Shown piece after piece: positions 1-64,000 of a stretch of DNA of 64,000 bases. How positions within the stretch are numbered: position 1 is the stretch's first letter; each line of letters begins with the position of its first letter. Source of the stretch: Dehalococcoidia bacterium (GTDB lineage Bacteria > Chloroflexota > Dehalococcoidia > GIF9 > AB-539-J10); NCBI GenBank assembly GCA_030615625.1, contig JAUWYX010000004.1, forward strand, positions 1 to 64,000, in the 5' to 3' direction. The notes under the pieces are model-generated. The model saw nothing but the letters and a program-made list of their open reading frames with translations. It ran no database searches and had not been told where the DNA came from. The translations under genes were made by a program, and so were the position numbers.

Positions 1-12
1 TGGGGTGTGTAT

Positions 13-89
13 GCGCCTGTAGCTCAGCTGGATAGAGCGCAGCCCTGCGGAGGCTGAGGTCGCGGGTTCAAATCCCGCCAGGCGTGCCA
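13..89 (+). tRNA. tRNA-Arg (anticodon GCG)
   Basis: A complete cloverleaf can be drawn. The 7-bp acceptor stem pairs 13-19 with 79-85 and is closed by a G-U pair. The anticodon stem is CAGCC/GGCTG with loop CTGCGGA, the T arm is GCGGG/CCCGC with loop TTCAAAT, and CCA is encoded at 87-89. Anticodon GCG reads CGC and CGU codons. A one-base gap separates it from the following tRNA-Val, so the two are probably cotranscribed. Confidence 0.93.
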
Positions 90-90
90 T

Positions 91-166
91 GGGCGGTTAG
101 CTCAGTGGTGAGAGCGCCTGTCTTACACACAGGAGGTCAGAGGTTCAAGTCCTCTACCGCCCACCA
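91..166 (+). tRNA. tRNA-Val (anticodon TAC)
   Basis: The acceptor stem GGGCGGT pairs with ACCGCCC. The anticodon stem CCTGT/ACAGG holds the loop CTTACAC, giving anticodon TAC (valine). The T arm is AGAGG/CCTCT, and CCA is encoded at 164-166. It follows the tRNA-Arg directly. Confidence 0.93.
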
Positions 167-198
167 CTCACTCTAAGCCCAGGAGTGGTTTATCTTTT
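163..198 (+). terminator. probable terminator of the tRNA-Arg/tRNA-Val pair
   Basis: ACCACTC (163-169), which includes the encoded tRNA 3' end, pairs with GAGTGGT (183-189). A T-rich run (TTATCTTTTA) follows. The overlap with the CCA end is unusual but compatible with processing after termination. Confidence 0.45.
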
Positions 199-476
199 AG
201 GCATTTCTGCTACTGTTCACGGGGTTAGGGATAGTGAATCCCTAGAGAGAATCAGGGAAGGGCCTCGCTGCCTCTTCTAAAGTGTGTTTTAGGCGATTTT
301 TATTGTGCCCCACTCATGGGAAGCCAGTCGCAAAGCGTTACCGGGCGGTGGTTGGCGTTTCTTCGTAAGCCAAAAGAGGATGTATGCCCCTGGGCATTGG
401 TGCTACCTACGCCTAGCTACTGGAAGTTGCCTTCTCATAAAAATCTCAGGTTTGGCTAATATCTAGACTAAGGCTT
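199..476. other. non-coding gap, nothing recognised
   Basis: No open reading frame of note lies between the tRNA terminator and the lamin-tail gene. There are a few short inverted repeats (for example ATGCCCCTGGGCAT near 382), but nothing matching tmRNA, SRP RNA, 6S RNA or RNase P RNA consensus pieces that I can recognise. Confidence 0.4.
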
Positions 477-887
477 CTAGTAGCTCTTCCTCGATACTTC
501 TTGTCCTTGAGCATTGTATAACACTGCCGTATCAGGACTACTATTATTCCAAACAGCTTTTCCAGAACCGAAACTAAAACCACCATATTCTGGGTGAATT
601 TCATTAGTGTAAACCCTTATACTCTTCCCTGGCTGTAAAATATAAGCTGGAAAGGTAAGTGAAGGGTATCCCTCAGATATGTCTTTGATTACCCAACCTT
701 CTAAATCTACGGGTTCGCTACCCAGATTTTTAATTTCTACATACTCGTCAGATTCAGTGCGTGGCTCGATACCATCATAAAATATTTTAGTAATTTTAAC
801 AGCGGAAATGTCCGTATCACTTAAGCCAAGTAGAACTAACCCTACCAGAAAGATTGCAAGGGTGACCACAATGACCAGCCCCTTCAC
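477..887 (-). CDS. secreted or anchored lamin-tail (LTD) domain protein
   Basis: This small exported protein of about 136 residues has a hydrophobic N-terminal segment (VIVVTLAIFLVGLVLLGL) that can act as a signal peptide or membrane anchor. A single lamin-tail-like beta domain follows (roughly residues 30-134, with EYVEIKNLG...DLEGWVIKD typical of the fold). I chose the GTG at 887 because GAGGAGG sits 5 bases upstream; a second GTG at 893 lies inside the Shine-Dalgarno. LTD domains usually occur on extracellular proteins, often with nucleases, but no enzymatic domain is present here. A truncated near-copy of its C-terminal half lies at 36293-36520 and shares the last residues YNAQGQEVSRKSY. 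The biological role is unknown. Confidence 0.75.
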   Translation of the reverse strand: MKGLVIVVTLAIFLVGLVLLGLSDTDISAVKITKIFYDGIEPRTESDEYVEIKNLGSEPVDLEGWVIKDISEGYPSLTFPAYILQPGKSIRVYTNEIHPEYGGFSFGSGKAVWNNSSPDTAVLYNAQGQEVSRKSY

Positions 888-1099
888 TCTCACCTCCTCA
901 AATCAATTATACCACCCATAATCACCCTGGGGGAGATAAGGTCTTGATAGAGAGTTGGGGAAGGGATTATAATATGACAGCACAGCTTTGTCAGATTAGT
1001 AAGTTGCAAATCGAGTAAGAGGCAGTATGCCACAAAGGAGCCCAACTCCTCATAGGGGAGGGACTGTTTTAAGCAACGGTAACGTTGGAGGTGTTTAAG

Positions 1100-1558
1100 A
1101 TGAGCAAAGCGAAAGAAGCGAAAGTAACGATTCGGCGCATGATACGTAGCGACATTCATGAGGTTCTAGCTCTTGATAGGATAATTAGAGGCTCGAGGCG
1201 CGATGTTATCAAGTATGAAGACATAGCTTCTGCTAACCCTGGGACAGCGCCTGACATGAGTTTTGTAGCTGAGGGTGATGGTAAATTAGTGGGCTTTTCT
1301 ATCAACCGGTCGATGTATCTAATGGTACCGCTTACTGAAGTATGCATTATTCACGCTATACTTGTTCACCCCGACTATCGAAAGCATGGCATTGGCAGCA
1401 AATTAATTCAGGCGCTCCTGAAACATTGCCAAACCGAAGGTATTGGCACGGTTCGTGCCCTCATTCCTAAGGGTAGCAAAGAACTGCAGGTCATGTTCGA
1501 GCGGCAAGGTTTCCAACGTAGCCGTATTGTTAACTTTGATAGGACCTTTGAGAGTTAG
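1100..1558 (+). CDS. GNAT-family N-acetyltransferase
   Basis: This is a 152-residue acetyltransferase of the GNAT fold, transferring an acetyl group from acetyl-CoA to an unidentified amine. The acetyl-CoA-binding motif A is clear around residues 82-110 (ILVHPDYRKHGIGSKLIQAL), with the R/Q-x-x-G-x-G/A pattern as RKHGIG. The end FERQGF matches the family's beta6-beta7 region. The ATG at 1100 is preferred because GGAGG lies 8 bases upstream; an in-frame TTG at 1085 is upstream of that site. The gene stands alone, with the LTD gene divergent, so the neighbours give no substrate clue. RimI-type protein acetylation is possible but not shown. Confidence 0.85.
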   Translation: MSKAKEAKVTIRRMIRSDIHEVLALDRIIRGSRRDVIKYEDIASANPGTAPDMSFVAEGDGKLVGFSINRSMYLMVPLTEVCIIHAILVHPDYRKHGIGSKLIQALLKHCQTEGIGTVRALIPKGSKELQVMFERQGFQRSRIVNFDRTFES

Positions 1559-1807
1559 GTAAAAGGTCCCCCAACACCTGAAGAACGCCTCGGTAGTTCT
1601 TGACTGGGGCGCGTTCTATTTCTTCCTGGCCCTCGATGCCAGCTTCGATACTATCGTCTCTGGTATTAGTGCCGCGTGACAGTAATGTTGTAGAGATAGT
1701 CAGTATCAATGATAGCTCTAAGGTACAGGGAAAAGCAAACTTCCCTTCCTCAGCCTGGAACTTCAGGTCACTATTATAAAGGCATCAGTCCGTAAGATGC
1801 TGGTAGC

Positions 1808-2146
1808 TTAGTATCTACGCTGTCTGCCTCGTCCACCAAACCCGCCGCCACCGCCGCCATACCCACCACCACCACCATAGGGCCTCCTGCCACCGCCACC
1901 TTCGGTGCGAGGGCGTGCCTCACTAACACTGAGCGTCCGCTCCCCCAATGATGTTCCATTAAGCCCGTTGATTGCAGCCTGGGCCTCAGATTTCGTTGCC
2001 ATCTCAACAAACCCAAAACCTCTAGATTCGCCGCTGTACCTATCCTTAATGATGTTTACCGATGTGACTTGCCCAAAAGCCTCAAATGCCTGGCGCAATT
2101 CATCCTCGGTAAGCTCGCGAGATAAATTACCTACATATATATTCAT
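1808..2146 (-). CDS. glycine-rich RNA-binding protein with one RRM domain
   Basis: A 112-residue protein with an RNA-recognition motif at residues 1-80. RNP2 is IYVGNL at residues 3-8 and RNP1 is SRGFGFVEM at about residues 41-49. A glycine- and arginine-rich tail carries RRPYGGGGGYGGGGG and ends RGRQRRY. This is the architecture of the bacterial Rbp proteins first described in cyanobacteria, which bind single-stranded RNA and are often cold-induced. The start has AAAGGGGG just upstream. The next gene on the same strand is a zinc-ribbon protein, separated by a 137-base gap, so separate transcription is likely. The glycine tract gives a strong local GC and GGT/GGC bias and is responsible for spurious antisense frames. 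Confidence 0.93.
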   Translation of the reverse strand: MNIYVGNLSRELTEDELRQAFEAFGQVTSVNIIKDRYSGESRGFGFVEMATKSEAQAAINGLNGTSLGERTLSVSEARPRTEGGGGRRPYGGGGGYGGGGGGFGGRGRQRRY

Positions 2147-2283
2147 AATGTTAACCCCCTTTCAATTTTTATGGCATTACCCTTCGTGCAACCAAACTTT
2201 TTAAAACACGCTGAATGCCTCTGCTTCTGAACCTTCGGGGGTTGGGTTTGGTTCCAGCCCCCTTTGAATCCAGCTACATTAAA

Positions 2284-2589
2284 TTATTGCTGACTGCTCA
2301 ATTTCATCTTGCTGTAGCACTCACTACAATATACTGGCCTGCCCTCTCGAGGCTCAAAGGGCACTTCACAATCCTTGCCACACTCAACACATACTGCGGG
2401 ATGCATTTGGCGGCTAGAGCTGTAACCTCTGGAGCTATTGTACTGGGCTCTCTTTGCTTCACGGCAAGCTAGGCAACGCTTGGGCTCATTAGTATATCCC
2501 CTACTAGCGTGGAACTCTTGCTCCTCAGCAGTAAAGGTGAATGTAGCACCACAGTCAGAACATTCTAGCGTTTTGTCTGTAAATCCCAT
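2284..2589 (-). CDS. zinc-ribbon protein with CxxC-x17-CxxC domain
   Basis: A protein of about 101 residues with two zinc ribbons. The N-terminal ribbon has CSDC and CLAC pairs (a zf-trcl-like probable zinc-binding domain). The C-terminal ribbon has CVEC, exactly 17 residues, then CSEC, which is the CxxC-x17-CxxC architecture. The ATG at 2589 is chosen because AGGAGG lies 7 bases upstream; an in-frame longer form would start at 2649 without such a site. Such small ribbons probably bind nucleic acid or act as structural modules; no catalytic residues are visible. Its position beside the RRM gene is suggestive of an RNA-related or stress role but does not prove it. Confidence 0.85.
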   Translation of the reverse strand: MGFTDKTLECSDCGATFTFTAEEQEFHASRGYTNEPKRCLACREAKRAQYNSSRGYSSSRQMHPAVCVECGKDCEVPFEPREGRPVYCSECYSKMKLSSQQ

Positions 2590-2823
2590 TGGATGACCTC
2601 CTTTCTTATAATACTTGGCTCGAGTTTCGGTCATCCAACGTTCGCACATGAGCTCGGAAGAGCTTTCACAGAGACGTGATAACCTACGCTTATAACCACT
2701 AATTTAAGTATAATAAAGGGCTTTAAAAATTGCAACTATTGGAATTCGCTGCCTGAGCATTTTTATCTTGAAGCACCGTTAATTATAAAATCATAGAATG
2801 ACTGAGAGAAGTAGCATGGAGTA

Positions 2824-3774
2824 GTGAGGGACGTGCATAAAAGAAAACTAAGGTTGAAATTCCTGGGATGCCTGGTAGGGACGGCAATCGGCGATGCTCT
2901 GGGCGCAAGGAGAGAAGGAAGAGGAATGTCCAGAAGCGAGGATGTTGTTTCTCTTGCTGAGAAGCTGGAGCAGCTAATTTACACCGATGATACTCACATG
3001 ACCATCGGTATTGCCGAATCCCTGATAGAAAGCAAGGGCTTCAATGGAGAACATATGGCACAAACCTTCATAAAAAATTATGAGGCTGAGCCGTGGCGTG
3101 GCTACGGGCCGGGACCCCCCAGAATTTTTGGGATGATAAAGAGCGGCGAGGCATGGTATAGCGCCGCAAATAGACTTTACCGGGGCGGCTCTTTTGGGAA
3201 CGGCTCAGCCATGAGAGTAGCGCCAGTAGGACTTCTATATTCCCGTAACCTGGAGAAGCTAAGGAGAATCGCTTACCAGTCAAGTTCCATCACTCATTCT
3301 CACGAATTGGGCAAGGAGGAAGCAGCACTCCAGGCTTGTGCTGTAGCCCTGGCTCTCAACACGCCTTCAGATGAAGAGATTGACAAAGAGACTTTTCTCT
3401 CCAGGCTCCAGAATTTCATCCAGGACCGGTTATACAAGGAAAAAGTAGCCCAAATAAGAGAGTTGCTTGGCGAGCAAGATAAGGCGAAGGTGGTCGCTGT
3501 GCTGGGAAATGGTATGGAAGCACCAAGGTCAGTGCCTACGGCTATCTATTGCTTCCTGAGGCAGCCGCAGTCCTATAAAGATACCGTGATTTACGCTATA
3601 AGCCTGGGCGGCGATACTGATACTATAGCCGCCATGGCCGGGGCTATTTCCGGGGCATATCGCGGCATAGAAGCCGTTCCTTCAGAGTGGCGGGCGAAGC
3701 TGGAAAACAGGGAGTATATTGAAGCCCTGGCGGAGAATTTGGCCACTTCGGTAAATAACGTGAATGTCGAGTGA
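2824..3774 (+). CDS. ADP-ribosylglycohydrolase (DraG/ARH family)
   Basis: A 316-residue enzyme expected to hydrolyse ADP-ribose from modified proteins or nucleic acids with a binuclear magnesium site. The family's hallmark segments are all visible: GTAIGDALG near residue 19, the metal-binding TDDT (YTDDTHMT) near residue 54, GNGSAMRVAP near 126 and GGDTDTIAAMAGAISGA near 262. Length is normal. The start appears to be GTG; no strong Shine-Dalgarno is visible, and a second GTG at 2833 is an alternative. No DraT-like ADP-ribosyltransferase is seen nearby, so a role in nitrogenase control is not supported; a DNA or protein de-ADP-ribosylation role is equally possible. Confidence 0.88.
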   Translation: MRDVHKRKLRLKFLGCLVGTAIGDALGARREGRGMSRSEDVVSLAEKLEQLIYTDDTHMTIGIAESLIESKGFNGEHMAQTFIKNYEAEPWRGYGPGPPRIFGMIKSGEAWYSAANRLYRGGSFGNGSAMRVAPVGLLYSRNLEKLRRIAYQSSSITHSHELGKEEAALQACAVALALNTPSDEEIDKETFLSRLQNFIQDRLYKEKVAQIRELLGEQDKAKVVAVLGNGMEAPRSVPTAIYCFLRQPQSYKDTVIYAISLGGDTDTIAAMAGAISGAYRGIEAVPSEWRAKLENREYIEALAENLATSVNNVNVE

Positions 3775-4024
3775 TCCAATAGTTTATTCGCCGCCAGAAT
3801 CCGGTAAGTTTACCGTGCTTTCGGTTTGGTCGGGGACACAATCATATAATGTCGAGATAGTGGCCAGATGCCTCGAAAAAATGGTAGTTGGACTTGGCAC
3901 TAGCCCCTCTTTCGACCGAGGCATTGTCGAAGAAGAGCTACAAGGTATAATTCCTGTCTATCGCAGGTATTAGTTCGGGCAAGATATGGTAGCGACCAGT
4001 CCGGTAATGGCTATATGCGCAGCG

Positions 4025-4165
4025 TTACTTTCTCAGGATGGCTAGTATACCAACCACGATAAAGCCAATCCCCAGGACCCATCTCAGCAGGTCGGGTACG
4101 GCTAAAATCAATATTCCAATAACAACCGCTATTACCCCCATCCACAATCCTGTTATTCTAAGCAT
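4025..4165 (-). CDS. small membrane protein, DUF3096-like
   Basis: A 46-residue protein, too short for usual ORF cut-offs. It starts MLRITGLWMG and has two hydrophobic helices (VIAVVIGILILAV and WVLGIGFIVVGILAIL) joined by PDLLRW, ending RK. The PDLL/PxLL link between two short helices with a glycine-rich second helix is characteristic of DUF3096 membrane proteins. AAAGGAGG is present about 12 bases before the ATG, supporting translation. Function is unknown; such proteins are often stress-linked. Confidence 0.7.
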   Translation of the reverse strand: MLRITGLWMGVIAVVIGILILAVPDLLRWVLGIGFIVVGILAILRK

Positions 4166-4537
4166 GATAGTCTTTTACCTCCTTTGATGAAGTTAGAGCT
4201 ACAGCTTCTATTATGATTAGGTAAGTGTCAGGAAGTCAATAGCCTGTCCTAAATCCACCATCTGAGCTTGGAAGCTAGCCATTACTCAAATTGTCCTCGG
4301 TGCCACGGAGGAAAATATTGATGTGGTTATGGCCGTAGGTTTAAGAGACAGGGAGAGGGGCCAATAATCTTCTTAAATTAAGAATTTTGCGCTATAATAA
4401 AAAACTGGGGGGAATTCTGGGAAAGATAAAATTTAGCCGGGTGAGTTTCTCCCCCAATTAAATAACACAACCATTATCTTGACCCGCAGCAATGCCATAT
4501 CTATAATGTCATGATTAAAAAATCGAGAGGAGGCTCT
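4166..4537. other. intergenic region upstream of nitronate monooxygenase
   Basis: There is no convincing gene. One reading frame near 4280-4345 contains CPRCHGG, resembling half of a zinc ribbon, but it lacks a good start and ends after about 20 residues, so it may be a relic. TATAAT at about 4392 could be a -10 element for the downstream gene; no matching -35 is clear. Confidence 0.35.
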
Positions 4538-5650
4538 ATGATTAAATCAAGATTGTGTGACCTAATTGGAATCAAATATCCCATTATACAGGCGGGAATG
4601 GGCCCCTTCAGCAACAACAATCTTTGTGTTGCTACAGCAAACGCAGGCGTCCTCGGGCTGCTTTCCACAAGCGGCGTTTTTAACAAAAATGATCAGCCAT
4701 GGATTTACAACGACTTTGTGAGAACCGGAGAAGCTGACCCCGAAGACGATATGGCTACGGTACTGGAAAAGGTGCTGAAACGGACATACAGGCTGGTAAA
4801 AGATAAGGGCAGTATTTTCGGTATCAATGTGATGGTTTCAACAGAAGTTCTCCAGGCTTCACACATCATGATTGATATGGCCATCAGGGTTTGCCAGGAG
4901 AACCCTGATATGAAGAAGCATTTCAAAGTGATCTATACGTCCGCCGGCGACCCTCTTGGCTGGAAAGACAAAATAAAGGGAGCAGGATTTACGTGGATAC
5001 ATATTGTTCCATCTGTTAAGGCAGCTTTGCGCTGTAAGAAAGCTGGCGTCGACGTAATAGTAGCTTCCGGCCACGAAGGCGGTTTCCATACCTCGTGGGA
5101 ACCGGTCCATTCAATGATTTTGCTTCCAGCCGTGGTGGAGACAGTATCAGACAACGAGACGCTGGTTGTCGGTGCCGGTGGGTTCTGTGATGGCAGGACA
5201 CTGGCGGCCGCGCTGATCATGGGAGCAGACGGTGCACTGATGGGGACCCGCTTTCTGGCAACACAGGAGAGTGATTTTCATCAGATCTGGAAACAGGAAG
5301 TTGTGGATGCAGGCGACAGGGCAACCCTTGTGGCGCGCGGCTTTGTCGGGCCTGCCCGGTGGCTGAAAACACCTCGCAGCCAGGAACACGCTAGAAATAC
5401 TCTCCAGAAATCGCCTGGCGTTTTTCTAGGCACTCCCGATGATTACACAACGCTCGACATGTCTTTGATTGATTTTGAGATTGAATCAATGAAAGCCACC
5501 TTCGAAGGGAATAAAGAAAAAGCGCTTATGGCTGCCGGTGAGGTAGCTCAGCGAATTAAAGATATGCCAAGGGTTGACGATTTAGTACAGGAGATCGTCA
5601 GGGAAGCAGAAACTGTCCTCAGGGAAGTCCCGAAAAGGGTTCTGGTGTAA
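4538..5650 (+). CDS. nitronate monooxygenase / 2-nitropropane dioxygenase family protein
   Basis: A 370-residue FMN-dependent TIM-barrel enzyme of the NMO/NPD family. It starts with the typical CDLIGIKYPIIQAGMG and carries VIVASGHEGGFH (the phosphate/FMN loop with the family histidine) and VVGAGGFCDG...AALIMGADGALMGTRFLA (FMN phosphate-binding). The start at 4538 is preferred over 4511 because GAGGAGG lies 6 bases upstream. Many family members oxidise nitronates, while others are enoyl-ACP reductases of the FabK type; the sequence alone does not decide. The gene is isolated, with the convergent GTPase gene downstream. Confidence 0.87.
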   Translation: MIKSRLCDLIGIKYPIIQAGMGPFSNNNLCVATANAGVLGLLSTSGVFNKNDQPWIYNDFVRTGEADPEDDMATVLEKVLKRTYRLVKDKGSIFGINVMVSTEVLQASHIMIDMAIRVCQENPDMKKHFKVIYTSAGDPLGWKDKIKGAGFTWIHIVPSVKAALRCKKAGVDVIVASGHEGGFHTSWEPVHSMILLPAVVETVSDNETLVVGAGGFCDGRTLAAALIMGADGALMGTRFLATQESDFHQIWKQEVVDAGDRATLVARGFVGPARWLKTPRSQEHARNTLQKSPGVFLGTPDDYTTLDMSLIDFEIESMKATFEGNKEKALMAAGEVAQRIKDMPRVDDLVQEIVREAETVLREVPKRVLV

Positions 5651-5745
5651 GGTTTAAGTCAGACTATGATAAAGGGCAGCAGTTTTCTCACGCCGCTCAT
5701 GGATTCTTGCCACCGTAAGTTTTACCCAAAATTTTCTGCGTAAGT

Positions 5746-6726
5746 CTAGATATGAAACTCGACTATGTCGCCATCTTGAAGTACATGTCCCTTGCTAACC
5801 CTCTGCCCATCATACTTTCCTGAGCCCCAAACGACTGCATACTTCAAAGTTTGATAGAAGTCCTTATGGAGGCTCTCAGCAGCTTTTTCCACTGTGCTGC
5901 CTTTCTCCAGTATCATAGGGTCAGTCAGGTCGGCCTTGCTGCCGGGGGTCTTGGTATAAACCCGGACGATATTCAAGGCTTGATAAACTGCTCTTTTGAA
6001 CTCCTCCAGGCCGCCACCTTCCCTGGCTGAAATGGAAACCAGGGGAAACAGCTTGGCATATTGTGAACGCAAGCGCTCCCAATTCTCGTTTGAACCTGCC
6101 AGCTCATTCTTGTTCCCCACAATCAGCATCTTCCTGGGATAACTTCCCGGAGTTGCTTGTGCACCACCATCTGTTAAGGGCTCTATTCTTGCTTCTCTTA
6201 GCCCTTGGAGAGCTGCCTCTACCTGGCTTATTGGCTCCAGGGATAAATCTATTACAATGGCAATGAGGTCAGCGTTTCTAAGGGTATTTGCTAGTAGTAC
6301 TCTCACTTCTTTGTGCCCGATGGGTGGCGTATCCACCAGTTGTATCTGGATATCTTCAAACTTCATCATACCCGGAATCGGGGTTTTGGTAGTGAAGGGA
6401 TATTCAGCTATTTCTGGAATAGCCTCGGTTACCGTCGCTAGTAGCTGTGATTTCCCGGCATTGGCTGGCCCGACTAACATTACCTGTCCGGCGCCCTCCC
6501 TGCTAATATAAAAGCCTGTTCTCCTGGCTGTGGCGTACTTTCTTTCTGCCTCCTGGGAAAACCTGGCAATCTTCCGCCTTAGCGCGGCATGGAGCTTATC
6601 GGTGCCTTTATGCCTGGGCATAATGGCAAGCATTGCTTGCAGGGCGGCAATTTTTTCCTCTGGCTCCCTGGCTGACCTGTATCTCTTCTCAGCCTCAAAA
6701 TACTGTGGCGGTAGATTCGCTGGCAT
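5746..6726 (-). CDS. DRG/Obg-like GTPase with TGS domain
   Basis: A 326-residue GTPase. An alpha-helical N-terminal region (residues 1-75) precedes the G domain: G1 is GPANAGKSQ, the switch/G2 region contains YPFTTKTPIPGMM, G3 is DTPP and G4 is NKNE. The C-terminal TGS domain ends in KYAVVWGSGKYDGQRVSKG then a short beta segment. The order helical domain, G domain, TGS resembles archaeal/eukaryotic DRG proteins more than bacterial Obg, which has an N-terminal glycine-rich domain. DRG-type GTPases associate with ribosomes or RNA. No Shine-Dalgarno is evident before the ATG at 6726. It is the last ordinary gene before the tRNA-Lys cassette array. Confidence 0.88.
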   Translation of the reverse strand: MPANLPPQYFEAEKRYRSAREPEEKIAALQAMLAIMPRHKGTDKLHAALRRKIARFSQEAERKYATARRTGFYISREGAGQVMLVGPANAGKSQLLATVTEAIPEIAEYPFTTKTPIPGMMKFEDIQIQLVDTPPIGHKEVRVLLANTLRNADLIAIVIDLSLEPISQVEAALQGLREARIEPLTDGGAQATPGSYPRKMLIVGNKNELAGSNENWERLRSQYAKLFPLVSISAREGGGLEEFKRAVYQALNIVRVYTKTPGSKADLTDPMILEKGSTVEKAAESLHKDFYQTLKYAVVWGSGKYDGQRVSKGHVLQDGDIVEFHI

Positions 6727-6829
6727 ATAACTAATTTTAACATTATGCCCTTTCTATCGAAACATCCAGTGCTTTCCCCCTTCCTTCACAAAAAAGGGGC
6801 TGGTTAGCTGTGATTTATACAGTTAAGTA

Positions 6830-6877
6830 ACTTTTAGTTTTTGATGGTGGTGAAAAGTTCGTTAGCAAAAATGTTAG
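6830..6877 (+). repeat. array repeat R0, right end only
   Basis: Contains only the terminal part of the array repeat: CTTTTAGTTTTTGATGGTGG, then the GAAAAGTTCGTTAGC and ATGTTAG boundary motif. The tRNA-derived part is missing. It marks the outer (left) edge of the array. Confidence 0.8.
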
Positions 6878-6941
6878 TAAATGGTTACCTTGACTTTAAA
6901 GCTTTGAAAAAATAATATTAGGATAGAAGATGAGTTAGAGA

Positions 6942-8012
6942 ATGAATGAATTATTTGAAAGTTTGCTGCAAAGTGGTGAAATAAGGAAAACTGATTTCAA
7001 AAGAGACCAGTATAGGCTAGACAGCGAATACTTTAAATCAAAATTTGTGAAAGATATTCTTTGCATGGCTAATGCTCCTGGGGATGATGGATATATAGTT
7101 TTGGGTGTAAAAAGTGAGAGGGGAAAACCAGGAGAAGTAGTCGGTATTTCAGGCCATCATGATAGTGCGGACTTAGCAGGAATAGTCAATGGAGTAGTAG
7201 AAGCACCAATTCAGTTTGAATATCATGCTATTAAATATAAAGGCCGGGAATGTGCAATTATACATATTCCTAGTAGCATAGGTCGGCCACACTGGAGCAA
7301 AAGAGACTTTGGTATTTTAAAAAAGCATGTATTCTACACCAGGCGTGCCTCTGGAAATACTGAAGCTTCGATAGAAGAGATTCGGCAAATGTGTATCCAG
7401 ACTATTCGCCTCAGTGATGCTGTAAAACAAAGGGCAAAGTTATCTACTCATGTGACAGATGAATTAGCCACTCTAAATATGGACGAAAGAAAATCTCGAA
7501 TGTATAAGATGCTGAAACATATTAGCCCTAAAATTGGATTAAAAAATTATCGTTCTATTGTTTATAGAGATTTGCCGGAAATAGAGACACGTGGTGCGTT
7601 AATTGGTAGTTATAGTGATAAAGAAAAGCATGAATTCGTGATTTTCATGTATCCGTGGTCAGCTAAAATGCAAGATATCAAATGGTCCCGACTCAGAGTA
7701 GCAAGTATTTTAACGTCAGAATCAATCATTAGATTAAGGAATAAAGAGAAGGTACGATTGAATGTAAGCACTTTAATTCATATAGCTTATAAGAATATAT
7801 ATACAAGTGCGCTAGAAAATTGGTATTACGATTCCAAGAAGTTTACAAATGAGATTAACGAATCTTGGGGAAAAGTAATGATATGGAAGGGATATGTAGG
7901 AGGAGAAGAGAAGCATGAGTTCTTTATGCCAAATGTGTCATCAGAAGAAGAGCTTAAGGAAAGACTCATGCAGTTAATCGAATGGGCAAAGACAAATATA
8001 AAAAACCAATAA
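6942..8012 (+). CDS. AlbA_2/Schlafen-type putative DNA-binding protein
   Basis: A 356-residue protein whose N-terminal 150 residues match the AlbA_2 (formerly AAA_4, Schlafen-like) domain: an acidic/aromatic strand (RKTDFKRDQ), the helix with DILCMANAPGDDGYIVLGV near residues 38-55, then ECAIIHIPSS and a FYTRRASGNTEAS segment. The C-terminal 200 residues are unassigned. AlbA_2 proteins are nucleic-acid-linked and often found in defence or transcription-regulator contexts. It is the only array gene on the plus strand and sits alone in the first cassette. AT-rich codon use contrasts with the GTPase to its left. The start is the first ATG of the frame; a GAG-rich leader is present but the ribosome-binding site is weak. 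Confidence 0.7.
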   Translation: MNELFESLLQSGEIRKTDFKRDQYRLDSEYFKSKFVKDILCMANAPGDDGYIVLGVKSERGKPGEVVGISGHHDSADLAGIVNGVVEAPIQFEYHAIKYKGRECAIIHIPSSIGRPHWSKRDFGILKKHVFYTRRASGNTEASIEEIRQMCIQTIRLSDAVKQRAKLSTHVTDELATLNMDERKSRMYKMLKHISPKIGLKNYRSIVYRDLPEIETRGALIGSYSDKEKHEFVIFMYPWSAKMQDIKWSRLRVASILTSESIIRLRNKEKVRLNVSTLIHIAYKNIYTSALENWYYDSKKFTNEINESWGKVMIWKGYVGGEEKHEFFMPNVSSEEELKERLMQLIEWAKTNIKNQ

Positions 8013-8080
8013 AGCTATAATTCGATAGGATACGACAGGCTACAAAGTCTGTTTTTATTTATAGTAATTTGAAAGAGGTC

Positions 8081-8278
8081 TTGACAATTGATTTAGCTGG
8101 TAGGCCGTACAGGATTCGAACCTGTGACACCCTGATTAAAAGATACAAAAGGTATGTCCCTGAGCGTGGAAAGAAGTAATTCCTGATACCTTTCTATTGG
8201 CGATTTAGCTTCAGGTGGTGCTGTTTAGTACCATTTTGTTGTTTACGGTGGTGAAAAGTTCGTTAGCAAAAATGTTAG
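8081..8278 (+). repeat. array repeat R1 with tRNA-Lys 3' half
   Basis: Parts in order: TTGACAATTGATTTAGC; a tRNA-Lys 3' half (about 8097-8142, containing the T arm and the anticodon loop up to ATTAAAAG); then ATACAAAAGGTATGTC, a spacer, GATACCTTT, and the boundary motif at 8247-8278. AAAAGGTAT pairs with ATACCTTT as an inverted repeat. The tRNA similarity stops in the anticodon loop, so no functional tRNA is encoded. Confidence 0.85.
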
Positions 8279-8297
8279 CAAAAGAAGTATGGTGAAG

Positions 8298-8561
8298 CTA
8301 TTTTGATGGGCGTTTTCGTTTTTTACTAGGTTTTTCGGGAAAGTAATCGATGATTTTGCATAGAATGTCAATCATAATTTGTAAGTGCTCATCGTCAATC
8401 ATTAAGCGAACTTGCTCAACGGTGTAATCTGGGGTATTGGTTGTGAGGCTGACATAATTGATGCCATCTTCCCTATGGCTAGCAGTGATGCCATCTACAT
8501 ATAATGTTGGCAAGTCATTTCTTATAATTTCCTTGTCTTTAGAGTTCTTTCTATTTGACAT
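8298..8561 (-). CDS. small unknown protein, third gene of the MqsR/MqsA-like operon
   Basis: A protein of about 87 residues starting MSNRKNSKDKEI, with an N-terminal basic stretch, a beta-rich middle (TLYVDGITASHREDGINYV, then TPDYTVEQVRLMIDDEHLQ) and a basic lysine/arginine tail (KPSKKRKRPSK). I do not recognise the family. I prefer the ATG at 8561, which overlaps the antitoxin stop by 11 bases; an earlier in-frame ATG at 8585 is possible. The overlap indicates translational coupling with the antitoxin gene. Toxin-antitoxin systems with a third chaperone gene exist for MqsRA, but this protein is much shorter than SecB-like chaperones, so that role is not supported by size. Confidence 0.6.
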   Translation of the reverse strand: MSNRKNSKDKEIIRNDLPTLYVDGITASHREDGINYVSLTTNTPDYTVEQVRLMIDDEHLQIMIDILCKIIDYFPEKPSKKRKRPSK

Positions 8562-9099
8562 AAGTATGCTCCTCTTGACTAACAAATTTCTGCTGAAGGA
8601 ATGGGGTCGTAGGCTGTATTATCCTCGTAAGGAGTTTGTGGTACATTGGGATTCTAGCAATTGAAGCGTGCTTCACATATTTTGATGGATGGACGTAGAC
8701 CTGCGGTTGTAAGGGAAAACGGCCATCGCCGGTTCTCTTGAATCTAAGGACAGACTGTTTTAAGTACAAAGTGATTCCCACAAATTTGGTTTGATAAATA
8801 AAGCCGTGTTTAATTCGACGATGTTTATGCAATGCTTGGCGAGAGATACCTAGCATTGAAGCAACTTGGGTAGAGTTGAGAAAATTGGCAAGGGGAAATT
8901 GAATTAGTAGTTCATGAATAAGTCTGTTTCTCTCTGCCTCTATGGCACGAGACATCTCTTCTGTATAAAGAATGTCGTGGCAATCTGTACATTCATAGTA
9001 AGGAATGTTTGGAACCTCAATTTTACCTACGTAGAAGTCGAATATTTGAAGCGAATCAGATTTCACCTCGTAAACACCGCCACATTGGTAACAATTCAT
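8551..9099 (-). CDS. MqsA/YgiT-type antitoxin with unusual C-terminal half
   Basis: A 182-residue protein. The N-terminal zinc-binding domain has CYQC at residues 3-6 and CTDC at residues 37-40, as in MqsA/YgiT. A helix-turn-helix follows at about residues 74-98 (LNSTQVASMLGISRQALHKH) and looks like an excisionase/MerR-type helix-turn-helix rather than the Xre-type domain of E. coli MqsA. About 65 further residues extend the C terminus. It is expected to bind and neutralise the upstream MqsR-like toxin and repress the operon. The toxin gene ends 12 bases upstream, and toxin-first order is also typical of mqsRA. E. coli MqsA is about 131 residues, so the extension is notable. AGGAGG precedes the ATG. 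Confidence 0.75.
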   Translation of the reverse strand: MNCYQCGGVYEVKSDSLQIFDFYVGKIEVPNIPYYECTDCHDILYTEEMSRAIEAERNRLIHELLIQFPLANFLNSTQVASMLGISRQALHKHRRIKHGFIYQTKFVGITLYLKQSVLRFKRTGDGRFPLQPQVYVHPSKYVKHASIARIPMYHKLLTRIIQPTTPFLQQKFVSQEEHTYVK

Positions 9100-9111
9100 C
9101 AGAACCTCCTT

Positions 9112-9462
9112 TTAATAGTACGGTCTGTCTTCTTTAAAACTATTAATAATTAACTTTCCGTCTGCATCATCAATATACAAATGAATGTAAACATTTTCTC
9201 CAAAAAGTCGAGCTTTGTAAACATCAAAAACCCACCAAGCGTTTCTCTTAGAAGGGATTGACTTACAGAAATATGTTTCCTTTAATAGTTTAATGGCCTC
9301 AATTATTCTAGGTCTATTCCATCCAAAATCGGCAAGTGCAGAATCCTCAGCATTCTTTCTGATAAGAAATTCCCCACTATTTATTTTCTGTTTAACATCT
9401 GATAATTGATAAAAACTGCTTGGGCGATGAATATGCTTTCGTTTTTGCTTTCTTTTAGACAT
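9112..9462 (-). CDS. MqsR-like toxin (RelE-fold mRNA interferase)
   Basis: A 116-residue protein that aligns along its length with E. coli MqsR: a basic leader of 12 residues, then SSFYQLSDVKQKINSGEF, RIIEAIKLLKETYFCKS, WVFDVYKARLFGENVYIHL and LIINSFKED. Established catalytic or essential MqsR residues are K56, Q68, Y81 and K96. Here the equivalents appear to be K67, F79 (changed), Y92 and K110. It should cleave mRNA independently of or with the ribosome and cause growth arrest unless bound by the antitoxin. It is the first gene of a three-gene minus-strand operon filling cassette 2. The substitution at the Q68 position could alter activity. Confidence 0.8.
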   Translation of the reverse strand: MSKRKQKRKHIHRPSSFYQLSDVKQKINSGEFLIRKNAEDSALADFGWNRPRIIEAIKLLKETYFCKSIPSKRNAWWVFDVYKARLFGENVYIHLYIDDADGKLIINSFKEDRPYY

Positions 9463-9593
9463 CTTAAGATAGCATTAAAGTTGACGCATGTCAACCCAGA
9501 TGGTTGTTCACTAATATTAATTTTAACATATTGAAAAAAGCCCCAAAAATTATTTAATAGTAACTAAAATAATAAAAGAGACTTGATTGCGAG

Positions 9594-9826
9594 TATTAAT
9601 GCAATGAATAAATTAGTATTTTTGACTATTGACAATTGATTTAGCTGGTAGGCCGTACGGGATTCGAACCTGTGACACCCTGATTAAAAGATACAAAAGG
9701 TATGTCCCTGAGCGTGAAAAGAGGTAATTCCTGATACCTTTTTATTGGCGATTTAGCTTCGATTTGTACCACTAGGTCACTCTTGGTTTTTCATGGTGGT
9801 GAAAAGTTCGTTAGCAAAAATGTTAG
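9594..9826 (+). repeat. array repeat R2, the longest copy
   Basis: Begins with TATTAATGCAATGAATAAAT, which also occurs (with small changes) next to the complete tRNA-Lys at 12841. It continues through TTGACAATTGATTTAGC, the tRNA-Lys 3' half (about 9646-9690), the 9-bp inverted repeat AAAAGGTAT (9695-9703) / ATACCTTTT (9734-9742), TGTACCACTAGGTCACTC, and the boundary motif at 9795-9826. Two GTTAGCA direct repeats lie within the boundary motif. Confidence 0.88.
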
Positions 9827-9839
9827 CAGAACAACGGTG

Positions 9840-11078
9840 CTAGGTAATGCGCTCAGTGGCAATTAATCCTATTAGCGCTTCGCAAGCATTGAGATACATC
9901 CTTGTTGTGGAGATTTTAGGTTTCTTGCCACTGTGAGTTTCTGCACTTAACTTTGCATACATTGCATCAATTGCTGCTGCCATACCATTGATAAAAGTCA
10001 AAGTAGATTCGCTGGGAAGAGGTGACGGTCCTGCAAGTGTATAACGAATTCTCATTGCTCGAGTTACCGCAGATCCCTCCTTTGGCTTTTGGTACCAGGG
10101 AGAAGCTTGAATTTGAGATACTGGAGCCAACTTGTCTAATAGTTGCCTCAAAACCTCTCGCATACTATTCGAAGCTTGTGAAAGTGAGTCTGGTAAGTTA
10201 CTTTCTAATACCTGCCAAGCTCCTACTCGTTTTGATTCAAGTTCTGGGTCAATGCCTTCTAGGAAGCTCTGTATTAGAGCAACGGTGGGTGTTACGGCTG
10301 TTAATTGAGTAGGTGGTGGTGGTGTGGTCTTGGTAGAATCATCTTTTATAGGGCTTGTTTTTATTGCCTCAGAAGTGTTGTGGATTGGCTTAGATTTCTG
10401 AACGGGTGTGGTGCGTCCAAAAACTGATTCGAAAATATCACCGTAACCGGAAAATGCAGCTACCGATTTCTGCTGTGTTATAAGACTGTTAAGTTGACCA
10501 GTCAGATAAATGATACTGTCTTGGTCTTGGTCCATTAAAGCTAAGCCAAGTCGAGAAACCAGTTTATCTATAGCTGCATAATCTGATGTCTTGGTATTTT
10601 CTTTATTTAAAATCAACTGTGCTTCAGCAATAGCAGAATTAGCTCCATCAGTTACAGCATTAATCCCTGCGTCCTTAAGCGCTTTCGTAATAAGCTCGTC
10701 GGTTAAGACTAAGCCCTTATTATCAAATTTTTCCTCAATATGGGTATTAGATTTTGTTTCGGATGCTTTAACAGTGACATTACAGTGTTTGTCAATATGA
10801 AAAGTTAATGAGACCTGCGGAATACCAATAGGTTGCGGACGAATTTCAGAGAGTAGAAATTTCCCAATAAATAGATTGTATTTTGAAAGTGGTCTTTCGC
10901 CCCAAGAAATACTAATCTCTACTGATGGCTGATTATCACTAGCAGTGGAGAGGACTTGACTTCTCTTAGCAGGTAAAGGAGTACCTCTCCTGACAATTGG
11001 AGTAGCAATACCTCCAAGAGTTTCTATAGATAAGGTAAGAGGAAGGAAATCATAAATAATGGGTTCTTCTTTGGTCAT
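9840..11078 (-). CDS. orphan DnaK (Hsp70) substrate-binding domain fused to an unknown C-terminal domain
   Basis: A 412-residue protein. Residues 9-107 follow the beta-sandwich substrate-binding domain of DnaK: PLTLSIETLGG (DnaK PLSLGIETMGG), an LPAKRSQVLSTASDNQ segment (DnaK IPTKHSQVFSTAEDNQ), then SWGER, IPQVSLTFHID and VTVKASE. Residues about 124-210 are helical, like the DnaK lid. The entire N-terminal ATPase domain is absent. A short GYGDIFESVFG segment and a proline/threonine linker (about 215-262) lead to a helical domain (262-412) with SMREVLRQLLDKLAP that I cannot assign. It may recognise unfolded or phage proteins without ATP cycling. It sits alone in cassette 3, so a partner ATPase in trans is possible but not seen. 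Confidence 0.75.
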   Translation of the reverse strand: MTKEEPIIYDFLPLTLSIETLGGIATPIVRRGTPLPAKRSQVLSTASDNQPSVEISISWGERPLSKYNLFIGKFLLSEIRPQPIGIPQVSLTFHIDKHCNVTVKASETKSNTHIEEKFDNKGLVLTDELITKALKDAGINAVTDGANSAIAEAQLILNKENTKTSDYAAIDKLVSRLGLALMDQDQDSIIYLTGQLNSLITQQKSVAAFSGYGDIFESVFGRTTPVQKSKPIHNTSEAIKTSPIKDDSTKTTPPPPTQLTAVTPTVALIQSFLEGIDPELESKRVGAWQVLESNLPDSLSQASNSMREVLRQLLDKLAPVSQIQASPWYQKPKEGSAVTRAMRIRYTLAGPSPLPSESTLTFINGMAAAIDAMYAKLSAETHSGKKPKISTTRMYLNACEALIGLIATERIT

Positions 11079-11153
11079 ATCTAAACTCAGTGTAAATGCC
11101 TATATTCTTATTAAGTTCATTATAGCACTGCTAACTTGGACAAGCCAAAACGA

Positions 11154-11293
11154 AAAGATACAAAAGGTATGTCGCTGAGCGTGAAAAGAGGTAATTCATG
11201 ATACCTTTTTATTTGCGATTTAGCGTTGACTTGTACCGCTAGGTCACTCTTAGTTTTTCGTGGTGGTGGAAAGTTCGTTAGCAAAAATGTTAG
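11154..11293 (+). repeat. array repeat R3, lacking most of the tRNA part
   Basis: Starts at AAAAGATACAAAAGGTATG, exactly where R1 and R2 leave the tRNA sequence (only AAAAG remains). It continues through GATACCTTTTTATTTGCG, TGTACCGCTAGGTCACTC and the boundary motif at 11262-11293. The tRNA-derived half seems to have been deleted or never acquired. Confidence 0.82.
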
Positions 11294-11306
11294 CAGAAAA
11301 TATCAT

Positions 11307-12782
11307 TTAGTAATATTCTCTTCTCTCATCTTCAGATGGAGTATTATTTATAGGAAAATCCTTTCTCTTAGCAAGTATAATTTCTTTTTGATGTTTTTCC
11401 ATGATAAAATCGCGAGCTGCAGCTGCACCAGTAGTGTGGCTAGATGCCAATAAGAATCCTTTATTTATATTACCCATATCCATATAAGCAAAGAGCTGAT
11501 AAACATCAAGACCATCAGCTTGATCTCTTTTAATTTCCCATGCTTCGCCATCTGCTAGCACATCTATAGAACCAGCCAGGCCTTCGATGGTATATTCAGT
11601 CTTTACGTCATTTTTTTTACTGACGGGGTTATTTTCAAGCCAGTTCTTCAACCGGTCTCTTAGAAGTCTTTCAGGAATTTCGGCTGGATATCTCTTTAAT
11701 CTAAGATATCCTTTTTCCTCATCACCACCTTGTCCTTGTAGAATATCTTTTACTTTATTAATACAGTGAATAAAATGGTCATCCATTATGATAGAATTCT
11801 TAGTTATAGCTGTAGTGAATCCTTCGAGGAGATTTATCTCGCCTCTAACGAGATTGTAGTCATTGTGCCTGACGTTTACAATACCTAGTTCAGATAATTG
11901 ATGAAACAAAACAACGCGATCATAAAGAAGTACATCTAGGCCTTGTTTTGATAGCGATACAGCATAAGGATGGTAATGAGGCAAAGGATTAATTCCAAGG
12001 TCTTTTAATTCATTTTCTGTGGGAGCGTAACCGAATGTTAATTCAGCTTTCCAACCAGGTCCGGAAATCCTCCTATTTTCTATGACTGGTTTATTAGTTC
12101 TATTTGAAGGATGAAAATAATAAGGTTTTATTTCAATAATATCCCAAGAATATAGAACATCACCAGTTTTAGTGTTTCTTGAAAATAGATTGATTTCGGC
12201 GAGTCTATTTGCTGGCCTTAAAAATCTCCTATAACGTGCACCTAAATATGGAACTAAAGTCATTGTAATGGATTGTGGGTTAACATTCACGATAGGTTTA
12301 ATATTTTCTATACATATCTCGGTTCCTGATATATTGTTAAAATCACAACAATAACATTCTAATTCACCATATCTAAGTTCTCTAACAACTCGTGCTTGAG
12401 AATCAGTGGTGGTTTTCGTAGCTAAATATTTCAACTTACCTAATCCGGCAATAGCTTGTTTCATGCCAAGGCCATGTTCGTTAAGAGAATTTGCAGACTG
12501 TATTGCTGCAGGTGATAGAGCTAATCCCAGTTTATCTTGAGAAATACCGAAAGCATTATCCTTGATTAATATCATTGTGCAATTGTTCCTATCATCAACC
12601 CAAAATTCGATATTTACATTGAGTCTTAAATCAGGGAGTTTTGCTGCAATAGAATTATCTATCAATTCAGAGATTAAATCCTTGAAGTCATAAGTATTAT
12701 TACCAAGTTCATAGAAAATATTGTCTGAAGGTTTAACAATAACTTTTTCACTATATGGCTGTAACTGATCGACATTTATCAT
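11307..12782 (-). CDS. GHKL ATPase fused to a PD-(D/E)XK-like nuclease domain
   Basis: A 491-residue protein. The N-terminal GHKL/HATPase_c_3 domain shows the N box ELIDNS (39-44), G1 box DNAFGI (75-80) and G2 box EHGLGMK (102-108), as in MORC/Hsp90-type ATPases. A transducer-like middle region follows. Near the C terminus, GSIDVLADGEAWEIKRD with D407, E416 and K418, then DVYQL (Q429), matches the D...ExK...Q spacing of PD-(D/E)XK nucleases. An ATP-gated clamp coupled to DNA cleavage is the natural reading, which suggests an anti-phage or plasmid role; this is inference. It is the only gene of cassette 4, next to the complete tRNA-Lys, with AT-rich codon use. Confidence 0.78.
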   Translation of the reverse strand: MINVDQLQPYSEKVIVKPSDNIFYELGNNTYDFKDLISELIDNSIAAKLPDLRLNVNIEFWVDDRNNCTMILIKDNAFGISQDKLGLALSPAAIQSANSLNEHGLGMKQAIAGLGKLKYLATKTTTDSQARVVRELRYGELECYCCDFNNISGTEICIENIKPIVNVNPQSITMTLVPYLGARYRRFLRPANRLAEINLFSRNTKTGDVLYSWDIIEIKPYYFHPSNRTNKPVIENRRISGPGWKAELTFGYAPTENELKDLGINPLPHYHPYAVSLSKQGLDVLLYDRVVLFHQLSELGIVNVRHNDYNLVRGEINLLEGFTTAITKNSIIMDDHFIHCINKVKDILQGQGGDEEKGYLRLKRYPAEIPERLLRDRLKNWLENNPVSKKNDVKTEYTIEGLAGSIDVLADGEAWEIKRDQADGLDVYQLFAYMDMGNINKGFLLASSHTTGAAAARDFIMEKHQKEIILAKRKDFPINNTPSEDERREYY

Positions 12783-12840
12783 TTTTAGGACTCCTAAATG
12801 TTTGTTAGAAGATTTTTCTATAATCTACACCTTTTTCATA

Positions 12841-12893
12841 TATTAATGCAATGATTAAAATTGGTATTTTTGACTATTGAAAATTGATTTAGC
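12841..12893 (+). repeat. array repeat R4 flank next to tRNA-Lys
   Basis: The segment TATTAATGCAATGATTAAAA to AAATTGATTTAGC matches the same part of R2 (9594-9645) with a few substitutions and leads straight into the 3' end of the complete tRNA-Lys. This ties the intact tRNA to the array repeats. Confidence 0.8.
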
Positions 12894-12969
12894 TGGTAGG
12901 CCGTACAGTGTTCGAACCTGCGACACCCTGATTAAAAGTCAGGTGCTCTACCAACTGAGCTAACGGCCC
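12894..12969 (-). tRNA. tRNA-Lys (anticodon TTT), array-side copy with a T-arm mismatch
   Basis: The acceptor stem GGGCCGT/ACGGCCT, anticodon stem CCTGA/TCAGG with loop CTTTTAA, and encoded CCA are intact. The T stem reads GCAGG/ACTGT, so the normally invariant G53-C61 pair is G-A. The second tRNA-Lys at 47984-48059 has the expected C. The altered 3' part may have come from an integrated element. It may be poorly functional. Confidence 0.85.
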
Positions 12970-12974
12970 CCGGC

Positions 12975-13075
12975 CGAGGTTGCTTCGGCTGCCTAAAGTC
13001 AGCCTCGCAACGACAGAGGGGGCTGCCTCGCAATCTTTTGTCGCGCAATCACCCAATAAATTGGGCAACTCTTTC
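12975..13075. repeat. dispersed REP-like repeat, copy 1
   Basis: Short GC-rich palindromic pieces with the words GCTTCGGC, CCTCGCAACGACA and GTCGCGCAATC, followed by CCCAATAAATT, resemble the sequence at 28738-28880 and, more weakly, 39335-39450. It lies between tRNA-Lys and the Fe-S gene. Such words are common in dispersed intergenic repeats of many bacterial genomes. Confidence 0.6.
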
Positions 13076-13165
13076 CCTTCCTTCACAAAAACCAAAGGAG
13101 GAAGATGATATAATGTGCGCTAACATTTTAGAAAAACTAGACTATTACTACAAAGGAGGGCAAAA

Positions 13166-14197
13166 ATGTGGGATGCTTCGAAGTGTGACCTGTGCGGCGA
13201 CTGCCTGGTGAATTGCAGGTATGCCGGTTATGATAGGGATAAGGCGATTGCTGAGATTACGCTGCTCATGGAGGGCAAAGACGCCGAAATATTGAGCAAG
13301 TGTACTACCTGTATGGCCTGTAGTGGTTACTGCCTTACCGGAGCTGACCCTTCTAACCTTATCTTCAAAATGCAGGAAAAAATAGGCACCAGCCCCATAG
13401 TAGTGATCGGCAAACCGGTATGCGAGGCATTAGTCCGGGCATTCGAAGAGAGAGAAGACCCCGAGCAGTTGATACCGGGTCATCCTGATAAGCCAGCCCT
13501 GTCACTCGACGCGTTCCGGTTTGACAACTTCCCCGAGGGCACATTTGACAGCCAGTTATTTAAGGGTATGACCATAGTGAGAGGCGGTGAGTATGCGTCT
13601 CTTGCAGGCTATGTGCATATGGGTGGGGAGAGCTTCGTCGAAAAGTACGGTCAGCGAGTCCTTGACAACCTGGCAAAGCTGGGCAAAGACATCGTGTACA
13701 TTCACAATGAAGGCTTTGTCCTCGCGCACGTAAAGGCCAAGGAGTATGATTTCAAAGTTCCCTTCAAGTACATGCACCTCTACGAATACCTGCGTAACTA
13801 TCTAAGAGACCACAAAAAGAACATCACCAAACTGGGCAAGAAGGTTGCCTACCAGGCCAACTGCGCTACCAGATGGATCCCTGAGTATGATGCCTTTCTG
13901 GATGAGGTCTTTGAGCTTGTCGGCGTGGAACGGCCGAACAGAAAATACGAGCGGTTGAACGCCGTCTGCTGCACTGTCCCCCTTATCTACACTAACCGGG
14001 AGCTTGCCGTTGACATTCAGAAGAAAAACTTCGAGGATGCCATTGCGTGCGGTGCCGATGCCATCATAACTTGCTGCCCTATATGTTACGGAGTGTTCAG
14101 GCGACCCAGCTTGCAGTTCAATTTGCCCAACATGTTCATCACTGACCTGTGCCGCATCGCTCTCGGTGAAAAGCCCTGGCCAGAAGGCTCCCGGTAA
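13166..14197 (+). CDS. CCG-domain iron-sulfur protein (heterodisulfide-reductase-like)
   Basis: A 343-residue protein. The N terminus has two cysteine sets of the C-x2-C-x2-C-x3-C type (CDLCGDCLVNC and CTTCMACSGYC), which should ligate two [4Fe-4S] clusters. The C-terminal half has CCG-like segments (NAVCCTVPLIY and IITCCPICYGVF), resembling HdrD/GlcF-type catalytic cysteines but with CCT rather than CCG. It is likely an electron-transfer protein in the cytoplasm. AAAGGAGG lies just before the ATG. No flavoprotein or hydrogenase partner is adjacent, so the redox partner is unknown. Its base composition matches the metabolic genes rather than the neighbouring AT-rich array. Confidence 0.8.
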   Translation: MWDASKCDLCGDCLVNCRYAGYDRDKAIAEITLLMEGKDAEILSKCTTCMACSGYCLTGADPSNLIFKMQEKIGTSPIVVIGKPVCEALVRAFEEREDPEQLIPGHPDKPALSLDAFRFDNFPEGTFDSQLFKGMTIVRGGEYASLAGYVHMGGESFVEKYGQRVLDNLAKLGKDIVYIHNEGFVLAHVKAKEYDFKVPFKYMHLYEYLRNYLRDHKKNITKLGKKVAYQANCATRWIPEYDAFLDEVFELVGVERPNRKYERLNAVCCTVPLIYTNRELAVDIQKKNFEDAIACGADAIITCCPICYGVFRRPSLQFNLPNMFITDLCRIALGEKPWPEGSR

Positions 14198-14375
14198 CGA
14201 AGCTGCAATCTAGCTTCATGTGCAAACTGGTATACCCCAAACGTCACCGACAAGATATCTCCTTTATAGAGATAACAGGCCATAGTTTAGTTTTTCCAAA
14301 ATCTTGGTGCATACCACCCCCGCACTTCATGAAAACCAAGGTGGGAATGATGCTAAGGCGCGTGACTATTGTCCT

Positions 14376-14425
14376 GAAATGTTAGCAGAAAAAGGGGAAG
14401 CGGAGAGTAGGCCGTACAGGATAAA
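14376..14425. repeat. relic of the array repeat right of tRNA-Lys
   Basis: AATGTTAGCAGAAAA (like the end of the R2/R3 boundary motif) is followed 18 bases later by TAGGCCGTACAGGAT (the tRNA-Lys 3' end and T arm). The order is reversed relative to R1/R2, as if a unit between the two words had been deleted. It lies in the 605-base gap 14198-14802, which otherwise has no clear gene. Confidence 0.5.
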
Positions 14426-14433
14426 AGGTAGAA

Positions 14434-14616
14434 CTAAAACCTTCTCACAGATGTTTCATTTCTTCTAGCATTGTCTGCTCTTGGCCATTTGAAAAGAGTA
14501 ATTAGATAGCTATCTTTATTTGAAAGTGGGTAGAGAGTGTGCTCTCCTGATGACTCTATACTTCGCGATTCCCATTTATTTTTGTTGTCCTTGGTCACAA
14601 CGCGTTTCTCATTCAC
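14434..14616 (-). CDS. possible small protein of unknown function
   Basis: A 60-residue frame starting MNEKRVVTKDNKNKWESRS, preceded by AAGGGTG close to the ATG. The start resembles small proteins of the RVV...W-x-V type (for example DUF2188), but the rest does not follow. It may be a frame-shifted relic left with the repeat fragments just upstream of it. I would not rely on it without homologues. Confidence 0.25.
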   Translation of the reverse strand: MNEKRVVTKDNKNKWESRSIESSGEHTLYPLSNKDSYLITLFKWPRADNARRNETSVRRF

Positions 14617-14802
14617 CCTTACAATTCCATTCCTTCACTTTTTCTGATGGCGCGTGTTGTATCTCGGCTGTCTTGTCCATGCCCGAAAGTTAATCTCATC
14701 AAAAATTTGAAAGTAGCAACAGGAATTTATCTCTGTACAGATATTATAAAGTTAGACGTAGTGATATCGATTTGAGTATAATACGGGATTAAGGAGGATA
14801 CT

Positions 14803-15699
14803 ATGCCGCCAAGAAAAAATATGTTCGAACATAAATATGCTGATGTCAATAACATACGCCTCCACTATGTAACGGCGGGCAAGGGGAAATTGATAATGTT
14901 TCTCCACGGTTTTCCTGAGTTCTGGTACGAGTGGAAGAATCAACTTGCTGAATTCGGACGAGATTACCAGGCAGTGGCTCCGGATATGCGCGGCTATAAT
15001 CTTTCATCAAAACCTGTCGATGTAGAGCAATATCGAATGAAATATCTCATCGGGGATATTCGTGCTCTTGCCGAGCACCTTGGGTATAAGAAGTTTATCC
15101 TCGTGGCTCATGATTGGGGTGGTGCGGTAGCCTTGCCTTTCGCTATACGTCATCCTGATTATCTGGAGAAGCTCATAATAATAAATGCCCCACATCCTGT
15201 TACCATTATACGTGAGCTCCGCGATAATCCGGAGCAGCGGAAAGCCAGCCAGTATATTCTCGTACATCGTACCCCTAAGGCTGAAGAGATACTGTCTAGA
15301 AACAACTATGCTTTGCTTGCTAGTAACCTGCTGGAGGATGGGCTAAAACAGGGCTACTTCACGGAAGAAGATAAGAAAGCGTATATCGAAGCCTGGTCAC
15401 AGCCCGGTGCGCTGACCGGCGGTTTAAATTATTATCGAGCCACTCATCTCGGCTCTTTTACAGGTGAAAGCGACGATATCTTGTCGGCAGACCCTTCTTT
15501 GTTTATAGTTAAGGTACCGACGCTGGTAGTCTGGGGTGAGAAAGATAAGTACCTGCTTACGGGAAATCTGGAAGGTCTGGAAAAGTACGTACCAAACCTG
15601 ACCATCAAGCGCATTCCCGATGGCTCGCACTGGGTCATTCATGAAAAGCCGGGGCTGGTTAATTCCTATATCAGAGAATTCATCACTGCCAAGGCCTGA
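14803..15699 (+). CDS. alpha/beta hydrolase, epoxide-hydrolase-like
   Basis: A 298-residue hydrolase of the epoxide hydrolase/haloalkane dehalogenase branch. The oxyanion motif HGFPEFWYEW lies near residues 45-54. The nucleophile elbow VAHDWGGAVAL gives the aspartate nucleophile of this branch (residue about 105). A late acid lies near VVWGEKDKYL and the catalytic histidine in IPDGSHWVIHEKP. The aspartate nucleophile separates it from serine esterases. It would open epoxides or remove halide with water, but the substrate cannot be told from sequence. AAGGAGG is visible before the ATG. It overlaps the end of the convergent HTH gene by 17 bases. Confidence 0.85.
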   Translation: MPPRKNMFEHKYADVNNIRLHYVTAGKGKLIMFLHGFPEFWYEWKNQLAEFGRDYQAVAPDMRGYNLSSKPVDVEQYRMKYLIGDIRALAEHLGYKKFILVAHDWGGAVALPFAIRHPDYLEKLIIINAPHPVTIIRELRDNPEQRKASQYILVHRTPKAEEILSRNNYALLASNLLEDGLKQGYFTEEDKKAYIEAWSQPGALTGGLNYYRATHLGSFTGESDDILSADPSLFIVKVPTLVVWGEKDKYLLTGNLEGLEKYVPNLTIKRIPDGSHWVIHEKPGLVNSYIREFITAKA

Positions 15700-16030
15700 A
15701 TAGCCTTTGCCACCATGTTTGCTTAGTGGTCTGCTTAGGGGCTTCCAGAAGCAATAATCGTTCCTGAAGGGATTCTGCTTTAGCTTTCCAATAGCCGACT
15801 TCCTGGGATAATTGCTCTATTCTATTGACAAGGGGTTGGGTTGATAGGGTATTATCTGATAATGGCTTAGTGAGCAGGGGTAGTTCGTCGATAATGTATG
15901 ACCCCCCGAACTTGGAAGGGACTAGCCTGGCCTTGAGCTTGCCAGACTTGATATACCGACGGATGGTAACTATTGAGACCCCTAAAGCCTCGGCAGCCTC
16001 TCTTAATGTATAGCCATCCATTAGGAACAT
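15683..16030 (-). CDS. HTH protein with coiled-coil tail, possible excisionase/regulator
   Basis: A 115-residue protein. Residues 4-55 form an HTH_17/MerR-like DNA-binding domain (YTLREAAEALGVSIVTIRRY, then IKSGKLKARLV), as in excisionases and small regulators. A coiled-coil region follows (about 65-100, QLSQEVGYWKAKAESLQERL) and the tail WWQRLFRPW is basic and aromatic. AAGGTG precedes the ATG. The gene is divergent from the tyrosine recombinase 267 bases away, with tRNA-derived repeats between them, which suggests control of or assistance to recombination. A general regulator is equally possible. Confidence 0.65.
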   Translation of the reverse strand: MFLMDGYTLREAAEALGVSIVTIRRYIKSGKLKARLVPSKFGGSYIIDELPLLTKPLSDNTLSTQPLVNRIEQLSQEVGYWKAKAESLQERLLLLEAPKQTTKQTWWQRLFRPWQ

Positions 16031-16121
16031 TGTAACACCTTGGTCAATGTCATTGGAATGGGGATGATCAGTCTGACCAGGGGTGTCGTATAACTATATT
16101 GACCAGGGAAACAGAGAGTGA

Positions 16122-16238
16122 GCCGTACAGGATTCGAACCTGTGACACCCTGATAAAAAGTTCGGGAAGAAAAAAATAGATACAAAAGCAGATGAAATGA
16201 GCCATTTTGACACCCTGATTAGGGCTGACACCCTGATT
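16122..16238 (+). repeat. tRNA-Lys-derived repeat cluster (R6) beside the recombinase
   Basis: A tRNA-Lys 3' fragment (GCCGTACAGGATTCGAACCT onward, 16122-16155) is followed by two more copies of its core TGACACCCTGAT at 16208-16219 and 16226-16237; the first copy is at 16143-16154. Remnants AGTTCG and ATACAAAAG of the array repeat also occur. It may be an attachment region or recombinase binding region. Confidence 0.65.
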
Positions 16239-16297
16239 TTTTCTCAGAGGCCGGGTCTGAAACCGACAAATAATGATAGAGGAGGTTAAGATCCAGC

Positions 16298-17281
16298 ATG
16301 TCAACTCATATGCACAACCAGGAGAAGGCAAACACCTTATCTGAACTCATAGACTACTACGAAGTTTGCAACAGAGCTGAAGGCAAAAGCTACAGAACAA
16401 TAGGCTGGTATTCTGCAAACCTAAAGCGTTTTCGTAGCTACCTGAAAGGCAGGCACCTCTCAGAATCATTAGATACCATCGACAAAAAAGTGCTCCGCGA
16501 ATATGTACTCTATCTGCTCAAAAGGAATAGATTCGAGAATCACCCTTACGTCCCACTCAGGACAGAGCCATTGTCGGCCGCGACGGTCCACGGTCATGTT
16601 AGAACCCTGCGGGCGTTCTTCAGTTGGCTTGTAGCTGAAGGCTTGACTGAAGAGAATATTGCCAAGGATTTGAAACCACCCAAGCTGGTCAAGAAGGCGG
16701 TATCTACATTATCGGACGAGGAAATAATCGCCATAGTCCACACACTGAACCCTAACAATCATTGTGAGGCGAGGAATCTGACAATCTTCATGCTTCTGCT
16801 TGATACCGGGCTCAGGATAGGGGAACTTGTTAGCCTTAAGATGCAAGATATTCACATCAACGAGGCATTCGTAAAGGTAATGGGCAAGGGCAAAAAGGAG
16901 CGAATCGTGCCTATCGGAAACAACGCACAGAAGGCATTACAGCGGTATCTCTTCCGTTACAGGACCAGACCCGCGCATGCGGGGATTGAAAATGTTTTTC
17001 TGTCAGTACATGGCACTCCCTTAACTGAGAACAACATGCGACTGATGTTTGCCCGGTTAGGGCAGAGATCGGGAGTCCATCGACTTCATGCCCACCTTTG
17101 CCGGCATACTTTTGCTACAAGGTTCCTAACTAATGGTGGTGATGTCTTCACCCTGCAGCGAATACTTGGGCACTCCACATTGGAGATGGTAAGACACTAT
17201 GTGAATTTGGCATCAAACGACGTTATTATCAAGCATCAGAGGTGTTCGCCGTTGGACCGCTTGAATCTACATAGAGCCTAG
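16298..17281 (+). CDS. tyrosine recombinase/integrase (XerC/D-like)
   Basis: A 327-residue recombinase with a core-binding SAM-like domain (about 12-120) and catalytic domain (about 135-310). The catalytic set is complete: R173 (TGLRIGELVSL), a lysine near 199-200 (GKGKKER), H266-x-x-R269 (HAHLCRHTFATRF), H292 (LGHSTLEMV) and the nucleophile Y301 (RHYV). It should cut and rejoin DNA at short core sites through a 3'-phosphotyrosine link. GAGGAGG is upstream of the ATG. It lies 3.3 kb to the right of the tRNA-Lys array, with three copies of the tRNA-derived core just upstream, so it is a candidate to act on the array in trans. No phage or plasmid structural genes accompany it. Confidence 0.9.
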   Translation: MSTHMHNQEKANTLSELIDYYEVCNRAEGKSYRTIGWYSANLKRFRSYLKGRHLSESLDTIDKKVLREYVLYLLKRNRFENHPYVPLRTEPLSAATVHGHVRTLRAFFSWLVAEGLTEENIAKDLKPPKLVKKAVSTLSDEEIIAIVHTLNPNNHCEARNLTIFMLLLDTGLRIGELVSLKMQDIHINEAFVKVMGKGKKERIVPIGNNAQKALQRYLFRYRTRPAHAGIENVFLSVHGTPLTENNMRLMFARLGQRSGVHRLHAHLCRHTFATRFLTNGGDVFTLQRILGHSTLEMVRHYVNLASNDVIIKHQRCSPLDRLNLHRA

Positions 17282-17429
17282 CATGGTATAGTTGGTTAGG
17301 TAACAACACAGGCTTCTGTGTGGTAGAAAACAGAGATACTATACTGTGGTGATTTATAGAAATCGTGTCACGAAAGTCATGGCGAAGCTGACGAAGCGTA
17401 GTGGCGGAGGTAAAGGAGAAAAGCTCAAT

Positions 17430-19646
17430 TCAGTGTTTTTTCCGGGCAGCTCTTCTTCGGCCTTGCCTTTCTGTCCGGGCAGCTCTCCTTCTACGCACGA
17501 AGAAAATCGCCAGTCCCACTGCCACCACCACTGCTGCTATAATCCCGCCGATTAGCAGCCAGTTGACCGCAAAGTTGGCGGTTATGGCGTAGTCGCCATG
17601 CATGGCAATAATGGTTGTGGCGGCGTTCACATTGGCGATGGTGTCCACATCACCGGTCCACTTGACAAGGCGGTAGCCTTTTTCGGGCCTGGCAACTAGG
17701 CGCACCACCGTCCCGGCATTATAGGTGAACACCCCCTCGCCAGGGGTGGTGACGGAACCATTGGGAGTGCTGGAGATGGTTAGCGTATACTCGACAATTC
17801 CCAGATTCCATTTGGCAAGTTCGATATCAGGGCCTGCGGCGACTACAGTGCCATCGGCCTTAAGTCCTACCGTGTGATAGCTGCCCGCGGCGACCCCGGT
17901 GATGTCTGTCCAGCTGCTGATGACATACTGCCCACCGGCGTCGATTCCCACGGCGACCAGGGTGCCGTCGGCTTTAAGCCCCACTGTTTGATAGTTGCCT
18001 GTGATGATCTGAGTGATATCTGTCCAGTCGCTGATAGCACGCTGCCCATAGGAATTATCTCCCGTAGCTACCACGGTCCTGTCCGCCTTAAGACCCACTG
18101 TGTTATAGCCACTTGCAGCGACTTGGGTAATGTCCGTCCAGCTGCTGACAGCGCACTGCCCATACTCATTGTCTCCCACGGCGACCACGGTGCCGTCGTT
18201 CTTAAGGCCCACTGTGTGAGCATAACCTGCGGCGACCTGGGTGATGTCCATCCAGTTCCCCACATCACATTGCTCGAATTGGTTATCTCCCACGGCGACC
18301 ACGGTACTGTCGGCCTTAAGGCCCACCGTGTGCCCGGAGCCTGCGGCGACCCCGATGATGTCCGTCCAGTTGCTTACATTGCACTGCCCGTAGTCATTCC
18401 ATCCCACGGCGAACACGGTACCGTTGGCTTTAAGCCCCAATGTGTGACCATAACCCGCGGCGACCTGGGTGATGTCCGTCCAGTTGCCGACATTGCATTG
18501 CCCGTAGGCATTCCATCCCACGGCGGCCACAGTGCCCTCGGCCTTAAGCCCTACCGTGTGATAGTAGCCTGCAGCGACCCTGATGATATCCGTCCAGCTC
18601 CCGGTATTGCACTGCCCGTAGTGGCTTCTTCCCACAGCGACCACGGTGCCGTCGTTCTTAAGCCCCACAGTGTGCCAGCCGCCCGTGGCAACCTGGATGA
18701 TATCCGTCCAGCCCCCCACATTGCACTGCCCGTGGTTGTTGTATCCCACAGCGACTACAGTGCCGTCCTCCTTAAGCCCCACCGTGTGGTCATAGCCTGC
18801 GGCGACCTGTATAATATCCCTCCAGTCCCCGACATCGCCCTCCCCAGAGCTGTTCCCTCCCACGGCGACCACGGTGCCATCTGCCCTAAGTCCTACCGTG
18901 TGGTAGCTGCCTGCGGCTACCTGTATTATGTCCCTCCAATCGCCGACGTCACTCTGCCCGAGGCCCTTATATCCCACGGCGACCACGGTACCGTCGGCCT
19001 TGAGCCCAACCGTGTGACCATAACCTGCGGCGACTTGGATAATGTTCGTCCAGCTGCTGACATCACTATGCCCGAGACTGTATCCCACTGCGACCACAGT
19101 ACCGTCTGCCTTAAGCCCCAACGTCTGGTCATAGCCTGCGGCGACCTGGGTGATATCCGTCCAGTTGCTGACATTGCATTTCCCGCCACCGTTGTCTCCC
19201 ACGGCGACCACGGTGCCGTCGGCCCTAAGCCCCACCGTGTGATCGCCGCCGGCGGCGACCTGAATGATATCTGTCCAGCCGCCGACATTGCACTGTCCGA
19301 AGTAGTTGGATCCCACGGCGACTACGGTCCCGTCAGCTTTAAGCCCCACAGTGTGATAGAAGCCTGCGGCGACCATGGGCGTCGCTTGCCCTTGAAGCGT
19401 ATTCAGCGCCATTGCGGAAGCAGGGCTGGAGCTATTTACTGCCGCAATAATAGAACGGTCATCTGGCAGATGCACAGTCGCTGAAGCTCCCACTACCGAA
19501 GCAGGAAGAAGCAAGCTGAAAACCAGGAAGATAGCGAATAGAGTTGTCAAGAGTATCTTTCTATTTTTCGCGAAGGTGCCTATTTTGTATCGACTTAGCT
19601 CGCTTAATATATTCCTTGCTAACACTATTTCCTCCCTGTGATTCAC
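17430..19646 (-). CDS. secreted, membrane-anchored RCC1-type beta-propeller repeat protein
   Basis: A 738-residue surface protein. A long N-terminal export segment (hydrophobic core LLTTLFAIFLVFSLLLPASV) leads to 13 complete and one partial repeats of 38 residues each (pattern VAAGxxHTVGLKADGTVVAV, then a short loop and WTDI). These are of the RCC1/alpha-tubulin-suppressor type; two propellers of about seven blades are plausible. A single divergent InlB-type repeat follows (YTLTISSTPNGSVTTPGEGV). A C-terminal transmembrane helix (LLIGGIIAAVVVAVGLAIFF) and a basic tail (RRRRAARTERQGRRRAARKK) anchor it. It probably binds a surface ligand or partner cell. The 114-bp DNA repeat makes copy-number change by slippage likely. 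A 536-codon opposite frame is an artefact of the repeats. Confidence 0.88.
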   Translation of the reverse strand: MNHREEIVLARNILSELSRYKIGTFAKNRKILLTTLFAIFLVFSLLLPASVVGASATVHLPDDRSIIAAVNSSSPASAMALNTLQGQATPMVAAGFYHTVGLKADGTVVAVGSNYFGQCNVGGWTDIIQVAAGGDHTVGLRADGTVVAVGDNGGGKCNVSNWTDITQVAAGYDQTLGLKADGTVVAVGYSLGHSDVSSWTNIIQVAAGYGHTVGLKADGTVVAVGYKGLGQSDVGDWRDIIQVAAGSYHTVGLRADGTVVAVGGNSSGEGDVGDWRDIIQVAAGYDHTVGLKEDGTVVAVGYNNHGQCNVGGWTDIIQVATGGWHTVGLKNDGTVVAVGRSHYGQCNTGSWTDIIRVAAGYYHTVGLKAEGTVAAVGWNAYGQCNVGNWTDITQVAAGYGHTLGLKANGTVFAVGWNDYGQCNVSNWTDIIGVAAGSGHTVGLKADSTVVAVGDNQFEQCDVGNWMDITQVAAGYAHTVGLKNDGTVVAVGDNEYGQCAVSSWTDITQVAASGYNTVGLKADRTVVATGDNSYGQRAISDWTDITQIITGNYQTVGLKADGTLVAVGIDAGGQYVISSWTDITGVAAGSYHTVGLKADGTVVAAGPDIELAKWNLGIVEYTLTISSTPNGSVTTPGEGVFTYNAGTVVRLVARPEKGYRLVKWTGDVDTIANVNAATTIIAMHGDYAITANFAVNWLLIGGIIAAVVVAVGLAIFFVRRRRAARTERQGRRRAARKKH

Positions 19647-19649
19647 TTC

Positions 19650-20504
19650 TTATTGTTTCTCTTGCTTCGGGCGCTGCCGATACGCTTCAATATAGCGCCG
19701 GGCGCGCTTGTCACGGCCGAGCACAAGGTCGGCGGCTAGGATAATCGAGCGCACCTTAGCCACATCCACAATGAGGCAGGTGGCACCGGCGGCAGTAGCC
19801 ATGACGACGAAGGCGTTATTGATCAGTTCGCGGTCAGGCAAGCCAAAAGATACATTGCTGGCGCCCATTGTCATGTTCACCCCCAGTTCGGCCTTAATCC
19901 GCCGGATGGTTTCCATGACTGCCACCCCGGAGGCGGGTTCAGCTCCTACCGCGAAAGCCAGGCAATCAATGACTAAGTCCTCACGGGGGATACCTGCCGC
20001 CTCAGCTCGTTCCACTATCTTATGGGCAACCCGCACCTTTCCCTCAGCGTCCTTGGGGATACCATCATCATCCTGCACCAGCCCGATGACGGCAGCCCCA
20101 TATTTCTCGATCAGGGGCAGGACCCTTTTCAGGGAGTGCTCTTCACCGGTAACCGAGTTAACCAGCGGCTTACCCTTGTAGACCTTGAGTGCCGCTTCCA
20201 GGGCATCGGGGTTAGAACTATCAAGGCACAGGGGTGTATCTACGGTTTCCATCACTGCCTGCACCGCCTTGGGCAGCAGGGCTGCCTCATCGATGCCAAA
20301 TACACCCACGTTGACATCAATAATATCCGCCCCGGCTTGCGTTTGAGCCAGCGCTTCTTTGCGCACAATCTCCAGGTCGCCGGCCTTGAGAGCCTCGGCT
20401 AGCTTTTTCTTGCCCGTGGGATTGATACGCTCGCCGATAAGCACTGTGGGCTGGTTATCACCAATGATTACTTCCTTGCTTGGGCTTGATACTTTTGTTT
20501 CCAT
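19650..20504 (-). CDS. methyltetrahydrofolate:corrinoid methyltransferase (AcsE/MtrH-like, pterin-binding)
   Basis: A 284-residue TIM barrel of the pterin-binding (DHPS) family. Visible signatures are IGERINPTGKKKLAEAL at the N terminus, DIIDVNVG, CLDSSNPDALEAAL, VNSVTGEE, GASNVSFGLP and a C-terminal AAGATCLIVD. These fit the methyl-H4folate:corrinoid methyltransferases that move a methyl group between a corrinoid protein and folate. The ATG at 20504 shares its first base with the stop of the activase gene upstream (TGATG), with GGAGG before it, so the two genes are translationally coupled. It is the last gene of the corrinoid operon and would pass methyl groups into the folate C1 pool. Confidence 0.88.
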   Translation of the reverse strand: METKVSSPSKEVIIGDNQPTVLIGERINPTGKKKLAEALKAGDLEIVRKEALAQTQAGADIIDVNVGVFGIDEAALLPKAVQAVMETVDTPLCLDSSNPDALEAALKVYKGKPLVNSVTGEEHSLKRVLPLIEKYGAAVIGLVQDDDGIPKDAEGKVRVAHKIVERAEAAGIPREDLVIDCLAFAVGAEPASGVAVMETIRRIKAELGVNMTMGASNVSFGLPDRELINNAFVVMATAAGATCLIVDVAKVRSIILAADLVLGRDKRARRYIEAYRQRPKQEKQ

Positions 20505-22354
20505 CAATCTATTTCCTCCCTCTTGCCGTCTATAATCCGGTATCTTCCCAGATAACTTGCCTGCATAAATGTTGGCTGAAAGCTAGGGGTGCTGGCTAAT
20601 TCAATATAACTAACTCTGGAGGCGACAGCCTGTGCCTTAGTCCGAGATTTAAGGGAAATCAGAGCCAGCTTGGCTCCCATGCCGGCAGCGTTGCCCACCT
20701 GCCGGAAGCGGTTTAGGGGTAGTGGTGGCAACATGCCGATTGTCACCGCACTGGCTACATCGATGTAGGTGCCAAAAGCTCCGGCAATTATCACCTGCTT
20801 AATCTCAGCTTCAGAGCAGCCGCTCGTTTCCAGAAGCACCTGAATACCGGTACGAATGGCGGCTTTAGCCAGCTGCAGTTCTCGTATGTCAGTCTGGGTG
20901 ATGGTGATGGCTGGCTTTCCTTTCCGCTCCTCCTTACTGACCAATATAAACTCGTGCTGTCCCTTGTAGGCGCGAACGCGAGGTTGATTGTCTGTTATCC
21001 TGCCACCCTCATCAATAATCTTAGCCAGATAAAGCTGGGCTAATGCATCAAGTATGCCCGACCCGCAGATGCCGACCGGCGACGCCCCGTCGATGGTCTG
21101 GTACTGGATTTTATCGCCATCTATGCGCAGGCGTTCAATAGCTCCTGTGGCTGCCCGCATGCCGTACTTGATATGACCGCCTTCAAAGGCAGGTCCGGAG
21201 GCACAGGAGGTGGTGGCTATCTTCCTCTTGTAGATTAGAGAGACCTCAGTGTTGGTCCCAATGTCCAGAGCCACCGTTGTTTCTTTCGCTTGCCAGGCAT
21301 CTGTTGCCAGCAACATGGAGACATGGTCGGCGCCAACGAAGCCGGCGATGTTGGGCAGCAGGTGTACGTATGCCCCAGGGGCAATATTTAACCCCAGCTC
21401 CCCAGCCCTGACTTCCAATGCCTGGCTGATGGCAGGCACGAAGGGGGAGATAGCAAGCTGTTTTACCGGCAGGCGGAGGAAGAGATGGTGCATGGCGGTA
21501 TTGCCCACGACTACTGCCTCCAAAATTTGTTCAGGTTTGGCACCAGCCTCAGCACAGAGGTCAGTGCAAAGCTCGTTGATGGCGTCAACCGCCAGTTTCT
21601 GTAACGCTGCCGCATTATCCGGCGAGTGAACGACAGTGGTTATACGGCTAATGATGTCTTCTCCATAGCTAATTTGGGGATTCATTATCCCCTTGGCGGC
21701 TAAAGTCCGGCCGTCGCTGAGGTCAACCAGGTAGCCGGCAACCTTGGTAGTGCCCAGGTCTATAGCTAACCCTAGCTGGCGGCTTTTTGGGGGATGAATG
21801 GCTATCACCTCGCCATTACGGACTACAGCCTGATTTTTCCACTTCCAGGACCGTAGTTGGTCAGAGATGGTGCGTAGGGCACCAATATCAATCTTGGTAC
21901 ATCGCAGCTTGTGCTGCTGGTTTAGTGCCTTAAGCAGGCGGTCGGCATCAGCCTGGGGGGCTTCTAGTGAGGGGGCAGATAGCTGCAGGCGGTAGACTCG
22001 AACTGATGGCTCGGGGGAAACTTTTACCTCCAGTCCCTCCACCTGGAGCCGCTGCGGGGTGGTCATGGACTCAGCGGGCACAGCTACTTTGCAGTCGCTG
22101 GCGGGATAGGTCTGGCAGGCAAGTCGCCACCCCCCTTTGATTTCTCGGCGGGAAAAGGTCTCCAGTTCGTTGGACGTTGGCTTGGAGACGGTGCCACTTA
22201 GAACTTGAACCTTGCACGAATGACACGTTCCCTTGCCGCCGCATATACTGCTTATACCGACGCCGAGGCGGTGGGCGCAGGCTAGAAGCGGCTCTTTCTT
22301 GCGGCATTTACCTCTTCGCCCTACCGGCTCAAAATCGATGGTGAAATCAGCCAT
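20504..22354 (-). CDS. corrinoid reductive activase (RamA/RACo-type, ASKHA ATPase with ferredoxin domain)
   Basis: A 616-residue protein. The N-terminal ferredoxin-like domain has an ICGGKGTCHSC cysteine set plus a distal cysteine (ACQTYPA), ligating an Fe-S cluster. A linker follows, and the C-terminal ASKHA ATPase domain shows AIDLGTTKVAGYL (phosphate 1) and VALDIGTNTEVSL (phosphate 2), with GICGSGILDAL later. Such proteins use ATP to reduce inactive Co(II) corrinoid proteins to Co(I). It lies 6 bases after the MetH-activation-like gene and overlaps the methyltransferase gene, so it clearly belongs to this operon. Length is normal for the family. Confidence 0.9.
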   Translation of the reverse strand: MADFTIDFEPVGRRGKCRKKEPLLACAHRLGVGISSICGGKGTCHSCKVQVLSGTVSKPTSNELETFSRREIKGGWRLACQTYPASDCKVAVPAESMTTPQRLQVEGLEVKVSPEPSVRVYRLQLSAPSLEAPQADADRLLKALNQQHKLRCTKIDIGALRTISDQLRSWKWKNQAVVRNGEVIAIHPPKSRQLGLAIDLGTTKVAGYLVDLSDGRTLAAKGIMNPQISYGEDIISRITTVVHSPDNAAALQKLAVDAINELCTDLCAEAGAKPEQILEAVVVGNTAMHHLFLRLPVKQLAISPFVPAISQALEVRAGELGLNIAPGAYVHLLPNIAGFVGADHVSMLLATDAWQAKETTVALDIGTNTEVSLIYKRKIATTSCASGPAFEGGHIKYGMRAATGAIERLRIDGDKIQYQTIDGASPVGICGSGILDALAQLYLAKIIDEGGRITDNQPRVRAYKGQHEFILVSKEERKGKPAITITQTDIRELQLAKAAIRTGIQVLLETSGCSEAEIKQVIIAGAFGTYIDVASAVTIGMLPPLPLNRFRQVGNAAGMGAKLALISLKSRTKAQAVASRVSYIELASTPSFQPTFMQASYLGRYRIIDGKREEID

Positions 22355-22360
22355 TTTTTC

Positions 22361-23050
22361 CTATTCTGTTACTTTGTAGTGGCAGGTTTCCCTGAGGCTA
22401 CAGCGGGCACAGACTTCAGCCTGTGTCCACCTTGTCATTTGCGGTCCTATGCCCATGACCATGGAAGTCGATTTACGGGGGACCATTACTCCGGAAGCAG
22501 TCAGGCTCACACCGATTTCATCTGCGTTGACCAGTCCCAGCAGGTTCCACTGCTCGGTCAGGGGAAAACCGGGCATACCCGGGTTAACCGGGCTGCTTAT
22601 CTCATAACCCCGAGACGAGACCTCACTGGCAAGACGCCTGAGGACTTCCGGAGCCATCATGTCCACGGCGGTGCTGCCAATACCGTCTAGAATCATCCCC
22701 CGCATAGCCTCGCCGCTTTTACTGTAGTCTGTTACCTGTTTTTCCAGCCTGGGGCCGATGGTGCAGAGGAGAACGGCAAGCTCCTTCGCCTCGGGGAAGA
22801 TTGCCGGTATTAATGGGCCGTGTATCGCTTTGTCACCCTCCAGTGATGTCTGGCTGCCATTCATACTGCTTACCGTATAGTATTCGTAAGCCACAGCTGG
22901 CTCCAGCAGGCGAGTCTTCTTGACACTAGTGAGCAATTCCAGGATTAAATCCTTTATCTCAGGCCTGACTTTAGCACCTCCCCCCAGTCCCTGCCGCCGT
23001 AGCACCTCCCTGGTCTTCAAGCTCAGGGGGATATCACGGATTACAGGCAT
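22361..23050 (-). CDS. methionine synthase activation-domain-like protein with Cys cluster
   Basis: A 229-residue protein related to the reactivation domain of cobalamin-dependent methionine synthase. SPVNPGMPGFPLTEQWNLL and IGVSLTASGVMVPRKSTSM match the S-adenosylmethionine-binding part of that domain (MetH pattern SPGY...L...MxPxxS). The C-terminal tail CARCSLRETCHY adds a small cysteine cluster not present in MetH. It probably helps keep the operon's corrinoid protein in its active or methylated state. It lies between the UroD-type methyltransferase and the activase. Confidence 0.78.
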   Translation of the reverse strand: MPVIRDIPLSLKTREVLRRQGLGGGAKVRPEIKDLILELLTSVKKTRLLEPAVAYEYYTVSSMNGSQTSLEGDKAIHGPLIPAIFPEAKELAVLLCTIGPRLEKQVTDYSKSGEAMRGMILDGIGSTAVDMMAPEVLRRLASEVSSRGYEISSPVNPGMPGFPLTEQWNLLGLVNADEIGVSLTASGVMVPRKSTSMVMGIGPQMTRWTQAEVCARCSLRETCHYKVTE

Positions 23051-23100
23051 AGCCCGGCCTCTCCTCTGCTCTTATGTTACCACCCCAGCCCGTTAAGCAG

Positions 23101-24438
23101 CTATTTGTAAACGCCGTATTTCTTGACGGTTTCAACCATCGCCTTGAGATTATCCCACTTCACCTCATCGAAGAAGGCGCCATTGCTCATGATATAGCCA
23201 CCGCCCTTGCCGGCAACATCGATGCATCTCTTGGTGTGGTCTATGGCTTTCTGGGTGGTGCCTACGGCCAGCAGGTCCGTGGGCATGGTGCCGGCGACAC
23301 AGGCAATACCATCCAGTGCTTTCTTGGCTTTATCAATATCTACAATGTCGAACAACCAAGCCGTCTTACCTTTGGGTAAGTCCCGGATAACCTCCAGACG
23401 TGAGTTATAGCCCCCTTCAGCCCAGATAAACGGGAACACTCCCTCATCAACCATGCCCTGGATTATCTTCTTCAGATAGGGCCAGTAGAATTTCTTGTAC
23501 TGCTCATCGGACATAAAGCCATCGGCACCTTTATGCAAGGGTATGAATATTATAGGACATCCACCCATCTTGGCCTCAATTACCCCTTTCTGAGTCCAGA
23601 ACGGCAACATAGCATCCATGGCTTCGATGAGCTTATCGGGCTGGCGGTACATATCCATCATTATACCTTTAGTACCCCTGAGGGTATCAGCTAGTATGTC
23701 AAAAGGCGCTTTGGTATAGCCGACTTGACCTGCGGGAAATCCTAACTCTGGCATCTCCTTCATAAAGGCACCGAAATATCCCATCCATTTCAGGGCTTCA
23801 CTCCCGGCTTCCAGGAGGGCTTTAAAGGCAGCCTGGACATCGGGCAGACCGTAGGGGAAAAAAGTAATGCCTGTTCCGTACATTTCAGCGTAGGTGGTGA
23901 GATTGGGCAGCTGCTTGAAGGGCTCCAGGGCGCCGAAGATGCGCGGCAGGTAAACGGTGTTAAAGAAATGCGTCGGGTCCTGAATCAAGGCGTCATATTC
24001 ATCGGCCATCATGTATTCGCCTTCGATGCACTGGTAGGTGGTGTTATTAGGTACACCATGCCCCGGCCACTTGTATAACTTGTAGTCAAGAATATCAAAG
24101 AACCTTCCCGGGCCGGGCGCTACGCAGCCAAAGTGTGCATCCGGCTCAATTTCCAGGTAGAATTTTTTCCATGCCTGGTTGGCCTTTTCATAGTCATACA
24201 TGACTTCACGAGGGGTTAACCCGGAGTAAAAAGCGGGGGCAAAGCTGGGAATTAGGAAGACCGGCACCCTGTCCGGCTTTTTCTTGAGTTGTAAGGCGTC
24301 CTTTATCCTGGTTGCCCTCTCCTTGTATAACCTCTTGGCTTCGGGGCTTTTAAACTCCACGCCCTCCGGTGACATCCACTTGGCAAACAGCGCCTCTTGC
24401 TTTTCGTCCGAGGACATATCTTCCCATTGTTTTTCCAT
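23101..24438 (-). CDS. UroD-family corrinoid methyltransferase (MtaA/CmuA-like)
   Basis: A 445-residue protein with a uroporphyrinogen-decarboxylase-type TIM barrel in its C-terminal 320 residues (for example MDMYRQPDKLIEAMDAMLPF, then CPIIFIPLHKGADGF and FIWAEGGYN). Members of this branch act as methyltransferases between corrinoid proteins and a second acceptor, or as substrate-demethylating enzymes, not in haem synthesis. Its position between a corrinoid protein gene and the activation genes supports that role. The extra N-terminal 110 residues are longer than in MtaA. The actual methyl donor (methoxy-aromatic, methylamine or other) cannot be read from the sequence. Confidence 0.82.
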   Translation of the reverse strand: MEKQWEDMSSDEKQEALFAKWMSPEGVEFKSPEAKRLYKERATRIKDALQLKKKPDRVPVFLIPSFAPAFYSGLTPREVMYDYEKANQAWKKFYLEIEPDAHFGCVAPGPGRFFDILDYKLYKWPGHGVPNNTTYQCIEGEYMMADEYDALIQDPTHFFNTVYLPRIFGALEPFKQLPNLTTYAEMYGTGITFFPYGLPDVQAAFKALLEAGSEALKWMGYFGAFMKEMPELGFPAGQVGYTKAPFDILADTLRGTKGIMMDMYRQPDKLIEAMDAMLPFWTQKGVIEAKMGGCPIIFIPLHKGADGFMSDEQYKKFYWPYLKKIIQGMVDEGVFPFIWAEGGYNSRLEVIRDLPKGKTAWLFDIVDIDKAKKALDGIACVAGTMPTDLLAVGTTQKAIDHTKRCIDVAGKGGGYIMSNGAFFDEVKWDNLKAMVETVKKYGVYK

Positions 24439-24471
24439 ATTTATTGCCTCCTGTAAATTGTCTGGGGATTT

Positions 24472-25104
24472 TTAACTGGCACCGATCCATTTCTTGGCCA
24501 GGGTAACTCCGGCCATGGCGTCCTTGCCGTAGGCATCAGCACCGGTATAATTCTTTATCTCGTCACTCATCTGACCGCCGCCAATCATGACCTTTACCTT
24601 ATCTCGTAAGCCGGCGGCTTTTATGGCTTCCACAGTTTCTTTCATGGAATCGAAAGCCAGCGCCAGAAATCCGCTCAAGCCGACGATAGGGGCACCAGTT
24701 TCCTTTATCTTATCCACAAACTTTTGCGCCGGGACGTCCACGCCGAGGTCGTGAACCTCGAAGCCATTGACATCGAGCATAAAGACGACGATGTCCTTGC
24801 CGATGTCATGTATATCCCCGGCAACAGTGCCGAAGACAATCTTGCCCAGCTTCTTGCTCTCAGCTGCCTTGGTGAGCTTGGGTTTGACCAGCTCGGTTAC
24901 CGCCTTCAGTATCTCACCGGAGTACACCAGGTCAGGTATGAAATATTCGCTGTCGGAAAAGCGCTTGCCCACGATTTCCATGCCCTTTCTGGCATCCTCC
25001 ATAATCTTGAATGGGTCTTCACCAGCGCTCAGCCTGTCTTTTGCAATCTTGATAGCCTCTTGTTCCTTCAAATCAGCTAACGTGTTAACTAGGTCTTGAG
25101 CCAT
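24472..25104 (-). CDS. corrinoid (B12-binding) methyl carrier protein
   Basis: A 210-residue protein with a helical cap (residues 1-85) and a B12-binding Rossmann domain. The cobalt-ligand motif is GDIHDIGKDIV (D-x-H-x-x-G, histidine near residue 99), followed by LGVDVPAQKFVDKI and VGLSGFLALAFDSM, and a late GGGQMSDE. This is the MtaC/MtbC/MtvC type that carries a methyl group on cobalt between two methyltransferases. It is the first gene of the minus-strand corrinoid operon (25104 down to 19650), with AAGGGAGG-like sequence before the ATG. Confidence 0.92.
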   Translation of the reverse strand: MAQDLVNTLADLKEQEAIKIAKDRLSAGEDPFKIMEDARKGMEIVGKRFSDSEYFIPDLVYSGEILKAVTELVKPKLTKAAESKKLGKIVFGTVAGDIHDIGKDIVVFMLDVNGFEVHDLGVDVPAQKFVDKIKETGAPIVGLSGFLALAFDSMKETVEAIKAAGLRDKVKVMIGGGQMSDEIKNYTGADAYGKDAMAGVTLAKKWIGAS

Positions 25105-25294
25105 CTTTACCTTCCCTCCTTGAACTGTATTAGACTCTATAGTCCGCTCGCGTTAATGTTATTTGAAAACGAATTATAACAGTCGCACAGGAATTTCTCT
25201 ACCCATTGGTCGCAAACTGACACAGATTGACAGGAAGCCGTTTGTTCATGATACAATGCGGGCAACTTAAAGTGGAAAGGGAGGCAGGATAATT

Positions 25295-25864
25295 ATGGTC
25301 AAGCTCACAAAGATTAAGGGCGAGATTATCCAGAAATCCAACGAACTGGCTATAGAGTATGAAGCAAAATACAAGGGCTGCGGCCAGTGTACATTTTTGG
25401 CAATAATTGATGCCCTGAGATGGGGTGGCCTGGAAATTATCCCCAAGGATGTGGAAGATAGACTTTTTCCCGGGGTATGTGTTCTGACCGGGGGTGTTGG
25501 CTTGAGCGGAGATGGTACCTGCGCCGCTGTTGCCAGTAGTGCTTTGGCGATTGGCCTGGCTCTGGGAATTCCGCGGGAGGGGCAGGATGTCGAACTCCTG
25601 GGTGCGGCTTGTGCCACCGTTCGCAATACTATTCTGGATAAGTATTACCGGGAGTACAGGTCTATACTCTGCAAGGATGTGCAGAGGAAATTTTTCGGGA
25701 AAGCCTGGGACCTGACAAATAAGGAGATGGATCAAGAGTTCAGGGGATTGACCCGCGGGTGCACCATTATGCAAACTGCCAAGTGGACCACTGAAATTAT
25801 CCTGGACGAATTTGAAAAGGGGAATGTGAAAGGGTATGTCGACAGACCTGAAGACAGAGCTTGA
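25295..25864 (+). CDS. C_GCAxxG_C_C-family-like redox protein
   Basis: A 189-residue protein with conserved-looking cysteines: GCGQCTFLAI near residues 28-37, a PGVCVLTGG segment, GDGTCAAVASSALAIGLALG near 77-95, then LGAACATV and a late RGCTIM. The pattern resembles the C_GCAxxG_C_C family, putative membrane-linked or cytoplasmic redox proteins of anaerobes. The exact GCAxxG motif is modified. It is divergent from the corrinoid operon and 83 bases before an SDR gene on the same strand, possibly an operon. No enzymatic activity can be stated. Confidence 0.6.
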   Translation: MVKLTKIKGEIIQKSNELAIEYEAKYKGCGQCTFLAIIDALRWGGLEIIPKDVEDRLFPGVCVLTGGVGLSGDGTCAAVASSALAIGLALGIPREGQDVELLGAACATVRNTILDKYYREYRSILCKDVQRKFFGKAWDLTNKEMDQEFRGLTRGCTIMQTAKWTTEIILDEFEKGNVKGYVDRPEDRA

Positions 25865-25947
25865 GTTCTTCAACCGGGGTCCCAGAAGTCCGAAAGTGAA
25901 TGCGAAATCGAAATCAAACAGACTGACAAATTAATAAGGAGGGACAC

Positions 25948-26715
25948 ATGCCAGGAGTATTAAAGGACAAAGTAGCCATTATAACCGGAGCCAGTCGTGG
26001 TATGGGGAAAGCCTTCGCCTTAAGGTTTGCTGAGGAAGGGGCCAAACTGTTATTGACTACTACTAGTCTGGAAAGGGCTCAGGGCACGGTTAACGAGGTA
26101 AAGGCTAAAGGAGGGGAAGTAGCACTCATGGAGGCTGATATCTCGCACGAAGATGTTCCCCAAAAGATAGCAGAAAAGGTCATGCAGCAGTATGGCAGGG
26201 TCGATATCCTCGTCAATAATGCTGCTATATGGTATGGAATCAATGCCCAGCCCTGGGATGCCTGGACGGTGAAGGAGTGGGACCAGATGTTTGTGGTGAA
26301 TGTAAGAGGGACATGGCTGGTCTGCAAGGCCATAGCTCCGCTGATGGTAAAGCAGAAAAAGGGTAAGATTATCAATATTGCATCTAATGTTGCCAGAGTC
26401 CCCGCGGCTCAACTCTTTTTGCCATATGCCTGTACCAAAGGAGCGGTTTACATACTAACTCAAGCCCTGGCTAGAGCTCTGGGTCCCTCCAGTATTAATG
26501 TCAACGCTGTTGCCCCAGGGTACGTGGCTACTGAAGCCAGTCTAGGTCAGACGGATAGCGACAAAATATTCGAGATTGCCACCGGGGAACAATCAATTCA
26601 CCAACGTTTGCAGCGAACTGACCCGGTGGGGGCAGTCCTGTTTTTAGCCTCAGCTGCCTCGGATATGATCTCGGGACAGATTATCTATGTTGATGGCGGA
26701 ACCGTGATGATATAG
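25948..26715 (+). CDS. short-chain dehydrogenase/reductase
   Basis: A 255-residue classical SDR. The cofactor motif is TGASRGMGKAFA (residues 13-24), NNAA lies at about 90, the catalytic Ser is in IASNVARVPA and the catalytic Tyr-x-x-x-Lys is YACTKGAVY. The C-terminal DMISGQIIYVDGG is typical. NAD(P)H-dependent oxidation or reduction of a hydroxy/keto substrate is expected, as in FabG-like enzymes, but the substrate is open. AAGGAGGG lies before the ATG. It is separated by 75 bases from the convergent aldehyde:ferredoxin oxidoreductase gene. Confidence 0.9.
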   Translation: MPGVLKDKVAIITGASRGMGKAFALRFAEEGAKLLLTTTSLERAQGTVNEVKAKGGEVALMEADISHEDVPQKIAEKVMQQYGRVDILVNNAAIWYGINAQPWDAWTVKEWDQMFVVNVRGTWLVCKAIAPLMVKQKKGKIINIASNVARVPAAQLFLPYACTKGAVYILTQALARALGPSSINVNAVAPGYVATEASLGQTDSDKIFEIATGEQSIHQRLQRTDPVGAVLFLASAASDMISGQIIYVDGGTVMI

Positions 26716-26790
26716 GCAGTGGGAGCCCCCGTCTGCTTTAGTCGGCCAGTCACTGTTGCCGCACAGGTCTGCCGCCGTGAATTGCCCCGG

Positions 26791-28647
26791 CTAAGGCCAG
26801 AGTTCCTGAGCCACGTCTGTCAACCCCAGTTCCAGCAGTTTCTTTTTACTGGGCTTGGCTGTCTTGAGGTCCCAATCCATGGCAGTCAGGTACTCTCTGA
26901 CCATGGTGTCCTCATCAACGGTTACTCCAGCCACGGGGCCCTCCTTTAGCGGCGGCCGGCCGAATACTCTGTCGGGGACCTTGAACTCTAGCGGGTTTAA
27001 CCCCTCGCGAATGTTGAAAGCCTGCCGGAGGTTAGAAATTCTCTCTCCCGTCTTTAGCAATTCGTCATCGGTTATATCCCAGCCGGTAACCGCCCTCATA
27101 AAATCAGCGATAGGGTCAACATTGGGAAAAGCCCAGTACACGAATAGACACATCCCGGTACAAACCACGGTTTGGTGGAAGTTGCTGCCTATCCTGCGCG
27201 CCTCCCCCCGGCCAGAAAAGGACGTTAAGTCAAATCTGGGCAGCAGTCCGGCAGGATGTCCGGGGGCGTCTGACAGCTCCGAGCCCACAAAATGACGGCC
27301 TGGTGTGGAGTCCAGCTTATAGCTGGTCGCATAATGAAATGAATGCTTCGGGTCATGTGCCGGAAGCTCCTGCCCGCCTATATGTATGGCGTATTGGTCG
27401 GAGCCCTTGCCAATCTTCTCCGCTGCCACCTTTACGCCATCGGCTAACACGGCACCAAAACCTTCCCGCTTAGCCAATTTTTCGGTCATAGCCACGATGG
27501 CTTTATGGTTGCCCCAGGTCATTTCGATACCATCGGTGTCGGCCTTGGTAATAAGCCCCCTCTCGTAGCATTCAATAGCCAGGGCAATAGCTGCCCCGGC
27601 AGAGATGGTGTCAATTCCATAGCGGTCGCAGATATCACTGGCTTTGATTATCGATTCTAGGTTGTTATTGAGGCAATTGGTGCCAAACATGGCAATCGTT
27701 TCATATTCCGGTCTCCGGGAACCAGCGGCATATTTATACTCTCCGGTTCCGGCCTTCATGTACCCTCCGCAGGCAATGGGGCACTGGTAACAGGCAAACT
27801 TTTTCGCCCTCCGCGCAATCACAGCCTCTTTTGCTATGGGTTGGAAATCTGGAAAGTCAATAACTCCGACTCCTGTCCAGTTCTTAACCGGCGAATCACC
27901 GCTCAGAACGCCAATATCAACGAGGAAAGGCGTGCCGAAGGGCTTTAACCAGGCGATATGCCCACCCAGTTCAGCCGTGTATTTCTTTCTCAGTTCCTTG
28001 GTTCTTTTTTCATCGGCGATGGGAACCTTCATGTTACCCTTCACAGCCACTGCCTTCAGCTTCTTGGAGCCCATCACGGCACCCAGACCGGAACGAGCCG
28101 CAGCTCTATTCTTGTTTAGCACCGCCGCGATGTGAGAGAGCTTCTCACCAGATGGTCCAATGCAAGCTACCTCCACATCCTTGCCCAGTTCCGATTTGAG
28201 TATTTCTTCGGTCTGGCGAGTGTCCTTCCCCCACAGGTGGGCAGCATCTCTCAGCTCAGCTTTGCCATTGTTGACAAAGAGGTAGACCGGCTTTGCCGAC
28301 ATGCCGGTGAAGAACACGGCATCGCAGCCGGCGAACTTCAGAAAAGCACCGAAGTAACCACCGGAATTGGCATCACCCCAGCCCCCGGTCAGCGGTGATT
28401 TTCCCACCACAGTGTGCTTTGTGCCCGCAAGCGCCGGGGTACCGGTAAATGGGCCGGTAAGGATGCCCAGGATATTATCCGGGCCCAATGGGTCAACACC
28501 AGCCTTTTGTCGGCTGAAAAGGATTCTGGCGCCGATGCCATAGCCTCCAATGAACTGGCGGCAAAGCTTTTCGTCAAGCGCCTCATCCTTTAGCTTATTT
28601 TTGGAAAGGTCCACAAACAGAATTTTCCCCATATAACCTCGTGCCAT
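26791..28647 (-). CDS. aor: aldehyde:ferredoxin oxidoreductase (tungsten/molybdopterin)
   Basis: A 618-residue enzyme oxidising aldehydes to acids with ferredoxin as acceptor, using a tungsto-bispterin and one [4Fe-4S] cluster. The start MARGYMGKILFVDLS is the family's typical N terminus; the ATG at 28647 is chosen because AGGAGG lies just upstream (a longer frame begins at 28698). Cluster cysteines appear in FACYQCPIACGG and the distal VVCTGMC. The pterin-binding AAARSGLGAVMGSKKLKA segment is intact. An N-terminal fragment of nearly the same gene occurs at 39468. It may recycle aldehydes produced by neighbouring dehydrogenases or alkyl-oxidising enzymes. Confidence 0.92.
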   Translation of the reverse strand: MARGYMGKILFVDLSKNKLKDEALDEKLCRQFIGGYGIGARILFSRQKAGVDPLGPDNILGILTGPFTGTPALAGTKHTVVGKSPLTGGWGDANSGGYFGAFLKFAGCDAVFFTGMSAKPVYLFVNNGKAELRDAAHLWGKDTRQTEEILKSELGKDVEVACIGPSGEKLSHIAAVLNKNRAAARSGLGAVMGSKKLKAVAVKGNMKVPIADEKRTKELRKKYTAELGGHIAWLKPFGTPFLVDIGVLSGDSPVKNWTGVGVIDFPDFQPIAKEAVIARRAKKFACYQCPIACGGYMKAGTGEYKYAAGSRRPEYETIAMFGTNCLNNNLESIIKASDICDRYGIDTISAGAAIALAIECYERGLITKADTDGIEMTWGNHKAIVAMTEKLAKREGFGAVLADGVKVAAEKIGKGSDQYAIHIGGQELPAHDPKHSFHYATSYKLDSTPGRHFVGSELSDAPGHPAGLLPRFDLTSFSGRGEARRIGSNFHQTVVCTGMCLFVYWAFPNVDPIADFMRAVTGWDITDDELLKTGERISNLRQAFNIREGLNPLEFKVPDRVFGRPPLKEGPVAGVTVDEDTMVREYLTAMDWDLKTAKPSKKKLLELGLTDVAQELWP

Positions 28648-28737
28648 ATTTTCCCTCCTTGCTTTGCTATAGACTGTTAAATTTTGATTTTCGTTCAAAT
28701 TCGGGCATTTTTGCAGTTGCTTGATTCATCAAGCGCA

Positions 28738-28880
28738 ACGCTTTTTTGTCATTGCGAGCGGAGCGTGGCAATCTCCATACTCAACAGCCCCACCGAGATT
28801 GCTTCGGCACTGTCGTGCCTCGCAATGACAAAAGGGGGCTGACTTCATCAGCCTCGCAATGACAAAGGAGGTCGCCCAAT
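28738..28880. repeat. dispersed REP-like repeat, copy 2
   Basis: The words CATTGCGAGCGGAGCGTGGC, GAGATTGCTTCGGCAC and two copies of CCTCGCAATGACAAA occur in the gap between the oxidoreductase and the livF gene, ending GTCGCCCAATAAATT as in copy 1. This is a complex of inverted and direct repeats. The gap 28699-29090 has no gene; an AT-rich stretch (28900-29040) with repeats of AAAAGTGCAAAATGACA follows. Confidence 0.72.
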
Positions 28881-29090
28881 AAATTCTCACCCAATCGAAA
28901 CTTTTCAAAATGCAAAAATAAAAGTGCAAAATGACAGAGCAAAGGTCAAAAGTTTTGCGTTTTGAATTGTCATTTTGCTTTTTGACTTTTGATTTCTGGA
29001 TTTCAGTATTATTTGACATTTGGTGCTTGAGATTTATCCCTTTTCTACACTTTTATTAGCCCAGCAGGGCAGCGCCTCTCATCAGTTAAG

Positions 29091-29795
29091 CTACAGCCCT
29101 AAATAAGCTTCCTTTACCTGTTCGTCTTGTAGAAGGTCTTTACCTTTTCCCTCCAGGACAATCTGCCCATTTCCCAACACGTAGGTCCGGTCGGCTATTT
29201 CAAGGGTCTGTCGGACATTTTGCTCAACCAGGAAGATGGTAATTCCCTGCTCACGCAGGCGCTTTATGACCTCGAGGACTTCCGAGAATAATTTCGGTGC
29301 CAGACCATACGACGGCTCATCAAACATGCACAGTCTGGGATTGGACATTAAGCCCCGACCGATGGCTACCATCTGTCCTTCCCCGCCGCTCAATTTCTTG
29401 GCTGATTGCTTTCGCCTTTCTTTTAGCACCGGGAAAACTTGATAGACCTGCTCCAGCGTTTCCTTCCTCCGCTTCCAGGCTACAGACGAATACGCACCCA
29501 TCTCCAGGTTGTCTCCCACTGTCATGTCAGTAAAGAGCTTTCTGCCTTCGGGTATCTGGCAAATACCCAGTTTCGTAATTTTGTAAGGTGCCAGCCTGTC
29601 TATTCTCTTACCGAGAAACTCCACGCTACCCGAAGCCGGACGCAGCAGGCCGGATATGGTATTGAGCAGAGTCGTTTTACCGGCGCCATTAGCACCAACT
29701 AAAGCGACTATTTCTCCCTCACCGACTTTTAAAGAAACATCCCGTAAGGCTTGAGACTTGCCATAAAAGACATTCAGGTTGCTAACTTCCAGCAT
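29091..29795 (-). CDS. livF: ABC transporter ATP-binding protein LivF-type
   Basis: A 234-residue ATPase. Walker A is GANGAGKTTLLNTIS, the signature is LSGGEGQMVAIGRGLM and Walker B is LCMFDEPSYGL, then a switch histidine is expected in IFLVEQNV. The start MLEVSNLNVFYGK at 29795 has GGGGAGGAG before it and overlaps the livG end by 14 bases; an upstream frame to 29903 is an artefact. It is the last gene of a five-gene transporter cluster and supplies one of two ATPases. Confidence 0.93.
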   Translation of the reverse strand: MLEVSNLNVFYGKSQALRDVSLKVGEGEIVALVGANGAGKTTLLNTISGLLRPASGSVEFLGKRIDRLAPYKITKLGICQIPEGRKLFTDMTVGDNLEMGAYSSVAWKRRKETLEQVYQVFPVLKERRKQSAKKLSGGEGQMVAIGRGLMSNPRLCMFDEPSYGLAPKLFSEVLEVIKRLREQGITIFLVEQNVRQTLEIADRTYVLGNGQIVLEGKGKDLLQDEQVKEAYLGL

Positions 29796-30519
29796 GGGTC
29801 TCCTCCCCGAGGTATATCTCGATAACTGTCTTGTTGCTGGCAATCTCCTGTGGCGTTCCTTCAGCAATCTTCTCACCGTGATGGAGCACCATAATCCGCT
29901 CACATATTCCCATAATTGCCTTCATGACGTGCTCAACTATAAAAATGGTAATCCCGGTATCGCGAATCTTTGCTACCAGCTCCATAGCCTCGCTTACCTC
30001 CGCGGGGTTTAGACCGGCCATCAGTTCATCAAGCAACAACAGTTCCGGCCTGGTGGCTAACGCTCTGGCTACTTCAACCCGCTTCTGGCTGACCAGGGTC
30101 AAGTCTTGAATTGAATTCCCCGCCATTGCCGACAAGCCGACAAACTCCAGTGCCTGGCTGGCTTCCCTGGCAGCATCCGCTGCTGATATGCGGTTTGGGC
30201 TACCGAAAAACGCTCCCACCAGCACATTCTGAAGAACCGGCATATTGCCGAAAACTTTAGTCTCTTGAAATGTCCTGGACACCCCCATCTTGCAGACTCG
30301 ATGGGGCTTTAAACCGCGAATCTTCTGGCCTTTAAATGTTATTTCCCCTGAGCTAAGGGGCAGAGCTCCCGATGTTAAATTAAATAGCGTTGTCTTGCCA
30401 GCTCCATTGGGACCAATCAGACCTACGATTTCGCCCCGGTCAACATGGAAGTCAACATTGGATACCGCCGCTAACCCACCAAAATACTTGGTTACGCCCT
30501 GGCCTTCAAGTGTTCGCAT
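29782..30519 (-). CDS. livG: ABC transporter ATP-binding protein LivG-type
   Basis: A 245-residue ATPase. It has Walker A GPNGAGKTTLFNL, a family-typical LTLVSQKRVEVARAL signature variant (in place of the usual LSGGQ) and Walker B LLLLDELMAGLN, with the histidine in FIVEHVM. In LivG-type proteins the signature often reads LxyGxQR; here LVSQKRVEV keeps the Q-R/K pattern but lacks the glycine, which is a small oddity. The 14-base overlaps with both livM and livF indicate a single transcript. Confidence 0.9.
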   Translation of the reverse strand: MRTLEGQGVTKYFGGLAAVSNVDFHVDRGEIVGLIGPNGAGKTTLFNLTSGALPLSSGEITFKGQKIRGLKPHRVCKMGVSRTFQETKVFGNMPVLQNVLVGAFFGSPNRISAADAAREASQALEFVGLSAMAGNSIQDLTLVSQKRVEVARALATRPELLLLDELMAGLNPAEVSEAMELVAKIRDTGITIFIVEHVMKAIMGICERIMVLHHGEKIAEGTPQEIASNKTVIEIYLGEETHAGS

Positions 30520-31498
30520 GTTGCTCCGCTTCGCCTCCTTTCCGCCACTTCGCTATCACCCCTCCCAGCTTACCTTGCAACATTGGTACCAGCCCAGCTA
30601 ATCCATTGGGCAGGAATAAGATAACCAGTATTAATATGATACCAAAACCGAGCATAAAATATTGCTGGAATTCGACTTTTAGCGCTGCGTCTAAATAACC
30701 AAAAACGAAGGCACCTACTACCGGACCATAAAACTGACCCATGCCGCCAAAGATAGCCATCAGGATTGGCAAGAAGGAATTGAATATGTTGAACGCGATA
30801 CGAGCCTGAATATGTATTATGGCGGGCGCAAAGATCGCCCCGGCTGCCCCCATGAAGACGGCGCTGATGGTGAACAGGATAACCTTCGTCCTAGTGGTAT
30901 TGATGCCCATGTGTTTGGCCGCTTCCTCGTTGCCACCAATGCTCAGCAGGGCCAGCCCGTATCTGGAGCGCCTGATAAAATAAATGGTCACCAGCGTCAC
31001 CACGACAAGGCCCAACATCATGTAAAGAAGCACTCCGGGGTCCGGTGGGGTGAGGTTGTGACCCCAAATGTTATGCAGTATGTGGGTATCTATGTAGAAG
31101 ACTATCTCGCCTATGAACATGACGAACCCGAAGGAGAAGATGGCAAAATATACGCCCCTCAGTCTCAGGGTTACCAGCCCGATCAAAAAAGCCAGCGCGG
31201 AGGCCAAGAGACCTCCAATAACTATAATAACGAGAAAGGGCAATGTTCCCTCCAGGAAGGCCGTGGTCATAACGCCGACCCCGAAAAATGCCGCCGTCGC
31301 CAGTGACATATAACCGGTAGCACCAGAAAACATAGCCCAGCTAACCGCCAGGACGGTATACATAAGAATCGTGGTCAGCAGGCGGATATAATAATCATTA
31401 CCATAGAGGGGAAAAGTAGTCAGGAAGATTAAGATTAAAAGGAGAGACCCCACCGCCAGCAACTTTCTATGTGTGGTAAATAACCGGATTATATCCAT
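30506..31498 (-). CDS. livM: branched-chain amino-acid-type ABC permease LivM
   Basis: A 330-residue membrane permease with about nine hydrophobic segments (for example LLAVGSLLLILIFLTTFPLY and LLYMMLGLVVVTLVTIYFI) and the EAA-like cytoplasmic loop near GGNEEAAKHMGIN, where the ATPase docks. The fold is that of BPD_transp_2 proteins. It lies 4 bases after livH. The cluster could carry branched-chain amino acids, urea, amides or aromatic acids; the permease sequence does not decide. Confidence 0.9.
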   Translation of the reverse strand: MDIIRLFTTHRKLLAVGSLLLILIFLTTFPLYGNDYYIRLLTTILMYTVLAVSWAMFSGATGYMSLATAAFFGVGVMTTAFLEGTLPFLVIIVIGGLLASALAFLIGLVTLRLRGVYFAIFSFGFVMFIGEIVFYIDTHILHNIWGHNLTPPDPGVLLYMMLGLVVVTLVTIYFIRRSRYGLALLSIGGNEEAAKHMGINTTRTKVILFTISAVFMGAAGAIFAPAIIHIQARIAFNIFNSFLPILMAIFGGMGQFYGPVVGAFVFGYLDAALKVEFQQYFMLGFGIILILVILFLPNGLAGLVPMLQGKLGGVIAKWRKGGEAEQHANT

Positions 31499-31502
31499 TT
31501 TC

Positions 31503-32375
31503 TTACCTCTTCCCTAACAGACCTGCTGGTCTCACCAGCAGCAGGACCATGAGGATTGCGTAATAAACGGGCACGATGAGAAGAGGCTCCCAGAGGCCGG
31601 AAACCAGCCGGGAAACGATGCCAATCAGGATTCCGGCAATAAAACTGCCCGGGACACTGCCCAGTCCTCCCAGGACGACCACAACGAGGGCGATTACGGT
31701 ATTATTAAAGCCTATTTGTGTGTTAATCGGGGTCCTCCAGCTTATCATTATGCCACCAATGCCAGCCAGCATGGTACCCAGCCCAAAACATAAAGCCAGG
31801 ATCATGTTGGTATTTACCCCCATCAGCCCGGCCGTCGCCGGGTCTTCAGCCGTGGCCCTGACGGCTCTTCCCGGCCGGGTCCGGCTCAAGAAGAGATACA
31901 TGGCCACGCCTATGGCCACGGCAATTACGCAGGCTATGATCTGGTTGAGGCCAAACGACGTCCCCAAAAATCTCACTCTATCGGTTAGATAAGTATTTGA
32001 GTAGGTCAGGGCACCCCACCTCATCTGCCCCACGAAGTTGATGACGTAGAAGAGACCGAAGGCGACCATCAAAGCGTTGCCCTCAAAGACGGGCGGCGAC
32101 GGTGCCCGCGCTTTGAGGGTCCTGAACAGGGTTATTTGCAGTAGAAAACCTATTACGAACAAAAGGGGACCGATGATAGCCACTGCCAGCAGCGGGTTTA
32201 TCCCAAAGGCTGTGGACAACGTCACGGTCAGCATCGCCCCCAGCATAACGTATTCGCCGTGAGCGATGTTTAGCACCTGGCAGACGCCATACTGGAGAGT
32301 CAAGCCCATGGCCAGCAAGCCATAGATGCTGCCCGTCATTATGCCGTTAATGATTAACCGCGGAAGCTCAATCAT
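31503..32375 (-). CDS. livH: branched-chain amino-acid-type ABC permease LivH
   Basis: A 290-residue permease with eight or so membrane helices (for example LIINGIMTGSIYGLLAMGLT at the N terminus). It has the family motif AHGEYVMLGA and the cytoplasmic loop with RAVRATAEDPATAGLMGVN, which contacts the ATPases. The gene is 162 bases downstream of the livK gene and immediately before livM. Length is normal. Confidence 0.92.
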   Translation of the reverse strand: MIELPRLIINGIMTGSIYGLLAMGLTLQYGVCQVLNIAHGEYVMLGAMLTVTLSTAFGINPLLAVAIIGPLLFVIGFLLQITLFRTLKARAPSPPVFEGNALMVAFGLFYVINFVGQMRWGALTYSNTYLTDRVRFLGTSFGLNQIIACVIAVAIGVAMYLFLSRTRPGRAVRATAEDPATAGLMGVNTNMILALCFGLGTMLAGIGGIMISWRTPINTQIGFNNTVIALVVVVLGGLGSVPGSFIAGILIGIVSRLVSGLWEPLLIVPVYYAILMVLLLVRPAGLLGKR

Positions 32376-32537
32376 GACGCCGACCTCTTGTTCCTTATTT
32401 TTTCTTTAGGTTGACACGTAAGGACAGGCTATCTAGAAAGACATCTCAGGGAGACTTTCCCGCTCATCCTTCTAGACAGCCTGCCTTCTATTTTTCTAGA
32501 CTCCTTACCTTATCTAGTCTTATCCTCCTAGTCTAGC

Positions 32538-33899
32538 CTAGGGTAGCCAGTTCCAATTGCCCTGCATGCCGGCGTTGTAAGTCCCGGTAGTATCGTACTT
32601 CGGGTACGGGGGCGTGCTAGGTCCTACGACTTTAACATAGCCGCCTTGCCACTGGCAAATCTGTGCGGGCATGGTTTCGTAGTCGATGACTCCACCGCCC
32701 GTGCCGCCTCCAAATACCTCATACCAGCAGCTCCCCATGACCGTTTTACATGGGTTAGTCGCGTTGTAGCCGACCAGGACGCTTCTCACATCGGCTGTGT
32801 AGCCAGCATCAAGGTGTCCGACCTCCTCTACAGCCGCCGCCCACATCTCCAGGCCTGACCATATGACAGGATGGCCCCAGGGGTCCCAGGCGTACGCGGG
32901 AGGAAATCCTGCCGCTTCGGGCTGGACTATGTTCCACATGGCACTTAACGACATCGTCACAGGCTCAGTGATCGTCGTCTCGTTAGTGGCAGTGGCGAAG
33001 CCCATTGTTCCTTCCATATCGTCCCCATAAGTCAGAAGGTAGGCCCCTGATTGGGCGCCCGGCCCCATTACGATGGCCGGTGGGTCGAAGTCGAGGGCAT
33101 CGAATGCTGTCATTAGGTAACCGAGGTACGGGTCATAGGTCCACCCGCAGAAGATGTCATAGGCATCGTTAGTCCCAGTCGCATTCAGAGCAGTTTTAGC
33201 GTCTGCGACTAGCTGTTCTATGTCGTCGTAAGTGGCAATATAAGCATGATGTCCAGCGGCGGTGACGTTCCCGGCACCGAATGTAGCTATGGTGACATCG
33301 CGATATTCATGGCCGTGTTCGTTATCAATATAGACCACATATGCCTTTGGTGCAGCTATAGGTACGTCCTTGAGTATCTCGTACAGGACCGGTATCTGGT
33401 ACCAGTCGGAAAAGCTCAGGTTGATAAACGTGTTAGACCAGCTAGCCAACATCGACGGGTCCACCATCATGACGGTAGCACCACCTTCCAGGGTGCTTAG
33501 CAGTATCCCCTTGGCATCGCAGATGGGGGCCTGCTCGTAAATAGTCCCGGTGCCCGGCCCGCCCCACACGAAGTGAACTCCGTCCACGTCTATCAATGCG
33601 TACGTTTGTGCTCCCATCTCTCCTGGTGTCAAGGGGTTATACTCGCGAATCACCAGTTCTATGGGCAGTTTTTCGCCGTATGTATCCATATAGATTCCGC
33701 CATCGGCGTTGACCGTTTTATTGAATGCCCTGTAACATGGCCCACCAGCTATCTGGTCATAAAAGGCAAGAATCCCATCAGTGTCTCTTACCAGACCAAC
33801 TTTGATGGCTGTTGGTGCTACCACGCCGCCGTCACAGCCGATAAGACCCACGCTGAGGGTTAGCACCAGGGCTACTAAGATAAAAAGTACTTTTTTCAC
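32538..33899 (-). CDS. livK: substrate-binding lipoprotein of the Liv-type ABC transporter
   Basis: A 453-residue binding protein. Its N terminus is a lipoprotein signal peptide (KKVLFILVALVLTLSVG, lipobox LIGC) with the mature cysteine at about residue 22. A periplasmic-binding-protein type I (ANF/Leu-Ile-Val) fold follows, with IKVGLVRDTDG, FVWGGPGTGTIYEQ and AYVVYIDNEHGHEYRD segments. It starts with GTG, and AAGGAGGAG lies just upstream. It is the first gene of the cluster livK-H-M-G-F and would capture substrate outside the membrane. At 453 residues it is longer than E. coli LivK (about 370), so the ligand may differ. Confidence 0.88.
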   Translation of the reverse strand: MKKVLFILVALVLTLSVGLIGCDGGVVAPTAIKVGLVRDTDGILAFYDQIAGGPCYRAFNKTVNADGGIYMDTYGEKLPIELVIREYNPLTPGEMGAQTYALIDVDGVHFVWGGPGTGTIYEQAPICDAKGILLSTLEGGATVMMVDPSMLASWSNTFINLSFSDWYQIPVLYEILKDVPIAAPKAYVVYIDNEHGHEYRDVTIATFGAGNVTAAGHHAYIATYDDIEQLVADAKTALNATGTNDAYDIFCGWTYDPYLGYLMTAFDALDFDPPAIVMGPGAQSGAYLLTYGDDMEGTMGFATATNETTITEPVTMSLSAMWNIVQPEAAGFPPAYAWDPWGHPVIWSGLEMWAAAVEEVGHLDAGYTADVRSVLVGYNATNPCKTVMGSCWYEVFGGGTGGGVIDYETMPAQICQWQGGYVKVVGPSTPPYPKYDTTGTYNAGMQGNWNWLP

Positions 33900-34445
33900 T
33901 GTTTCTCCTCCTTTTCAACAATTTTCAAAACTGTATCGCATCTTCTTGTTCCTGTCATCAAACCATACACATCCCTCCTTTCATTTATAATTTGGTTCTC
34001 CTATCTTAAATAACTTACCCTCGTAGAACTCATCACCTCCTTTCATTAGCCATATGTCTTTATAATATGCCACTAATGTTAAAATCCTGTTAATTAAGAT
34101 TCTGATTTTGCGTTCGATTTTGGGGCGTTTTGGAAGCTCTTCGCCTCTACAGTTGTGTAATTGCCTGATTTATCGGGCTCTGCCGAATAAATTGAGCTGG
34201 TTAATTCTGATTTTTCCCGTTCAATTTCCAGCATTGTTGGTTATTTTGTAAAAGCTTGGTTTTATGCTTTCAATCGTCAGTATATCACCTTCCCACCCAC
34301 CTGTCAAGGCAGGTGTCCTAATTCAGTAGTAGAAGTGCACAATTAGCACTAAAGGTCATCATAGATATCCCCAGCCCCACATCTCCACGAAAGCAGAAGT
34401 TCAGCAAGATTATAGCACAGTCACCCGTTTAGCCTTTTGTTGGAT

Positions 34446-34488
34446 GTAACGAGATTGCACATTAGTCAGAAATGTGCAATCTCGTTAC
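34446..34488. repeat. perfect 18-bp inverted repeat with 7-base loop
   Basis: GTAACGAGATTGCACATT (34446-34463), loop AGTCAGA, then its exact complement (34471-34488). No T-run follows on either strand, so it is not a standard terminator. The word ATTGCACATTAG also occurs at 47665-47676 beside an IS3 relic. Confidence 0.85.
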
Positions 34489-34499
34489 GATGGTATTCT

Positions 34500-34548
34500 G
34501 GGGACATAATACCTAATTCGTAGTAGGCCTAATTGGTATGGTGTCCCT
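34500..34548. repeat. imperfect inverted repeat, possible mobile-element end or REP hairpin
   Basis: GGGGACATAATACCTAATT (34500-34518) faces AATTGGTATGGTGTCCCT (34531-34548). The complement of the right arm matches the left with few changes. Sequences of the GGGACATAATACxTAATT type are often seen with IS200-like/REP-associated elements, which is inference here. Confidence 0.55.
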
Positions 34549-34625
34549 GGAATCGCAAGAATAATCCCTCGCTCAGCTGGTGGTGACCTGCATCATGGAC
34601 CTGACTTAAAGAGGCGGGATTGGAG

Positions 34626-35942
34626 TTAAGCTGGCTTGTGAAGCTTTCCCGGGCCAAATGAAGAGTAATCCAGGTCATAAAATTGCCTGCATACGGTAAA
34701 TAAACCATACTGCACGCCACCTAAAACTATTTTCGCTTCCGCAGAATCACGATAATACTTCTCGTAGTTGTTTTCACGGACATAACCGAAGGAACCCATG
34801 AGCTCCATCCCTCTCAGGATTAGTTCTGATGCTTTCCTGGTAATAAATACATGCACCGCGTGTCCTTTAGCTGCCATACTTACCGAATCCCAGGGACCAT
34901 AAATCTCCCGATGGTCAAACTCATGGGCCAGTTCCAAAAAGGCAGCCCTGGCCACAGTTATTACCGATGCCATCTCGCCCAATATGGCAGCCGATGAAAG
35001 ATGCTGGTTGATTGGTTTACCGCCTACCACCCTCTGTCCCGTGTAGTCAAGAAGGACATCGAAGGCCCCTTGTAGAATACCTGTGGCATGTCCCGAGTTC
35101 ATAGCCATAGGAGCAGCCAAGATTTCTTGAAAGATAGCCCAGGCTTCAGACCCCTGAAGTCCCCACTCCTTGGGCACCCGGACATTATCAAAATAGGTGG
35201 AGGTGTTTCGGTCAGATTGCATGCCACATTTGACCTCAAATTTGCCATGGGAAACGCCAGGCCAGGGTTCGGGAACATAAATCAAAGTAGAGGCATCTAT
35301 CCCCAGCCTCGGGTCTATATTACAAACCACGCAATTGAGGTCAGCTATGCCACTATTAGATGCCCAAAACTTGTTTCCGTTTATTACCCACTCGTTACCT
35401 TCAAGTTTAGCCCTCACCCCTATCGTTCTGCCCTCATTCAGCGAGTTCTCAATATCAACGGCAGACTCGACTTCGCTAAAGTTCATGCAGGCAACGGCTA
35501 ACTCTTTGCCCACGAACTTGGGGGAAAATTTATCAAGCACCGCTTTCGCCCATGCCTTTGCCTTTGGAGAAAAGGGCCCGATATAGGCTGTAAAAGCCGG
35601 TTGCCACCCCCAGTCGGTGCAGGCACTGTGCATACTTATGCCATAGTCGCCGCGCCCTAGCTGCTCCTGCTTTAGGGCAGCGCCAACTACGGTACCCTTC
35701 TCCGCAAAGCCACCATACTCCTCCGGTATCATGCTTTTCTGGGAACCAATGTCTACCTGTAATTTCTTCAGGATGGGAGTAATTATTTTTTCATGTGTTA
35801 CATCATCGTCAATCTTGTCGCGAACCGGCATAATCTCCTTGTCGGTAAAATCAGCAAACACCTTCTGCAGCATCCGTTGCTCTTCATTAACAAAACACTC
35901 CGGGTATTGTAATTTGTACCACTGACTGGTCTGATTTAACAC
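34626..35942 (-). CDS. acyl-CoA dehydrogenase
   Basis: A 438-residue flavoprotein of the acyl-CoA dehydrogenase fold. An N-terminal helical domain (MIPEEYGGF) precedes the middle beta domain with the substrate/FAD segment KLEGNEWVINGNKFWASN (typical of the family). The C-terminal helices carry ELILRGMELMGSFGYVRE, then YYRDSAEAKIV. The usual glutamate base cannot be placed with certainty by eye. It would oxidise an acyl-CoA at the alpha-beta bond, passing electrons to ETF. It stands alone, 726 bases from livK, and ends near the inverted repeats. Confidence 0.88.
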   Translation of the reverse strand: MLNQTSQWYKLQYPECFVNEEQRMLQKVFADFTDKEIMPVRDKIDDDVTHEKIITPILKKLQVDIGSQKSMIPEEYGGFAEKGTVVGAALKQEQLGRGDYGISMHSACTDWGWQPAFTAYIGPFSPKAKAWAKAVLDKFSPKFVGKELAVACMNFSEVESAVDIENSLNEGRTIGVRAKLEGNEWVINGNKFWASNSGIADLNCVVCNIDPRLGIDASTLIYVPEPWPGVSHGKFEVKCGMQSDRNTSTYFDNVRVPKEWGLQGSEAWAIFQEILAAPMAMNSGHATGILQGAFDVLLDYTGQRVVGGKPINQHLSSAAILGEMASVITVARAAFLELAHEFDHREIYGPWDSVSMAAKGHAVHVFITRKASELILRGMELMGSFGYVRENNYEKYYRDSAEAKIVLGGVQYGLFTVCRQFYDLDYSSFGPGKLHKPA

Positions 35943-36051
35943 TTATCCCTCCTTTGAACGCACACTTCTTGTCAAGTTCTGTGCTTTGATATTAGATTTC
36001 TTCAGTTAATAGATGCTCTAATCCATGATTACCCTCTTTCCCAATCCTTTT

Positions 36052-36171
36052 TTAGCCCTCCTTTGCTGTGTAGTACGCCGTCACCCATGCTGAAAAACCC
36101 ATTATCCAAAGTACTGCCGCCAGTATGAGCCAAAATGTTACCTCTCTAAGCAGGCTTGTTAGCCTACTCAT
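36052..36171 (-). CDS. possible small single-helix membrane protein
   Basis: A 39-residue frame beginning MSRLTSLLREVTFWLILAAV with one hydrophobic helix (FWLILAAVLWIMGFSAWV) and a polar C-terminus TAYYTAKEG. No good Shine-Dalgarno precedes the ATG. The clean helix and polar ends argue for a real small membrane protein. Only the amino-acid pattern supports it. Confidence 0.35.
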   Translation of the reverse strand: MSRLTSLLREVTFWLILAAVLWIMGFSAWVTAYYTAKEG

Positions 36172-36292
36172 TAAGCATAGCATACATCCTAATTATACCA
36201 CTTGCTAATCCAGTGAAGTTTGAGGATAGTCAGAGGCTTGCGAGCCTTGTCCAGAGAGTCTGACAGATAATCAAAATCATGCCTGAAGGCTT

Positions 36293-36520
36293 CTAGTAGC
36301 TCTTCCTCGATACCTCCTGTCCTTGGGCGTTGTATAGCACGGTCCAATCGGGGTCAGTATTATTCCAAACCGCTTTGCTATACTCGAAACTAAAGCCGCC
36401 CCACTCGGAATGAATCTCGTTTGTGTAAACCCGTATTTTGGCACCCGGGGCTAAGACATAAGACGGGAAGGTAAACGAGGGATATCCCTCAGATATGTCC
36501 TTCAATACCCATCCCTTCAA
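36293..36520 (-). pseudogene. truncated duplicate of the lamin-tail protein
   Basis: 75 residues that match the C-terminal half of the lamin-tail gene at 477-887: MKGWVLKDISEGYPSFTFPS against EGWVIKDISEGYPSLTFPAY, and the same final residues YNAQGQEVSRKSY. The DNA identity starts at AAGGCTTCTAGTAGCTCTTC beyond the stop, so the copy includes some 3' flank. No signal peptide or first half is present, and upstream sequence is unrelated, so this is a partial duplication and probably not functional. Confidence 0.75.
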
Positions 36521-36618
36521 GTCTTGCTATGATAGCCACTTTGCCCTCTAATACTGGTGACATGTCTGCCTGCTTCTAATTTACTTTGTCTCTTATATTC
36601 AATGCCTTAGTCTGGTAG

Positions 36619-37365
36619 TTAGATAGCAGTTTCCTGCCTCAAGGCTTCCACGATTCCCTTAACTTTTTTCTTATGTTCCTCTCTACCTATAGTGTATGAA
36701 TGCGGAACCCAATTCATGTCCTGCAAATCCTTTATCAGGCTAGTGAGTAGGTCCCAGGGTATGGATACAGGTAACAGACCCTCTGGGAATAAGTTTCTCG
36801 CTCTCATGCCAAAACTTGGAAGTGTTAGATTTAATTCACCACTCAGGTAGGGGTAGATGTATAACCATGCACACCCCATAACCACTGTTCCCTTACTGGA
36901 CCACATTTTCCCGGTCGAATAGCTCATTGCTCTCAGTAGAATTTCTATTTGACTCAAGTTAGCGGTAATAATCAAAACATCTGGCTCGAATGACAGTTTG
37001 TCTAAAGGAGAGAAAGCAACGTACTTAATGGTCCCCTTCGCCAGTCTAGGTACGACCTGATAGATTCCTCTGTTGGCACGTGCTTCCTTAAAGATTTCTA
37101 ACTTAGGTCCTACTCGTCCGCTCTCGAAAATTGGGTCACTATCCACCATACCTAATATCAGCGGCCCTATGATGCACGTGAAGTTCTCTTTTGCTACATA
37201 AAAAGTGCTGCCATTTTGCGCTTCTACAAGCATCTCACAAAAATCTAGAACCTTGTCCAACTTTTTAGTTCCATCCGGTTTAGTAGGTAAGAACTTAACA
37301 CCTACGGGTTTCCTCTCAAATTTAAATTTGTTAAATATGGATAAGTCCTGTTGTATTGAACTCAT
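36619..37365 (-). CDS. DUF169 protein
   Basis: A 248-residue protein of the DUF169 family: KPVGVKFLPTKPDGTKKLDK, a FCEMLVEAQNGSTFYV segment, KENFTCIIGPLILGM with a cysteine, and SFEPDVLIITANLSQ/AMSYSTGKMW. The start at 37365 has AAAGGTGG 6 bases upstream; a longer frame to 37431 overlaps the SDR gene upstream. DUF169 proteins are widespread in anaerobes and often lie near redox enzymes, but no reaction is established. A second DUF169 gene lies on the other side of the SDR gene, at 38360. Confidence 0.8.
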   Translation of the reverse strand: MSSIQQDLSIFNKFKFERKPVGVKFLPTKPDGTKKLDKVLDFCEMLVEAQNGSTFYVAKENFTCIIGPLILGMVDSDPIFESGRVGPKLEIFKEARANRGIYQVVPRLAKGTIKYVAFSPLDKLSFEPDVLIITANLSQIEILLRAMSYSTGKMWSSKGTVVMGCAWLYIYPYLSGELNLTLPSFGMRARNLFPEGLLPVSIPWDLLTSLIKDLQDMNWVPHSYTIGREEHKKKVKGIVEALRQETAI

Positions 37366-37406
37366 ATCAACCACCTTTCTGGTTTCATAATATGCCTGCG
37401 TGTCAT

Positions 37407-38189
37407 TTATTGCACTATATGGTGACCACAATTGACAACAAGCGTGTGCCCGGTTATCCCACTAGACTCGTCTGAAGCCAAGAACACTGCAGCAGCAGCT
37501 ACCTCAGCTTCTTCAGTCGGTCTCTGGAGAGAATAGTTTACAGTAATCTTGCTCATTAACTCCTCAAAAGGAACACCCGTAGCCTTGGACCTGCCCATTA
37601 CCACATTAGTAAGACGTTCCCCCCTAACCGCGGCAGGGCTAATGCAGTTGACACGAATGTTGTATTGTCCCACCTCGATAGCCAGTGTTTCGGTCAATCC
37701 GATGATCCCCCACTTAGAAACGCAGTAAGGACTTCTCATAGGATACCCAAACCTTCCACCATCGCTACCTATGTTTATTATATTGCCCTTTCTGTGCGGA
37801 ATCATGTGTTTAAGCACCTCCCTGGCACACAGCATGCTCCCGGTTAGATTAATGGCCAGCACCTCGTTCCAATCCTGCAGTCTCAGGTCAACGACATTGA
37901 CAGTAGGTCCACCAATGCCGCTATTATTAACCAGTATATCGACCTTGCCGTAGCCATTGAGAGTTTCGGCGACCAGCCGCTGCACTTGCTTTTCATCAGA
38001 AACGTCGGTTTGTATGGCTTTTACCCTACCTCCCCCCAATTTGATCTCTTCAACGGTCTCATCTAACCTAGAGAGGGTCCGAGCGGCTACTACTACTATT
38101 GCCCCCTCAGAAGCAAAGGCCATCGAGATAGCCTTGCCGATACCCCTCCCACCACCAGTAACGATAGCTACTTCATCTTTTAATCGCAT
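37407..38189 (-). CDS. short-chain dehydrogenase/reductase
   Basis: A 260-residue classical SDR: cofactor motif TGGGRGIGKAIS, NNSG, catalytic Ser region INIGSDGGRFG, catalytic Tyr-x-x-x-Lys as YCVSKWGIIG, and SGITGHTLVVNCGHH at the end. AAGGGGGG precedes the ATG. It lies between two DUF169 genes on the same strand and is probably cotranscribed with them. A hydroxyacyl/steroid-like alcohol substrate is possible but unknown. Confidence 0.9.
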   Translation of the reverse strand: MRLKDEVAIVTGGGRGIGKAISMAFASEGAIVVVAARTLSRLDETVEEIKLGGGRVKAIQTDVSDEKQVQRLVAETLNGYGKVDILVNNSGIGGPTVNVVDLRLQDWNEVLAINLTGSMLCAREVLKHMIPHRKGNIINIGSDGGRFGYPMRSPYCVSKWGIIGLTETLAIEVGQYNIRVNCISPAAVRGERLTNVVMGRSKATGVPFEELMSKITVNYSLQRPTEEAEVAAAAVFLASDESSGITGHTLVVNCGHHIVQ

Positions 38190-38359
38190 GTATTGTACCC
38201 CCCTTAAGCGCTAATTTGATGTCTATATAATTCTTATATGACAAGTCGCGGTCTCCCAGCAGGCTGCAAAACAGACATATGGTCACACCTCAATGGCACA
38301 CACGCGATGTAGAGCATCCCTTCCGTTGTCTCTTTGTTAATCTGTTTCTTTAATCGAGG

Positions 38360-39145
38360 TCAATGACTGTACCAATCGGGGTAGATTTGTGTGAGCACTA
38401 CAGAGGGGTCGCACAGAGGTCCAAGATACATGATGGGATATCCAATTCTTCTTTCTCGAAGGGCTTGCAATCCTTCCACCGCCTTGGCCATCATTCCCGG
38501 TGGCAGCGCCAAAACCATTTCATCTTCGGTAACGGTGCCGAATGCTCTCTCTCCCATACATGGAATAGCCAGGGCAGGCTTGCCAGTAGTATAGCACTGA
38601 GCTAACCCATCGGCACAAGAGCCTTCACCGATGAAGAAAAACTGAAAGCGCTCGTAGTCTTTAAACTGGAGCCCGTTCATCAGCAACATCATCTGGGCGG
38701 GATTACCGTAGATTAAGATAACATCGGGGGCAAACTTCACCGAACCTAGTGGGGCGAGCACAATGGCCTCTCCGGGTGGAACCAAGGGATATACCGCCAT
38801 CTGTTTACTGGCTTCTTCCGTTGTGGCAAACCAGGTATTGGCGAAGGCAGTTGCCTCCCAGGAGACCTCCTTTTCAGAAGTAGCTGCCAGACCACAGATT
38901 CGAGCACAGCGCTCACCGAGGTTGTCTCTTGTCAATCCTACAATCATGCCTCCCATTCGAGCCAACGCTGGTGCCTGGCAAAAAGAAGCTTTTCGATTGA
39001 GTCGCATCACGTCCGGTATTTTATCCAGCTCCTCTACTTTCTCCAGTCTCTTGTAGGCAACGGGGCTTGTTTTGAGACGAAGCAAACACTCCATCTCCTG
39101 GGTAAGCTTTGCCCAGTCAACCACTGGGGCTTCTTTTTTCTCCAC
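38360..39145 (-). CDS. DUF169 protein, second copy
   Basis: A 261-residue DUF169 protein with SPVAYKRLEKVEELDKIPDV, a CQAPALARMGG segment containing a cysteine, the LVPPGEAIVLAPLGSVKFAP segment and PDVILIYGNPAQMMLLMNGL, and GEGSCADGLAQCYTTGKPAL with two further cysteines. It differs clearly from the copy at 36619 in length and cysteine placement. AAGGAGGA lies before the ATG. It is the first gene of the DUF169-SDR-DUF169 group. Confidence 0.8.
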   Translation of the reverse strand: MEKKEAPVVDWAKLTQEMECLLRLKTSPVAYKRLEKVEELDKIPDVMRLNRKASFCQAPALARMGGMIVGLTRDNLGERCARICGLAATSEKEVSWEATAFANTWFATTEEASKQMAVYPLVPPGEAIVLAPLGSVKFAPDVILIYGNPAQMMLLMNGLQFKDYERFQFFFIGEGSCADGLAQCYTTGKPALAIPCMGERAFGTVTEDEMVLALPPGMMAKAVEGLQALRERRIGYPIMYLGPLCDPSVVLTQIYPDWYSH

Positions 39146-39334
39146 TTGTTTCCTCCTTTTTTCGTTCGTTATTTAGCAAAAGAATCATAAGCAGCTTAGC
39201 ATGTGATTGTCAATATTACACGCCCGGCTTTACTCTTTTCCTTGGGCTACTGCCTTTTTAATGCTATGTCCTACGTGCTATACTATTTCCATCGAAGGAA
39301 TCTAGACCGGCTTCCTTAGTGGCACTTCTTTTTT

Positions 39335-39450
39335 GTGATTGCGGGGAGGACAGCGACGAAGCAATATCGTGGGGGCATGAGATTGCCACGCCCCGATAAG
39401 TTGGGGCTCGCAATGACAAGAAGCCAAGCCTCGATGAAATTGGGGCAACT
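39335..39450. repeat. dispersed REP-like repeat, copy 3
   Basis: GATTGCGGGGAGGACAGCGA, CGAAGCAATATCG, GAGATTGCCACGCCCCGATA and GGGGCTCGCAATGACAAG are variations of the words in copy 2 (28738-28880). It lies just before an aldehyde-oxidoreductase fragment, as copy 2 lies just before (5' side) the complete gene. Confidence 0.65.
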
Positions 39451-39467
39451 ATTAAAGGAGGTAAGGT

Positions 39468-39941
39468 ATGGCACGAGGTTATATGGGAAAAATTCTGTTT
39501 GTGGACCTTTCCAAAAATAAGCTAAGGGATGAGGCGCTCGACGAAAAACTTTGCCGCCAGTTCATTGGAGGCTATGGCATCGACGCCAGAATCCTTTTCA
39601 GCCGACAAAAGGCTGGTGTTGACCCATTGGGACCGGATAATATCCTGGGCATCTTTACCGGCCCCTTTACCGGTACCCCGGCACTTGCGGGCACAAAGCA
39701 CACTATGGTGGGAAAATCACCGTTGACCGGGGGCTGGGGTGATGCCAATTCCGGTCGTTACTTCGGTGCCTTCCTGAAGTACGCCGGCTACGATGCCGTG
39801 TTCTTTATCGGCACCTGGTATTTACTCAGGGCGAGTCTTCTGGTATCATCCTTACTGATAAGGTTCCCCTCGGTATCTCTGAGTTCGTATGGTCTGTCCT
39901 GTTTAAGACTCCAGATTCGCCGTACGCCTATAGTAGTCTAA
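39468..39941 (+). pseudogene. truncated aldehyde:ferredoxin oxidoreductase N-terminus (duplicate)
   Basis: The first 115 or so residues (MARGYMGKILFVDLSKNKLR onward) match the complete gene at 26791-28647 with only a few changes. The frame then leaves the homology after DAVFFIGTW and runs into unrelated codons. AAAGGAGG precedes the ATG, so the regulatory leader is intact. The gene lacks the Fe-S cysteines and cannot be active. It is on the opposite strand to the complete gene. Confidence 0.85.
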
Positions 39942-40080
39942 AGAGTTGACAATATTAACTGGCAATTTCCCTATACTACTACAAAAAGATGCAGGGAAAA
40001 CCCCATCTCTCAACCTTATGGTCGGGGATTTGAGTATGGTAGCTTAAATTTGCCAAGGTAAAAAGTTCGTCTACCTTATT

Positions 40081-41706
40081 TTACCTCTCGTCAAGAGTGG
40101 GATACATCCGGTCACCAAGATCATTGGGGTCTAACGCCTGTTTAATCTTACGCTGCCAGGTGTGTGTGGCTGGCTGCTTGGCCAGATCTTGCTGCAGTTC
40201 TTCGTGCGTTTTACCCACAGCAAGGTACATGCCTTCCTTCCCGGGCGGGATGTTATGCATGGCTTCTTCTTGTATACAGTGCTTCATCCACTCTACGGCG
40301 GCAGCAGTCGATACCTTATCGGCCACATCATAAAAACCGAACTGCTCCAGCCCGCAGTTCCCCCCGCCGCTGATGGAGCCGACACACCCCATCATCGAAT
40401 CGCTGCCGCAGTCCACCAGTAATCCCTTCTCTTGGTATTCTCTGGTCGCATCTTCGGCGAGCGGTCGGTATTTTTTCACAAAGTCTGGCGTGCCGACCTG
40501 CATGAAGTTGCCTACCCAACCACCGGTATAGACGAAGTTCAGATTCTTCTTACCCAGCCTGAGCAGGTACAATAACGCAAACTGCTCCATTTCCGGCTCC
40601 AGCCACTTCTTAACTTTCCAGCCCCCGGTTTCTTCCAGTATCCGCTCCAGCACCTTGTCCTGATACTCAATATCCCGCTGGCTCATGCCCACCAGCACCA
40701 GCTGGAACGATCTCCTCATTTCTTCAGTGAACTCTTTTACCTCCTGCTTTTGCACAAACTCCTCGATGTCATCAAGCGATTTGGTGGGGTCCTGGTAGAG
40801 CATCCAGAAAGCCGGACCCAGGTCCGCACCCAGCATGGTCCACTGCCGGTGCGCATAGTAACCTATCTCGTTATCATATAATCTGTAATAGGCTTCGAAT
40901 AAACTATCCCAGTCCTTAAAGGCCAAAGTATATGCCCTGAAGTTTCCGGGCAGCGGAGAGCGGTAAGCGGGCGCGGTACCCTCAACGGGAAACTCCACCG
41001 GCCCCGGCCAGGGAGACAGCTTCACGGCGCATTTGGTATATACGCCCAGACCACCTCTGGCTCCCAGCGCTCCCCTGACGATACCCCTCATGCTCGGGCC
41101 CGGGCCTTCAGCACAGAACCAGCCGCACCCGGAACCGATGGAGCCTGTTCTTAATATTTCACCATTGGGCATAACCCACTCCGCCCCCAGCAGGTTCTCC
41201 CTGAGCTCGCCGGTGTAAATTGAGGTGCCGCCGCTTCCGTGATAACAGGTAGCGCCGACTAAGGTAGAGCAGCTGGCCCCGGCGCCGGTCACGGTGCAAT
41301 TCAGCCCTCGTTTCATCACCTCTGCCTGGAGCACGCCGGCGATAGCATACGGCTCTATCACGGCGAACATGTTCTTCTCATCAATCTCAAGGATACGGTC
41401 CATACGCCGCATGTCCAGCTGGATAACGCCCTCAGTAAGGGGAGCACCGTAAAAGTACCATCCCGTGGAATAGGGTTTTACTTTTATCTTGTATTTGTTG
41501 CAGGTTCTTACTATCGCCTGGACCTCTTTGGTACTGCCCGGCAATAAAGCGGCCTCCGGCCGGGGCATGAACTTGCTCTGGTTGGGACGGACGGTTTCAG
41601 CCAGCCACTGGTAAGCGTATGAGTCCATTACAGCGGGGTCTTCTGAGATATATCCGGGGCCCACTATATCTTCCAAAGCACGGTACGCGTCTCTTGATAA
41701 TGCCAT
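40081..41706 (-). CDS. FAD-linked oxidase of the VAO/PCMH family
   Basis: A 541-residue flavoprotein. The N-terminal PCMH-type FAD domain shows RPEAALLPGSTKEVQAIVRT, then VKPYSTGWYFYGAPLTEGVI (the pyrophosphate loop region), VIEPYAIAGVLQAEVMKRG, and RGGLGVYTKCAVKLSPW near the domain end. The C-terminal cap is of the vanillyl-alcohol-oxidase/4-cresol-dehydrogenase type. The start at 41706 has AAGGGAG upstream; the frame extends to 41745 inside the Fe-S gene. It is the last of three minus-strand genes (flavoprotein, Fe-S protein, flavoprotein). It probably oxidises an aromatic or hydroxy-acid substrate. Confidence 0.85.
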   Translation of the reverse strand: MALSRDAYRALEDIVGPGYISEDPAVMDSYAYQWLAETVRPNQSKFMPRPEAALLPGSTKEVQAIVRTCNKYKIKVKPYSTGWYFYGAPLTEGVIQLDMRRMDRILEIDEKNMFAVIEPYAIAGVLQAEVMKRGLNCTVTGAGASCSTLVGATCYHGSGGTSIYTGELRENLLGAEWVMPNGEILRTGSIGSGCGWFCAEGPGPSMRGIVRGALGARGGLGVYTKCAVKLSPWPGPVEFPVEGTAPAYRSPLPGNFRAYTLAFKDWDSLFEAYYRLYDNEIGYYAHRQWTMLGADLGPAFWMLYQDPTKSLDDIEEFVQKQEVKEFTEEMRRSFQLVLVGMSQRDIEYQDKVLERILEETGGWKVKKWLEPEMEQFALLYLLRLGKKNLNFVYTGGWVGNFMQVGTPDFVKKYRPLAEDATREYQEKGLLVDCGSDSMMGCVGSISGGGNCGLEQFGFYDVADKVSTAAAVEWMKHCIQEEAMHNIPPGKEGMYLAVGKTHEELQQDLAKQPATHTWQRKIKQALDPNDLGDRMYPTLDER

Positions 41707-41725
41707 TTTCTGCTCCCTTCCGTTG

Positions 41726-42997
41726 TTATAGCGCCATCTGAACAAGGTCTATAATGTCATAGACCTCGATTTTTTCATCTTGGCTTTTGACCGTATCGGC
41801 AAAGTTCCTTTCACACCATGGGCAAGCGCTGACTATCGCCTCTGCACCAGTGGCCTTTGCTTCGGCAAGCCTTTCTGCGGCGGTCCAAGCGGCAAAGTCC
41901 GGGTATGCTTCCAGTACCCCGCCGCCGGCACCACAGCACCAAGCATACTCTCTGATTCTTTCCATCTCCACCAGCGCTAGGCCCGGTATGCTCTTTAAGA
42001 CGTTCCTTGGGGCATCGTATACCCCCCAGGCACCGTTATACCTGGGTTTGCTCGGTTTCCACACCGGAATCTGCCCGTATATTTTCTCTCTAGTGCCCTG
42101 CCAGGGCACATACGGCTCGCCCAGCCTACCCAGATGGCAGGGGTCATGATAGGTAACGGTCAAAGGCACACTCCTAGTCAGTTTTATCTTGCCTTCCTTG
42201 ATAAGGCGGTTGATATATTCCACCACGTGAATAACCTCAAAGGTGAAACCTATTTCAGGATAAAGCCGTTTAAAGGTGTAGTAACACTCAGCACACGGTG
42301 TGACCACCGTCTTCACTCCGGCATCAGCCCATACCCGGGTGTTTTTTCTGGCACATCCGTTCAGCTCTTTACGGTATCCCCACTGGTAAACCCTGCCACC
42401 GCAGCATGATTCGTTCTCCCCCATGATACCGATATCCACACCAGCGTCCCTGAGCATCATGACGGCCATCCTGGCTGTCTTCTGCAATCCCTCAGCATAG
42501 CTGTAACGGCAGCCGGCATGAAAGACCACCGCAGCCTTTTCCTCGGCCAGATTTTTTACATCCAGTCCATCAGCCCATTTGCCCCTATTCACCCCGGGCT
42601 CCATCATCATATTCTCTTCTTTATGAAGGTTATCAATATAAGGCTTGTGCTGGGGCAGCGTCTGTCCATCCTCAACCAGCTTGAAGCGCATTTCGCGCAT
42701 TACCTCCAGCCCCTCGATGTTATAGCGGCAGATTTTATCGGAGACATCACATGCCCCACCCATCTGGCATTTCCAGACAATATCTTTCAGCTCGTCATTA
42801 TAGCCGATCCTGCCCTCGAGCAGGGAAAGACCGACGGATAACCTGCCACCGAGCGAGTAGGCCTGAAAATTACAGTACTCCATGCTGGGACAGGCCCTGG
42901 CAAACCTGGCGCTTTTTATGTGGTCAAACGGGATCCACTTGCAGTAGGAGCAACGGCTGCAGTTCGTACAATCATCCCTATAATCCTCTAAAGCCAT
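41726..42997 (-). CDS. CCG-domain iron-sulfur subunit (GlcF/HdrD-like)
   Basis: A 423-residue protein. Near the N terminus CTNCSRCSYCKWIP may ligate a cluster. Two CCG domains follow: AGCRYSYAE, ESCCGGRVYQWGY and TPCAECYYTF; then YHDPCHLGRLG, YAWCCGAGGGVLEAYPD and SACPWCERNF. CCG domains bind a noncubane [4Fe-4S] cluster in HdrB/HdrD, or transfer electrons in glycolate oxidase. Flanked by two VAO-type flavoproteins on the same strand, it should accept their electrons and pass them to the membrane or ferredoxin pool. Confidence 0.88.
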   Translation of the reverse strand: MALEDYRDDCTNCSRCSYCKWIPFDHIKSARFARACPSMEYCNFQAYSLGGRLSVGLSLLEGRIGYNDELKDIVWKCQMGGACDVSDKICRYNIEGLEVMREMRFKLVEDGQTLPQHKPYIDNLHKEENMMMEPGVNRGKWADGLDVKNLAEEKAAVVFHAGCRYSYAEGLQKTARMAVMMLRDAGVDIGIMGENESCCGGRVYQWGYRKELNGCARKNTRVWADAGVKTVVTPCAECYYTFKRLYPEIGFTFEVIHVVEYINRLIKEGKIKLTRSVPLTVTYHDPCHLGRLGEPYVPWQGTREKIYGQIPVWKPSKPRYNGAWGVYDAPRNVLKSIPGLALVEMERIREYAWCCGAGGGVLEAYPDFAAWTAAERLAEAKATGAEAIVSACPWCERNFADTVKSQDEKIEVYDIIDLVQMAL

Positions 42998-43027
42998 ATC
43001 CTTTTATACCTCGACTTTTCATTTTTG

Positions 43028-44500
43028 CTAGAAACAAAGCTTGCCCGGGTTCAGTATATTATTGGGGTCAAATATCCCTTTGATGGTCTTTATCATTTCC
43101 TTGTTACCGGCATCCCGGTTATACACCATATCCGCCCATATACCGTAAGGCCGGGAGAAATAAGCCCCCTGCTCTATCAAGGCTTCACTGCACGTGTCCA
43201 GTAATTCCCTGACATGGTCACTTTCTATCTTGTTCCCAGAGTTGTAAGGTAGATTGAATTCACAGTGACAGGCGGTACCCTGGTGCTGCGGCTGGAGGTA
43301 AATACCGATATCCGAGACCGGATATCGCAGCGCATTTGCCGCAGCAAAAACCGTATTGACAAATTCCGAAATCTTATCCAGCGTGCTCATGAAGAAAATA
43401 TCCTGACAGGCACCTTTGTAAGTTAGCTTCCAGTAGGTTACCGGAGACGGATTGAGTATGGTTGACATTACCTGTCCGCCCCCGATGCCGGAAACCGCTG
43501 GAAGTAATTCTAGGCCGAACTGATGCACTATGTCCCTGGTATCTTTTTCCTGAAAGTCCACCTTTTCCTCCGGGAAAAGGTCACGCCCGGCGATTCCCAT
43601 AATGATAACCCATGGTGGCAGTTTATTTTTCAGGGCTTGTATTCCGTCAGCATCCCTACTCAGGATAGCAGCCAAGCTAGCACTGTTTAATACAAGGAAT
43701 TCATCACCCAGCCTGACTTTCAGCAGTCGGTAAGCGCATTCTACCAGGCCTTTCAGGTTATCCGCCGGTATGAAGAAAAACCTGTGCACCTTAGGCAAAA
43801 CCTCACATTTTACTGATGCCCAGGTCACGATACCGATACTCCCCTGAGCACCGGAAACGAGCCGGTAATAGTCCACCTGACCAGGACCTCCGGAGAAAAC
43901 TTGGGCCAGACCCATTTCCCATTGCTGCTCAAGCGTGGGGTAATAGCCACCTGCGTCACCGGTTCGCAGTATCTCCCCATTGCCCCAGACTATCTCCAGG
44001 CATCTCAATGGCTCAAGCAGTGTGTGGTTGTACTTGGGTACCAGTGTCGGCTCCCTCTCCAACAGACTAGCGATTACTGACTTTGACTGGCGGGGGAGCA
44101 GTGGCGTGGAGAGTCTCAAGCCCTCTTCAGCTAAGGCCGGTTGCAGCTGCGCATAGGTTACTCCCGGCTCAATTAGCACCATCCTGTTTCTGCGGTCAAT
44201 CCTGATAATCTTATCCATCCGGCGCAGGTCAATGATGACTGCTTCCGGCACGCTCGGCACGGTATCACCATGAAAGTGGGGCTCACCTGAACTTACCGGT
44301 ACCAGGGGTGTTTTTGTTCGGTTGGCCCACGTCACAATCTTTTGCACATCATCTGCATTACGGGGTTGTACAACTAACCGTGGCTGCATCGGCAAGGTAA
44401 AGCTATTATCATGAGAGTAGCTGTCAAGGATCTTGTGTTCTTTGATGATCTTTTGCTTGCCTATCATCTCCATCAGATTATTACTTGTTTTGACATTCAA
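43028..44500 (-). CDS. second FAD-linked oxidase of the VAO/PCMH family
   Basis: A 490-residue flavoprotein with the PCMH-type domain PRLVVQPRNADDVQKIVTWA, then VPVSSGEPHFHGDTVPSVPE, LIEPGVTYAQLQPALAEEG, and GSIGIVTWASVKCEVLP. A C-terminal cap ends IFDPNNILNPGKL, the family's usual finish. The start is TTG with GGGGGAG upstream. It shares only the family fold with the third gene of this cluster. It is the first gene of the three-gene operon; a 390-base intergenic gap separates it from the divergent aldehyde dehydrogenase. Confidence 0.87.
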   Translation of the reverse strand: MNVKTSNNLMEMIGKQKIIKEHKILDSYSHDNSFTLPMQPRLVVQPRNADDVQKIVTWANRTKTPLVPVSSGEPHFHGDTVPSVPEAVIIDLRRMDKIIRIDRRNRMVLIEPGVTYAQLQPALAEEGLRLSTPLLPRQSKSVIASLLEREPTLVPKYNHTLLEPLRCLEIVWGNGEILRTGDAGGYYPTLEQQWEMGLAQVFSGGPGQVDYYRLVSGAQGSIGIVTWASVKCEVLPKVHRFFFIPADNLKGLVECAYRLLKVRLGDEFLVLNSASLAAILSRDADGIQALKNKLPPWVIIMGIAGRDLFPEEKVDFQEKDTRDIVHQFGLELLPAVSGIGGGQVMSTILNPSPVTYWKLTYKGACQDIFFMSTLDKISEFVNTVFAAANALRYPVSDIGIYLQPQHQGTACHCEFNLPYNSGNKIESDHVRELLDTCSEALIEQGAYFSRPYGIWADMVYNRDAGNKEMIKTIKGIFDPNNILNPGKLCF

Positions 44501-44890
44501 TTTTCAATCTCCCCCATTGTCATTAGTAAACTGAGTGCTGTCTCATTTTTAATAGTATTTCCTTCTACGAAGTAGAAGGTCAATCCGTAAAATTTGAAAA
44601 GATTTTAAGCTCAGTCCCACAAGCGCTTCATGTTTACTGATTAACTGCCTTAGTAGTTACAGAAAACAAGAACTCAATTTAAGTAATACTAAAAACTTTT
44701 TTGGTATATGTCAATACCACTATTGACAAATACAGCTAATAATAAGAGTTGTGAAAATTGATGACACAAAGAGATCAGCGGTGGTAATTTACACCGCTTG
44801 ACGGGACGCTATCTATCAGGGTAATGTATGACTAACTGATGTATAGTAAAAATTTAAGAAGGTCTAAGAAAATAAATCAGGAAGGTAATA
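44501..44890. other. divergent intergenic region between flavoprotein operon and aldehyde dehydrogenase
   Basis: AT-rich, no gene. A TTGACA word lies at 44723-44728, in TACCACTATTGACAAATACA, and a partial palindrome GGTATATGTCAATACC is at 44703-44718. It could hold both promoters and an operator, but no complete -35/-10 pair is convincing. Confidence 0.35.
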
Positions 44891-46384
44891 ATGGCGATTT
44901 TAGAAGAACCAATAAAAGGGATAGTAGAAGTTAAAAATTACATTGATGGAGAATGGGTTGAGTCCGAAGGTGAGATTCAGGATGTGGTCAATCCAGTCAA
45001 TGGTGAAGTGATTGCCAGAGTCCCGATTTCAACCAAGGAAGAGATTGACACCGCAGTTGAAGCGGCCAAAGTAGCTTTCCCTGATTGGCGGAGAACTCCG
45101 CCGGTTGCTCGTGGCAGATGCCTCTTCCGTTTAAAGGAGTTGCTTGAAGCAAATTTTGAAGAGTTGAGCAGGGTACAAACTCAGGAGCATGGGAAGACAA
45201 TTGATGAATCCAGAGGTGAGACCAGGCGCGGCATTGAAAATGTAGAAGTTGCCTGTGGTATTCCCACCCTGATGCAGGGTTATAATTCTGAAGATATTGT
45301 GTCCGGTATTGACGAATATCTTATTCCTACACCACTGGGCGTCTTTGGTATCATCGGACCTTTTAATTTCCCCTTCATGATTCCGCTCTGGTCAGCACCT
45401 TACGCCGTCGCGACTGGCAACTGCATCGTAATCAAGCCCTCAAGTGAGGTTCCCTTAAGCCAGATGAAAATTGCGGAACTTGTAGATGAAGCAGGTTTTC
45501 CTCCTGGCGTCTGGAATGTAGTGAATGGTGGAAGAACGGTGGTCAACGGAATGCTGGACCACCCAGATATTGAGGGTATTACTTTTGTCGGCTCAACTCC
45601 TACTGCCAAGGATGTTATCTACCCGAGGTGTGGTGCCACCGGCAAGCGGGTCATTGCTCAGGGCGGAGCCTCAAATTTTATGGTAATCATGCCGGATTGC
45701 AACCTGAAAGCAACCATACCGGCAATGATGACATCTTTCTTCGGTAATGCGGGGCAACGCTGCCTAGCTGGTCAGAATGCCATTATTGTTGGTGATGATG
45801 ACCGTTTCTACAACGAATTTATTAACGGTGTTGTAGACACGGCTAAGAAGATAATAATTGGTAATGGTCTTGATGAGGAAGTTCAGATGGGTCCTGTCCG
45901 TGATACCGAGAAGAAGACAAAAATACTTTCATATATCAGTAATGGTATTGAAGAAGGTGCCAAGATAAGACTTGATGGCAGGGGTGATTTCAAAATTAAA
46001 GGAGACTATCCCGATACCTGTTTCCTGGGCCCAACCATCATGGAAAACGTTAAACCTGAAATGAAGATAGTTACCGAGGAGATATTCGGTCCCACCATGG
46101 GTATTATCCGTGTCAAAACCCTTGATGAAGCCATTAAAATATGTGACGACAATCCCTTCCATAATGCAGATGCTATTTTTACCTCGAGTGGAAGAACTGC
46201 TCGAGAATTCAAGTATAGAGTTAAAAGCGGGAACGTTGGTATCAACGTCGGTATAGTGGCACCCATGGCATTTTTCCCCTTCAGCGGGATGCGCGACTCC
46301 TTCTTCGGAATCTTACACACTCAAGGTAAGGAAGCCATCCGCTTCTTTACAGAAAGCAAGGTGGTAATTGAAAGGTGGCCCTAG
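44891..46384 (+). CDS. mmsA: methylmalonate-semialdehyde dehydrogenase (CoA-acylating) type aldehyde dehydrogenase
   Basis: A 497-residue aldehyde dehydrogenase of the MmsA branch. It begins with the NYIDGEWVESEGE-type N terminus. Key sites are GVFGIIGPFNFPFMIPLWSA (typical MmsA PFNFP), FVGSTPTAKDV (cofactor) and the nucleophile cysteine in FGNAGQRCLAG. The C-terminal SGNVGINVGIVAPMAFFPFS and GMRDSFFG also fit MmsA. It turns methylmalonate or malonate semialdehyde into propionyl- or acetyl-CoA. GGAAGG is before the ATG. The small ferritin-like gene 18 bases downstream is probably in the same operon. Confidence 0.9.
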   Translation: MAILEEPIKGIVEVKNYIDGEWVESEGEIQDVVNPVNGEVIARVPISTKEEIDTAVEAAKVAFPDWRRTPPVARGRCLFRLKELLEANFEELSRVQTQEHGKTIDESRGETRRGIENVEVACGIPTLMQGYNSEDIVSGIDEYLIPTPLGVFGIIGPFNFPFMIPLWSAPYAVATGNCIVIKPSSEVPLSQMKIAELVDEAGFPPGVWNVVNGGRTVVNGMLDHPDIEGITFVGSTPTAKDVIYPRCGATGKRVIAQGGASNFMVIMPDCNLKATIPAMMTSFFGNAGQRCLAGQNAIIVGDDDRFYNEFINGVVDTAKKIIIGNGLDEEVQMGPVRDTEKKTKILSYISNGIEEGAKIRLDGRGDFKIKGDYPDTCFLGPTIMENVKPEMKIVTEEIFGPTMGIIRVKTLDEAIKICDDNPFHNADAIFTSSGRTAREFKYRVKSGNVGINVGIVAPMAFFPFSGMRDSFFGILHTQGKEAIRFFTESKVVIERWP

Positions 46385-46402
46385 TAACGGAGGAGATATA
46401 AA

Positions 46403-46843
46403 ATGCCGTTAAATACAAGCGCCTCGGTTATCAGTTTTGCTAAGCAGCTGGAAGCGGATTCTGCTGGCTTTTATGAAAAGATGGCAGAAAGATATCCCAA
46501 AGCGGCAGAGCTTTTTCTCACCTTTTCCAAAGAGAATAATAACTATACCATGATGATTCAAAGGGCATACTACGGCGTTATCACTGATGCCATTGAGGGG
46601 TGTTTTGCCTTCAGTGTAGAAACCGATAAATATACGTTTGAGAGAGAACCCGCGAAGGAACTAGGCCACACTAATGCCTTAAATCAGGCCATTGATATGG
46701 AGCAGAAGCTCATCTCGTTTTACACTGATGCTGCCGAACAATCAAAAGCGTTTATGGCAGATGTGCCCAGGACTTTTTTAATAGTAGCCAAGAAAAGAAA
46801 GGATCGTGAGGATAAACTAAGAATGCTTCTTAAGGAGACATAA
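46403..46843 (+). CDS. ferritin-like helical protein
   Basis: A 146-residue all-helical protein: FAKQLEADSAGFYEKMAERY at residues 12-31, then KAAELFLTFSKENNNYTMMI, and a later NQAIDMEQKLISFYTDAAEQ. The repeated E...Y and E-x-x-x spacing resembles rubrerythrin/ferritin-like domains, but a complete di-iron ligand set (two ExxH) is not visible: there is no histidine at the expected place. It may be a non-iron-binding relative. GGAGG is upstream. It follows the aldehyde dehydrogenase closely and is 6 bases before the next small gene. Confidence 0.6.
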   Translation: MPLNTSASVISFAKQLEADSAGFYEKMAERYPKAAELFLTFSKENNNYTMMIQRAYYGVITDAIEGCFAFSVETDKYTFEREPAKELGHTNALNQAIDMEQKLISFYTDAAEQSKAFMADVPRTFLIVAKKRKDREDKLRMLLKET

Positions 46844-46849
46844 CTAAGC

Positions 46850-47041
46850 ATGGTAAGTATAGTTGCAAGGCGTCGCATAAGCTGCCCGATTTATCATGTT
46901 GGTGCTTATATTGTGAAGTTTGACGATGGATCTCACGTTATTAAATGCGCTAATAAACAGAGATGCGGTAATACATGCCCATATCTGAAAGACCCGGACT
47001 ACAAATCCCCTTATCGCAGAGCACCTGAGTATATGCCTTAA
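46850..47041 (+). CDS. small cysteine-containing protein of unknown function
   Basis: A 63-residue frame (MVSIVARRRISCPIYHVGAY onward) containing CANKQRCGNTCPYL, which could bind a metal. It follows the ferritin-like gene by 6 bases with no clear separate Shine-Dalgarno, suggesting coupling. The composition (basic, aromatic) fits a real small protein better than a random frame, but I do not recognise it. Confidence 0.45.
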   Translation: MVSIVARRRISCPIYHVGAYIVKFDDGSHVIKCANKQRCGNTCPYLKDPDYKSPYRRAPEYMP

Positions 47042-47072
47042 TAATTACAGTATCTTGAGGTGGACCCCATTG

Positions 47073-47345
47073 TTAGGACAGGATAGGAGTAATGTTAAGG
47101 TTGGGTCCCGCTATCCTCAATGGGTCTGGTGTTAAGGATTCTACCATACCTTCTTTCGTAATTGCTATAGGGGTGGAGATGTGGGTAAAAACCTCTGCCG
47201 GTGTCCGATAACCGAGAGCCTGATGAGGTCGCTCGGTTTTGTAAAACCGGAAGTAATTGCCGAGACTGATCCTCGCCTCTCTTCCATCCTGGTAAGCCTT
47301 AAGATACACTTCTTCGTACCTTATTGTCCGCCACAGCCTACAGCA
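47073..47345 (-). pseudogene. IS3-family transposase (OrfB) C-terminal relic
   Basis: The minus strand encodes RLWRTIRYEEVYLKAYQ, then EARISLGNYFRFYKTERPHQ and ALGYRTPAEVF, the hallmark end of IS3 OrfB transposases. The catalytic DDE part is gone; homology begins abruptly near 47345, where the sequence joins a CFI-box protein fragment on the plus strand. GGACCCCATTGTTAGGACA-like sequence at the other end may be an IS terminus. Confidence 0.85.
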
Positions 47346-47656
47346 CGCCCATGGCAGATGAAATACAGATTCTGCGTGAATTCAGAGATGAATACCTGCT
47401 GACCAACCCGTTGGGACAAGCCCTGGTAGACCTCTATTACAGGGTCAGCTCACCAATGGCCGAGTTCATAACTGAGCATCCCAGCCTGAAGCCAATAGGG
47501 AGGGTGGGGCTGGTGCCCGCTGTGGCCATGAGCACCGTAGCCGTAAACACCACTCTGGCCGAGAAGGCAGCCATAGCAGGCTTGTTGGTGCCAGTTTCAG
47601 TGGCACTGGCGGTATGGGTGACGAGGCGGCGAGGCAGAGGCCCAGAGCATACCTGA
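47324..47656 (+). pseudogene. C-terminal fragment of a CFI-box secreted protein
   Basis: A 110-residue frame whose start ATAYSTPMADEIQILREFRD matches the CFI-box C-terminal domain (usual form CFIATAAYGTPMAxEI...). It continues EYLLTNPLGQALVDLYYRVS and a transmembrane helix (AGLLVPVSVALAVWV) followed by RRRGRG. The usual cysteine-phenylalanine-isoleucine start and everything before it is missing, cut at the IS3 relic. The full-length gene would have encoded a larger exported protein. Confidence 0.7.
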
Positions 47657-47664
47657 GCGTAAAA

Positions 47665-47713
47665 TTGCACATTAGCCTGTCTTGTTCAGTAGGTCACATT
47701 AGCTCGTTTTGTT
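47665..47713. repeat. tandem 19-bp direct repeats
   Basis: CACATTAGCCTGTCTTGTT (47668-47686) and CACATTAGCTCGTTTTGTT (47695-47713), 16 of 19 identical and 27 bases apart. The preceding word ATTGCACATTAG is shared with the hairpin at 34446. They may be transposase-binding ends of a lost element. Confidence 0.6.
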
Positions 47714-47910
47714 GTGCATTGAGAGTTGGCAGGCAAAGTGTGATATCAACTTGTTTAGATCAAGGTTTGCCATATTGATTTCTGTCCATTTGAGATTCCT
47801 TCTCCTGATTCTGAGCATATACTTGCCTGCCTTTCTTGTAAATTGTCCAGCAGTCAAGCAAGGAAGGAAATACTCTGTTAAATTCCGAACCGAATCAGGG
47901 TGTCATTTTT

Positions 47911-47946
47911 TCTAAAAAACAGAACCACCCTGGTTTTCGGGTGGTT
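47911..47946 (-). terminator. intrinsic terminator downstream of tRNA-Lys
   Basis: On the minus strand AACCACCC (complement of 47939-47946) pairs with GGGTGGTT (complement of 47923-47930), then a TGTTTTTTAGA run follows. It lies 38 bases beyond the tRNA-Lys 3' end and in the correct orientation. The region 47714-47910 between holds nothing recognisable. Confidence 0.75.
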
Positions 47947-47983
47947 TTGCTTAGATGGGACTTAGCTATAGATTAGTTACTTT

Positions 47984-48059
47984 TGGTAGGCCGTACAGGA
48001 TTCGAACCTGCGACACCCTGATTAAAAGTCAGGTGCTCTACCAACTGAGCTAACGGCCC
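47984..48059 (-). tRNA. tRNA-Lys (anticodon TTT), intact copy
   Basis: The same sequence as the tRNA at 12894-12969 except two bases in the T arm: here GCAGG/CCTGT closes normally with G53-C61 and loop TTCGAAT. Acceptor, anticodon loop CTTTTAA and encoded CCA are intact. It has its own terminator. This is likely the working tRNA-Lys of the window. Confidence 0.95.
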
Positions 48060-48084
48060 ATGACTTTGTGAAACTATGTGCAGC

Positions 48085-48360
48085 CTATTTTTCTACTGTC
48101 AGGATATTTGAAATATATATAGCGAAAGCAGGGTGAATGTCGCAAATAAATCCCCCGTCAACTGCCTCCACAGAGAAGGTTACCCTGTTTGGCTTCCTGA
48201 GGGGATCGCCAAATTTATTAAGCCCCATTTCATCCCAGGGCATATTGTGGCCTAATATTTCCAATAGGCCCTTAACATCCCTCGGGTCTTCTACTATCAC
48301 TTCGAAAGGAAGCTGATGTGCTAACCCTTCCAACTGACTATTATTTAGCTTTATCCTCAT
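48085..48360 (-). CDS. small protein of unknown function
   Basis: A 91-residue protein starting MRIKLNNSQLEGLAHQLPFE, with an HNMPWDEMGLN segment and a C-terminal AFAIYISNILTVEK. I do not recognise the family. The ATG at 48360 is chosen as the more protein-like start; an in-frame ATG at 48396 is possible and would begin only 4 bases from the tRNA-Gly. It lies between two tRNA genes on the same strand. It might be a real small protein. Confidence 0.5.
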   Translation of the reverse strand: MRIKLNNSQLEGLAHQLPFEVIVEDPRDVKGLLEILGHNMPWDEMGLNKFGDPLRKPNRVTFSVEAVDGGFICDIHPAFAIYISNILTVEK

Positions 48361-48399
48361 TTTCCAATTTATACTTTTGCTGGTTATGGCTATCAACCC

Positions 48400-48471
48400 A
48401 GCGGGTGATGGGATTCGAACCCACGACGTCTTACTTGGGAAGCAAGCACTCTACCGCTGAGTTACACCCGC
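48400..48471 (-). tRNA. tRNA-Gly (anticodon CCC)
   Basis: The acceptor stem GCGGGTG/CACCCGC, anticodon stem CTTGC/GTAAG with loop TTCCCAA (anticodon CCC, codon GGG) and T arm GTGGG/CCCAT with loop TTCGAAT (one G-T closing pair). CCA is not encoded, unlike the other tRNAs here. Confidence 0.9.
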
Positions 48472-48520
48472 AATTAACTATATTATATCAAATGGGAGGG
48501 ATAATGGTGTCAAGGATGGA

Positions 48521-49759
48521 TTACTCTGGTGGTGTAAGTGTCAACAGTTTTTTTGCAATTTTGGGATATTTGGCAATGAAGAGTAGTTCATCCTCCACCA
48601 GTGGTTTTTGCGCCTCCACGTTGGCATATCTTGCTAATTCCAGAATTTTTTTAGCTTGCCCAGCATCTTTAAACTTTACCGCCATCTGGCCCATTATATG
48701 ACTGAAGCCTGATATCCCGCTATATTCCCCCGAGCATATCTCCCTGCCGGTCTCTACAAGCTCCGGTTCACCTCTACCCACTTCATCAAAGCTGTATAGC
48801 TCGTAGTTCTCGGGGTCTTTCAATACACCATCAGCATGAATACCAGAGCTGTGGGCAAAGGCATTGGCTCCAACGCCCGGCTGGTTTACGGGAATGGGGA
48901 CCCTAAAAGCATAGCTGGCGAATCTGCTTAGTTTCCAGGCCTTTGTCAGGTCTATGGGCTTTTCCAGTTGATATTTTTCAGCGAATCCCTTGGATTTGGT
49001 GACAGCTAGAGCCGTGGCTACAAGGTCAGCATTGCCGGCTCTTTCTCCAATTCCATTGACGGTGGTGTTGATGTAAGCATCCTGTCCACCGTCTATAGCT
49101 CCTTTAGCCCCGGCAACGGAATTAGCCACAGCCATTCCCAGGTCGCCATGACAGTGAAGCTCAATGGGCATTCCGACATTCTCCGCCAGAGTTTTGGCAC
49201 TCTCGTAAATGGTAAATGGGTTGTCATAGCCCAGGGTATCACAATACCTAAGTCGTTGAGCCCCGTGTTCCTTGGCTGCCAAGCCGAATTTAACTAAAAA
49301 ATCTATTTTTGTTCTGGAGGCATCCTCGGCATTTACACCTACGCTTGCAGCTCCATGGGCGTGAGCCGCTTCTAAAGCATCGACCATCATGCTTACGATA
49401 TCTTCTCGGCTCTTTGTACCCTTAAATTTGCCTTGAATCATTTGGTGCGATGTGGAAATAGAGACATTAAGGTGCTTAATATTCGGGACAAGCTTGAAAG
49501 CTTTTTCCACATCAGCTGCGACTGCCCTTATCCACCCCTCTAAACGGATGGGTTGGAGGACGCCCATGTCAGCTAATTCTAAGTTCGCCTGCAGGTAAAG
49601 CGATTCATGTCTCGTCGTGGGGAAACCAAATTCGGACTGGAAGACGCCCATTTCGTTGAGGTACATATTTATCATGGTCTTTTCCAGCTTGGACAGACCG
49701 AGGTTTGCAGTCTGAACGCCATCGCGATTGGTAACATCTAAGAAATAAATCTTGGCCAT
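48521..49759 (-). CDS. homocitrate synthase / Re-citrate synthase-like enzyme
   Basis: A 412-residue enzyme of the HMGL-like/isopropylmalate synthase family: DVTNRDGVQ near the N terminus (metal and substrate loop), ELHCHGDLGMAVANS with the metal-binding H-x-H, and NTTVNGIGERAGNADL later. It lacks the regulatory C-terminal domain of LeuA. Dehalococcoides strain CBDB1 has a proven Re-citrate synthase of this type (annotated as NifV-like), so citrate formation from acetyl-CoA and oxaloacetate is likely in this lineage. NifV-type homocitrate synthesis is the alternative, but no nif genes are here. GGGAGGC precedes the ATG. Confidence 0.82.
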   Translation of the reverse strand: MAKIYFLDVTNRDGVQTANLGLSKLEKTMINMYLNEMGVFQSEFGFPTTRHESLYLQANLELADMGVLQPIRLEGWIRAVAADVEKAFKLVPNIKHLNVSISTSHQMIQGKFKGTKSREDIVSMMVDALEAAHAHGAASVGVNAEDASRTKIDFLVKFGLAAKEHGAQRLRYCDTLGYDNPFTIYESAKTLAENVGMPIELHCHGDLGMAVANSVAGAKGAIDGGQDAYINTTVNGIGERAGNADLVATALAVTKSKGFAEKYQLEKPIDLTKAWKLSRFASYAFRVPIPVNQPGVGANAFAHSSGIHADGVLKDPENYELYSFDEVGRGEPELVETGREICSGEYSGISGFSHIMGQMAVKFKDAGQAKKILELARYANVEAQKPLVEDELLFIAKYPKIAKKLLTLTPPE

Positions 49760-49967
49760 CTTTGCCTCCCAGGACGAATGAATTTAGTAAGAATAGCATT
49801 ATTCCTTCAGGTTATCAAATTTTGGCCCTGTTAATGTTCTCCGATTTTAGCTACCTCAGAAAATCTAACATGACTTCACCTGTGTGCGGCATCTTTTTAT
49901 CCTCGTCTGCTTTCTAGCGTAATTTAAAACTTCCTTTGTTTCCATCCTTTAGATTATACTAGCGGAG

Positions 49968-50996
49968 ATGATGGTTAGAGCAATAGAATGGCTCGATGGT
50001 AAGCTAAGGATATTAGACCAGAGTAGGCTTCCACGGGAGCAAATCTTTGCCGACCTGGATAATTACCACGATGTAGTTCTGGCTATTAAGGAAATGAGGA
50101 TTCGCGGGGCACCAGCCATCGGGGTCGCTGTTGCCTATGGCATAGCTCTGGGGGCATCAGGTATTAAAACAGCAAACAAGGATGAATTTCTCGCTCAATT
50201 GAATCAGGTCATGCAAGCTTTTGCTGCCTCCAGGCCTACCGCAGTCAACCTTTTTCAAGCTATCAACAGGATGAAGAAAGCTGCCAGGGGAGATGGCGTC
50301 GCTGAAATAAAAAATTCGCTTGTCAATGAAGCAAAGCGGATTCACCAGGAGGAAGTAACCGCAACCAAGCAGCTCAGCCAGCTAGGAGCCGAGCTCATCA
50401 AAGATGGTTTCACCCTGCTTACTCATTGTAACGCCGGTTCTTTAGCCACCGCCGGCTATGGCACTGCCCTGGGTGTAATCAAAGCTGCTAAAGAACAAGG
50501 AAAGAAAGTGAGCGTCTTTGCCACGGAAACTCGCCCCCTTCTCCAGGGAGCCAGGCTCACTACCTGGGAACTAAGGCAAGAGGGCATCCCTGTAACTTTG
50601 ATTACCGATTCCATGTCTGGCTATTTTATGCAGCAGCGGAAGATAGACTGTGTTATTGTTGGCGCCGACAGGATTGCTGCCAATGGCGATGTCGCTAATA
50701 AAATTGGCACCTATACCCTGGCAGTACTGGCTAAAGAAAGTAAAATCCCCTTTTATGTCGCTGCTCCTACAAGCACTATTGACCTTTCCTTAAGCTCGGG
50801 AGACAAAATCCCAATTGAAGAGCGAAGCCCTGAGGAGGTAACCCATATCCAGGGAGTACCCATTGCTCCCGAAGGCATAAGAGCAGCCAATCCTGCCTTC
50901 GACGTCACTCCCCATAGTTATATAACTGCCATAATCACCGAAAAAGGTATAATAGAAGAGCCTTATGGAAAGGACTTGCTAAACATAGCAAAGTAA
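49968..50996 (+). CDS. mtnA: S-methyl-5-thioribose-1-phosphate isomerase
   Basis: A 342-residue enzyme of the methionine salvage pathway, related to the eIF2B family. The N-terminal [52 protein letters not shown] (catalytic Cys near residue 151) and [18 protein letters not shown] (catalytic Asp) are intact. It isomerises 5-methylthioribose-1-phosphate to 5-methylthioribulose-1-phosphate. GCGGAG lies before the ATG pair; the second ATG (49971) is an alternative start. The usual partner mtnP (MTA phosphorylase) is not adjacent; a restriction-modification gene follows instead. Confidence 0.94.
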
Positions 50997-51143
50997 CATT
51001 GGAGGAGAGAAGACTAAAGATGAACAGGAAATCCCCAATATGGCAGCAACATGGCGGCAAACTGTGAGAACGTGGCGCGGAAACACTAACCGCCACGTTC
51101 AAGGAGACAAAAGCAGTAAATCCAATTAAGGTAAGATAGAGAC

Positions 51144-54017
51144 ATGGCTATGAGCAAAAAAGAAGCTCGTCAAGAGTTAGCGAAATTAGTCGACAAGTAT
51201 CAAAGTTTAACTCCATCAGCCATCAGGAAGTACACCGAAGCAGATACTCGCCGTATTTTTGTCATGCCTCTATTCCATGCTCTGGGCTGGGATGTATACA
51301 GCCGAGAGGAGGTAGCCGAGGAAGTCAAGGCAGGCACTGGGCGGGTGGATTATGTCTTTAAGCTACATGGCGTTTCCCAGTTTTACCTGGAAGCTAAGGC
51401 ATTGCGAGCTGACTTGACCAAGCCCGAATACATAAAGCAAGCAATTACCTATGCTTACAATAGAGGAATAACCTGGGCAGTGCTTACTGATTTCGAGAGA
51501 TTGCAGGTTTATAATGCTCAAACAGGTCGCCGTTGCTTAAATCTTTCTTATGATAACTATCTAAAAGATTTTGATGACCTGTGGCTTCTATCTAGAGAGT
51601 CATTAGAAAGTGATGCCCTGAGTAAATGGGCTGAGAAATATGGAATACTTCCTACGCGACTGGGAGTAGAGCAAAGGCTTTTTAATCAACTCCGCCATTG
51701 GCGTGAAGAACTCTCTACCCAGCTTTACCACTACAACCCAAACCTGAGCTCCAATCAAGTAGACGAAGTTATCCAGCGGCTCTTTAATCGCCTCATCTTC
51801 ATTCGCACCTGTGAGGACAGGAAAATAGAAGACAGGGTTCTACTCGGTGCCGTCCGTGAGTGGCACAGCAGTGGCGGTAAGGGAGAGCTCGTTGAAGTGT
51901 TGCGTCACATCTTCCGCGATTATGATGGTTATTATGACAGCGACCTTTTTGCTCCCCATCTGGTTGACCAGGTTTTTATTGAAAGCATAACTATTGAAGG
52001 CATCATCAATGGCCTATATGAAATCCCAGGTGGCATGGCCAGCTATGACTTCTCCCTTATTGATGCCGATGTATTGGGCGCAGTATATGAGCAATATCTG
52101 GGGCATGTAGCCACGGTAGTTAAGCAACGAGCAAAGGAAGCTCAAGTTCGCATGGATTTAGGGTTTCCCTCTGAGCCAACATTTGAACTTACTGCCAAAA
52201 AAGAACGACGCAAAGAGCATGGAATTTACTACACTCCCAGATTCATAACCGACTATATAGTCAAAGAAACCGTGGGGCGTTTCCTCAAAGAGCGTAGCCA
52301 TAATGAAATACTTAATATCAAGATTTTAGACCCAGCCTGCGGCTCAGGCTCTTTCTTAATTCGCGCTTACGATGAACTCCTAAACTATCACGCTTATCGA
52401 AGTGGCAAATCCATTTCTGAACTTGACCAATGGGAACGCTTGCCTATCCTTATTAGTAACATCTTCGGTGTCGACCTCGATGTGCAAGCTGTTGAAATAG
52501 CTCGCTTGAACCTACTATTGCGGAGCTTGGCAAGACGAGAGACCCTCCCCAGCCTTGCTGATAACATCCGTCAGGGCAATTCGCTTATCTCAGGCACCGA
52601 GGACGAACTCAAGAGCTATTTCGGCGATAACTGGCGAGAAAAGAAGCCATTCAACTGGGAGGAGCGATTTCACGATATCATAGCTGACGGCGGTTTTGAC
52701 GTTGTAATAGGCAATCCGCCGTATGTAGGTTTCCATGGTTTTATGGATCAAAAAGATTATCTTAAAGATGTGTATGAGTCTGCTCAAGGTCGGTTTGATG
52801 TATACCTGCCATTTATTGAAAGAGGTGTTAGGCTCTTAAAGGAAGGCGGGCTTTTGGGTTTCATATGCCCAACGAATTTCATGAAGAGGCAACATGGTCA
52901 AACCTTAAGGAAATTTTTGAAAAGCAACTGTAAGATTTTGCAAATCATAGACTTTCAGGATCAACAGATCTTTGAGCAAGCATTAAACTACACGGGTATT
53001 TTCATTCTTGAAAAATCCAAACCTACCTCTAAACATCTCGTAACGTACATCCCTGAAAGAATAGGCGGGGAACAACTCTCTATAGAGCAGGATGCCCTAC
53101 AAGATGGCGGATGGATATTCAGGCACAAAGCATATGAACAAATCGTGGTTAAAATTGAAGCACAAGCAAATGTAACTCTAGGCGAGCTAACAGAAAGTAT
53201 TTCAGAGGGTATCGTGACCGGGAAAAATCAAGTGTTTCTCATATCGCTAGATATAGCTAACAAGCTAGGACTGGAAAAGGAACTTTTGAAGCCAGTTATT
53301 CAAGGGAAACAGGTTCAGCGGTACTTTCATGAACCAGCGAAACATGTGGTTATATATCCCTATCGGAGTAAGGAAAATCGTACGGAGCTTATTCCAGAAG
53401 AGGATTTGGCTCGTCTTTTCCCGATAACTTGGGAATACTTGTCTTCCCATAGGCACAATCTCGCGGGGCGAGAATACTTTGATAAATCCGCAAAGGTCTG
53501 GTATGAATTATGGTGTGAACGCACCTTTTCTCAACAAGCAACCGATAAGATAATCGTCCCAGAGTTGGCTTCATGCAACAGATTTGCTTACTGTGAGGAG
53601 TCTACATTCTACTTAGACACAGTTTGTGGAATCCACCCCAAAAATAAAGACCCTAGAAGCTATCTATACTTATTAGGTCTCTTAAATTCATCCCTCTTAG
53701 AATTCTATTATAAAAAGGCCACAGTCCCTAAAGCTGGGGGATTTTATATCTATAAAACCATGTTCTTAAAAAGGCTCCCCATCCGCAACATTGACTTTAA
53801 TAATCCATCTGAAAAGAAGATACACGATGACTTGGTAGCTCTGGTAGATAGGATGCTCGAGCTAAATAAACGCTTGGCTCCTATTCGCAACACGCCCTCC
53901 AACGATCGTGATGAACTACTCAGAGAGATAAACCACACCGATAATGAAATAGATAACCTTGTCTATGATTTATATGGGCTGACCGGCGAGGAGAGAAAAA
54001 TAGTAAAAGAAAGTTGA
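51144..54017 (+). CDS. Type IIG restriction-modification enzyme (nuclease + N6-adenine methyltransferase + target recognition)
   Basis: A 957-residue single-chain enzyme. The N-terminal nuclease domain (about 35-110) has VDY with D69 and YLEAKAL with E83-x-K85, the PD-(D/E)XK pattern. The methyltransferase part has motif I LDPACGSGSFLIRAYDELL (near 395) and motif IV VVIGNPPYVGF (near 523), typical of N6-adenine methylation. The C-terminal 350 residues resemble TaqI-type target-recognition domains (for example LLGLLNSSLLEFYYKKA). It would both cut and protect the same site. The recognition sequence cannot be read. It sits between mtnA and yebC with a DUF3800 gene, like a small inserted defence island. 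Confidence 0.9.
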   Translation: MAMSKKEARQELAKLVDKYQSLTPSAIRKYTEADTRRIFVMPLFHALGWDVYSREEVAEEVKAGTGRVDYVFKLHGVSQFYLEAKALRADLTKPEYIKQAITYAYNRGITWAVLTDFERLQVYNAQTGRRCLNLSYDNYLKDFDDLWLLSRESLESDALSKWAEKYGILPTRLGVEQRLFNQLRHWREELSTQLYHYNPNLSSNQVDEVIQRLFNRLIFIRTCEDRKIEDRVLLGAVREWHSSGGKGELVEVLRHIFRDYDGYYDSDLFAPHLVDQVFIESITIEGIINGLYEIPGGMASYDFSLIDADVLGAVYEQYLGHVATVVKQRAKEAQVRMDLGFPSEPTFELTAKKERRKEHGIYYTPRFITDYIVKETVGRFLKERSHNEILNIKILDPACGSGSFLIRAYDELLNYHAYRSGKSISELDQWERLPILISNIFGVDLDVQAVEIARLNLLLRSLARRETLPSLADNIRQGNSLISGTEDELKSYFGDNWREKKPFNWEERFHDIIADGGFDVVIGNPPYVGFHGFMDQKDYLKDVYESAQGRFDVYLPFIERGVRLLKEGGLLGFICPTNFMKRQHGQTLRKFLKSNCKILQIIDFQDQQIFEQALNYTGIFILEKSKPTSKHLVTYIPERIGGEQLSIEQDALQDGGWIFRHKAYEQIVVKIEAQANVTLGELTESISEGIVTGKNQVFLISLDIANKLGLEKELLKPVIQGKQVQRYFHEPAKHVVIYPYRSKENRTELIPEEDLARLFPITWEYLSSHRHNLAGREYFDKSAKVWYELWCERTFSQQATDKIIVPELASCNRFAYCEESTFYLDTVCGIHPKNKDPRSYLYLLGLLNSSLLEFYYKKATVPKAGGFYIYKTMFLKRLPIRNIDFNNPSEKKIHDDLVALVDRMLELNKRLAPIRNTPSNDRDELLREINHTDNEIDNLVYDLYGLTGEERKIVKES

Positions 54018-54040
54018 AGCTGTTTACTTAGAGGATTTTG

Positions 54041-54829
54041 ATGAAGCGTTATCGCCTATATATCGATGAATCTGGAGACCATACCTACTACAAATTGGAA
54101 GACTCTGCTAAGAAATATCTAGGCCTCACTGGCATATTCATAGAGGGCGAGTGCTATCGGGCTACCTTTCAGCCAGTGATGGAAATACTGAAGCAAAAGC
54201 ACTTCCCTCACAACCCTGGCGAACCCGTAATCTTACACCGAGAGGATATTATAAACCGAAGGGGACCCTTTCGAAGGCTAAGAGACGTGGAGAGGGAGCA
54301 AGCTTTCAACGAAGACCTCCTGCAATTTATAAAAGAGCAAGATTACTGTATCATCACTGTAGTCATTGATAAGAAGACCCACATTGAACGATATGGCGAA
54401 GCTGCTTACCATCCTTACCACTATTGTCTTGTTGCTCTCCTTGAGAGGTATTGTGGCTTTTTGAATTTCCATGATGCACAGGGCGATGTCTTGGCTGAAA
54501 GCCGAGGCGGAACAGAAGACCGGCAGTTGAAGGAGGCATATCGGGTTGTTTACAACGCAGGAACCCAGTGGCGAGGTACCGAATTCTTCCAACGGGGTCT
54601 CACAAGCTCGGAGATTAAACTAAAACAAAAATCGGGGAACATCGCTGGACTGCAGCTTGCTGACCTTCTGGCTTACCCTAGCAAGCAGGAAATCTTGATT
54701 GAAGAGGAAAGGATTAATGACCCTGGGGATAACTTTGGCAAACAAATTTGTCAATGCATTGAAGCAAAGTACAATCGGCACGTATTTGATGGAAGAATAA
54801 AAGGATACGGAACGATTCTCTTAAAATGA
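54041..54829 (+). CDS. DUF3800 protein
   Basis: A 262-residue protein starting MKRYRLYIDESGDHTYYKLE; the YIDESG motif is the DUF3800 hallmark. The domain has an RNase-H-like fold in related proteins, with acidic residues at D9/E10 and D12, and later GLQLADLLAYP. A nuclease or regulatory role in phage defence is inferred from frequent association of such genes with restriction systems. The ATG at 54041 has GAGG before it; it follows the Type IIG gene by 23 bases, so both are probably one operon. A TTG at 54038 is an alternative start. Confidence 0.78.
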   Translation: MKRYRLYIDESGDHTYYKLEDSAKKYLGLTGIFIEGECYRATFQPVMEILKQKHFPHNPGEPVILHREDIINRRGPFRRLRDVEREQAFNEDLLQFIKEQDYCIITVVIDKKTHIERYGEAAYHPYHYCLVALLERYCGFLNFHDAQGDVLAESRGGTEDRQLKEAYRVVYNAGTQWRGTEFFQRGLTSSEIKLKQKSGNIAGLQLADLLAYPSKQEILIEEERINDPGDNFGKQICQCIEAKYNRHVFDGRIKGYGTILLK

Positions 54830-54944
54830 AAAGACCAGGTAAATTACCTGATCCTCTCACGCTAGCCCTTCACGGGCCATCCACCTTCGATATAATCGAA
54901 TTAGTTTATTAATAACATGTACTAAGCGATTTGTCAAGATGTCT

Positions 54945-55112
54945 ATGACACTCGTGGCGAAACTTAATGCCTCAAGCCAAAATAGGGATCGTAGGTGGAA
55001 GGGGCTTTACATAATTGCAGATAAGGAAGTTGCTTTCTGCAAAGAAACCTTGGCAATGTGGGCAAAGCTGGGAATGGATTATAGAAAGATTAAGTGCAAC
55101 TGTGTGTGGTAA
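54945..55112 (+). other. possible small ORF or degraded gene in the gap before yebC
   Basis: A 55-residue frame (MTLVAKLNASSQNRDRRWKG onward) with KETLAMWAKLGMDYRKIKCN and ending CVW has no Shine-Dalgarno. In another frame, MPQAKIGIVGGRGFT (54966-55013) looks like the N terminus of methylthioadenosine phosphorylase (typical AKIGIIGG), then stops. The rest of the gap 54830-55326 shows only a CAGGTAAATTACCTG palindrome near 54837. Confidence 0.3.
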
Positions 55113-55326
55113 AACTTGATACGAGATTTTGGGAAATGAAAAAGCGGTCCCTGCGAGCGACTAGCTTACAGCTAGTTTATGCCACCTTCCAGTGACACAC
55201 TTAACACAGGACTTACCCGCTATGGTAAGCTTAGCATGATAGTGCTGATGCTGTCAAGTTGTTTGCGACGTGATATCTGCTTTACCTTTTGGGAGTTGCG
55301 GTGCTAAAATTGATATAAAGATAGTA

Positions 55327-56079
55327 ATGTCGGGACATTCTAAGTGGTCACAGATTAAGCGGCAGAAGGGAGTAACTGATGCCAGGCGCGGGCAGTTATT
55401 TACCAAGCTTGCTCGAGAAATCATAGTTGCAGTGCGACAAGGTGGAGCTAATTTAGAAAGTAATTTCCAGTTACGTTTAGCAGTACAGAAAGCCCGTGAT
55501 AATAACATGCCTTTGGAGAATATCGAGAGAGCCATAAAGCGGGGTAGTGGTGAAGCCGGGGAAGCTGCCTTAATTGAGATGAAACTCGAAGGCTATGGGC
55601 CAAGCGGGATAGCAGTTTTGGTGGAAGCCTTGACCGATAACCGTAATCGCACCATTCAGGATGTGCGCCGTCTCTTCACCCGTCACGGTAGTAATCTTGG
55701 TGAGAGTGGTTGTGTCTCCTGGCTCTTTGAGAGTAGAGGAGTGATTACCGTAGAAAGCAATGCCTCAGATGCCGAAGAAATAGCGCTACGAGCTATCGAT
55801 GCCGGGGCTGAAGATGTTAAGACCGAAAAGGATTATGTGGAAATTTACACGCAACCTCAGGATTTGGAAAAAGTAAGGAAGGTTATTGAAGAGAAAGAAC
55901 ATGTGATTTCGGCGGAGCTCTCGCTAACGCCTCAAACTACAGTTTTGCTGGAGGAAAATAAAACAGTTCAGGCCCTGAATTTCCTCGACGAGCTAGAAGG
56001 ATTAGACGACGTACAGCGTGTTTTCTCCAATATCGATTTTTCTGAGGCTACTTTAGAAAAGCTGTGCAGTCGAACTTAA
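55327..56079 (+). CDS. yebC: YebC/PmpR-type transcriptional regulator
   Basis: A 250-residue member of the YebC/TACO1 family: MSGHSKWSQIKRQKGVTDAR at the N terminus, AVQKARDNNMPLENIERAIK, YGPSGIAVLVEALTDNRNRT and the late LNFLDELEGLDDVQRVFSN. The true start is the ATG at 55327; a longer frame begins at 55270. Family members regulate transcription or help the ribosome at polyproline stalls. Two bases separate it from ruvC, and the yebC-ruvC-ruvA order is widespread. Confidence 0.95.
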   Translation: MSGHSKWSQIKRQKGVTDARRGQLFTKLAREIIVAVRQGGANLESNFQLRLAVQKARDNNMPLENIERAIKRGSGEAGEAALIEMKLEGYGPSGIAVLVEALTDNRNRTIQDVRRLFTRHGSNLGESGCVSWLFESRGVITVESNASDAEEIALRAIDAGAEDVKTEKDYVEIYTQPQDLEKVRKVIEEKEHVISAELSLTPQTTVLLEENKTVQALNFLDELEGLDDVQRVFSNIDFSEATLEKLCSRT

Positions 56080-56080
56080 C

Positions 56081-56581
56081 ATGTGCATTCTAGGCGTTGA
56101 CCCTGGCACTATAAATTTAGGCTACGGTGTAGTAGATGGCGAGGAAGAAATGCATATGGTAGATTGCGGAGTAATCCATCTCCCATCCCGGCTTCCTATG
56201 GAGGAAAGACTGCGCTCTATCTACAATGAATTAAGCAAAATTATCGCTAAGCATAAACCAAGCGAAGTAGCCATTGAAGAGCCCTTTATCGGCCACAACG
56301 TGAAGTCAGCATTCGCTATTGGCAGAGCACAAGCTATAGCTATCCTGGCAGCTGTCAACCAGGGACTGCCCGTCTACTATTACTCACCAGCCAAGATAAA
56401 GCAGCAAATAACCAGCTATGGGCAAAGCGATAAACAACAGGTTCAAGAAATGGTAAGAGTCCAGCTCAAGCTCTCTGACCTACCTCAGCCCAGCGATGCT
56501 GCGGATGCCCTGGCTGTAGCCATGTGCCACATTCAGCAGAGGCGACTTAACCAATGGCTCACTGGACATAAGCCGAAATGA
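56081..56581 (+). CDS. ruvC: Holliday junction resolvase RuvC
   Basis: A 166-residue nuclease with all four metal ligands at their usual places: D7 (ILGVDPGTINLGYG), E66 (VAIEEPF), D139 and D142 (PSDAADALAVA). It cuts Holliday junctions symmetrically with RuvAB. The ruvA ATG overlaps its stop by four bases (ATGA), indicating translational coupling. Confidence 0.95.
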   Translation: MCILGVDPGTINLGYGVVDGEEEMHMVDCGVIHLPSRLPMEERLRSIYNELSKIIAKHKPSEVAIEEPFIGHNVKSAFAIGRAQAIAILAAVNQGLPVYYYSPAKIKQQITSYGQSDKQQVQEMVRVQLKLSDLPQPSDAADALAVAMCHIQQRRLNQWLTGHKPK

Positions 56582-57159
56582 TAGCTACATTAGAAGGAAT
56601 ACTGGAATATCGTGGTAACGACTCCATTATCATTAATGTCGGCGGAGTAGGTTTTCGGGTATATGTCCCCGGCTCAACTTTAAGCCAATTAGGAGCTGTT
56701 AAAGGCAAGGTCTCCCTCTATACCCATCTCCATGTGAGAGAGGATAACGTTTCTCTTTACGGTTTTGCCTCAAGCGAGGAATTAGCTCTGTTCAAAAACC
56801 TTATTTCCGTCTCAGGAGTTGGCTCTAAGGTGGCTTTAGCCCTACTCTCGGCTTTGAATCCTGAACAACTTGTCATGGCTATAACCAGCGGCGATAGCGA
56901 CCTCATCAGCCAGGCGCCTGGCATCGGTAAAAAAATGGCCAGCCGCCTTGTCGTTGAACTCAGAGGCAAGTTGGAAAAGGAGTGGAAAGAGGTAGCTCTG
57001 CCCTTAGCCCCGGAGAGTGCCGATGTCATAGCTGCTTTAACTGGCTTGGGTTACTCTTTAACGGAAGCTACCCAAGCTGTCTCTAAGCTTCCAGATTCTG
57101 AAGAGCTGAGCTTAGAAGAGAAGATTAAAATGGCGCTGCAGCAGATGGCAAGAGGATAG
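56578..57159 (+). CDS. ruvA: Holliday junction DNA helicase RuvA
   Basis: A 193-residue protein with the OB-fold N terminus (MIATLEGILEYRGNDSIIIN), the tandem HhH region (LISVSGVGSKVALALLS and APGIGKKMASRLVVEL) and a C-terminal helical domain (ALTGLGYSLTEATQAVS). It binds four-way junctions and loads RuvB. ruvB itself is not in this window downstream; the next gene is ppsA 179 bases away. Confidence 0.95.
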   Translation: MIATLEGILEYRGNDSIIINVGGVGFRVYVPGSTLSQLGAVKGKVSLYTHLHVREDNVSLYGFASSEELALFKNLISVSGVGSKVALALLSALNPEQLVMAITSGDSDLISQAPGIGKKMASRLVVELRGKLEKEWKEVALPLAPESADVIAALTGLGYSLTEATQAVSKLPDSEELSLEEKIKMALQQMARG

Positions 57160-57338
57160 GCTGACAACAGTGAAGCCAAGCAGGAAAGGCAAAAGTGCCT
57201 CTTCGTTTGGCCTTGCTGAAACATGATATAATGGAATTCTGTTTTTAGTTTAACTGCCTGTAAGCAATGAGGCAAATTTAGCTGAGATGGCAGGTGGGAA
57301 CATAACCATACTTTTCAGTATAAATCGGAGGAAGAGCC

Positions 57339-59762
57339 ATGAGATTCGTGAAATGGTTTGAAGAGATTGGAGCACAGGACGTAGCTTTAGTCGGTGGTAA
57401 AAACGCATCTCTTGGTGAAATGATAAGAAATCTGGGCAAGAAGGGGGTAAGTGTACCCTCCGGATTCGCCATTACTGCTGAAGCATATAAGTATGTGGTA
57501 GAGAAAGCAGGCATAAGCCAAAAAATCAAAGGCACTTTGGCGGGCCTGGATACACATGATATGGAAAATTTGGCGGAGAGGGGCGAAAAGATAAGGAATT
57601 TGATAACAAATTCTCCCTGCCCTAAGGAATTGGAAGAGGAAATAAGAGTTGCCTATCGTGAGATGGAAATGAAATATGGGGATGGTGTTGATGTTGCTGT
57701 AAGAAGCAGTGCCACTGCCGAAGATTTACCTACAGCCTCATTTGCGGGACAGCAAACGAGTTATTTGAACGTGCGAGGAGAAGATGACCTCTTAGATAAG
57801 GTCATGGACTGCTTTGCATCTTTGTTCACGAACCGGGCGATCTCCTACCGGGTGGATAAAGGTTTTGACCATCTCAGTGTTTACCTCTCGGTGGGGGTGC
57901 AAAAGATGGTTCGCTCTGATTTAGCTTGCTCAGGCGTCACATTCTCCATAGATACAGATTCAGGCTTCAGGGATGTAGTCTACATAACTGCTGCCTATGG
58001 GCTGGGAGAGAATGTGGTACAGGGAATTGTTAATCCTGACCAGTTTTACGTTTTCAAGCCCACTCTAAAGGAAGGGTTCAGACCCATTGTGGAAAAGAAG
58101 CTGGGGACGAAAGAGAAGAAATTGGTCTACGGGAAAAATGGAACTGGAACGGAGCAAAAGGAAGTCAAGGTTGAGGAGCAAAGAAAGTTTGTGTTAAGTG
58201 ACGATGAAATCTTGATTCTTGCCAGATGGGCTTGCATTATAGAAGAGCATTATGGAGTGCCCATGGATATTGAATGGGCAAAGGATGGGGTAACCGGGGA
58301 ACTTTTCATAGTCCAAGCCAGGCCAGAGACAGTGCATTCACAGGTAGACTTGGCTTCGCTCAGGACATATGTGCTTGAAGAAAAGGGGAAATTATTGCTC
58401 AAAGGGGAAGCAGTGGGCACGAAAATAGGGCAAGGCGAAGTGCATGTAATAGAAGACAGTGATGAAATACACAAATTCAAGGGCGGTCAAGTTTTGGTCA
58501 CTGATATGACAGACCCCGACTGGCAGCCGATAATGAAGATTGCTAGCGCCATAGTTACCAACAAAGGTGGCAGGACCTGCCACGCAGCTATCGTGAGTCG
58601 TGAGCTTGGGGTACCCTGTGTAATTAGCACCGGCAAGGGGACGGAGGTCTTGAAGGAGATAAAAGAGGTCACGGTAGATTGTTCAGGTGGCGGGGGCAGG
58701 ATATATGAAGGGAAATTGAAATATAGGATAGATGTGGTAGAGGTAAGCAAGATCCCCAGACCAGACACCAGAATAATGATGAACTTTGGCATTCCCGATG
58801 GTGCATTTATTCAAAGTCAAATTCCCAATGACGGCGTGGGTTTAGCTCGGGAAGAGTTCATCGTCAATTCTTACATCGGCATACACCCCATGGCGCTGAT
58901 AGAATATGAGGAGTTGAAGAAAGCAGCGAGTAATGACGAGAAATTGGCAAAGGTAATTAAAGAGATAGATAAAAAGAGCGCACCATATGCGGATAAAAGG
59001 GAGTTTTTCATTGATAATTTAGCCATGGGGGTAGCGAAAATAGCGGCGGGGTTTTATCCCAACGAGGTCATCGTTCGGTTTTCCGACTTTAAGACAAATG
59101 AGTATGCCAATTTAATCGGGGGGTATCGCTATGAGCCAGAGGAAAGTAACCCAATGATAGGTTGGAGGGGGGCGTCTCGCTATTATGATAAGAAGTTTAA
59201 GCCCGCCTTTGGTTTAGAATGCGAAGCGATAAAGAAAGTAAGGGATGAGATGGGATTGACCAATGTGAAGGTGATGGTTCCTTTTTGCCGGACGCCGGAA
59301 GAAGGAAGGAAGGTAATAAAAGCCATGGAGGAGTTTGGCTTAAGGCAAGGGGAAAATGGGTTGGAAGTGTATGTGATGTGCGAGATACCGTCCAATGTGA
59401 TTTTGGCTGAGGAATTCGCCGATGTGTTTGATGGATTCAGCATAGGGTCGAACGATTTAACGCAACTAACTCTTGGTTTAGACAGGGATTCCGAACTAGT
59501 GGCACACATATTTGATGAAAGAAATGAAGCGGTGAAAAGACTGGTGAAGCAAGTTATAGATGCTGCACACCGTCACAAACCGAGGAGAAAGGTAGGGATA
59601 TGTGGTCAGGCGCCGAGTGATTTTCCTGAATTTGCCGACTTTTTAGTTGAGTGCGGTATAGATTCGATGTCTTTGAACCCGGATGTAGTATTGTCAACGA
59701 GGTTAAATATCGCAGAGGTGGAAAATAGGATAAAATCAAAAACCAAAAGAAGACGCGCGTGA
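57339..59762 (+). CDS. ppsA: phosphoenolpyruvate synthase
   Basis: An 807-residue enzyme converting pyruvate and ATP to phosphoenolpyruvate, AMP and phosphate. The ATP-grasp domain opens with VALVGGKNASLGEMI and has VRSSATAEDLPTASFAGQQ. The phosphohistidine is in GGRTCHAAIVSREL (near residue 413). The C-terminal barrel contains GEEF-type and SIGSNDLTQLTLGLDRDS, ending near GICGQAPSD. GGAGGAAGAG lies before the ATG. It supplies gluconeogenesis from pyruvate, expected for an organism fixing C1 or acetate. It is not adjacent to a PPDK-type regulator, and length fits PpsA. Confidence 0.95.
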   Translation: MRFVKWFEEIGAQDVALVGGKNASLGEMIRNLGKKGVSVPSGFAITAEAYKYVVEKAGISQKIKGTLAGLDTHDMENLAERGEKIRNLITNSPCPKELEEEIRVAYREMEMKYGDGVDVAVRSSATAEDLPTASFAGQQTSYLNVRGEDDLLDKVMDCFASLFTNRAISYRVDKGFDHLSVYLSVGVQKMVRSDLACSGVTFSIDTDSGFRDVVYITAAYGLGENVVQGIVNPDQFYVFKPTLKEGFRPIVEKKLGTKEKKLVYGKNGTGTEQKEVKVEEQRKFVLSDDEILILARWACIIEEHYGVPMDIEWAKDGVTGELFIVQARPETVHSQVDLASLRTYVLEEKGKLLLKGEAVGTKIGQGEVHVIEDSDEIHKFKGGQVLVTDMTDPDWQPIMKIASAIVTNKGGRTCHAAIVSRELGVPCVISTGKGTEVLKEIKEVTVDCSGGGGRIYEGKLKYRIDVVEVSKIPRPDTRIMMNFGIPDGAFIQSQIPNDGVGLAREEFIVNSYIGIHPMALIEYEELKKAASNDEKLAKVIKEIDKKSAPYADKREFFIDNLAMGVAKIAAGFYPNEVIVRFSDFKTNEYANLIGGYRYEPEESNPMIGWRGASRYYDKKFKPAFGLECEAIKKVRDEMGLTNVKVMVPFCRTPEEGRKVIKAMEEFGLRQGENGLEVYVMCEIPSNVILAEEFADVFDGFSIGSNDLTQLTLGLDRDSELVAHIFDERNEAVKRLVKQVIDAAHRHKPRRKVGICGQAPSDFPEFADFLVECGIDSMSLNPDVVLSTRLNIAEVENRIKSKTKRRRA

Positions 59763-59828
59763 GGACATGAGGGTGCTGCTGGGATAAATTAAGGATTTTG
59801 CCTTGAGTTGCTATATTACAGTGATTCC

Positions 59829-60866
59829 ATGGTTAACAAACCTAATATACGTGAACAAACAGAGAAGAGAGAAGAAGCCATTTCCCCTTATGCCGCTAAG
59901 AGTAGGTTCAGCCGTGGTCGGCTGAAGTGGGAAGAACCATGCCCTATAAGAACCAGTTTTCAACGTGACCGTGACCGTATTATATATTCCAAGGCCTTCC
60001 GTCGGCTAAAACATAAGACACAGGTTTTTATTGCTCCCTTAGGTGACCATTATGTCACCAGGCTTACTCACACTCTGGAAGTATCCCAAATAGCCAGAAC
60101 TATAGCTCGAGCTCTCAATCTCAACGAAGACCTCACTGAAGCTATCGCTCTCGGACACGATTTAGGGCACACGCCTTTTGGCCATATAGGTGAGGAGGTT
60201 TTAAATGAGTTGTATCACGGTGGCTTCAAGCATAATGAACAAAGCTTACGAGTAGTTGATTTATTGGAGAAGGAAGGACAGGGGCTAAATCTTACCTGGG
60301 AAGTGCGAGATGGTATTCTCAATCATTCTAAGGGACAAACGGAGATTTTAGGAGAAGGATGGGGAGATGTCAGTACTTTAGAGGGCCAAATATGCAAGAT
60401 AGCCGATATCGTGGCCTATGTTAACCACGATGTCGAAGATGCTATGAGAGCTGGCATTATCTCCCAGAATGATTTGCCCAAGTCAGTAATAGCAACTCTG
60501 GGACATGCGCATTCACAGCGAATTAATACCCTGGTTTGTGATGTCATAAACTGCTCCTGGCCTGTTAGTGGCAATGGCAATTTAACCAATCCAACTATAG
60601 GCATGAGCCCTGAAGTCCTTAGAGCAATTAACATGCTCCGCCAGTTTCTATTTGACAAAGTATATTATCCCAGCTTAGCTGGAAAAGAGGCAGTAAAGGC
60701 GGGAAAGGTATTGCGTCTATTATATTCTCATTTTCTGAAGCACGAGGATAGATTACCTCGAGAATTTGCCTCTCTGCCGGATAACAAGGAGCGCAAAGTC
60801 ATTGATTACATTGCTGGGATGACCGATCAATATGCGCTAAGATTAGCTGAAAAGATATCTCAATGA
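59829..60866 (+). CDS. dgt: deoxyguanosinetriphosphate triphosphohydrolase-like protein
   Basis: A 345-residue HD-domain hydrolase: RDRDRIIYSKAFRRLKHKTQ at the N terminus, the metal histidine in RLTHTLEVSQ, the HD motif in ALGHDLGHTPFGHIGEE, HNEQSLRVVDLLE and the late KIADIVAYVNHDVEDA. It removes triphosphate from dNTPs. The ATG at 59829 (MVNKPNIREQ) is chosen; an in-frame TTG lies at 59808. The stop overlaps the dnaG start by four bases, a common dgt-dnaG arrangement. Confidence 0.92.
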   Translation: MVNKPNIREQTEKREEAISPYAAKSRFSRGRLKWEEPCPIRTSFQRDRDRIIYSKAFRRLKHKTQVFIAPLGDHYVTRLTHTLEVSQIARTIARALNLNEDLTEAIALGHDLGHTPFGHIGEEVLNELYHGGFKHNEQSLRVVDLLEKEGQGLNLTWEVRDGILNHSKGQTEILGEGWGDVSTLEGQICKIADIVAYVNHDVEDAMRAGIISQNDLPKSVIATLGHAHSQRINTLVCDVINCSWPVSGNGNLTNPTIGMSPEVLRAINMLRQFLFDKVYYPSLAGKEAVKAGKVLRLLYSHFLKHEDRLPREFASLPDNKERKVIDYIAGMTDQYALRLAEKISQ

Positions 60867-62683
60867 GCGTAATCACAGAGGTAAAGCAGAGATTAGATAT
60901 AGTAGAGCTTGTCTCTGAGTATGTTACTCTGCAAAAAACGGGGCGTAACTTCAAAGGCTTATGCCCCTTCCATAGTGAGAAACACCCTTCATTTTTTGTC
61001 TTTCCTGAGCAACAAAGCTGGCATTGCTTTGGTGCCTGTGGAACTGGTGGCGATATCCTCTCTTTTATCATGAAAAAAGAGGGCATTGATTTTGGCCAAG
61101 CTCTTCGTCTTTTAGCTCAAAGGGGAGGCATAACTTTAAGCCCCCTTGAGGCGCCAGACAAGGCTGAGGATGAGAAGAAAGGGAGATTGTTTCAGATTAA
61201 TGAAGCAGCTACTGAATACTATCACCATTTACTTTCAAGCACTAAGGCGGGCGAGGCAGCGAGAAACTATCTGGCAAGAAGAAATGTCATGCCCGGGAAT
61301 ATCAAAGAGTTCCGTCTCGGTTTCAGTCCTGATGCTTGGGAAACCATTAAGAATTACCTACTGGGTAAAGGTTACGCAGAAAAGGAGCTAGTAGAAGCTG
61401 GTCTAATAATCGAGAAAGAGGAAGGAGGTAGTTACGATCGATTTCGCAACCGGCTGATGTTTCCTATATGTGATATCCAGGGTCGAGTCACTGGTTTCGG
61501 AGCTAGAGCCCTAGATGACTCCCTGCCTAAATATATCAACTCTCCCCAAACATCAATTTTCGATAAGAGTAGCAGCTTGTATGGCGTTGATAAGGCTAAG
61601 TCTGCCATTAGAAAGGAAAACTTAGCAATAATCGTAGAAGGCTACATGGACGTTCTCACTGCTCACCAACACGGCTGGCAAAATGTAGTTGGCTCAATGG
61701 GAACTTCTTTAACCGAGAAGCAGGTGGGAGGCATTAAAAGATTAACCAATAACATAACCCTGGCACTCGATGCCGATCTTGCCGGAGAAGAAGCTACCTT
61801 GCGAGGCAAAGCGATATTAGCTTACTCTAATGCTGAAGCAAATGTCATTTTATTACCTCCGGGCAAAGACCCGGACGAAGTAATAAGAGAGGACCCTGCT
61901 CTCTGGCAGAAACTGGTGGAACAAGCTATGCCTATTCTAGACTTCGCCTTTCAATCTGTAATAAGCAAAGTCGATATTAATAAAGCCAAAGACAAGTCCC
62001 TAGCTGTACAAAAGCTCCTGCCCTCAATTTATGAGATAAAGGATCCCCCACAAAAATTCCATTATGTGGAGAAACTGGCTCGTGCACTAAAAATCAAAAC
62101 GTTGGATGTAGAAGCTGCCTTGCAGAAATTAAAGACCGCCAGGAAAAGGCCTCAACTTAGCAAGCCAACAGAACAATCTCGCCTTGCCCGCCAGTTTGTA
62201 TCCAGCCCTATTGAGGAATACTGCTTGGCACTTCTCCTTCAGTACCCAGAGCTTCGTCCTTTAGCTCAAGATCAAGAATTATCACCAGAACACTTCGAAT
62301 CCACGGAAAATCGAGAGGTCTTTGTCAAGTGGCAACAGTCTTCTGATATCTCGAACCTTGAAAGTAAACTTGACACTAGTTTATTAGAACATTTATACTA
62401 TTTGGTTAAAAAAAATTTCCCGCCAGCCATACAGGAAAGCGCGCAAACACGACACCGTAATTTAGGCGATTGTATTCTCCGTCTCAAGGAGAAGTTATTC
62501 CGGAAATTAGAGACTGAGAAAGAGGCGGCGCTTGAGATTGAGAGGGAAAAGGGTGGTATAAGCTCAGAGTTGTCCAAACTAGAGGAGCAGGGAATAAATT
62601 CCGGGCAACAACTTCAGGAAGTCTTTGTTAAAAAAGAAAAAAGCCATGGATTCAATGAAAGAAGAAAACATCAACCTGGGTAG
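60863..62683 (+). CDS. dnaG: DNA primase
   Basis: A 606-residue primase. The N-terminal CHC2 zinc-binding domain has [11 protein letters not shown] and [12 protein letters not shown] (an extra alanine compared with the usual WHCFGCG). The Toprim core has [16 protein letters not shown] and the [15 protein letters not shown] acidic set. The C-terminal helicase-binding region is present (about 450-600). It makes RNA primers for replication. It overlaps dgt at its start and rpoD at its end, the conserved macromolecular-synthesis cluster without rpsU. Confidence 0.95.
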
Positions 62684-64000
62684 TGATGAGGAAGAGGCTG
62701 AAAGCTTACTCGGCGATGAAGCCGAAACTAGTGACGCCAGCACCTCAGCCGACGAAGTTGAAGAAAAAGAGGAAAGCGAAGAACTCCCCGCTGAGCAAAC
62801 TGAAGAGATCAGGCCTCCGGTACCACTAGGGGAATATGAGGTAATTGATGACTCAGCTCGTATGTATCTTCAGGAAATTGGCAGAGTGTCACTTCTCAAT
62901 GTCCATGAAGAGAGGTTACTATGCCGGAAGATAGAGCTGGGCAGAAGCTTAGAAAGAATCGAAGACAACCACTTCAGGAAATACAAGAAATTCCCTTCAC
63001 CCGTTGAAATAGTTATTCACCTAATTTCTCAATTATCCAAGGCATACCAGGTTGTTCAGATTGTCGAAGAACATATTGGTATCGATCCTTCCAGCAATGT
63101 GGTAGAGACGATCAGGAATCCTAAATTTCGCTCCGCCATCGACGAGGTTATAGACTCATCGTTAATAGCGGCAACTACTGAAGGGATAGACAAAGGAACC
63201 ACTGCAGCCGAAGAAGCCATAGTAAATCTTTCCATAACCAGTCAACTTCTGCTCCCGCACTTGCTAGAGCTCCTGGCTAGAGATAAAACTTCATGGCAAA
63301 AACTAAAGACTCTCCTGACTGATGACAGTTTCCTATTCCAAATCGATCCTCATGGTAGTGAGTTCAAAGCTTACTTTGAACAGGTACAAACCGAAGCAAA
63401 AGCATCAGAAAGGCACCTTACTGAAGCAAACCTACGCTTGGTGGTGAGCATAGCTAAGAAATACATCGGGCATGGCATGCCTCTCCTTGAGCTTATCCAG
63501 GAGGGGAATATTGGCCTTATCCGAGCTGTAGATAAGTTTCAGTATAGAAAAGGCTACAAGTTCAGCACCTATGCCACCTGGTGGATCAGGCAAGGTATCA
63601 CTCGATCTATAGCTGACCAATCCCGTGCCATTCGCATTCCGGTACACATGGTAGAAACAATTAACAAGCTATTACGCACAATGCGGCAGTTAGTTCAAGA
63701 ACTTGGACGCGAACCAAGTTACGAAGAAATTGGCAGCCGACTAAGTATGTCGCCAGAAAGAGTAGAAGAGGTCATGGCCTTGTTTTTCCGTGAGCCAATA
63801 TCGCTAGATATGCCTATTGGCGAGGATGCAGATAGCCGTTTAGGCGACCTTGTTGAAGATCATGCTAGTTTAGCGCCAACTGAAGCCACTTCACAGCAGC
63901 TACTCAAAGAACAAATAGATAAAGTGCTCGATGAACTTACCGAGCGCGAAAAAAGGGTTCTACAGCTTAGATTTGGCCTTAAAGACGGACATGCTCGAAC
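62646..64000 (+). CDS. rpoD: primary sigma factor RpoD (cut by window end)
   Basis: The frame is open to the end of the window (at least 451 codons). An acidic N terminus ([15 protein letters not shown] onward) is followed by region 1.2 ([17 protein letters not shown]), region 2 ([20 protein letters not shown], then [20 protein letters not shown]), region 3 ([20 protein letters not shown]) and the start of region 4 ([20 protein letters not shown]). Region 4.2 is missing only because the sequence stops. The ATG at 62646 lies inside the dnaG end (38-base overlap); an in-frame ATG at 62655 is an alternative. A non-conserved domain between regions 1.2 and 2 (about residues 115-245) is present as in primary sigma factors. 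Confidence 0.95.

Follow-up and report, generated by a model that had tools for sequence, protein, structure and literature searches.

CIMEs are elements flanked by attL and attR that lack integration genes and accrete in tandem with ICEs and IMEs at a tRNA gene (PMC5704250). In Dehalococcoides, the ssrA islands are arranged in tandem at a single RNA gene, 16 of them with and 15 without an integration module, and their integrase gene overlaps the att site (PMC3146451). The mycobacteriophages that integrate at tRNA-Lys-TTT (attB-4) use lambda-like arm-binding integrases and pairs of arm sites placed around the core; this core lies at the anticodon, and secondary sites keep only 5'-CTT (PMC10865867). 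A crossover in the anticodon loop is also one of the Islander sub-sites (PMC4383910). The additive flexible genomic islands of Ca. Methylopumilus display recurring tRNA-Lys end repeats with variable genes between them; this repeat consists of 20 bp of tRNA only, and neither an arm-site anatomy nor a cognate integrase is described for it (PMC10872708). Tycheposons and phage satellites are small tRNA-targeted elements that combine a tyrosine recombinase with cargo (in part PMC10872708).

The array of gene cassettes reported here was found in a window of 64,000 nucleotides, which corresponds to positions 1-64000 of contig C3 in the draft genome of a Dehalococcoidia bacterium (G000; 1.62 Mb, 97% complete, 19 contigs). 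Like CIMEs, its cassettes are att-flanked, devoid of integration genes and stacked at a tRNA gene; unlike CIMEs, they measure 1.4-1.8 kb, consist of a single operon each and have a left-end block in common, and an HUH Rep, but no conjugation gene, was seen in their complete relatives. The ssrA islands belong to the same class of bacteria and share the tandem arrangement at an RNA gene as well as the overlap between integrase gene and att site. They are however larger, carry rdhA cargo and involve the serine recombinase DsiB and the tmRNA gene, whereas the target is here tRNA-Lys, the linked enzyme a tyrosine integrase and the cargo defence-like, so that the array was not placed among them. An arm-binding lambda-like integrase, paired arm-type sites and a core at the anticodon recall the attB-4 mycobacteriophages, but these are whole phages with their own integrase and form no cassette arrays. 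Repeated tRNA-Lys ends and a variable gene content are found in the Ca. Methylopumilus islands too, and the window cassettes differ from tycheposons and phage satellites by the absence of a recombinase or replication gene, with no sign of packaging or of a helper. Anticodon-loop crossovers, CIME accretion, arm-site pairs, integrase-less tandem islands and repeated tRNA-Lys ends are already known; what is new is their combination in defence cassettes of very small size, which share a left end, possess a complete lambda-type arm and can be linked to one specific integrase family.

With a probability of about three in four, the repeats of this array would be right attachment sites of a family of elements targeting tRNA-Lys, and the array a CIME-like pile-up of cassettes probably mobilised in trans. 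The array and its tRNA-Lys are read on the minus strand and are described in that direction (Table 1). Three direct repeats, R1 (8081-8286), R2 (9629-9834) and R3 (11096-11301), are accompanied by a partial copy, R0 (6804-6877). Each R is read as a series of putative P-arm sites (two GCTAAC words with a period of 12), an arm of about 100 nt, a core CTTTT(AA) and a displaced tRNA 3' half. On the plus strand, the two words read GTTAGCA and start 12 bases apart, at 8262/8274 in R1, 9810/9822 in R2 and 11277/11289 in R3; a 22-mer containing both is present in four copies in the 64 kb, one of them with a mismatch, against none in 100 shuffles. The arms of R1, R2 and R3 are 81-93% identical in pairs, R1 reaching 85% with R2 and 81% with R3, and R2 and R3 sharing 93%. 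R0 is an old copy, reduced to the distal half of the arm, in which the second word reads GTTAGTA, and it occupies the same position in G042, G039, G037, G028 and G032.

Table 1. Features of the cassette array and of related loci in the 64,000-nucleotide window
Feature	Position	Strand	Evidence
R0: arm positions 3-76 only, no core	6804..6877	-	adjoins GTPase gene
Cassette D: SLFN_AlbA_2 protein, 356 aa	6942..8012	+	Pfam 1.8e-13; PADLOC PDC-S50 2.3e-13
R1 core and displaced tRNA-Lys 3' half	8098..8142	-	44/45 from CTTTT onward
R1 right arm, subtype 2, 138 nt	8143..8280	-	92% to arms in G039 and G038
R1 GTTAGCA direct-repeat pair, putative P arm-type sites, period 12	8262..8280	+	most conserved arm segment
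Cassette C: MqsR-type toxin 9112-9462, partner 8551-9099, small ORF	8298..9462	-	MqsR 1.3e-10 (Pfam)
Left-end block GCTAAATCAATTGTCAATAGTCAAAAATAC of MqsRA cassette	9610..9645	-	common to six left ends
R2 core and tRNA-Lys 3' half	9646..9690	-	43/45 vs 4/31
R2 right arm, subtype 1, 138 nt	9691..9828	-	92%/91% to arms of integrase-bearing elements, G039/G041
R2 GTTAGCA pair	9810..9828	+	word and 22-mer counts
Cassette B: Hsp70 C-terminal region and pPIWI-associated nuclease domain, 412 aa	9840..11078	-	Pfam 2e-28, 1.3e-17; PADLOC Aga_Nuclease 2e-11
R3 right arm ending in CTTTT, without tRNA half	11153..11295	-	match stops at CTTTT
R3 GTTAGCA pair	11277..11295	+	word positions
Cassette A: GHKL (HATPase_c_3) protein, 491 aa	11307..12782	-	Pfam 1e-8
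Left-end block of ATPase cassette, directly after tRNA-Lys	12858..12893	-	sequence comparison
tRNA-Lys(UUU) at array, second copy, one T-stem mismatch	12894..12969	-	ARAGORN; 61.7 bits
Other tRNA-Lys 3' fragment beside family-A recombinase	16122..16160	-	different flank
Family-A tyrosine recombinase, 327 aa	16298..17281	+	Pfam, homologue and att-signature comparison
Native tRNA-Lys(UUU)	47984..48059	-	74.4 bits; 340 nt upstream syntenic with four relatives

A preliminary description of this DNA had placed the end of the tRNA similarity exactly at CTTTT in the anticodon loop of R1 and R2, with R3 resuming at the same base, and had seen there a crossover point typical of tyrosine recombinases. 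Comparison with tRNA-Lys(UUU) on the minus strand bears out this placement. From the C of CTTTT to the CCA end, R1 matches the tRNA at 44/45 bases, and R2 matches it from the same C at 43/45, against 5/31 and 4/31 respectively on the 5' side. In R3, the arm is kept up to CTTTT; these five bases are common with the tRNA, the next 45 match at 13 positions, which is the chance level, and the DNA beyond is unrelated. BLAST searches across the order (84 genomes) detected the arm in 14, which belong with very few exceptions to a single genus, that of the source, where most genomes are carriers; such a recurrence is not due to chance. In a set of 15 full-length arm copies from nine genomes, 14 end at the same base and the remaining one is truncated, so that the scattered breakpoints named beforehand as evidence to the contrary were not seen. 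Beyond these 14 arms lie eight tRNA-Lys(UUU)-type halves, two tRNA-Lys(CUU) halves and four stretches of unrelated DNA (R3 and copies in G039, G031 and G034); in both CUU cases the arm core reads CTCTT and matches its target. The displaced 3' fragment, the sharp break in the anticodon loop and the use of the same site by tyrosine-integrase elements are features of an attR-type site in a tRNA gene. They argue for a tyrosine-recombinase attachment site in which the core CTTTT(AA) would correspond to the anticodon loop of tRNA-Lys and to the crossover. If the repeat were mainly regulatory, each gene bringing along its operator, terminator or promoter, the joining of arms to tRNA halves at a single base would be left unexplained. 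Coreless copies of arm positions 1-88 do precede cargo promoters (G037, G024) and adjoin the GTPase gene, and R1 contains one terminator-like hairpin; promoter and terminator matches in the region nevertheless occur at the shuffled rate, and a mainly regulatory role is considered very unlikely.

Beyond the junction, peaks of conservation had been predicted at the GTTAGCA words, taken as possible arm-type sites, and at a 9-bp inverted repeat. Only the first of these predictions was verified among the 15 copies. Far from being uniform, conservation is highest at the GCTAAC pair (mean IC of 1.85, compared with 1.49 for the whole arm; P 5e-5 relative to random columns), the 15 columns that follow the pair rank next (P 0.013) and the middle of the arm is lowest. 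No other part of the repeat is as conserved as this pair, which also recurs beside the tRNA in integrase-bearing elements; its assignment as arm-type sites is thus supported. The inverted repeat is present as described in R2 (AAAAGGTAT at 9695-9703 and ATACCTTTT at 9734-9742, with a spacer of 30) and is also found in R3 (11162-11170/11201-11209); it is imperfect in R1 (ATACCTTTC at 8186-8194). Its conservation is average, without excess over the rest of the arm, and its pairing (83.7%) equals that of shuffled partners (82.6%) with no covariation, so that it was not retained as a functional element. A second dyad, in arm subtype 2, failed as well. The two subtypes separate in a tree of the arms with a support of 94/94, just below the threshold of the tool.

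The same arm is found in complete elements. In G041 (contig C30) and G039 (contig C25), a tRNA-Lys(CUU) is followed by the gene of a 423-aa integrase, cargo, the arm and a CUU tRNA half. This integrase contains the domains Arm-DNA-bind_4, SAM_3 and Phage_integrase, and its open frame runs into the tRNA-Lys gene and stops there. About 20 nt 3' of the tRNA, complete elements carry a GCTAAC pair with a period of 11, the counterpart of the period-12 pair of the arm; direct-repeat words are thus present on both sides of the core, as in a lambda-type attP, and the pair near the tRNA would provide the P'-arm sites. Among 24 loci encoding integrases of this kind (family B), located at many different tRNAs, 19 show a period-11 6-mer direct repeat beside the tRNA, against a shuffled mean of 0.9 and a maximum of 5. 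The word itself varies among loci (GCTAAC, GCCGAC, GCTAAT, GACAAC, GCAAAC), from which we infer that it follows its integrase. An 11-nt arm-word rule valid across many integrases offers a practical route from an orphan attachment site to the enzyme that goes with it. Because arm and words are shared, the cognate enzyme of the R sites is most likely this lambda/Tn916-type integrase, whose N-terminal domain is predicted from Arm-DNA-bind_4 to bind the words. The AlphaFold model of the protein is good over about the first 50 residues only, and the resemblance of its N-terminal part to lambda Int arm-binding structures is weak (Z about 4-4.5, tied with unrelated rows). Neither a family-B integrase nor a Rep homologue was found in G000, a 97%-complete draft in 19 contigs with six integrase-domain genes, none of family B, and no relative of the arm or of the 423-aa integrase was found in IMG/VR.

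The preliminary description had turned to another enzyme, the tyrosine recombinase encoded at 16298-17281, which lies near the array with a tRNA-Lys fragment alongside. This assignment did not hold up: the protein belongs to a different family (A), with 24% identity over the catalytic part, Pfam found no arm-binding domain in it, and close homologues are missing from 19 genomes of the genus although many of these carry the arm. At the threshold used, its relatives within family A show 34-39% identity only. Several of them are located downstream of a full tRNA, and between tRNA and gene they carry inverted anticodon-stem copies, not GTTAGCA pairs; two inverted copies of the tRNA-Lys anticodon stem (TGACACCCTGATT) likewise lie just upstream of the window gene (16122-16297). 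The R sites are probably served by another enzyme, and an action of this recombinase on them is judged most unlikely. Similar inverted copies are seen with family-A relatives for tRNA-Pro and tRNA-Val. At loci L071-L079 (G036, G041), inverted copies (AATCAGGGTGTCA / TGACACCCTGATT) come after many tRNA-Lys 3' fragments, and a further family of elements apparently uses this tRNA there. A 115-aa HTH_17 gene at 15683-16030 has relatives (79-91% identity) in G041, G031, G042, G024 and G034, and in several genomes such genes are neighbours of a tRNA-Lys fragment or of the R0 arm.

The genes carried by the window cassettes are likely anti-virus or defence-like. In cassette C, the partner of the toxin has no Pfam match and is zinc-ribbon or HTH-like by position and CxxC motifs only. 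None of the cassettes contains an integrase, LuxR-type regulator, HUH Rep or excisionase-like gene, whereas the complete relatives have in common a module made of a LuxR-type regulator, an HUH Rep (REP_ORF2-G2P), an HTH_17 excisionase-like protein and the integrase. Cargo at related loci comprises SIR2, a STAND NTPase, a reverse transcriptase, PHP-Schlafen, a dGTPase and AAA proteins, and the same locus elsewhere holds other cargo (SIR2, dGTPase). Cassettes A and C are flanked by att sites and contain cargo only, as CIMEs do; cassette B has no left tRNA half and cassette D ends in the truncated R0. The layout of a cassette is a tRNA half, a conserved left-end block, one or more defence-like genes and the arm, the last stop codon being 11-17 nt from the arm in cassettes A to C. 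Short cassettes, a stop codon this close to the site and a repeated site between genes are reminiscent of an integron in which R would represent attC sites. However, the arm consensus fold is weak (-1.71 kcal/mol), no integron integrase was seen (the six integrase-domain genes were not individually typed as IntI), the sites carry a tRNA half and lambda-type arm words, and the cassettes have their own left-end block; the array was not classified as an integron, a reading that we regard as extremely improbable.

A block of about 30 nt placed directly after the tRNA half is common to six integrase-less left ends from four genomes, with differing cargo; cassette D keeps its first 19 nt only. By its position this block suggests a sigma-70 promoter, and a scan for such promoters gave matches at the shuffled rate. 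At their left ends, the window cassettes have the sequence GCTAAATCAATTGTCAATAGTC and no GCTAAC pair, so that a lambda-type reaction would be incomplete there; this feature and the absence of a tRNA half in R3 and in cassette B fit poorly with a trans-mobilised pile-up, against which the lack of a family-B integrase or Rep among the genes found in the draft genome also counts. Alternatively, complete elements may have been inserted serially at tRNA-Lys and each may later have lost its integrase module in place, with no mobilisation in trans. CIMEs have been described as arising in this way (PMC5704250), the integrase of the G024 element is internally deleted, and the G038 element has a LuxR-type gene without integrase. 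Independent deletions would not yield one junction, however, and the shared left-end block therefore counts against such decay, which is held to be rather unlikely. The cassettes could also be shuffled without integrase by homologous recombination, the arm, tRNA half and left-end block (about 200 nt) serving as homology. The identity of the arms within the genome is in line with this, and minimal cargo-less forms in G041, G034 and G031, in which the arm begins about 18 nt after the tRNA half, resemble recombination between GCTAAC-bearing ends; they suggest that cargo can be lost between two such ends. Homologous recombination leaves unexplained the exact CTTTT junctions with unrelated DNA, in R3 as in G039, G031 and G034, and is considered unlikely. 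A near-empty site was observed in G032, with tRNA-Lys, 20 nt, an R0-type arm and the GTPase.

According to the preferred reading, that of attachment sites in a trans-mobilised pile-up, lambda-type integration would occur at the anticodon loop, every insertion pushing the older cassettes away from the tRNA and leaving behind one arm and one tRNA half. Cassettes would thereby be stacked downstream of the tRNA-Lys copy like cis-mobilisable elements. The integrase would probably act in trans, provided by a newly arriving complete element with genes for the integrase, an Xis-like HTH protein, an HUH Rep and a LuxR-type regulator. The R1 subtype is also present in G039, G041 and G038, R1 being closest to arms in G039 and G038 (92%), and R2 is closest to R3 (93%) and to the integrase-bearing elements in G039 and G041 (92%, 91%), which points to a shared cassette pool and not to local duplication. 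The exact site, the candidate enzyme and the natural variants together give a handle on the packaging of single defence genes and their stacking at a tRNA gene in uncultured Dehalococcoidia.

A more speculative proposal, possible but tentative, is that promoter-bearing integrase-less defence cassettes form a propagating family of their own, mobilised in trans into tRNA-Lys by a small Rep-encoding integrative element, and that the arm encodes an alternative C-terminus of the integrase (KRYKRYVPEREKK-stop). On the reverse strand, the core-proximal 42 nt of the arm contain a 13-codon open frame followed by a stop codon, which falls at the same place in 15/15 arms; this frame continues the integrase reading into the core, and KRYKRYVPEREKK-stop, with variants, is found in 14/15 arms. 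The excess of synonymous changes in the frame is not significant (12/33 vs 25% expected, P 0.10, each variant counted once). If the proposal is true, the cassette family would be a tRNA-based counterpart of integron cassettes, and the integrase tail would switch between the circular and the integrated state.

Three further observations concern the target and the spread of the repeat. The array is located at a second, slightly defective tRNA-Lys, the upstream DNA of which is unrelated to the native locus, and the native copy carries no array, a situation that sits awkwardly with the preferred reading. At L014 8455-8562 (G000 C3:135450-135560), a nitroreductase gene is joined at its stop codon to a remnant arm with its left-end block, the core being GATTAAAAG; the same junction in G042, G031, G024 and G034 indicates an old fixed insertion. 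Finally, at L052 (11359-11432), the anticodon of the tRNA-Lys(CUU) at the integration site has become CUG, and ARAGORN takes the gene for tRNA-Gln.

Follow-up and report, generated by a model that had tools for sequence, protein, structure and literature searches.

A predicted GHKL ATPase and PD-(D/E)XK nuclease in one protein, encoded in a repeat-bounded cassette array at a tRNA-Lys gene of a Dehalococcoidia bacterium

What does a protein that joins an ATPase and a putative nuclease in one chain do, and why does its gene lie between repeats beside a tRNA gene? This question is raised by an open reading frame in the first 64,000 nucleotides of contig JAUWYX010000004.1 (Dehalococcoidia bacterium, assembly GCA_030615625.1), hereafter called the window. 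The gene (11307-12782, minus strand) starts with ATG, is present in a single copy in its genome, and encodes 491 aa, with a GHKL and S5-like module within residues 17-363 and a nuclease domain at residues 366-491. The initial annotation described a GHKL ATPase joined to a PD-(D/E)XK-like nuclease, a description backed by the motifs, conservation and predicted fold reported below.

The ATPase module

Residues 32-130 match the Pfam family HATPase_c_3 above its cut-off (E=1e-8). The N, G1 and G2 boxes of GHKL ATPases, including the catalytic glutamate and asparagine, are present in the window protein and in the alignments. Ten GHKL positions, E39, D42, D75, G79, G104, G106, K108, T154, K328, and N329, are invariant in a ten-row alignment that includes two remote homologues. 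The three ATP-binding boxes initially read from the sequence are thus borne out by the Pfam match and by the invariant residues. The full-length predicted model has moderate confidence (mean pLDDT 75.9), with several weak loops. Approximately residues 17-363 of this model superpose on the ATPase module of SMCHD1 (Z 17.7), and on MORC2 and topo VI-B with Z values of about 15. The alignment to the SMCHD1/MORC2 module indicates, at the moderate confidence of the model, a GHKL fold followed by an S5 transducer.

The nuclease domain

The C-terminal half of the protein has no match to any Pfam, PADLOC or NCBIfam model. The domain encoded at 11310-11687 (minus strand, residues 366-491) carries E396, D407, E416, K418, Q429, and Y433, the last two forming a QxxxY motif. 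D407, E416, K418, Q429, and Y433 are invariant in a seven-sequence alignment, whose other members share 46-57% identity with the window protein, and also in every row of the wider ten-row alignment, which adds the remote homologues L006 and L015 (21-23% identity). E396 is invariant in the seven-member alignment and nearly so in the ten-member one. This motif set exceeds chance, since bacteria, archaea and viral contigs all retain it. D407, E416-x-K418 and Q429 had been proposed from their nuclease-like spacing; the numbering was exact, and the residues are invariant in the orthologues of haloarchaeal, clostridial, Priestia and viral-contig origin. A combination of D, E-x-K and QxxxY is the layout of RecB/Cas4-like nucleases.

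Modelled alone, residues 366-491 reach a mean pLDDT of 93.7 and show the order H-E-E-E-H-E-H-E expected for a PD-(D/E)XK fold, in keeping with the earlier reading and predicting neither a transducer nor a helical domain. Alignment and predicted structure together reveal an alpha-beta3-alpha-beta core bearing the D and E-x-K residues. The top Foldseek match is the EndoMS-DNA complex 5gke (E=1.6e-4; Z 12.2 in VIA, rmsd 2.4 over 103 residues, 22% identity), and the Pyrococcus abyssi repair endonuclease 2vld matches with Z 11.9. The top sequence-profile match in the PDB is a Cas4 protein; it is weak (E=0.069), with the D, E-x-K and QxxxY residues in register. We therefore confidently predict a PD-(D/E)XK nuclease domain, with EndoMS/NucS as the closest PDB fold.

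Relation to known families

The closest solved fold of the window nuclease is thus EndoMS/NucS, from which it differs by its fusion behind a GHKL ATPase. The Pfam model NucS_C matches one of the seven members, with an E-value (0.0064) that does not reach the cut-off. In a profile comparison, NucS_C (E=0.0011, probability 21%, motifs aligned) ranks ahead of SduA_C (E=0.022), but both match the window nuclease weakly, and the two reference sets are more alike than either is to the window family.

PADLOC gave zero matches for the 491-aa protein, in agreement with the initial statement that it belongs to no named defence system. That statement overlooked close known kin, namely paraMORC3 (PMC2292703) and the Shedu type I-D protein VcSduA (PMC12137116). 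The paraMORC3 proteins contain GHKL, S5 and a C-terminal RE-fold domain with E-D-ExK, and a subset are stand-alone genes (Iyer 2008, PMC2292703). The window protein likewise possesses GHKL, S5 and a C-terminal E-D-ExK nuclease (E396, D407, E416, K418) in one chain; this comparison is one of architecture, and we additionally note the QxxxY motif and the EndoMS-like fold in the window protein.

VcSduA, which has itself been likened to paraMORC3, stops phages and needs both its ATPase and nuclease residues (PMC12137116). The window protein resembles it in combining an N-terminal GHKL ATPase, a clamp-like middle domain and a C-terminal PD-(D/E)XK nuclease in one protein, and in its mobile island setting. 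However, the Shedu signature SduA_C/DUF4263 has no match in the window protein (Pfam, E<=1) or in any of the seven nuclease domains. The window-family profile gives the GHKL-SduA_C protein L124 only 3 bits, whereas the GHKL proteins L002-L004 receive 22-30 bits (all from the phylum). No Shedu entry is among the structure matches listed for the nuclease model, a list that leaves room for a Shedu fold. Based on the unmatched SduA_C, the low L124 score and the weak profile comparison, we regard the window family as a cousin of Shedu and not a member.

Distribution and gene neighbourhoods

Full-length orthologues (45-57% identity) were found on a Priestia plasmid, where the protein is WP_241097392.1, in a Clostridia MAG, an Omnitrophota MAG and two haloarchaea, and on three viral contigs. 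The remote homologues L006 and L015 share the architecture. Few orthologues were found; as each scan used only two peptide patterns, these counts are lower bounds. No near relatives were found in the congeners sampled, and two queries against phage records gave no match. The frame of the Omnitrophota orthologue is broken ahead of the nuclease part, which may reflect an assembly error or decay. A 34-residue piece sharing 79% identity with the N-terminal end of the window protein, apparently a decayed copy, was also observed on a Paraclostridium plasmid (L007, 8001-8102).

A role as DNA repair or mismatch enzyme would be suggested by the match of the nuclease fold to EndoMS and by weak sequence matches of the ATPase to MutL. 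Nevertheless, the sporadic distribution over a plasmid, viral contigs and a mobile cassette, and the absence from congeners, are unlike a housekeeping repair gene, and we regard this role as highly improbable.

Several orthologues adjoin genes related to defence. The Haloarcula orthologue (L011) comes after PglX and BrxHII genes, and L008 is flanked by AbiEi/AbiEii and type I R-M genes. The orthologue L014, on a viral contig or prophage, lies between integrase and repressor genes, after genes for type IV-like and BglII-like endonucleases. Genes for dcm, SNF2 and MutH/Sau3AI are located near the Priestia orthologue (L005). The one neighbour tested at L010 gave no defence match. These neighbourhoods were examined once the hits were known, and carry no formal background rate.

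The same loci bear on whether the window protein is one subunit within a restriction-modification or BREX-like system whose methylase or helicase partner is encoded elsewhere in the genome. PglX and BrxHII ahead of the Haloarcula gene, and dcm and SNF2 near the Priestia gene, are consistent with such a subunit. So are the GHKL relatives L002, L004, L029, and L030 from the phylum, which adjoin genes with Dcm-type methylase motifs. Yet the orthologue loci share no partner gene, the window cassette lacks a methylase, and the nuclease is in the same chain as the ATPase, so that a subunit role appears rather unlikely. A conserved pairing with the adjacent gene for an Hsp70 (DnaK) substrate-binding domain was also considered, and was ruled out because such a neighbour occurs in none of the orthologue loci read.

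A cassette array at tRNA-Lys

The gene had been called part of "one cassette", a term apter than its text explained, as it forms one unit in an array delimited by repeats. Four cassettes make up the array, bounded by repeats at 6804-6877, 8081-8286, 9626-9834, 11153-11298 and 12874-12938. A full repeat consists of the tRNA-Lys 3' half up to the anticodon loop, followed by a conserved tail of about 145 bp ending in TTCGTTAGCAAAAATGTTAGCA. This end sequence has four copies in the window, all at unit borders, with none expected by chance. The repeats at 8081-8286 and 9626-9834 (plus strand) are full. The left edge (6804-6877, plus strand) is a truncated tail about 75 bp from a GTPase gene. Between the GHKL and Hsp70-related cassettes, the tail at 11153-11298 (plus strand) has no recognisable tRNA half. 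The right edge is an intact tRNA-Lys(TTT) gene (12894-12969, minus strand), the 3' half of which lies in the repeat copy at 12874-12938. Part of the target tRNA is thus repeated at the unit borders, as in integrative elements that target tRNA genes. In a consensus folding of the repeat, compensatory changes were found mainly in the tRNA T stem, where they arise because different tRNA genes are copied, and a few were found in a tail hairpin.

The first cassette encodes a 356-aa SLFN AlbA_2 protein (6942-8012, plus strand), in the orientation opposite to the other cassettes. The second (8298-9462, minus strand) encodes an MqsR-like toxin (9112-9462), an MqsA-like HTH protein (8551-9099) and a small ORF (8298-8585). 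The third (9840-11078, minus strand) encodes a 412-aa protein in which an Hsp70 substrate-binding domain (HSP70, 2e-28, profile 385-535) is fused to pP_pnuc_1 (1.3e-17). This protein combines the substrate-binding domain, lacking the ATPase domain, with a pPIWI-associated nuclease; the N-terminus differs in the other pP_pnuc_1 proteins that were read from the class. None of the four cassettes contains a site-specific integrase.

One candidate for the cassette integrase, the tyrosine recombinase encoded at 16298-17281, was rejected because it is of another type, with no Arm domain matched. A tRNA-Lys 3' half (16122-16160) lies beside it, and a second intact tRNA-Lys is located at 47984-48059. 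This suggests a separate island of about 32 kb (16122-48059), and the recombinase may belong to this island on its right. The two tRNA-Lys(TTT) genes, 12894-12969 and 47984-48059, are 97% identical with unlike upstream sequences, and two adjacent bases differ near the T arm. The region 17430-19646 encodes a 738-aa protein, RCC1-like by eye, in which units of the type GLKADGTVVAVG recur many times.

Cargo exchange and probable mobility

The array occupies a variable site. In the congener G699 (C86), the two genes flanking the array in the window, GTPase and CCG, are adjacent, and the segment corresponding to 6785-13103 is missing, as it is in G593 and G694. No tRNA was found at the GTPase/CCG site of these three congeners, so the extra segment of the window includes the tRNA-Lys at 12894. 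The window, G697, G445, G242 and G500 have in common a truncated tail that lies about 75 bp away from the start of the GTPase gene. Beyond it the window has its four cassettes, G697 a SIR2 gene and one gene without assignment, G445 a dGTPase gene and a small ORF that is NDT-like by eye, G242 a small HTH gene, and G500 directly the tRNA-Lys.

Other repeats in the genus adjoin genes for a retron-type RT with an NDT gene, STAND NTPase, PHP-SLFN (Ppl-like) proteins and DUF3800. The SIR2 cargo of the congeners is ThsA-like. Several cargos could not be assigned to a class (L087, 447 aa; L086, 306 aa; L085, 415 aa). This list was drawn from the best repeat matches and is not a census. In the wider class, the end motif occurs in 13 of 328 genomes, against none for the reversed control. 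Of the eight loci read there, most consist of a solo tail next to ordinary genes, one of them directly at tRNA-Lys; the tail is therefore no marker of defence genes by itself. The exact 22-nt tail motif was absent from the viral contigs scanned.

The neighbouring cargos raise the possibility of an abortive-infection effector that cuts host DNA upon infection. A toxin-antitoxin pair is present among the neighbouring cassettes, and some cassette cargos elsewhere, such as retron and SIR2, come from systems known for killing infected cells. The similarly built VcSduA protects at every MOI tested, which is consistent with direct restriction (PMC12137116), and we judge the abortive effect to be quite improbable.

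Judged from their sequences, the ends of the array at tRNA-Lys match those of tyrosine-integrase elements in congeners. Elements of G697 and G699 with the same tail encode an Arm-type tyrosine integrase, the gene end of which overlaps a tRNA, and the G697 element adds genes for a LuxR-type regulator and an ORF2/G2P-type Rep. Such elements, at L086 (7793-11239) and L088 (7114-11426), are probably autonomous, with the LuxR-type regulator and a Rep_ORF2-G2P-like protein matched in L086. The Arm-type integrase of the G697 and G699 elements has no match in the source genome at E<=1e-40. The cassettes are probably reduced derivatives of such integrase elements, moved in trans.

The array resembles the ssrA genomic islands of Dehalococcoides, which are tandem and bounded by direct repeats of the target RNA gene (PMC3146451). 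Those islands use serine recombinases and the ssrA target, and many carry an integration module, whereas the window cassettes measure about 1.3-1.8 kb, lie at tRNA-Lys and have no recombinase inside. Within the open-access literature, we found nothing matching such cassettes. Tentatively, and with somewhat more doubt than belief, we propose an integron-like but non-integron platform in Dehalococcoidia. In it, minimal cassettes, each holding a single defence system and bordered by a tRNA-Lys 3' half with the conserved tail, would stack at one site and be exchanged between species. The tyrosine integrase of an element that also encodes Rep would move them in trans, and the GHKL-EndoMS-type nuclease would be one new cargo. 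The cassette setting is a more surprising part of the locus than the protein architecture.

Predicted function

Anti-phage defence by the window gene is likely, judging from its sequence and setting, because orthologues adjoin defence genes and other cassettes carry defence cargo, and because VcSduA, with the same two-domain logic, restricts phage (PMC12137116). The motifs, the fold, the conservation and the mobile, defence-linked setting rest on sequence and prediction. We consider it fairly probable that the protein is a restriction factor against phage or foreign DNA that acts largely alone.

In MutL, MORC, Hsp90 and related GHKL proteins, the N-terminal dimer is known to close upon ATP binding. 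Two subunits of the window protein would dimerise through the GHKL/S5 module, and ATP binding would close the dimer like a clamp. When foreign DNA is sensed, closure on the DNA would place the two C-terminal EndoMS-like PD-(D/E)XK domains on the duplex, as the EndoMS dimer does, and the positioned domains would cut it.

If the protein restricts phage, GHKL-nuclease immunity would extend beyond Shedu. It would also unite a MORC/MutL-type clamp and an EndoMS-like cutter in one chain, making clamp gating testable in a small protein. Should the platform prove real, its repeats would be a practical bait, and uncharacterised genes between them would be candidates for defence.

Follow-up and report, generated by a model that had tools for sequence, protein, structure and literature searches.

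Organization of the locus

The window is the whole stretch of 64,000 nt presented above, from the genome designated G000. An intact gene for a tyrosine recombinase of 327 amino acids occupies 16298–17281 on the forward strand, and a gene for an HTH_17 protein lies divergently to it at 15683–16030 on the reverse strand. Between the two genes, the 12-mer TGACACCCTGAT occurs on the forward strand at 16143–16154, 16208–16219, and 16226–16237, as an earlier note on this DNA had reported. Further occurrences at 8125, 9673, and 47894 (the last on the reverse strand) bring the number in the window to six, and the count expected from 100 dinucleotide shuffles was 0.00. In reversed orientation, the 12-mer is an exact match to the variable loop of tRNA-Lys together with the 3′ strand of its anticodon stem. 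The core at 16143 is contained in a longer tRNA-Lys 3′ fragment on the reverse strand (39 nt, 16122–16160; 95% identity to an array copy, E = 5e-11), which bears out a second claim of that note. The sequence anatomy set out below indicates that this core makes up one side of an attR attachment site, whereas the occurrences at 16208 and 16226, the second 18 bp after the first, are a pair of a different kind, which we call half-site copies 1 and 2.

A short putative coding ORF of 30 codons (16197–16289, forward strand), read by hand, spans both copies, and its ribosome-binding site and ATG are kept in some orthologues in the alignment. The sequence after 16160, AGATACAAAAG, had been taken for a remnant of the array repeat. 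In the orthologue alignment it pairs with the leader ribosome-binding site AGATACGAAAGGAGGTG and not with the array repeat, and this reading of 16160–16190 was dropped.

Two complete tRNA-Lys(ttt) genes are present in the window, at 12894–12969 (tRNA-Lys(a), amid inserted DNA) and at 47984–48059.

Sequence features of the recombinase and of the HTH protein

The Pfam scan of the recombinase gave Phage_integrase (1.3e-39) and SAM-like N-terminal domains, and no arm-binding domain. Residues R173, K197, H266, R269, H292, and Y301 were invariant in 10/10 and 5/5 aligned homologues; we take these to have the R, K, H, R, H, and Y active-site roles of tyrosine recombinases. The nearest solved structures are XerD (1a0p, 5e-26) and XerA. 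The protein resembles XerC, XerD, and XerA in possessing core-binding and catalytic domains only, but it resides in a tRNA-bounded island and scores far below the NCBIfam equivalog cut-offs for XerC, XerD, and XerA (189, 189, and 169 bits against 335, 330, and 220, respectively). It also does not exceed the cut-off for integron integrases (63 against 265 bits). Its best match among the other 51 family genomes showed 39% identity, a scan of viral_contigs returned one distant match with 26% identity, and its named relatives are mostly Dehalococcoidia. We describe it as an Xer-like recombinase of class II, the class in which the tRNA fragment is in reverse orientation relative to the integrase gene (int).

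In regards to the HTH protein, its description as excisionase-like was upheld by matches to HTH_17 (Pfam, 8e-9) and to PHROG 2907 "excisionase" (6e-6). The gene was found in 14 of the 20 genus members (73–91% identity in the relatives), nearly always without the window recombinase, and in none of the other genera among the 52 family genomes. On this distribution we reject the HTH protein as an excisionase partner of the recombinase, and we regard the gene, which lies outside the island just beyond attR, as a genus-level gene and not as part of the integrase module.

Attachment ends and body of the island

Window positions 16108–16161 showed 98% identity over 54 bp to the 3′ end and flank of tRNA-Lys in the related genome G032 (L081 6768–6821). 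In G032, the tRNA-Lys gene stands beside a tRNA-Gly gene and is followed directly by the sequence found at window 16108–16121. This site is nearly empty, with the GTPase gene (window 5746–6726) approximately 170 bp downstream. The intact tRNA-Lys(ttt) gene of the window at 47984–48059 (reverse strand; tRNA-Lys(b)) lies beside tRNA-Gly (48400–48471) and has a 3′ flank different from that in G032. Taken together, the G032 flank at one place and the other flank at tRNA-Lys(b) point to displacement of the native 3′ half by 32 kb. Fragment 16122–16160, with its native downstream flank at about 16105–16121, would consequently be attR, and tRNA-Lys(b) would be attL, of an insertion that interrupts the tRNA at its anticodon loop. 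By the same comparison, the 3′ half of the tRNA at 47984–48059 is evidently that supplied by the element, and the recombinase gene reads as located just inside the attR end.

The island body (17430–46843) has a syntenic counterpart in the related genome G024 (contig C54). By the Pfam matches, its genes encode an RCC1-repeat protein, a corrinoid-activation protein (RACo), URO-D, AFOR, a periplasmic binding protein, acyl-CoA and aldehyde dehydrogenases, and FAD enzymes. RACo was found in 17 of the 52 family genomes, so the gene content of the island is not peculiar to it. The stretch at 17.4–46.9 kb is syntenic with the G024 block at 47–94% identity, the portion 40081–46843 being inverted. In G024, an intact tRNA-Arg(cct) gene lies at one end of the block, and at the other a 3′ fragment of tRNA-Arg (78% over 32 nt) stands displaced, still joined to its native flank; no recognisable int was found in the block. 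The tRNA-Arg cluster is uninterrupted in G000, being a site without what G024 carries there, and the tRNA-Lys loci of G024 and G032 do not contain the block. These reciprocal free sites indicate that one block lies in two different tRNA genes of two related genomes. An approximately 30-kb metabolic island thus occupies different tRNA genes in sister genomes.

The region therefore shows the marks of a tRNA genomic island, with a regenerated tRNA at 47984–48059, a displaced fragment at 16122–16160, and free sites in relatives (G032 and G024 for tRNA-Lys) as well as at tRNA-Arg in G000. Insertion into a tRNA gene with its restoration is a known mode, described in the Islander report (PMC4383910). 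Islander-type islands resemble the window in the regenerated tRNA, the displaced fragment, and an int gene inside by one end, whereas the window differs in having two related int modules at opposite ends, one of them truncated, and inverted half-tRNA copies.

We put a probability of roughly 70% on the following reading. The recombinase would be an Xer-like, arm-less tRNA-Lys integrase situated inside attR of an approximately 32-kb island (16155 to about 48015), and the island would have entered the tRNA-Lys gene at 47984–48059 at its anticodon loop. The copies at 16208 and 16226, together with the copy at 47894 at the other end, would be additional half-sites for the integrase, with sequences that follow the target tRNA, and the cassettes to the left would belong to another integrase family, one with an arm domain. 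The integrase may bind the copies, which would then serve either as attP arms or as an operator by which it shuts down its own gene, or in both roles. The attR overlap ATAAAAAG is one base off that of tRNA-Lys(b), ATTAAAAG, and because of this mismatch the attachment site may be dead. No far tRNA was found for the other class II elements, so the window is the locus from which the 32-kb span is read. The reversed int at attR is more likely a difference in layout than the result of inversion between inverted cores, since the class II orthologues share the same reversed layout.

Truncated integrase at attL

A truncated second int gene of 39 codons (47699–47818, reverse strand) lies at the attL end. 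Window positions 47601–48060 showed 71% identity over 315 bp to the stretch of L248 that comprises the tRNA-Lys gene, the leader, and the beginning of int; identity to the corresponding stretch of L249 was 69%. The half-site copy at 47894–47905 (reverse strand) lies in the leader of the truncated gene and is inverted relative to tRNA-Lys(b). The tRNA-Lys of L248 and L249 deviates slightly (AATCAGGTGGTC), and the leader copies at these two loci match that variant (CGACCACCTGATT and CGACCACCT).

Given the truncated gene at attL, the island may consist of two accreted elements. The 30-kb block would then have been integrated by the truncated int, and the intact int would mark a second, smaller element accreted at the same site. 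The int remnant and the tRNA-Lys-specific half-site directly downstream of tRNA-Lys(b) have the usual class I layout, and tandem int genes occur in several relatives, but no third tRNA-Lys fragment that would mark an element boundary was found between 16160 and 47984. We consider such accretion possible and on balance doubtful. Our preferred reading is that the block was moved by the intact integrase, presumed active, rather than by the truncated one.

Class II orthologues of the window recombinase

Class II orthologues with 57–73% identity were found in G389, G422, G129, G121, and L239, the last being from a named Dehalococcoidales genome. In the tree, the window clade (support 94/99) stands apart from the arm-type integrases, which form a separate starred clade. 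The orthologues have a common layout consisting of the reversed tRNA fragment and then two copies 18 bp apart; the G121 contig ends inside the fragment. In G129, the target fragment is that of tRNA-Lys(ctt) and copy 2 reads GACCTGCTGA. L239 is an exception, as its tRNA fragment reads GACCACCTGA and its copies read GACACCCTGA, with no match to the adjacent fragment. In G389 and L239, arm-type DNA (GTTAG repeats) abuts the outer side of the tRNA fragment, which would fit a common insertion site for the two integrase types.

Contig G042:C5 has lost its int except for the first codons and retains attR and the leader; it is exactly 18 bp shorter and has one copy instead of two, copy 2 being absent. 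In L251, the core is joined directly to the half-site copies. The losses between half-sites are exact in both cases, from the core to copy 1 in L251 (9880–9960) and from copy 1 to copy 2 in G042 (L149 12300–12400), and could be due to recombinase action or to slippage. These deletions are a hint of recombination at the copies themselves, by which the copies could be updated.

Half-site copies upstream of related integrase genes

We searched for homologues of the window recombinase in 52 genomes of the family, 84 of the order, and 393 of the class. The search gave 58 int rows, a few being the same gene fetched twice; L157, a second copy of the window gene, was left out. After rows without a same-strand tRNA gene within 260 bp and duplicate leaders were dropped, there remained 32 distinct leaders with such a tRNA at most 260 bp upstream; these tRNAs were those for Lys, Pro, Val, Ile, Arg, Gly, Met, and Ala. 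Addition by hand of five further loci with a same-strand tRNA, and of the right end of the window, gave a set of 38, from which L241 was left out for its predicted tRNA of 96 nt.

An inverted match of at least 7 nt to the 3′ anticodon-stem half of the leader's own tRNA was present in 28 of the 38 leaders and absent from the other 10, and 4 of the 38 had such a match in direct orientation. The mean longest match was 8.18 nt, compared with 5.73 nt after 10,000 tRNA reassignments (sd 0.24, maximum 6.71), none of which was as good. When each distinct tRNA half was represented by a single row (n = 18), the mean was 7.94 against 5.33 nt and again 0 of 10,000 permutations was as good; the reassignments leave some shared ancestry in. 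Integrases with 62% identity that target Pro(ggg) or Pro(tgg) have copies reading GACCACCT or GACCTCATGG, and the Pro and Ile group usually has two copies approximately 47 bp apart. Judged from these sequence comparisons, inverted half-tRNA copies upstream of int are a signature of the arm-less, Xer-like integrase family, and the copies track the target tRNA. They are probably bound by the integrase.

Complete family elements with an identical second tRNA end (attR) of 41–43 nt were recognised at 3 of the 16 loci examined, at tRNA-Pro (16.6 kb), tRNA-Lys (2.8 kb), and tRNA-Ala (16.3 kb). The 2.8-kb element of G127 (L211 89–2980 of the reverse complement) has its own int and an identical attR and is the smallest seen here; its half-site copies flank the core on both sides.

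Pairs of tandem window-type int genes 1–2 kb apart were observed in L222, L223, L224, L225, L226, and L228, some beside one tRNA-Arg(tct) or tRNA-Val gene. On visual inspection, an HTH protein seems to be encoded between the tandem genes of L224.

Alternatively, the copy pair could have arisen by chance or could simply reflect a repeat in the leader peptide (DTLI..DTLI), as the copies are 18 bp apart and in frame within the 30-codon ORF. We find this hardly credible, because L227 and L240 keep the copies though the leader ATG is lost, and because the copies track the tRNA across relatives. A weightier alternative, which we place a little short of an even chance, is that the copies serve solely as an operator for int autorepression and are not recombination sites. 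They lie in the short leader between att and the int start, and int promoters that overlap att sites are commonly autoregulated according to a study of intS (PMC2951348). Against this, copies lie on both sides of the core in the 2.8-kb G127 element and in the window, including the end without an intact int. For KplE1 intS and other tRNA-associated autoregulated integrases, the overlap of int promoter and att is like that in the window, so binding could repress the integrase's own gene. IntS differs in having separate arm-type sites bound by its N-terminal domain, whereas the window integrase has no arm domain and its candidate extra sites are the half-site copies.

Our small search of the open literature, as far as its texts were available, found no description of an arm-less integrase with inverted half-target-tRNA copies beside its gene. 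We tentatively propose, with the odds rather against it, that the arm-less lineage uses copies of one half of its target tRNA as material for attP arms or for an operator of its own, and rewrites them at each tRNA switch (Lys ttt to ctt, Pro ggg to tgg, and Pro to Val or Ile). If true, the target of any such integrase would be readable from the DNA in front of its gene. To our knowledge, the way in which tyrosine integrases gain new tRNA targets is poorly understood. A target-tracking DNA signature that lies outside the protein, in close relatives, makes target choice and its evolution testable with short oligonucleotides.

Cassette array and arm-type integrases

A defence-type cassette array with tRNA-Lys(a) occupies 6804–12969, the cassettes lying downstream of that tRNA gene and separate from the island. 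Its repeat has three parts, namely T (the tRNA-Lys 3′ half), A, and B (GTTAGCAAAAATGTTAGC). G039:C25 and G041:C30 each contain an element at a tRNA-Lys(ctt)-like gene, with T-A-B at one end and an arm-domain integrase at the other (the G041:C30 tRNA is called Gln-ctg by ARAGORN and has a near-identical body). Compared with the window, their A parts showed 93% identity and their B parts 93% and 90%, and the arm-type integrase gene ends in GTTAGCAAAATGTTAGC against the tRNA. The N-terminal arm-binding domain is present in these homologues at weak scores, one of the two being just under the Pfam cut-off. G041:C136 and G015:C158 contain relatives of the arm-type integrase, there at tRNA-Lys(ttt). 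TTAGC pairs were found at the 3′ end of 7 of the 17 arm-type int genes whose ends are not cut by a contig end, and near 0 of the 58 window-type int rows.

We counted as array genomes those with a repeat match at E ≤ 1e-15 extending beyond T, which gave 12 of the 52 family genomes. Of these 12, 5 have a homologue of the window type (E ≤ 1e-30) and 3 have an arm-type integrase, counts that are limited by the draft state of the genomes. Since neither type regularly co-occurs with the arrays, the cassettes seem mostly int-less. The link of the cassettes to the arm-type integrases is thus drawn from att anatomy and not from co-occurrence. These comparisons suggest that the cassettes are a separate system matching the arm-domain integrase family, with the tRNA-Lys attachment site alone in common with the island.

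The earlier note had put forward the recombinase and the HTH protein as the best local candidate for moving the cassettes 3–9 kb away, here the defence cassettes at 6.8–12.9 kb. The tRNA-Lys core is common to both systems, the HTH protein matches the excisionase PHROG, and no arm-type integrase was found in G000 at E ≤ 1e-40, which leaves room for a role in trans. On the other side, elements with an arm-domain integrase have at their far ends the same A/B arm DNA as the cassette ends, while the window recombinase lacks an arm domain and its relatives lack the TTAGC pair. Its att site bounds the 32-kb island on its right, and the array lies outside, on the left. Although 12 of the 52 family genomes carry array repeats, the best family match of the recombinase is the one at 39% identity, and 7 of the 12 array genomes are without a homologue at E ≤ 1e-30. 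Both homologues without the repeat and arrays without the recombinase were found, in disagreement with the co-occurrence that the proposal implied, and the breadth of the HTH gene within the genus speaks against the HTH protein as a partner. We judge that the recombinase moving these cassettes is very improbable. What stands of the proposal is that the recombinase targets tRNA-Lys and that the cores derive from its target; the cores are real, and the partner and the cargo were misassigned. With two distantly related integrases at one tRNA-Lys site, proximity and a common core do not identify the mover of a cassette.

The ssrA islands of Dehalococcoides (PMC3146451) are similar in being arranged in tandem at one RNA gene, in being integrase-less in some cases, and in having been called possible cis-mobilizable elements. 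The cassettes, which may be cis-mobilizable, share T-A-B ends with integrase-bearing elements at tRNA-Lys(ctt). The ssrA islands differ in the use of a serine recombinase at ssrA, whereas the window has tyrosine recombinases at tRNA anticodon loops.

The genes of the cassette array encode an SLFN/AlbA_2 protein (PADLOC PDC-S50), an MqsR-like toxin with an HTH partner, a HATPase_c_3 protein, and an HSP70 C-terminus fused to pP_pnuc_1 (PADLOC Aga_Nuclease). At 14377–14430, between the HdrB-like and hydrolase genes, lies a decayed remnant of T-B that has lost internal sequence between two GAT repeats. A second T/A remnant lies beside tRNA-Glu in G000 (L017 13461–13510 and 17360–17455; G000:C3 135.5–139.5 kb), and G042 has a full T-A-B (L066 9093–9269) at the place syntenic with this remnant.
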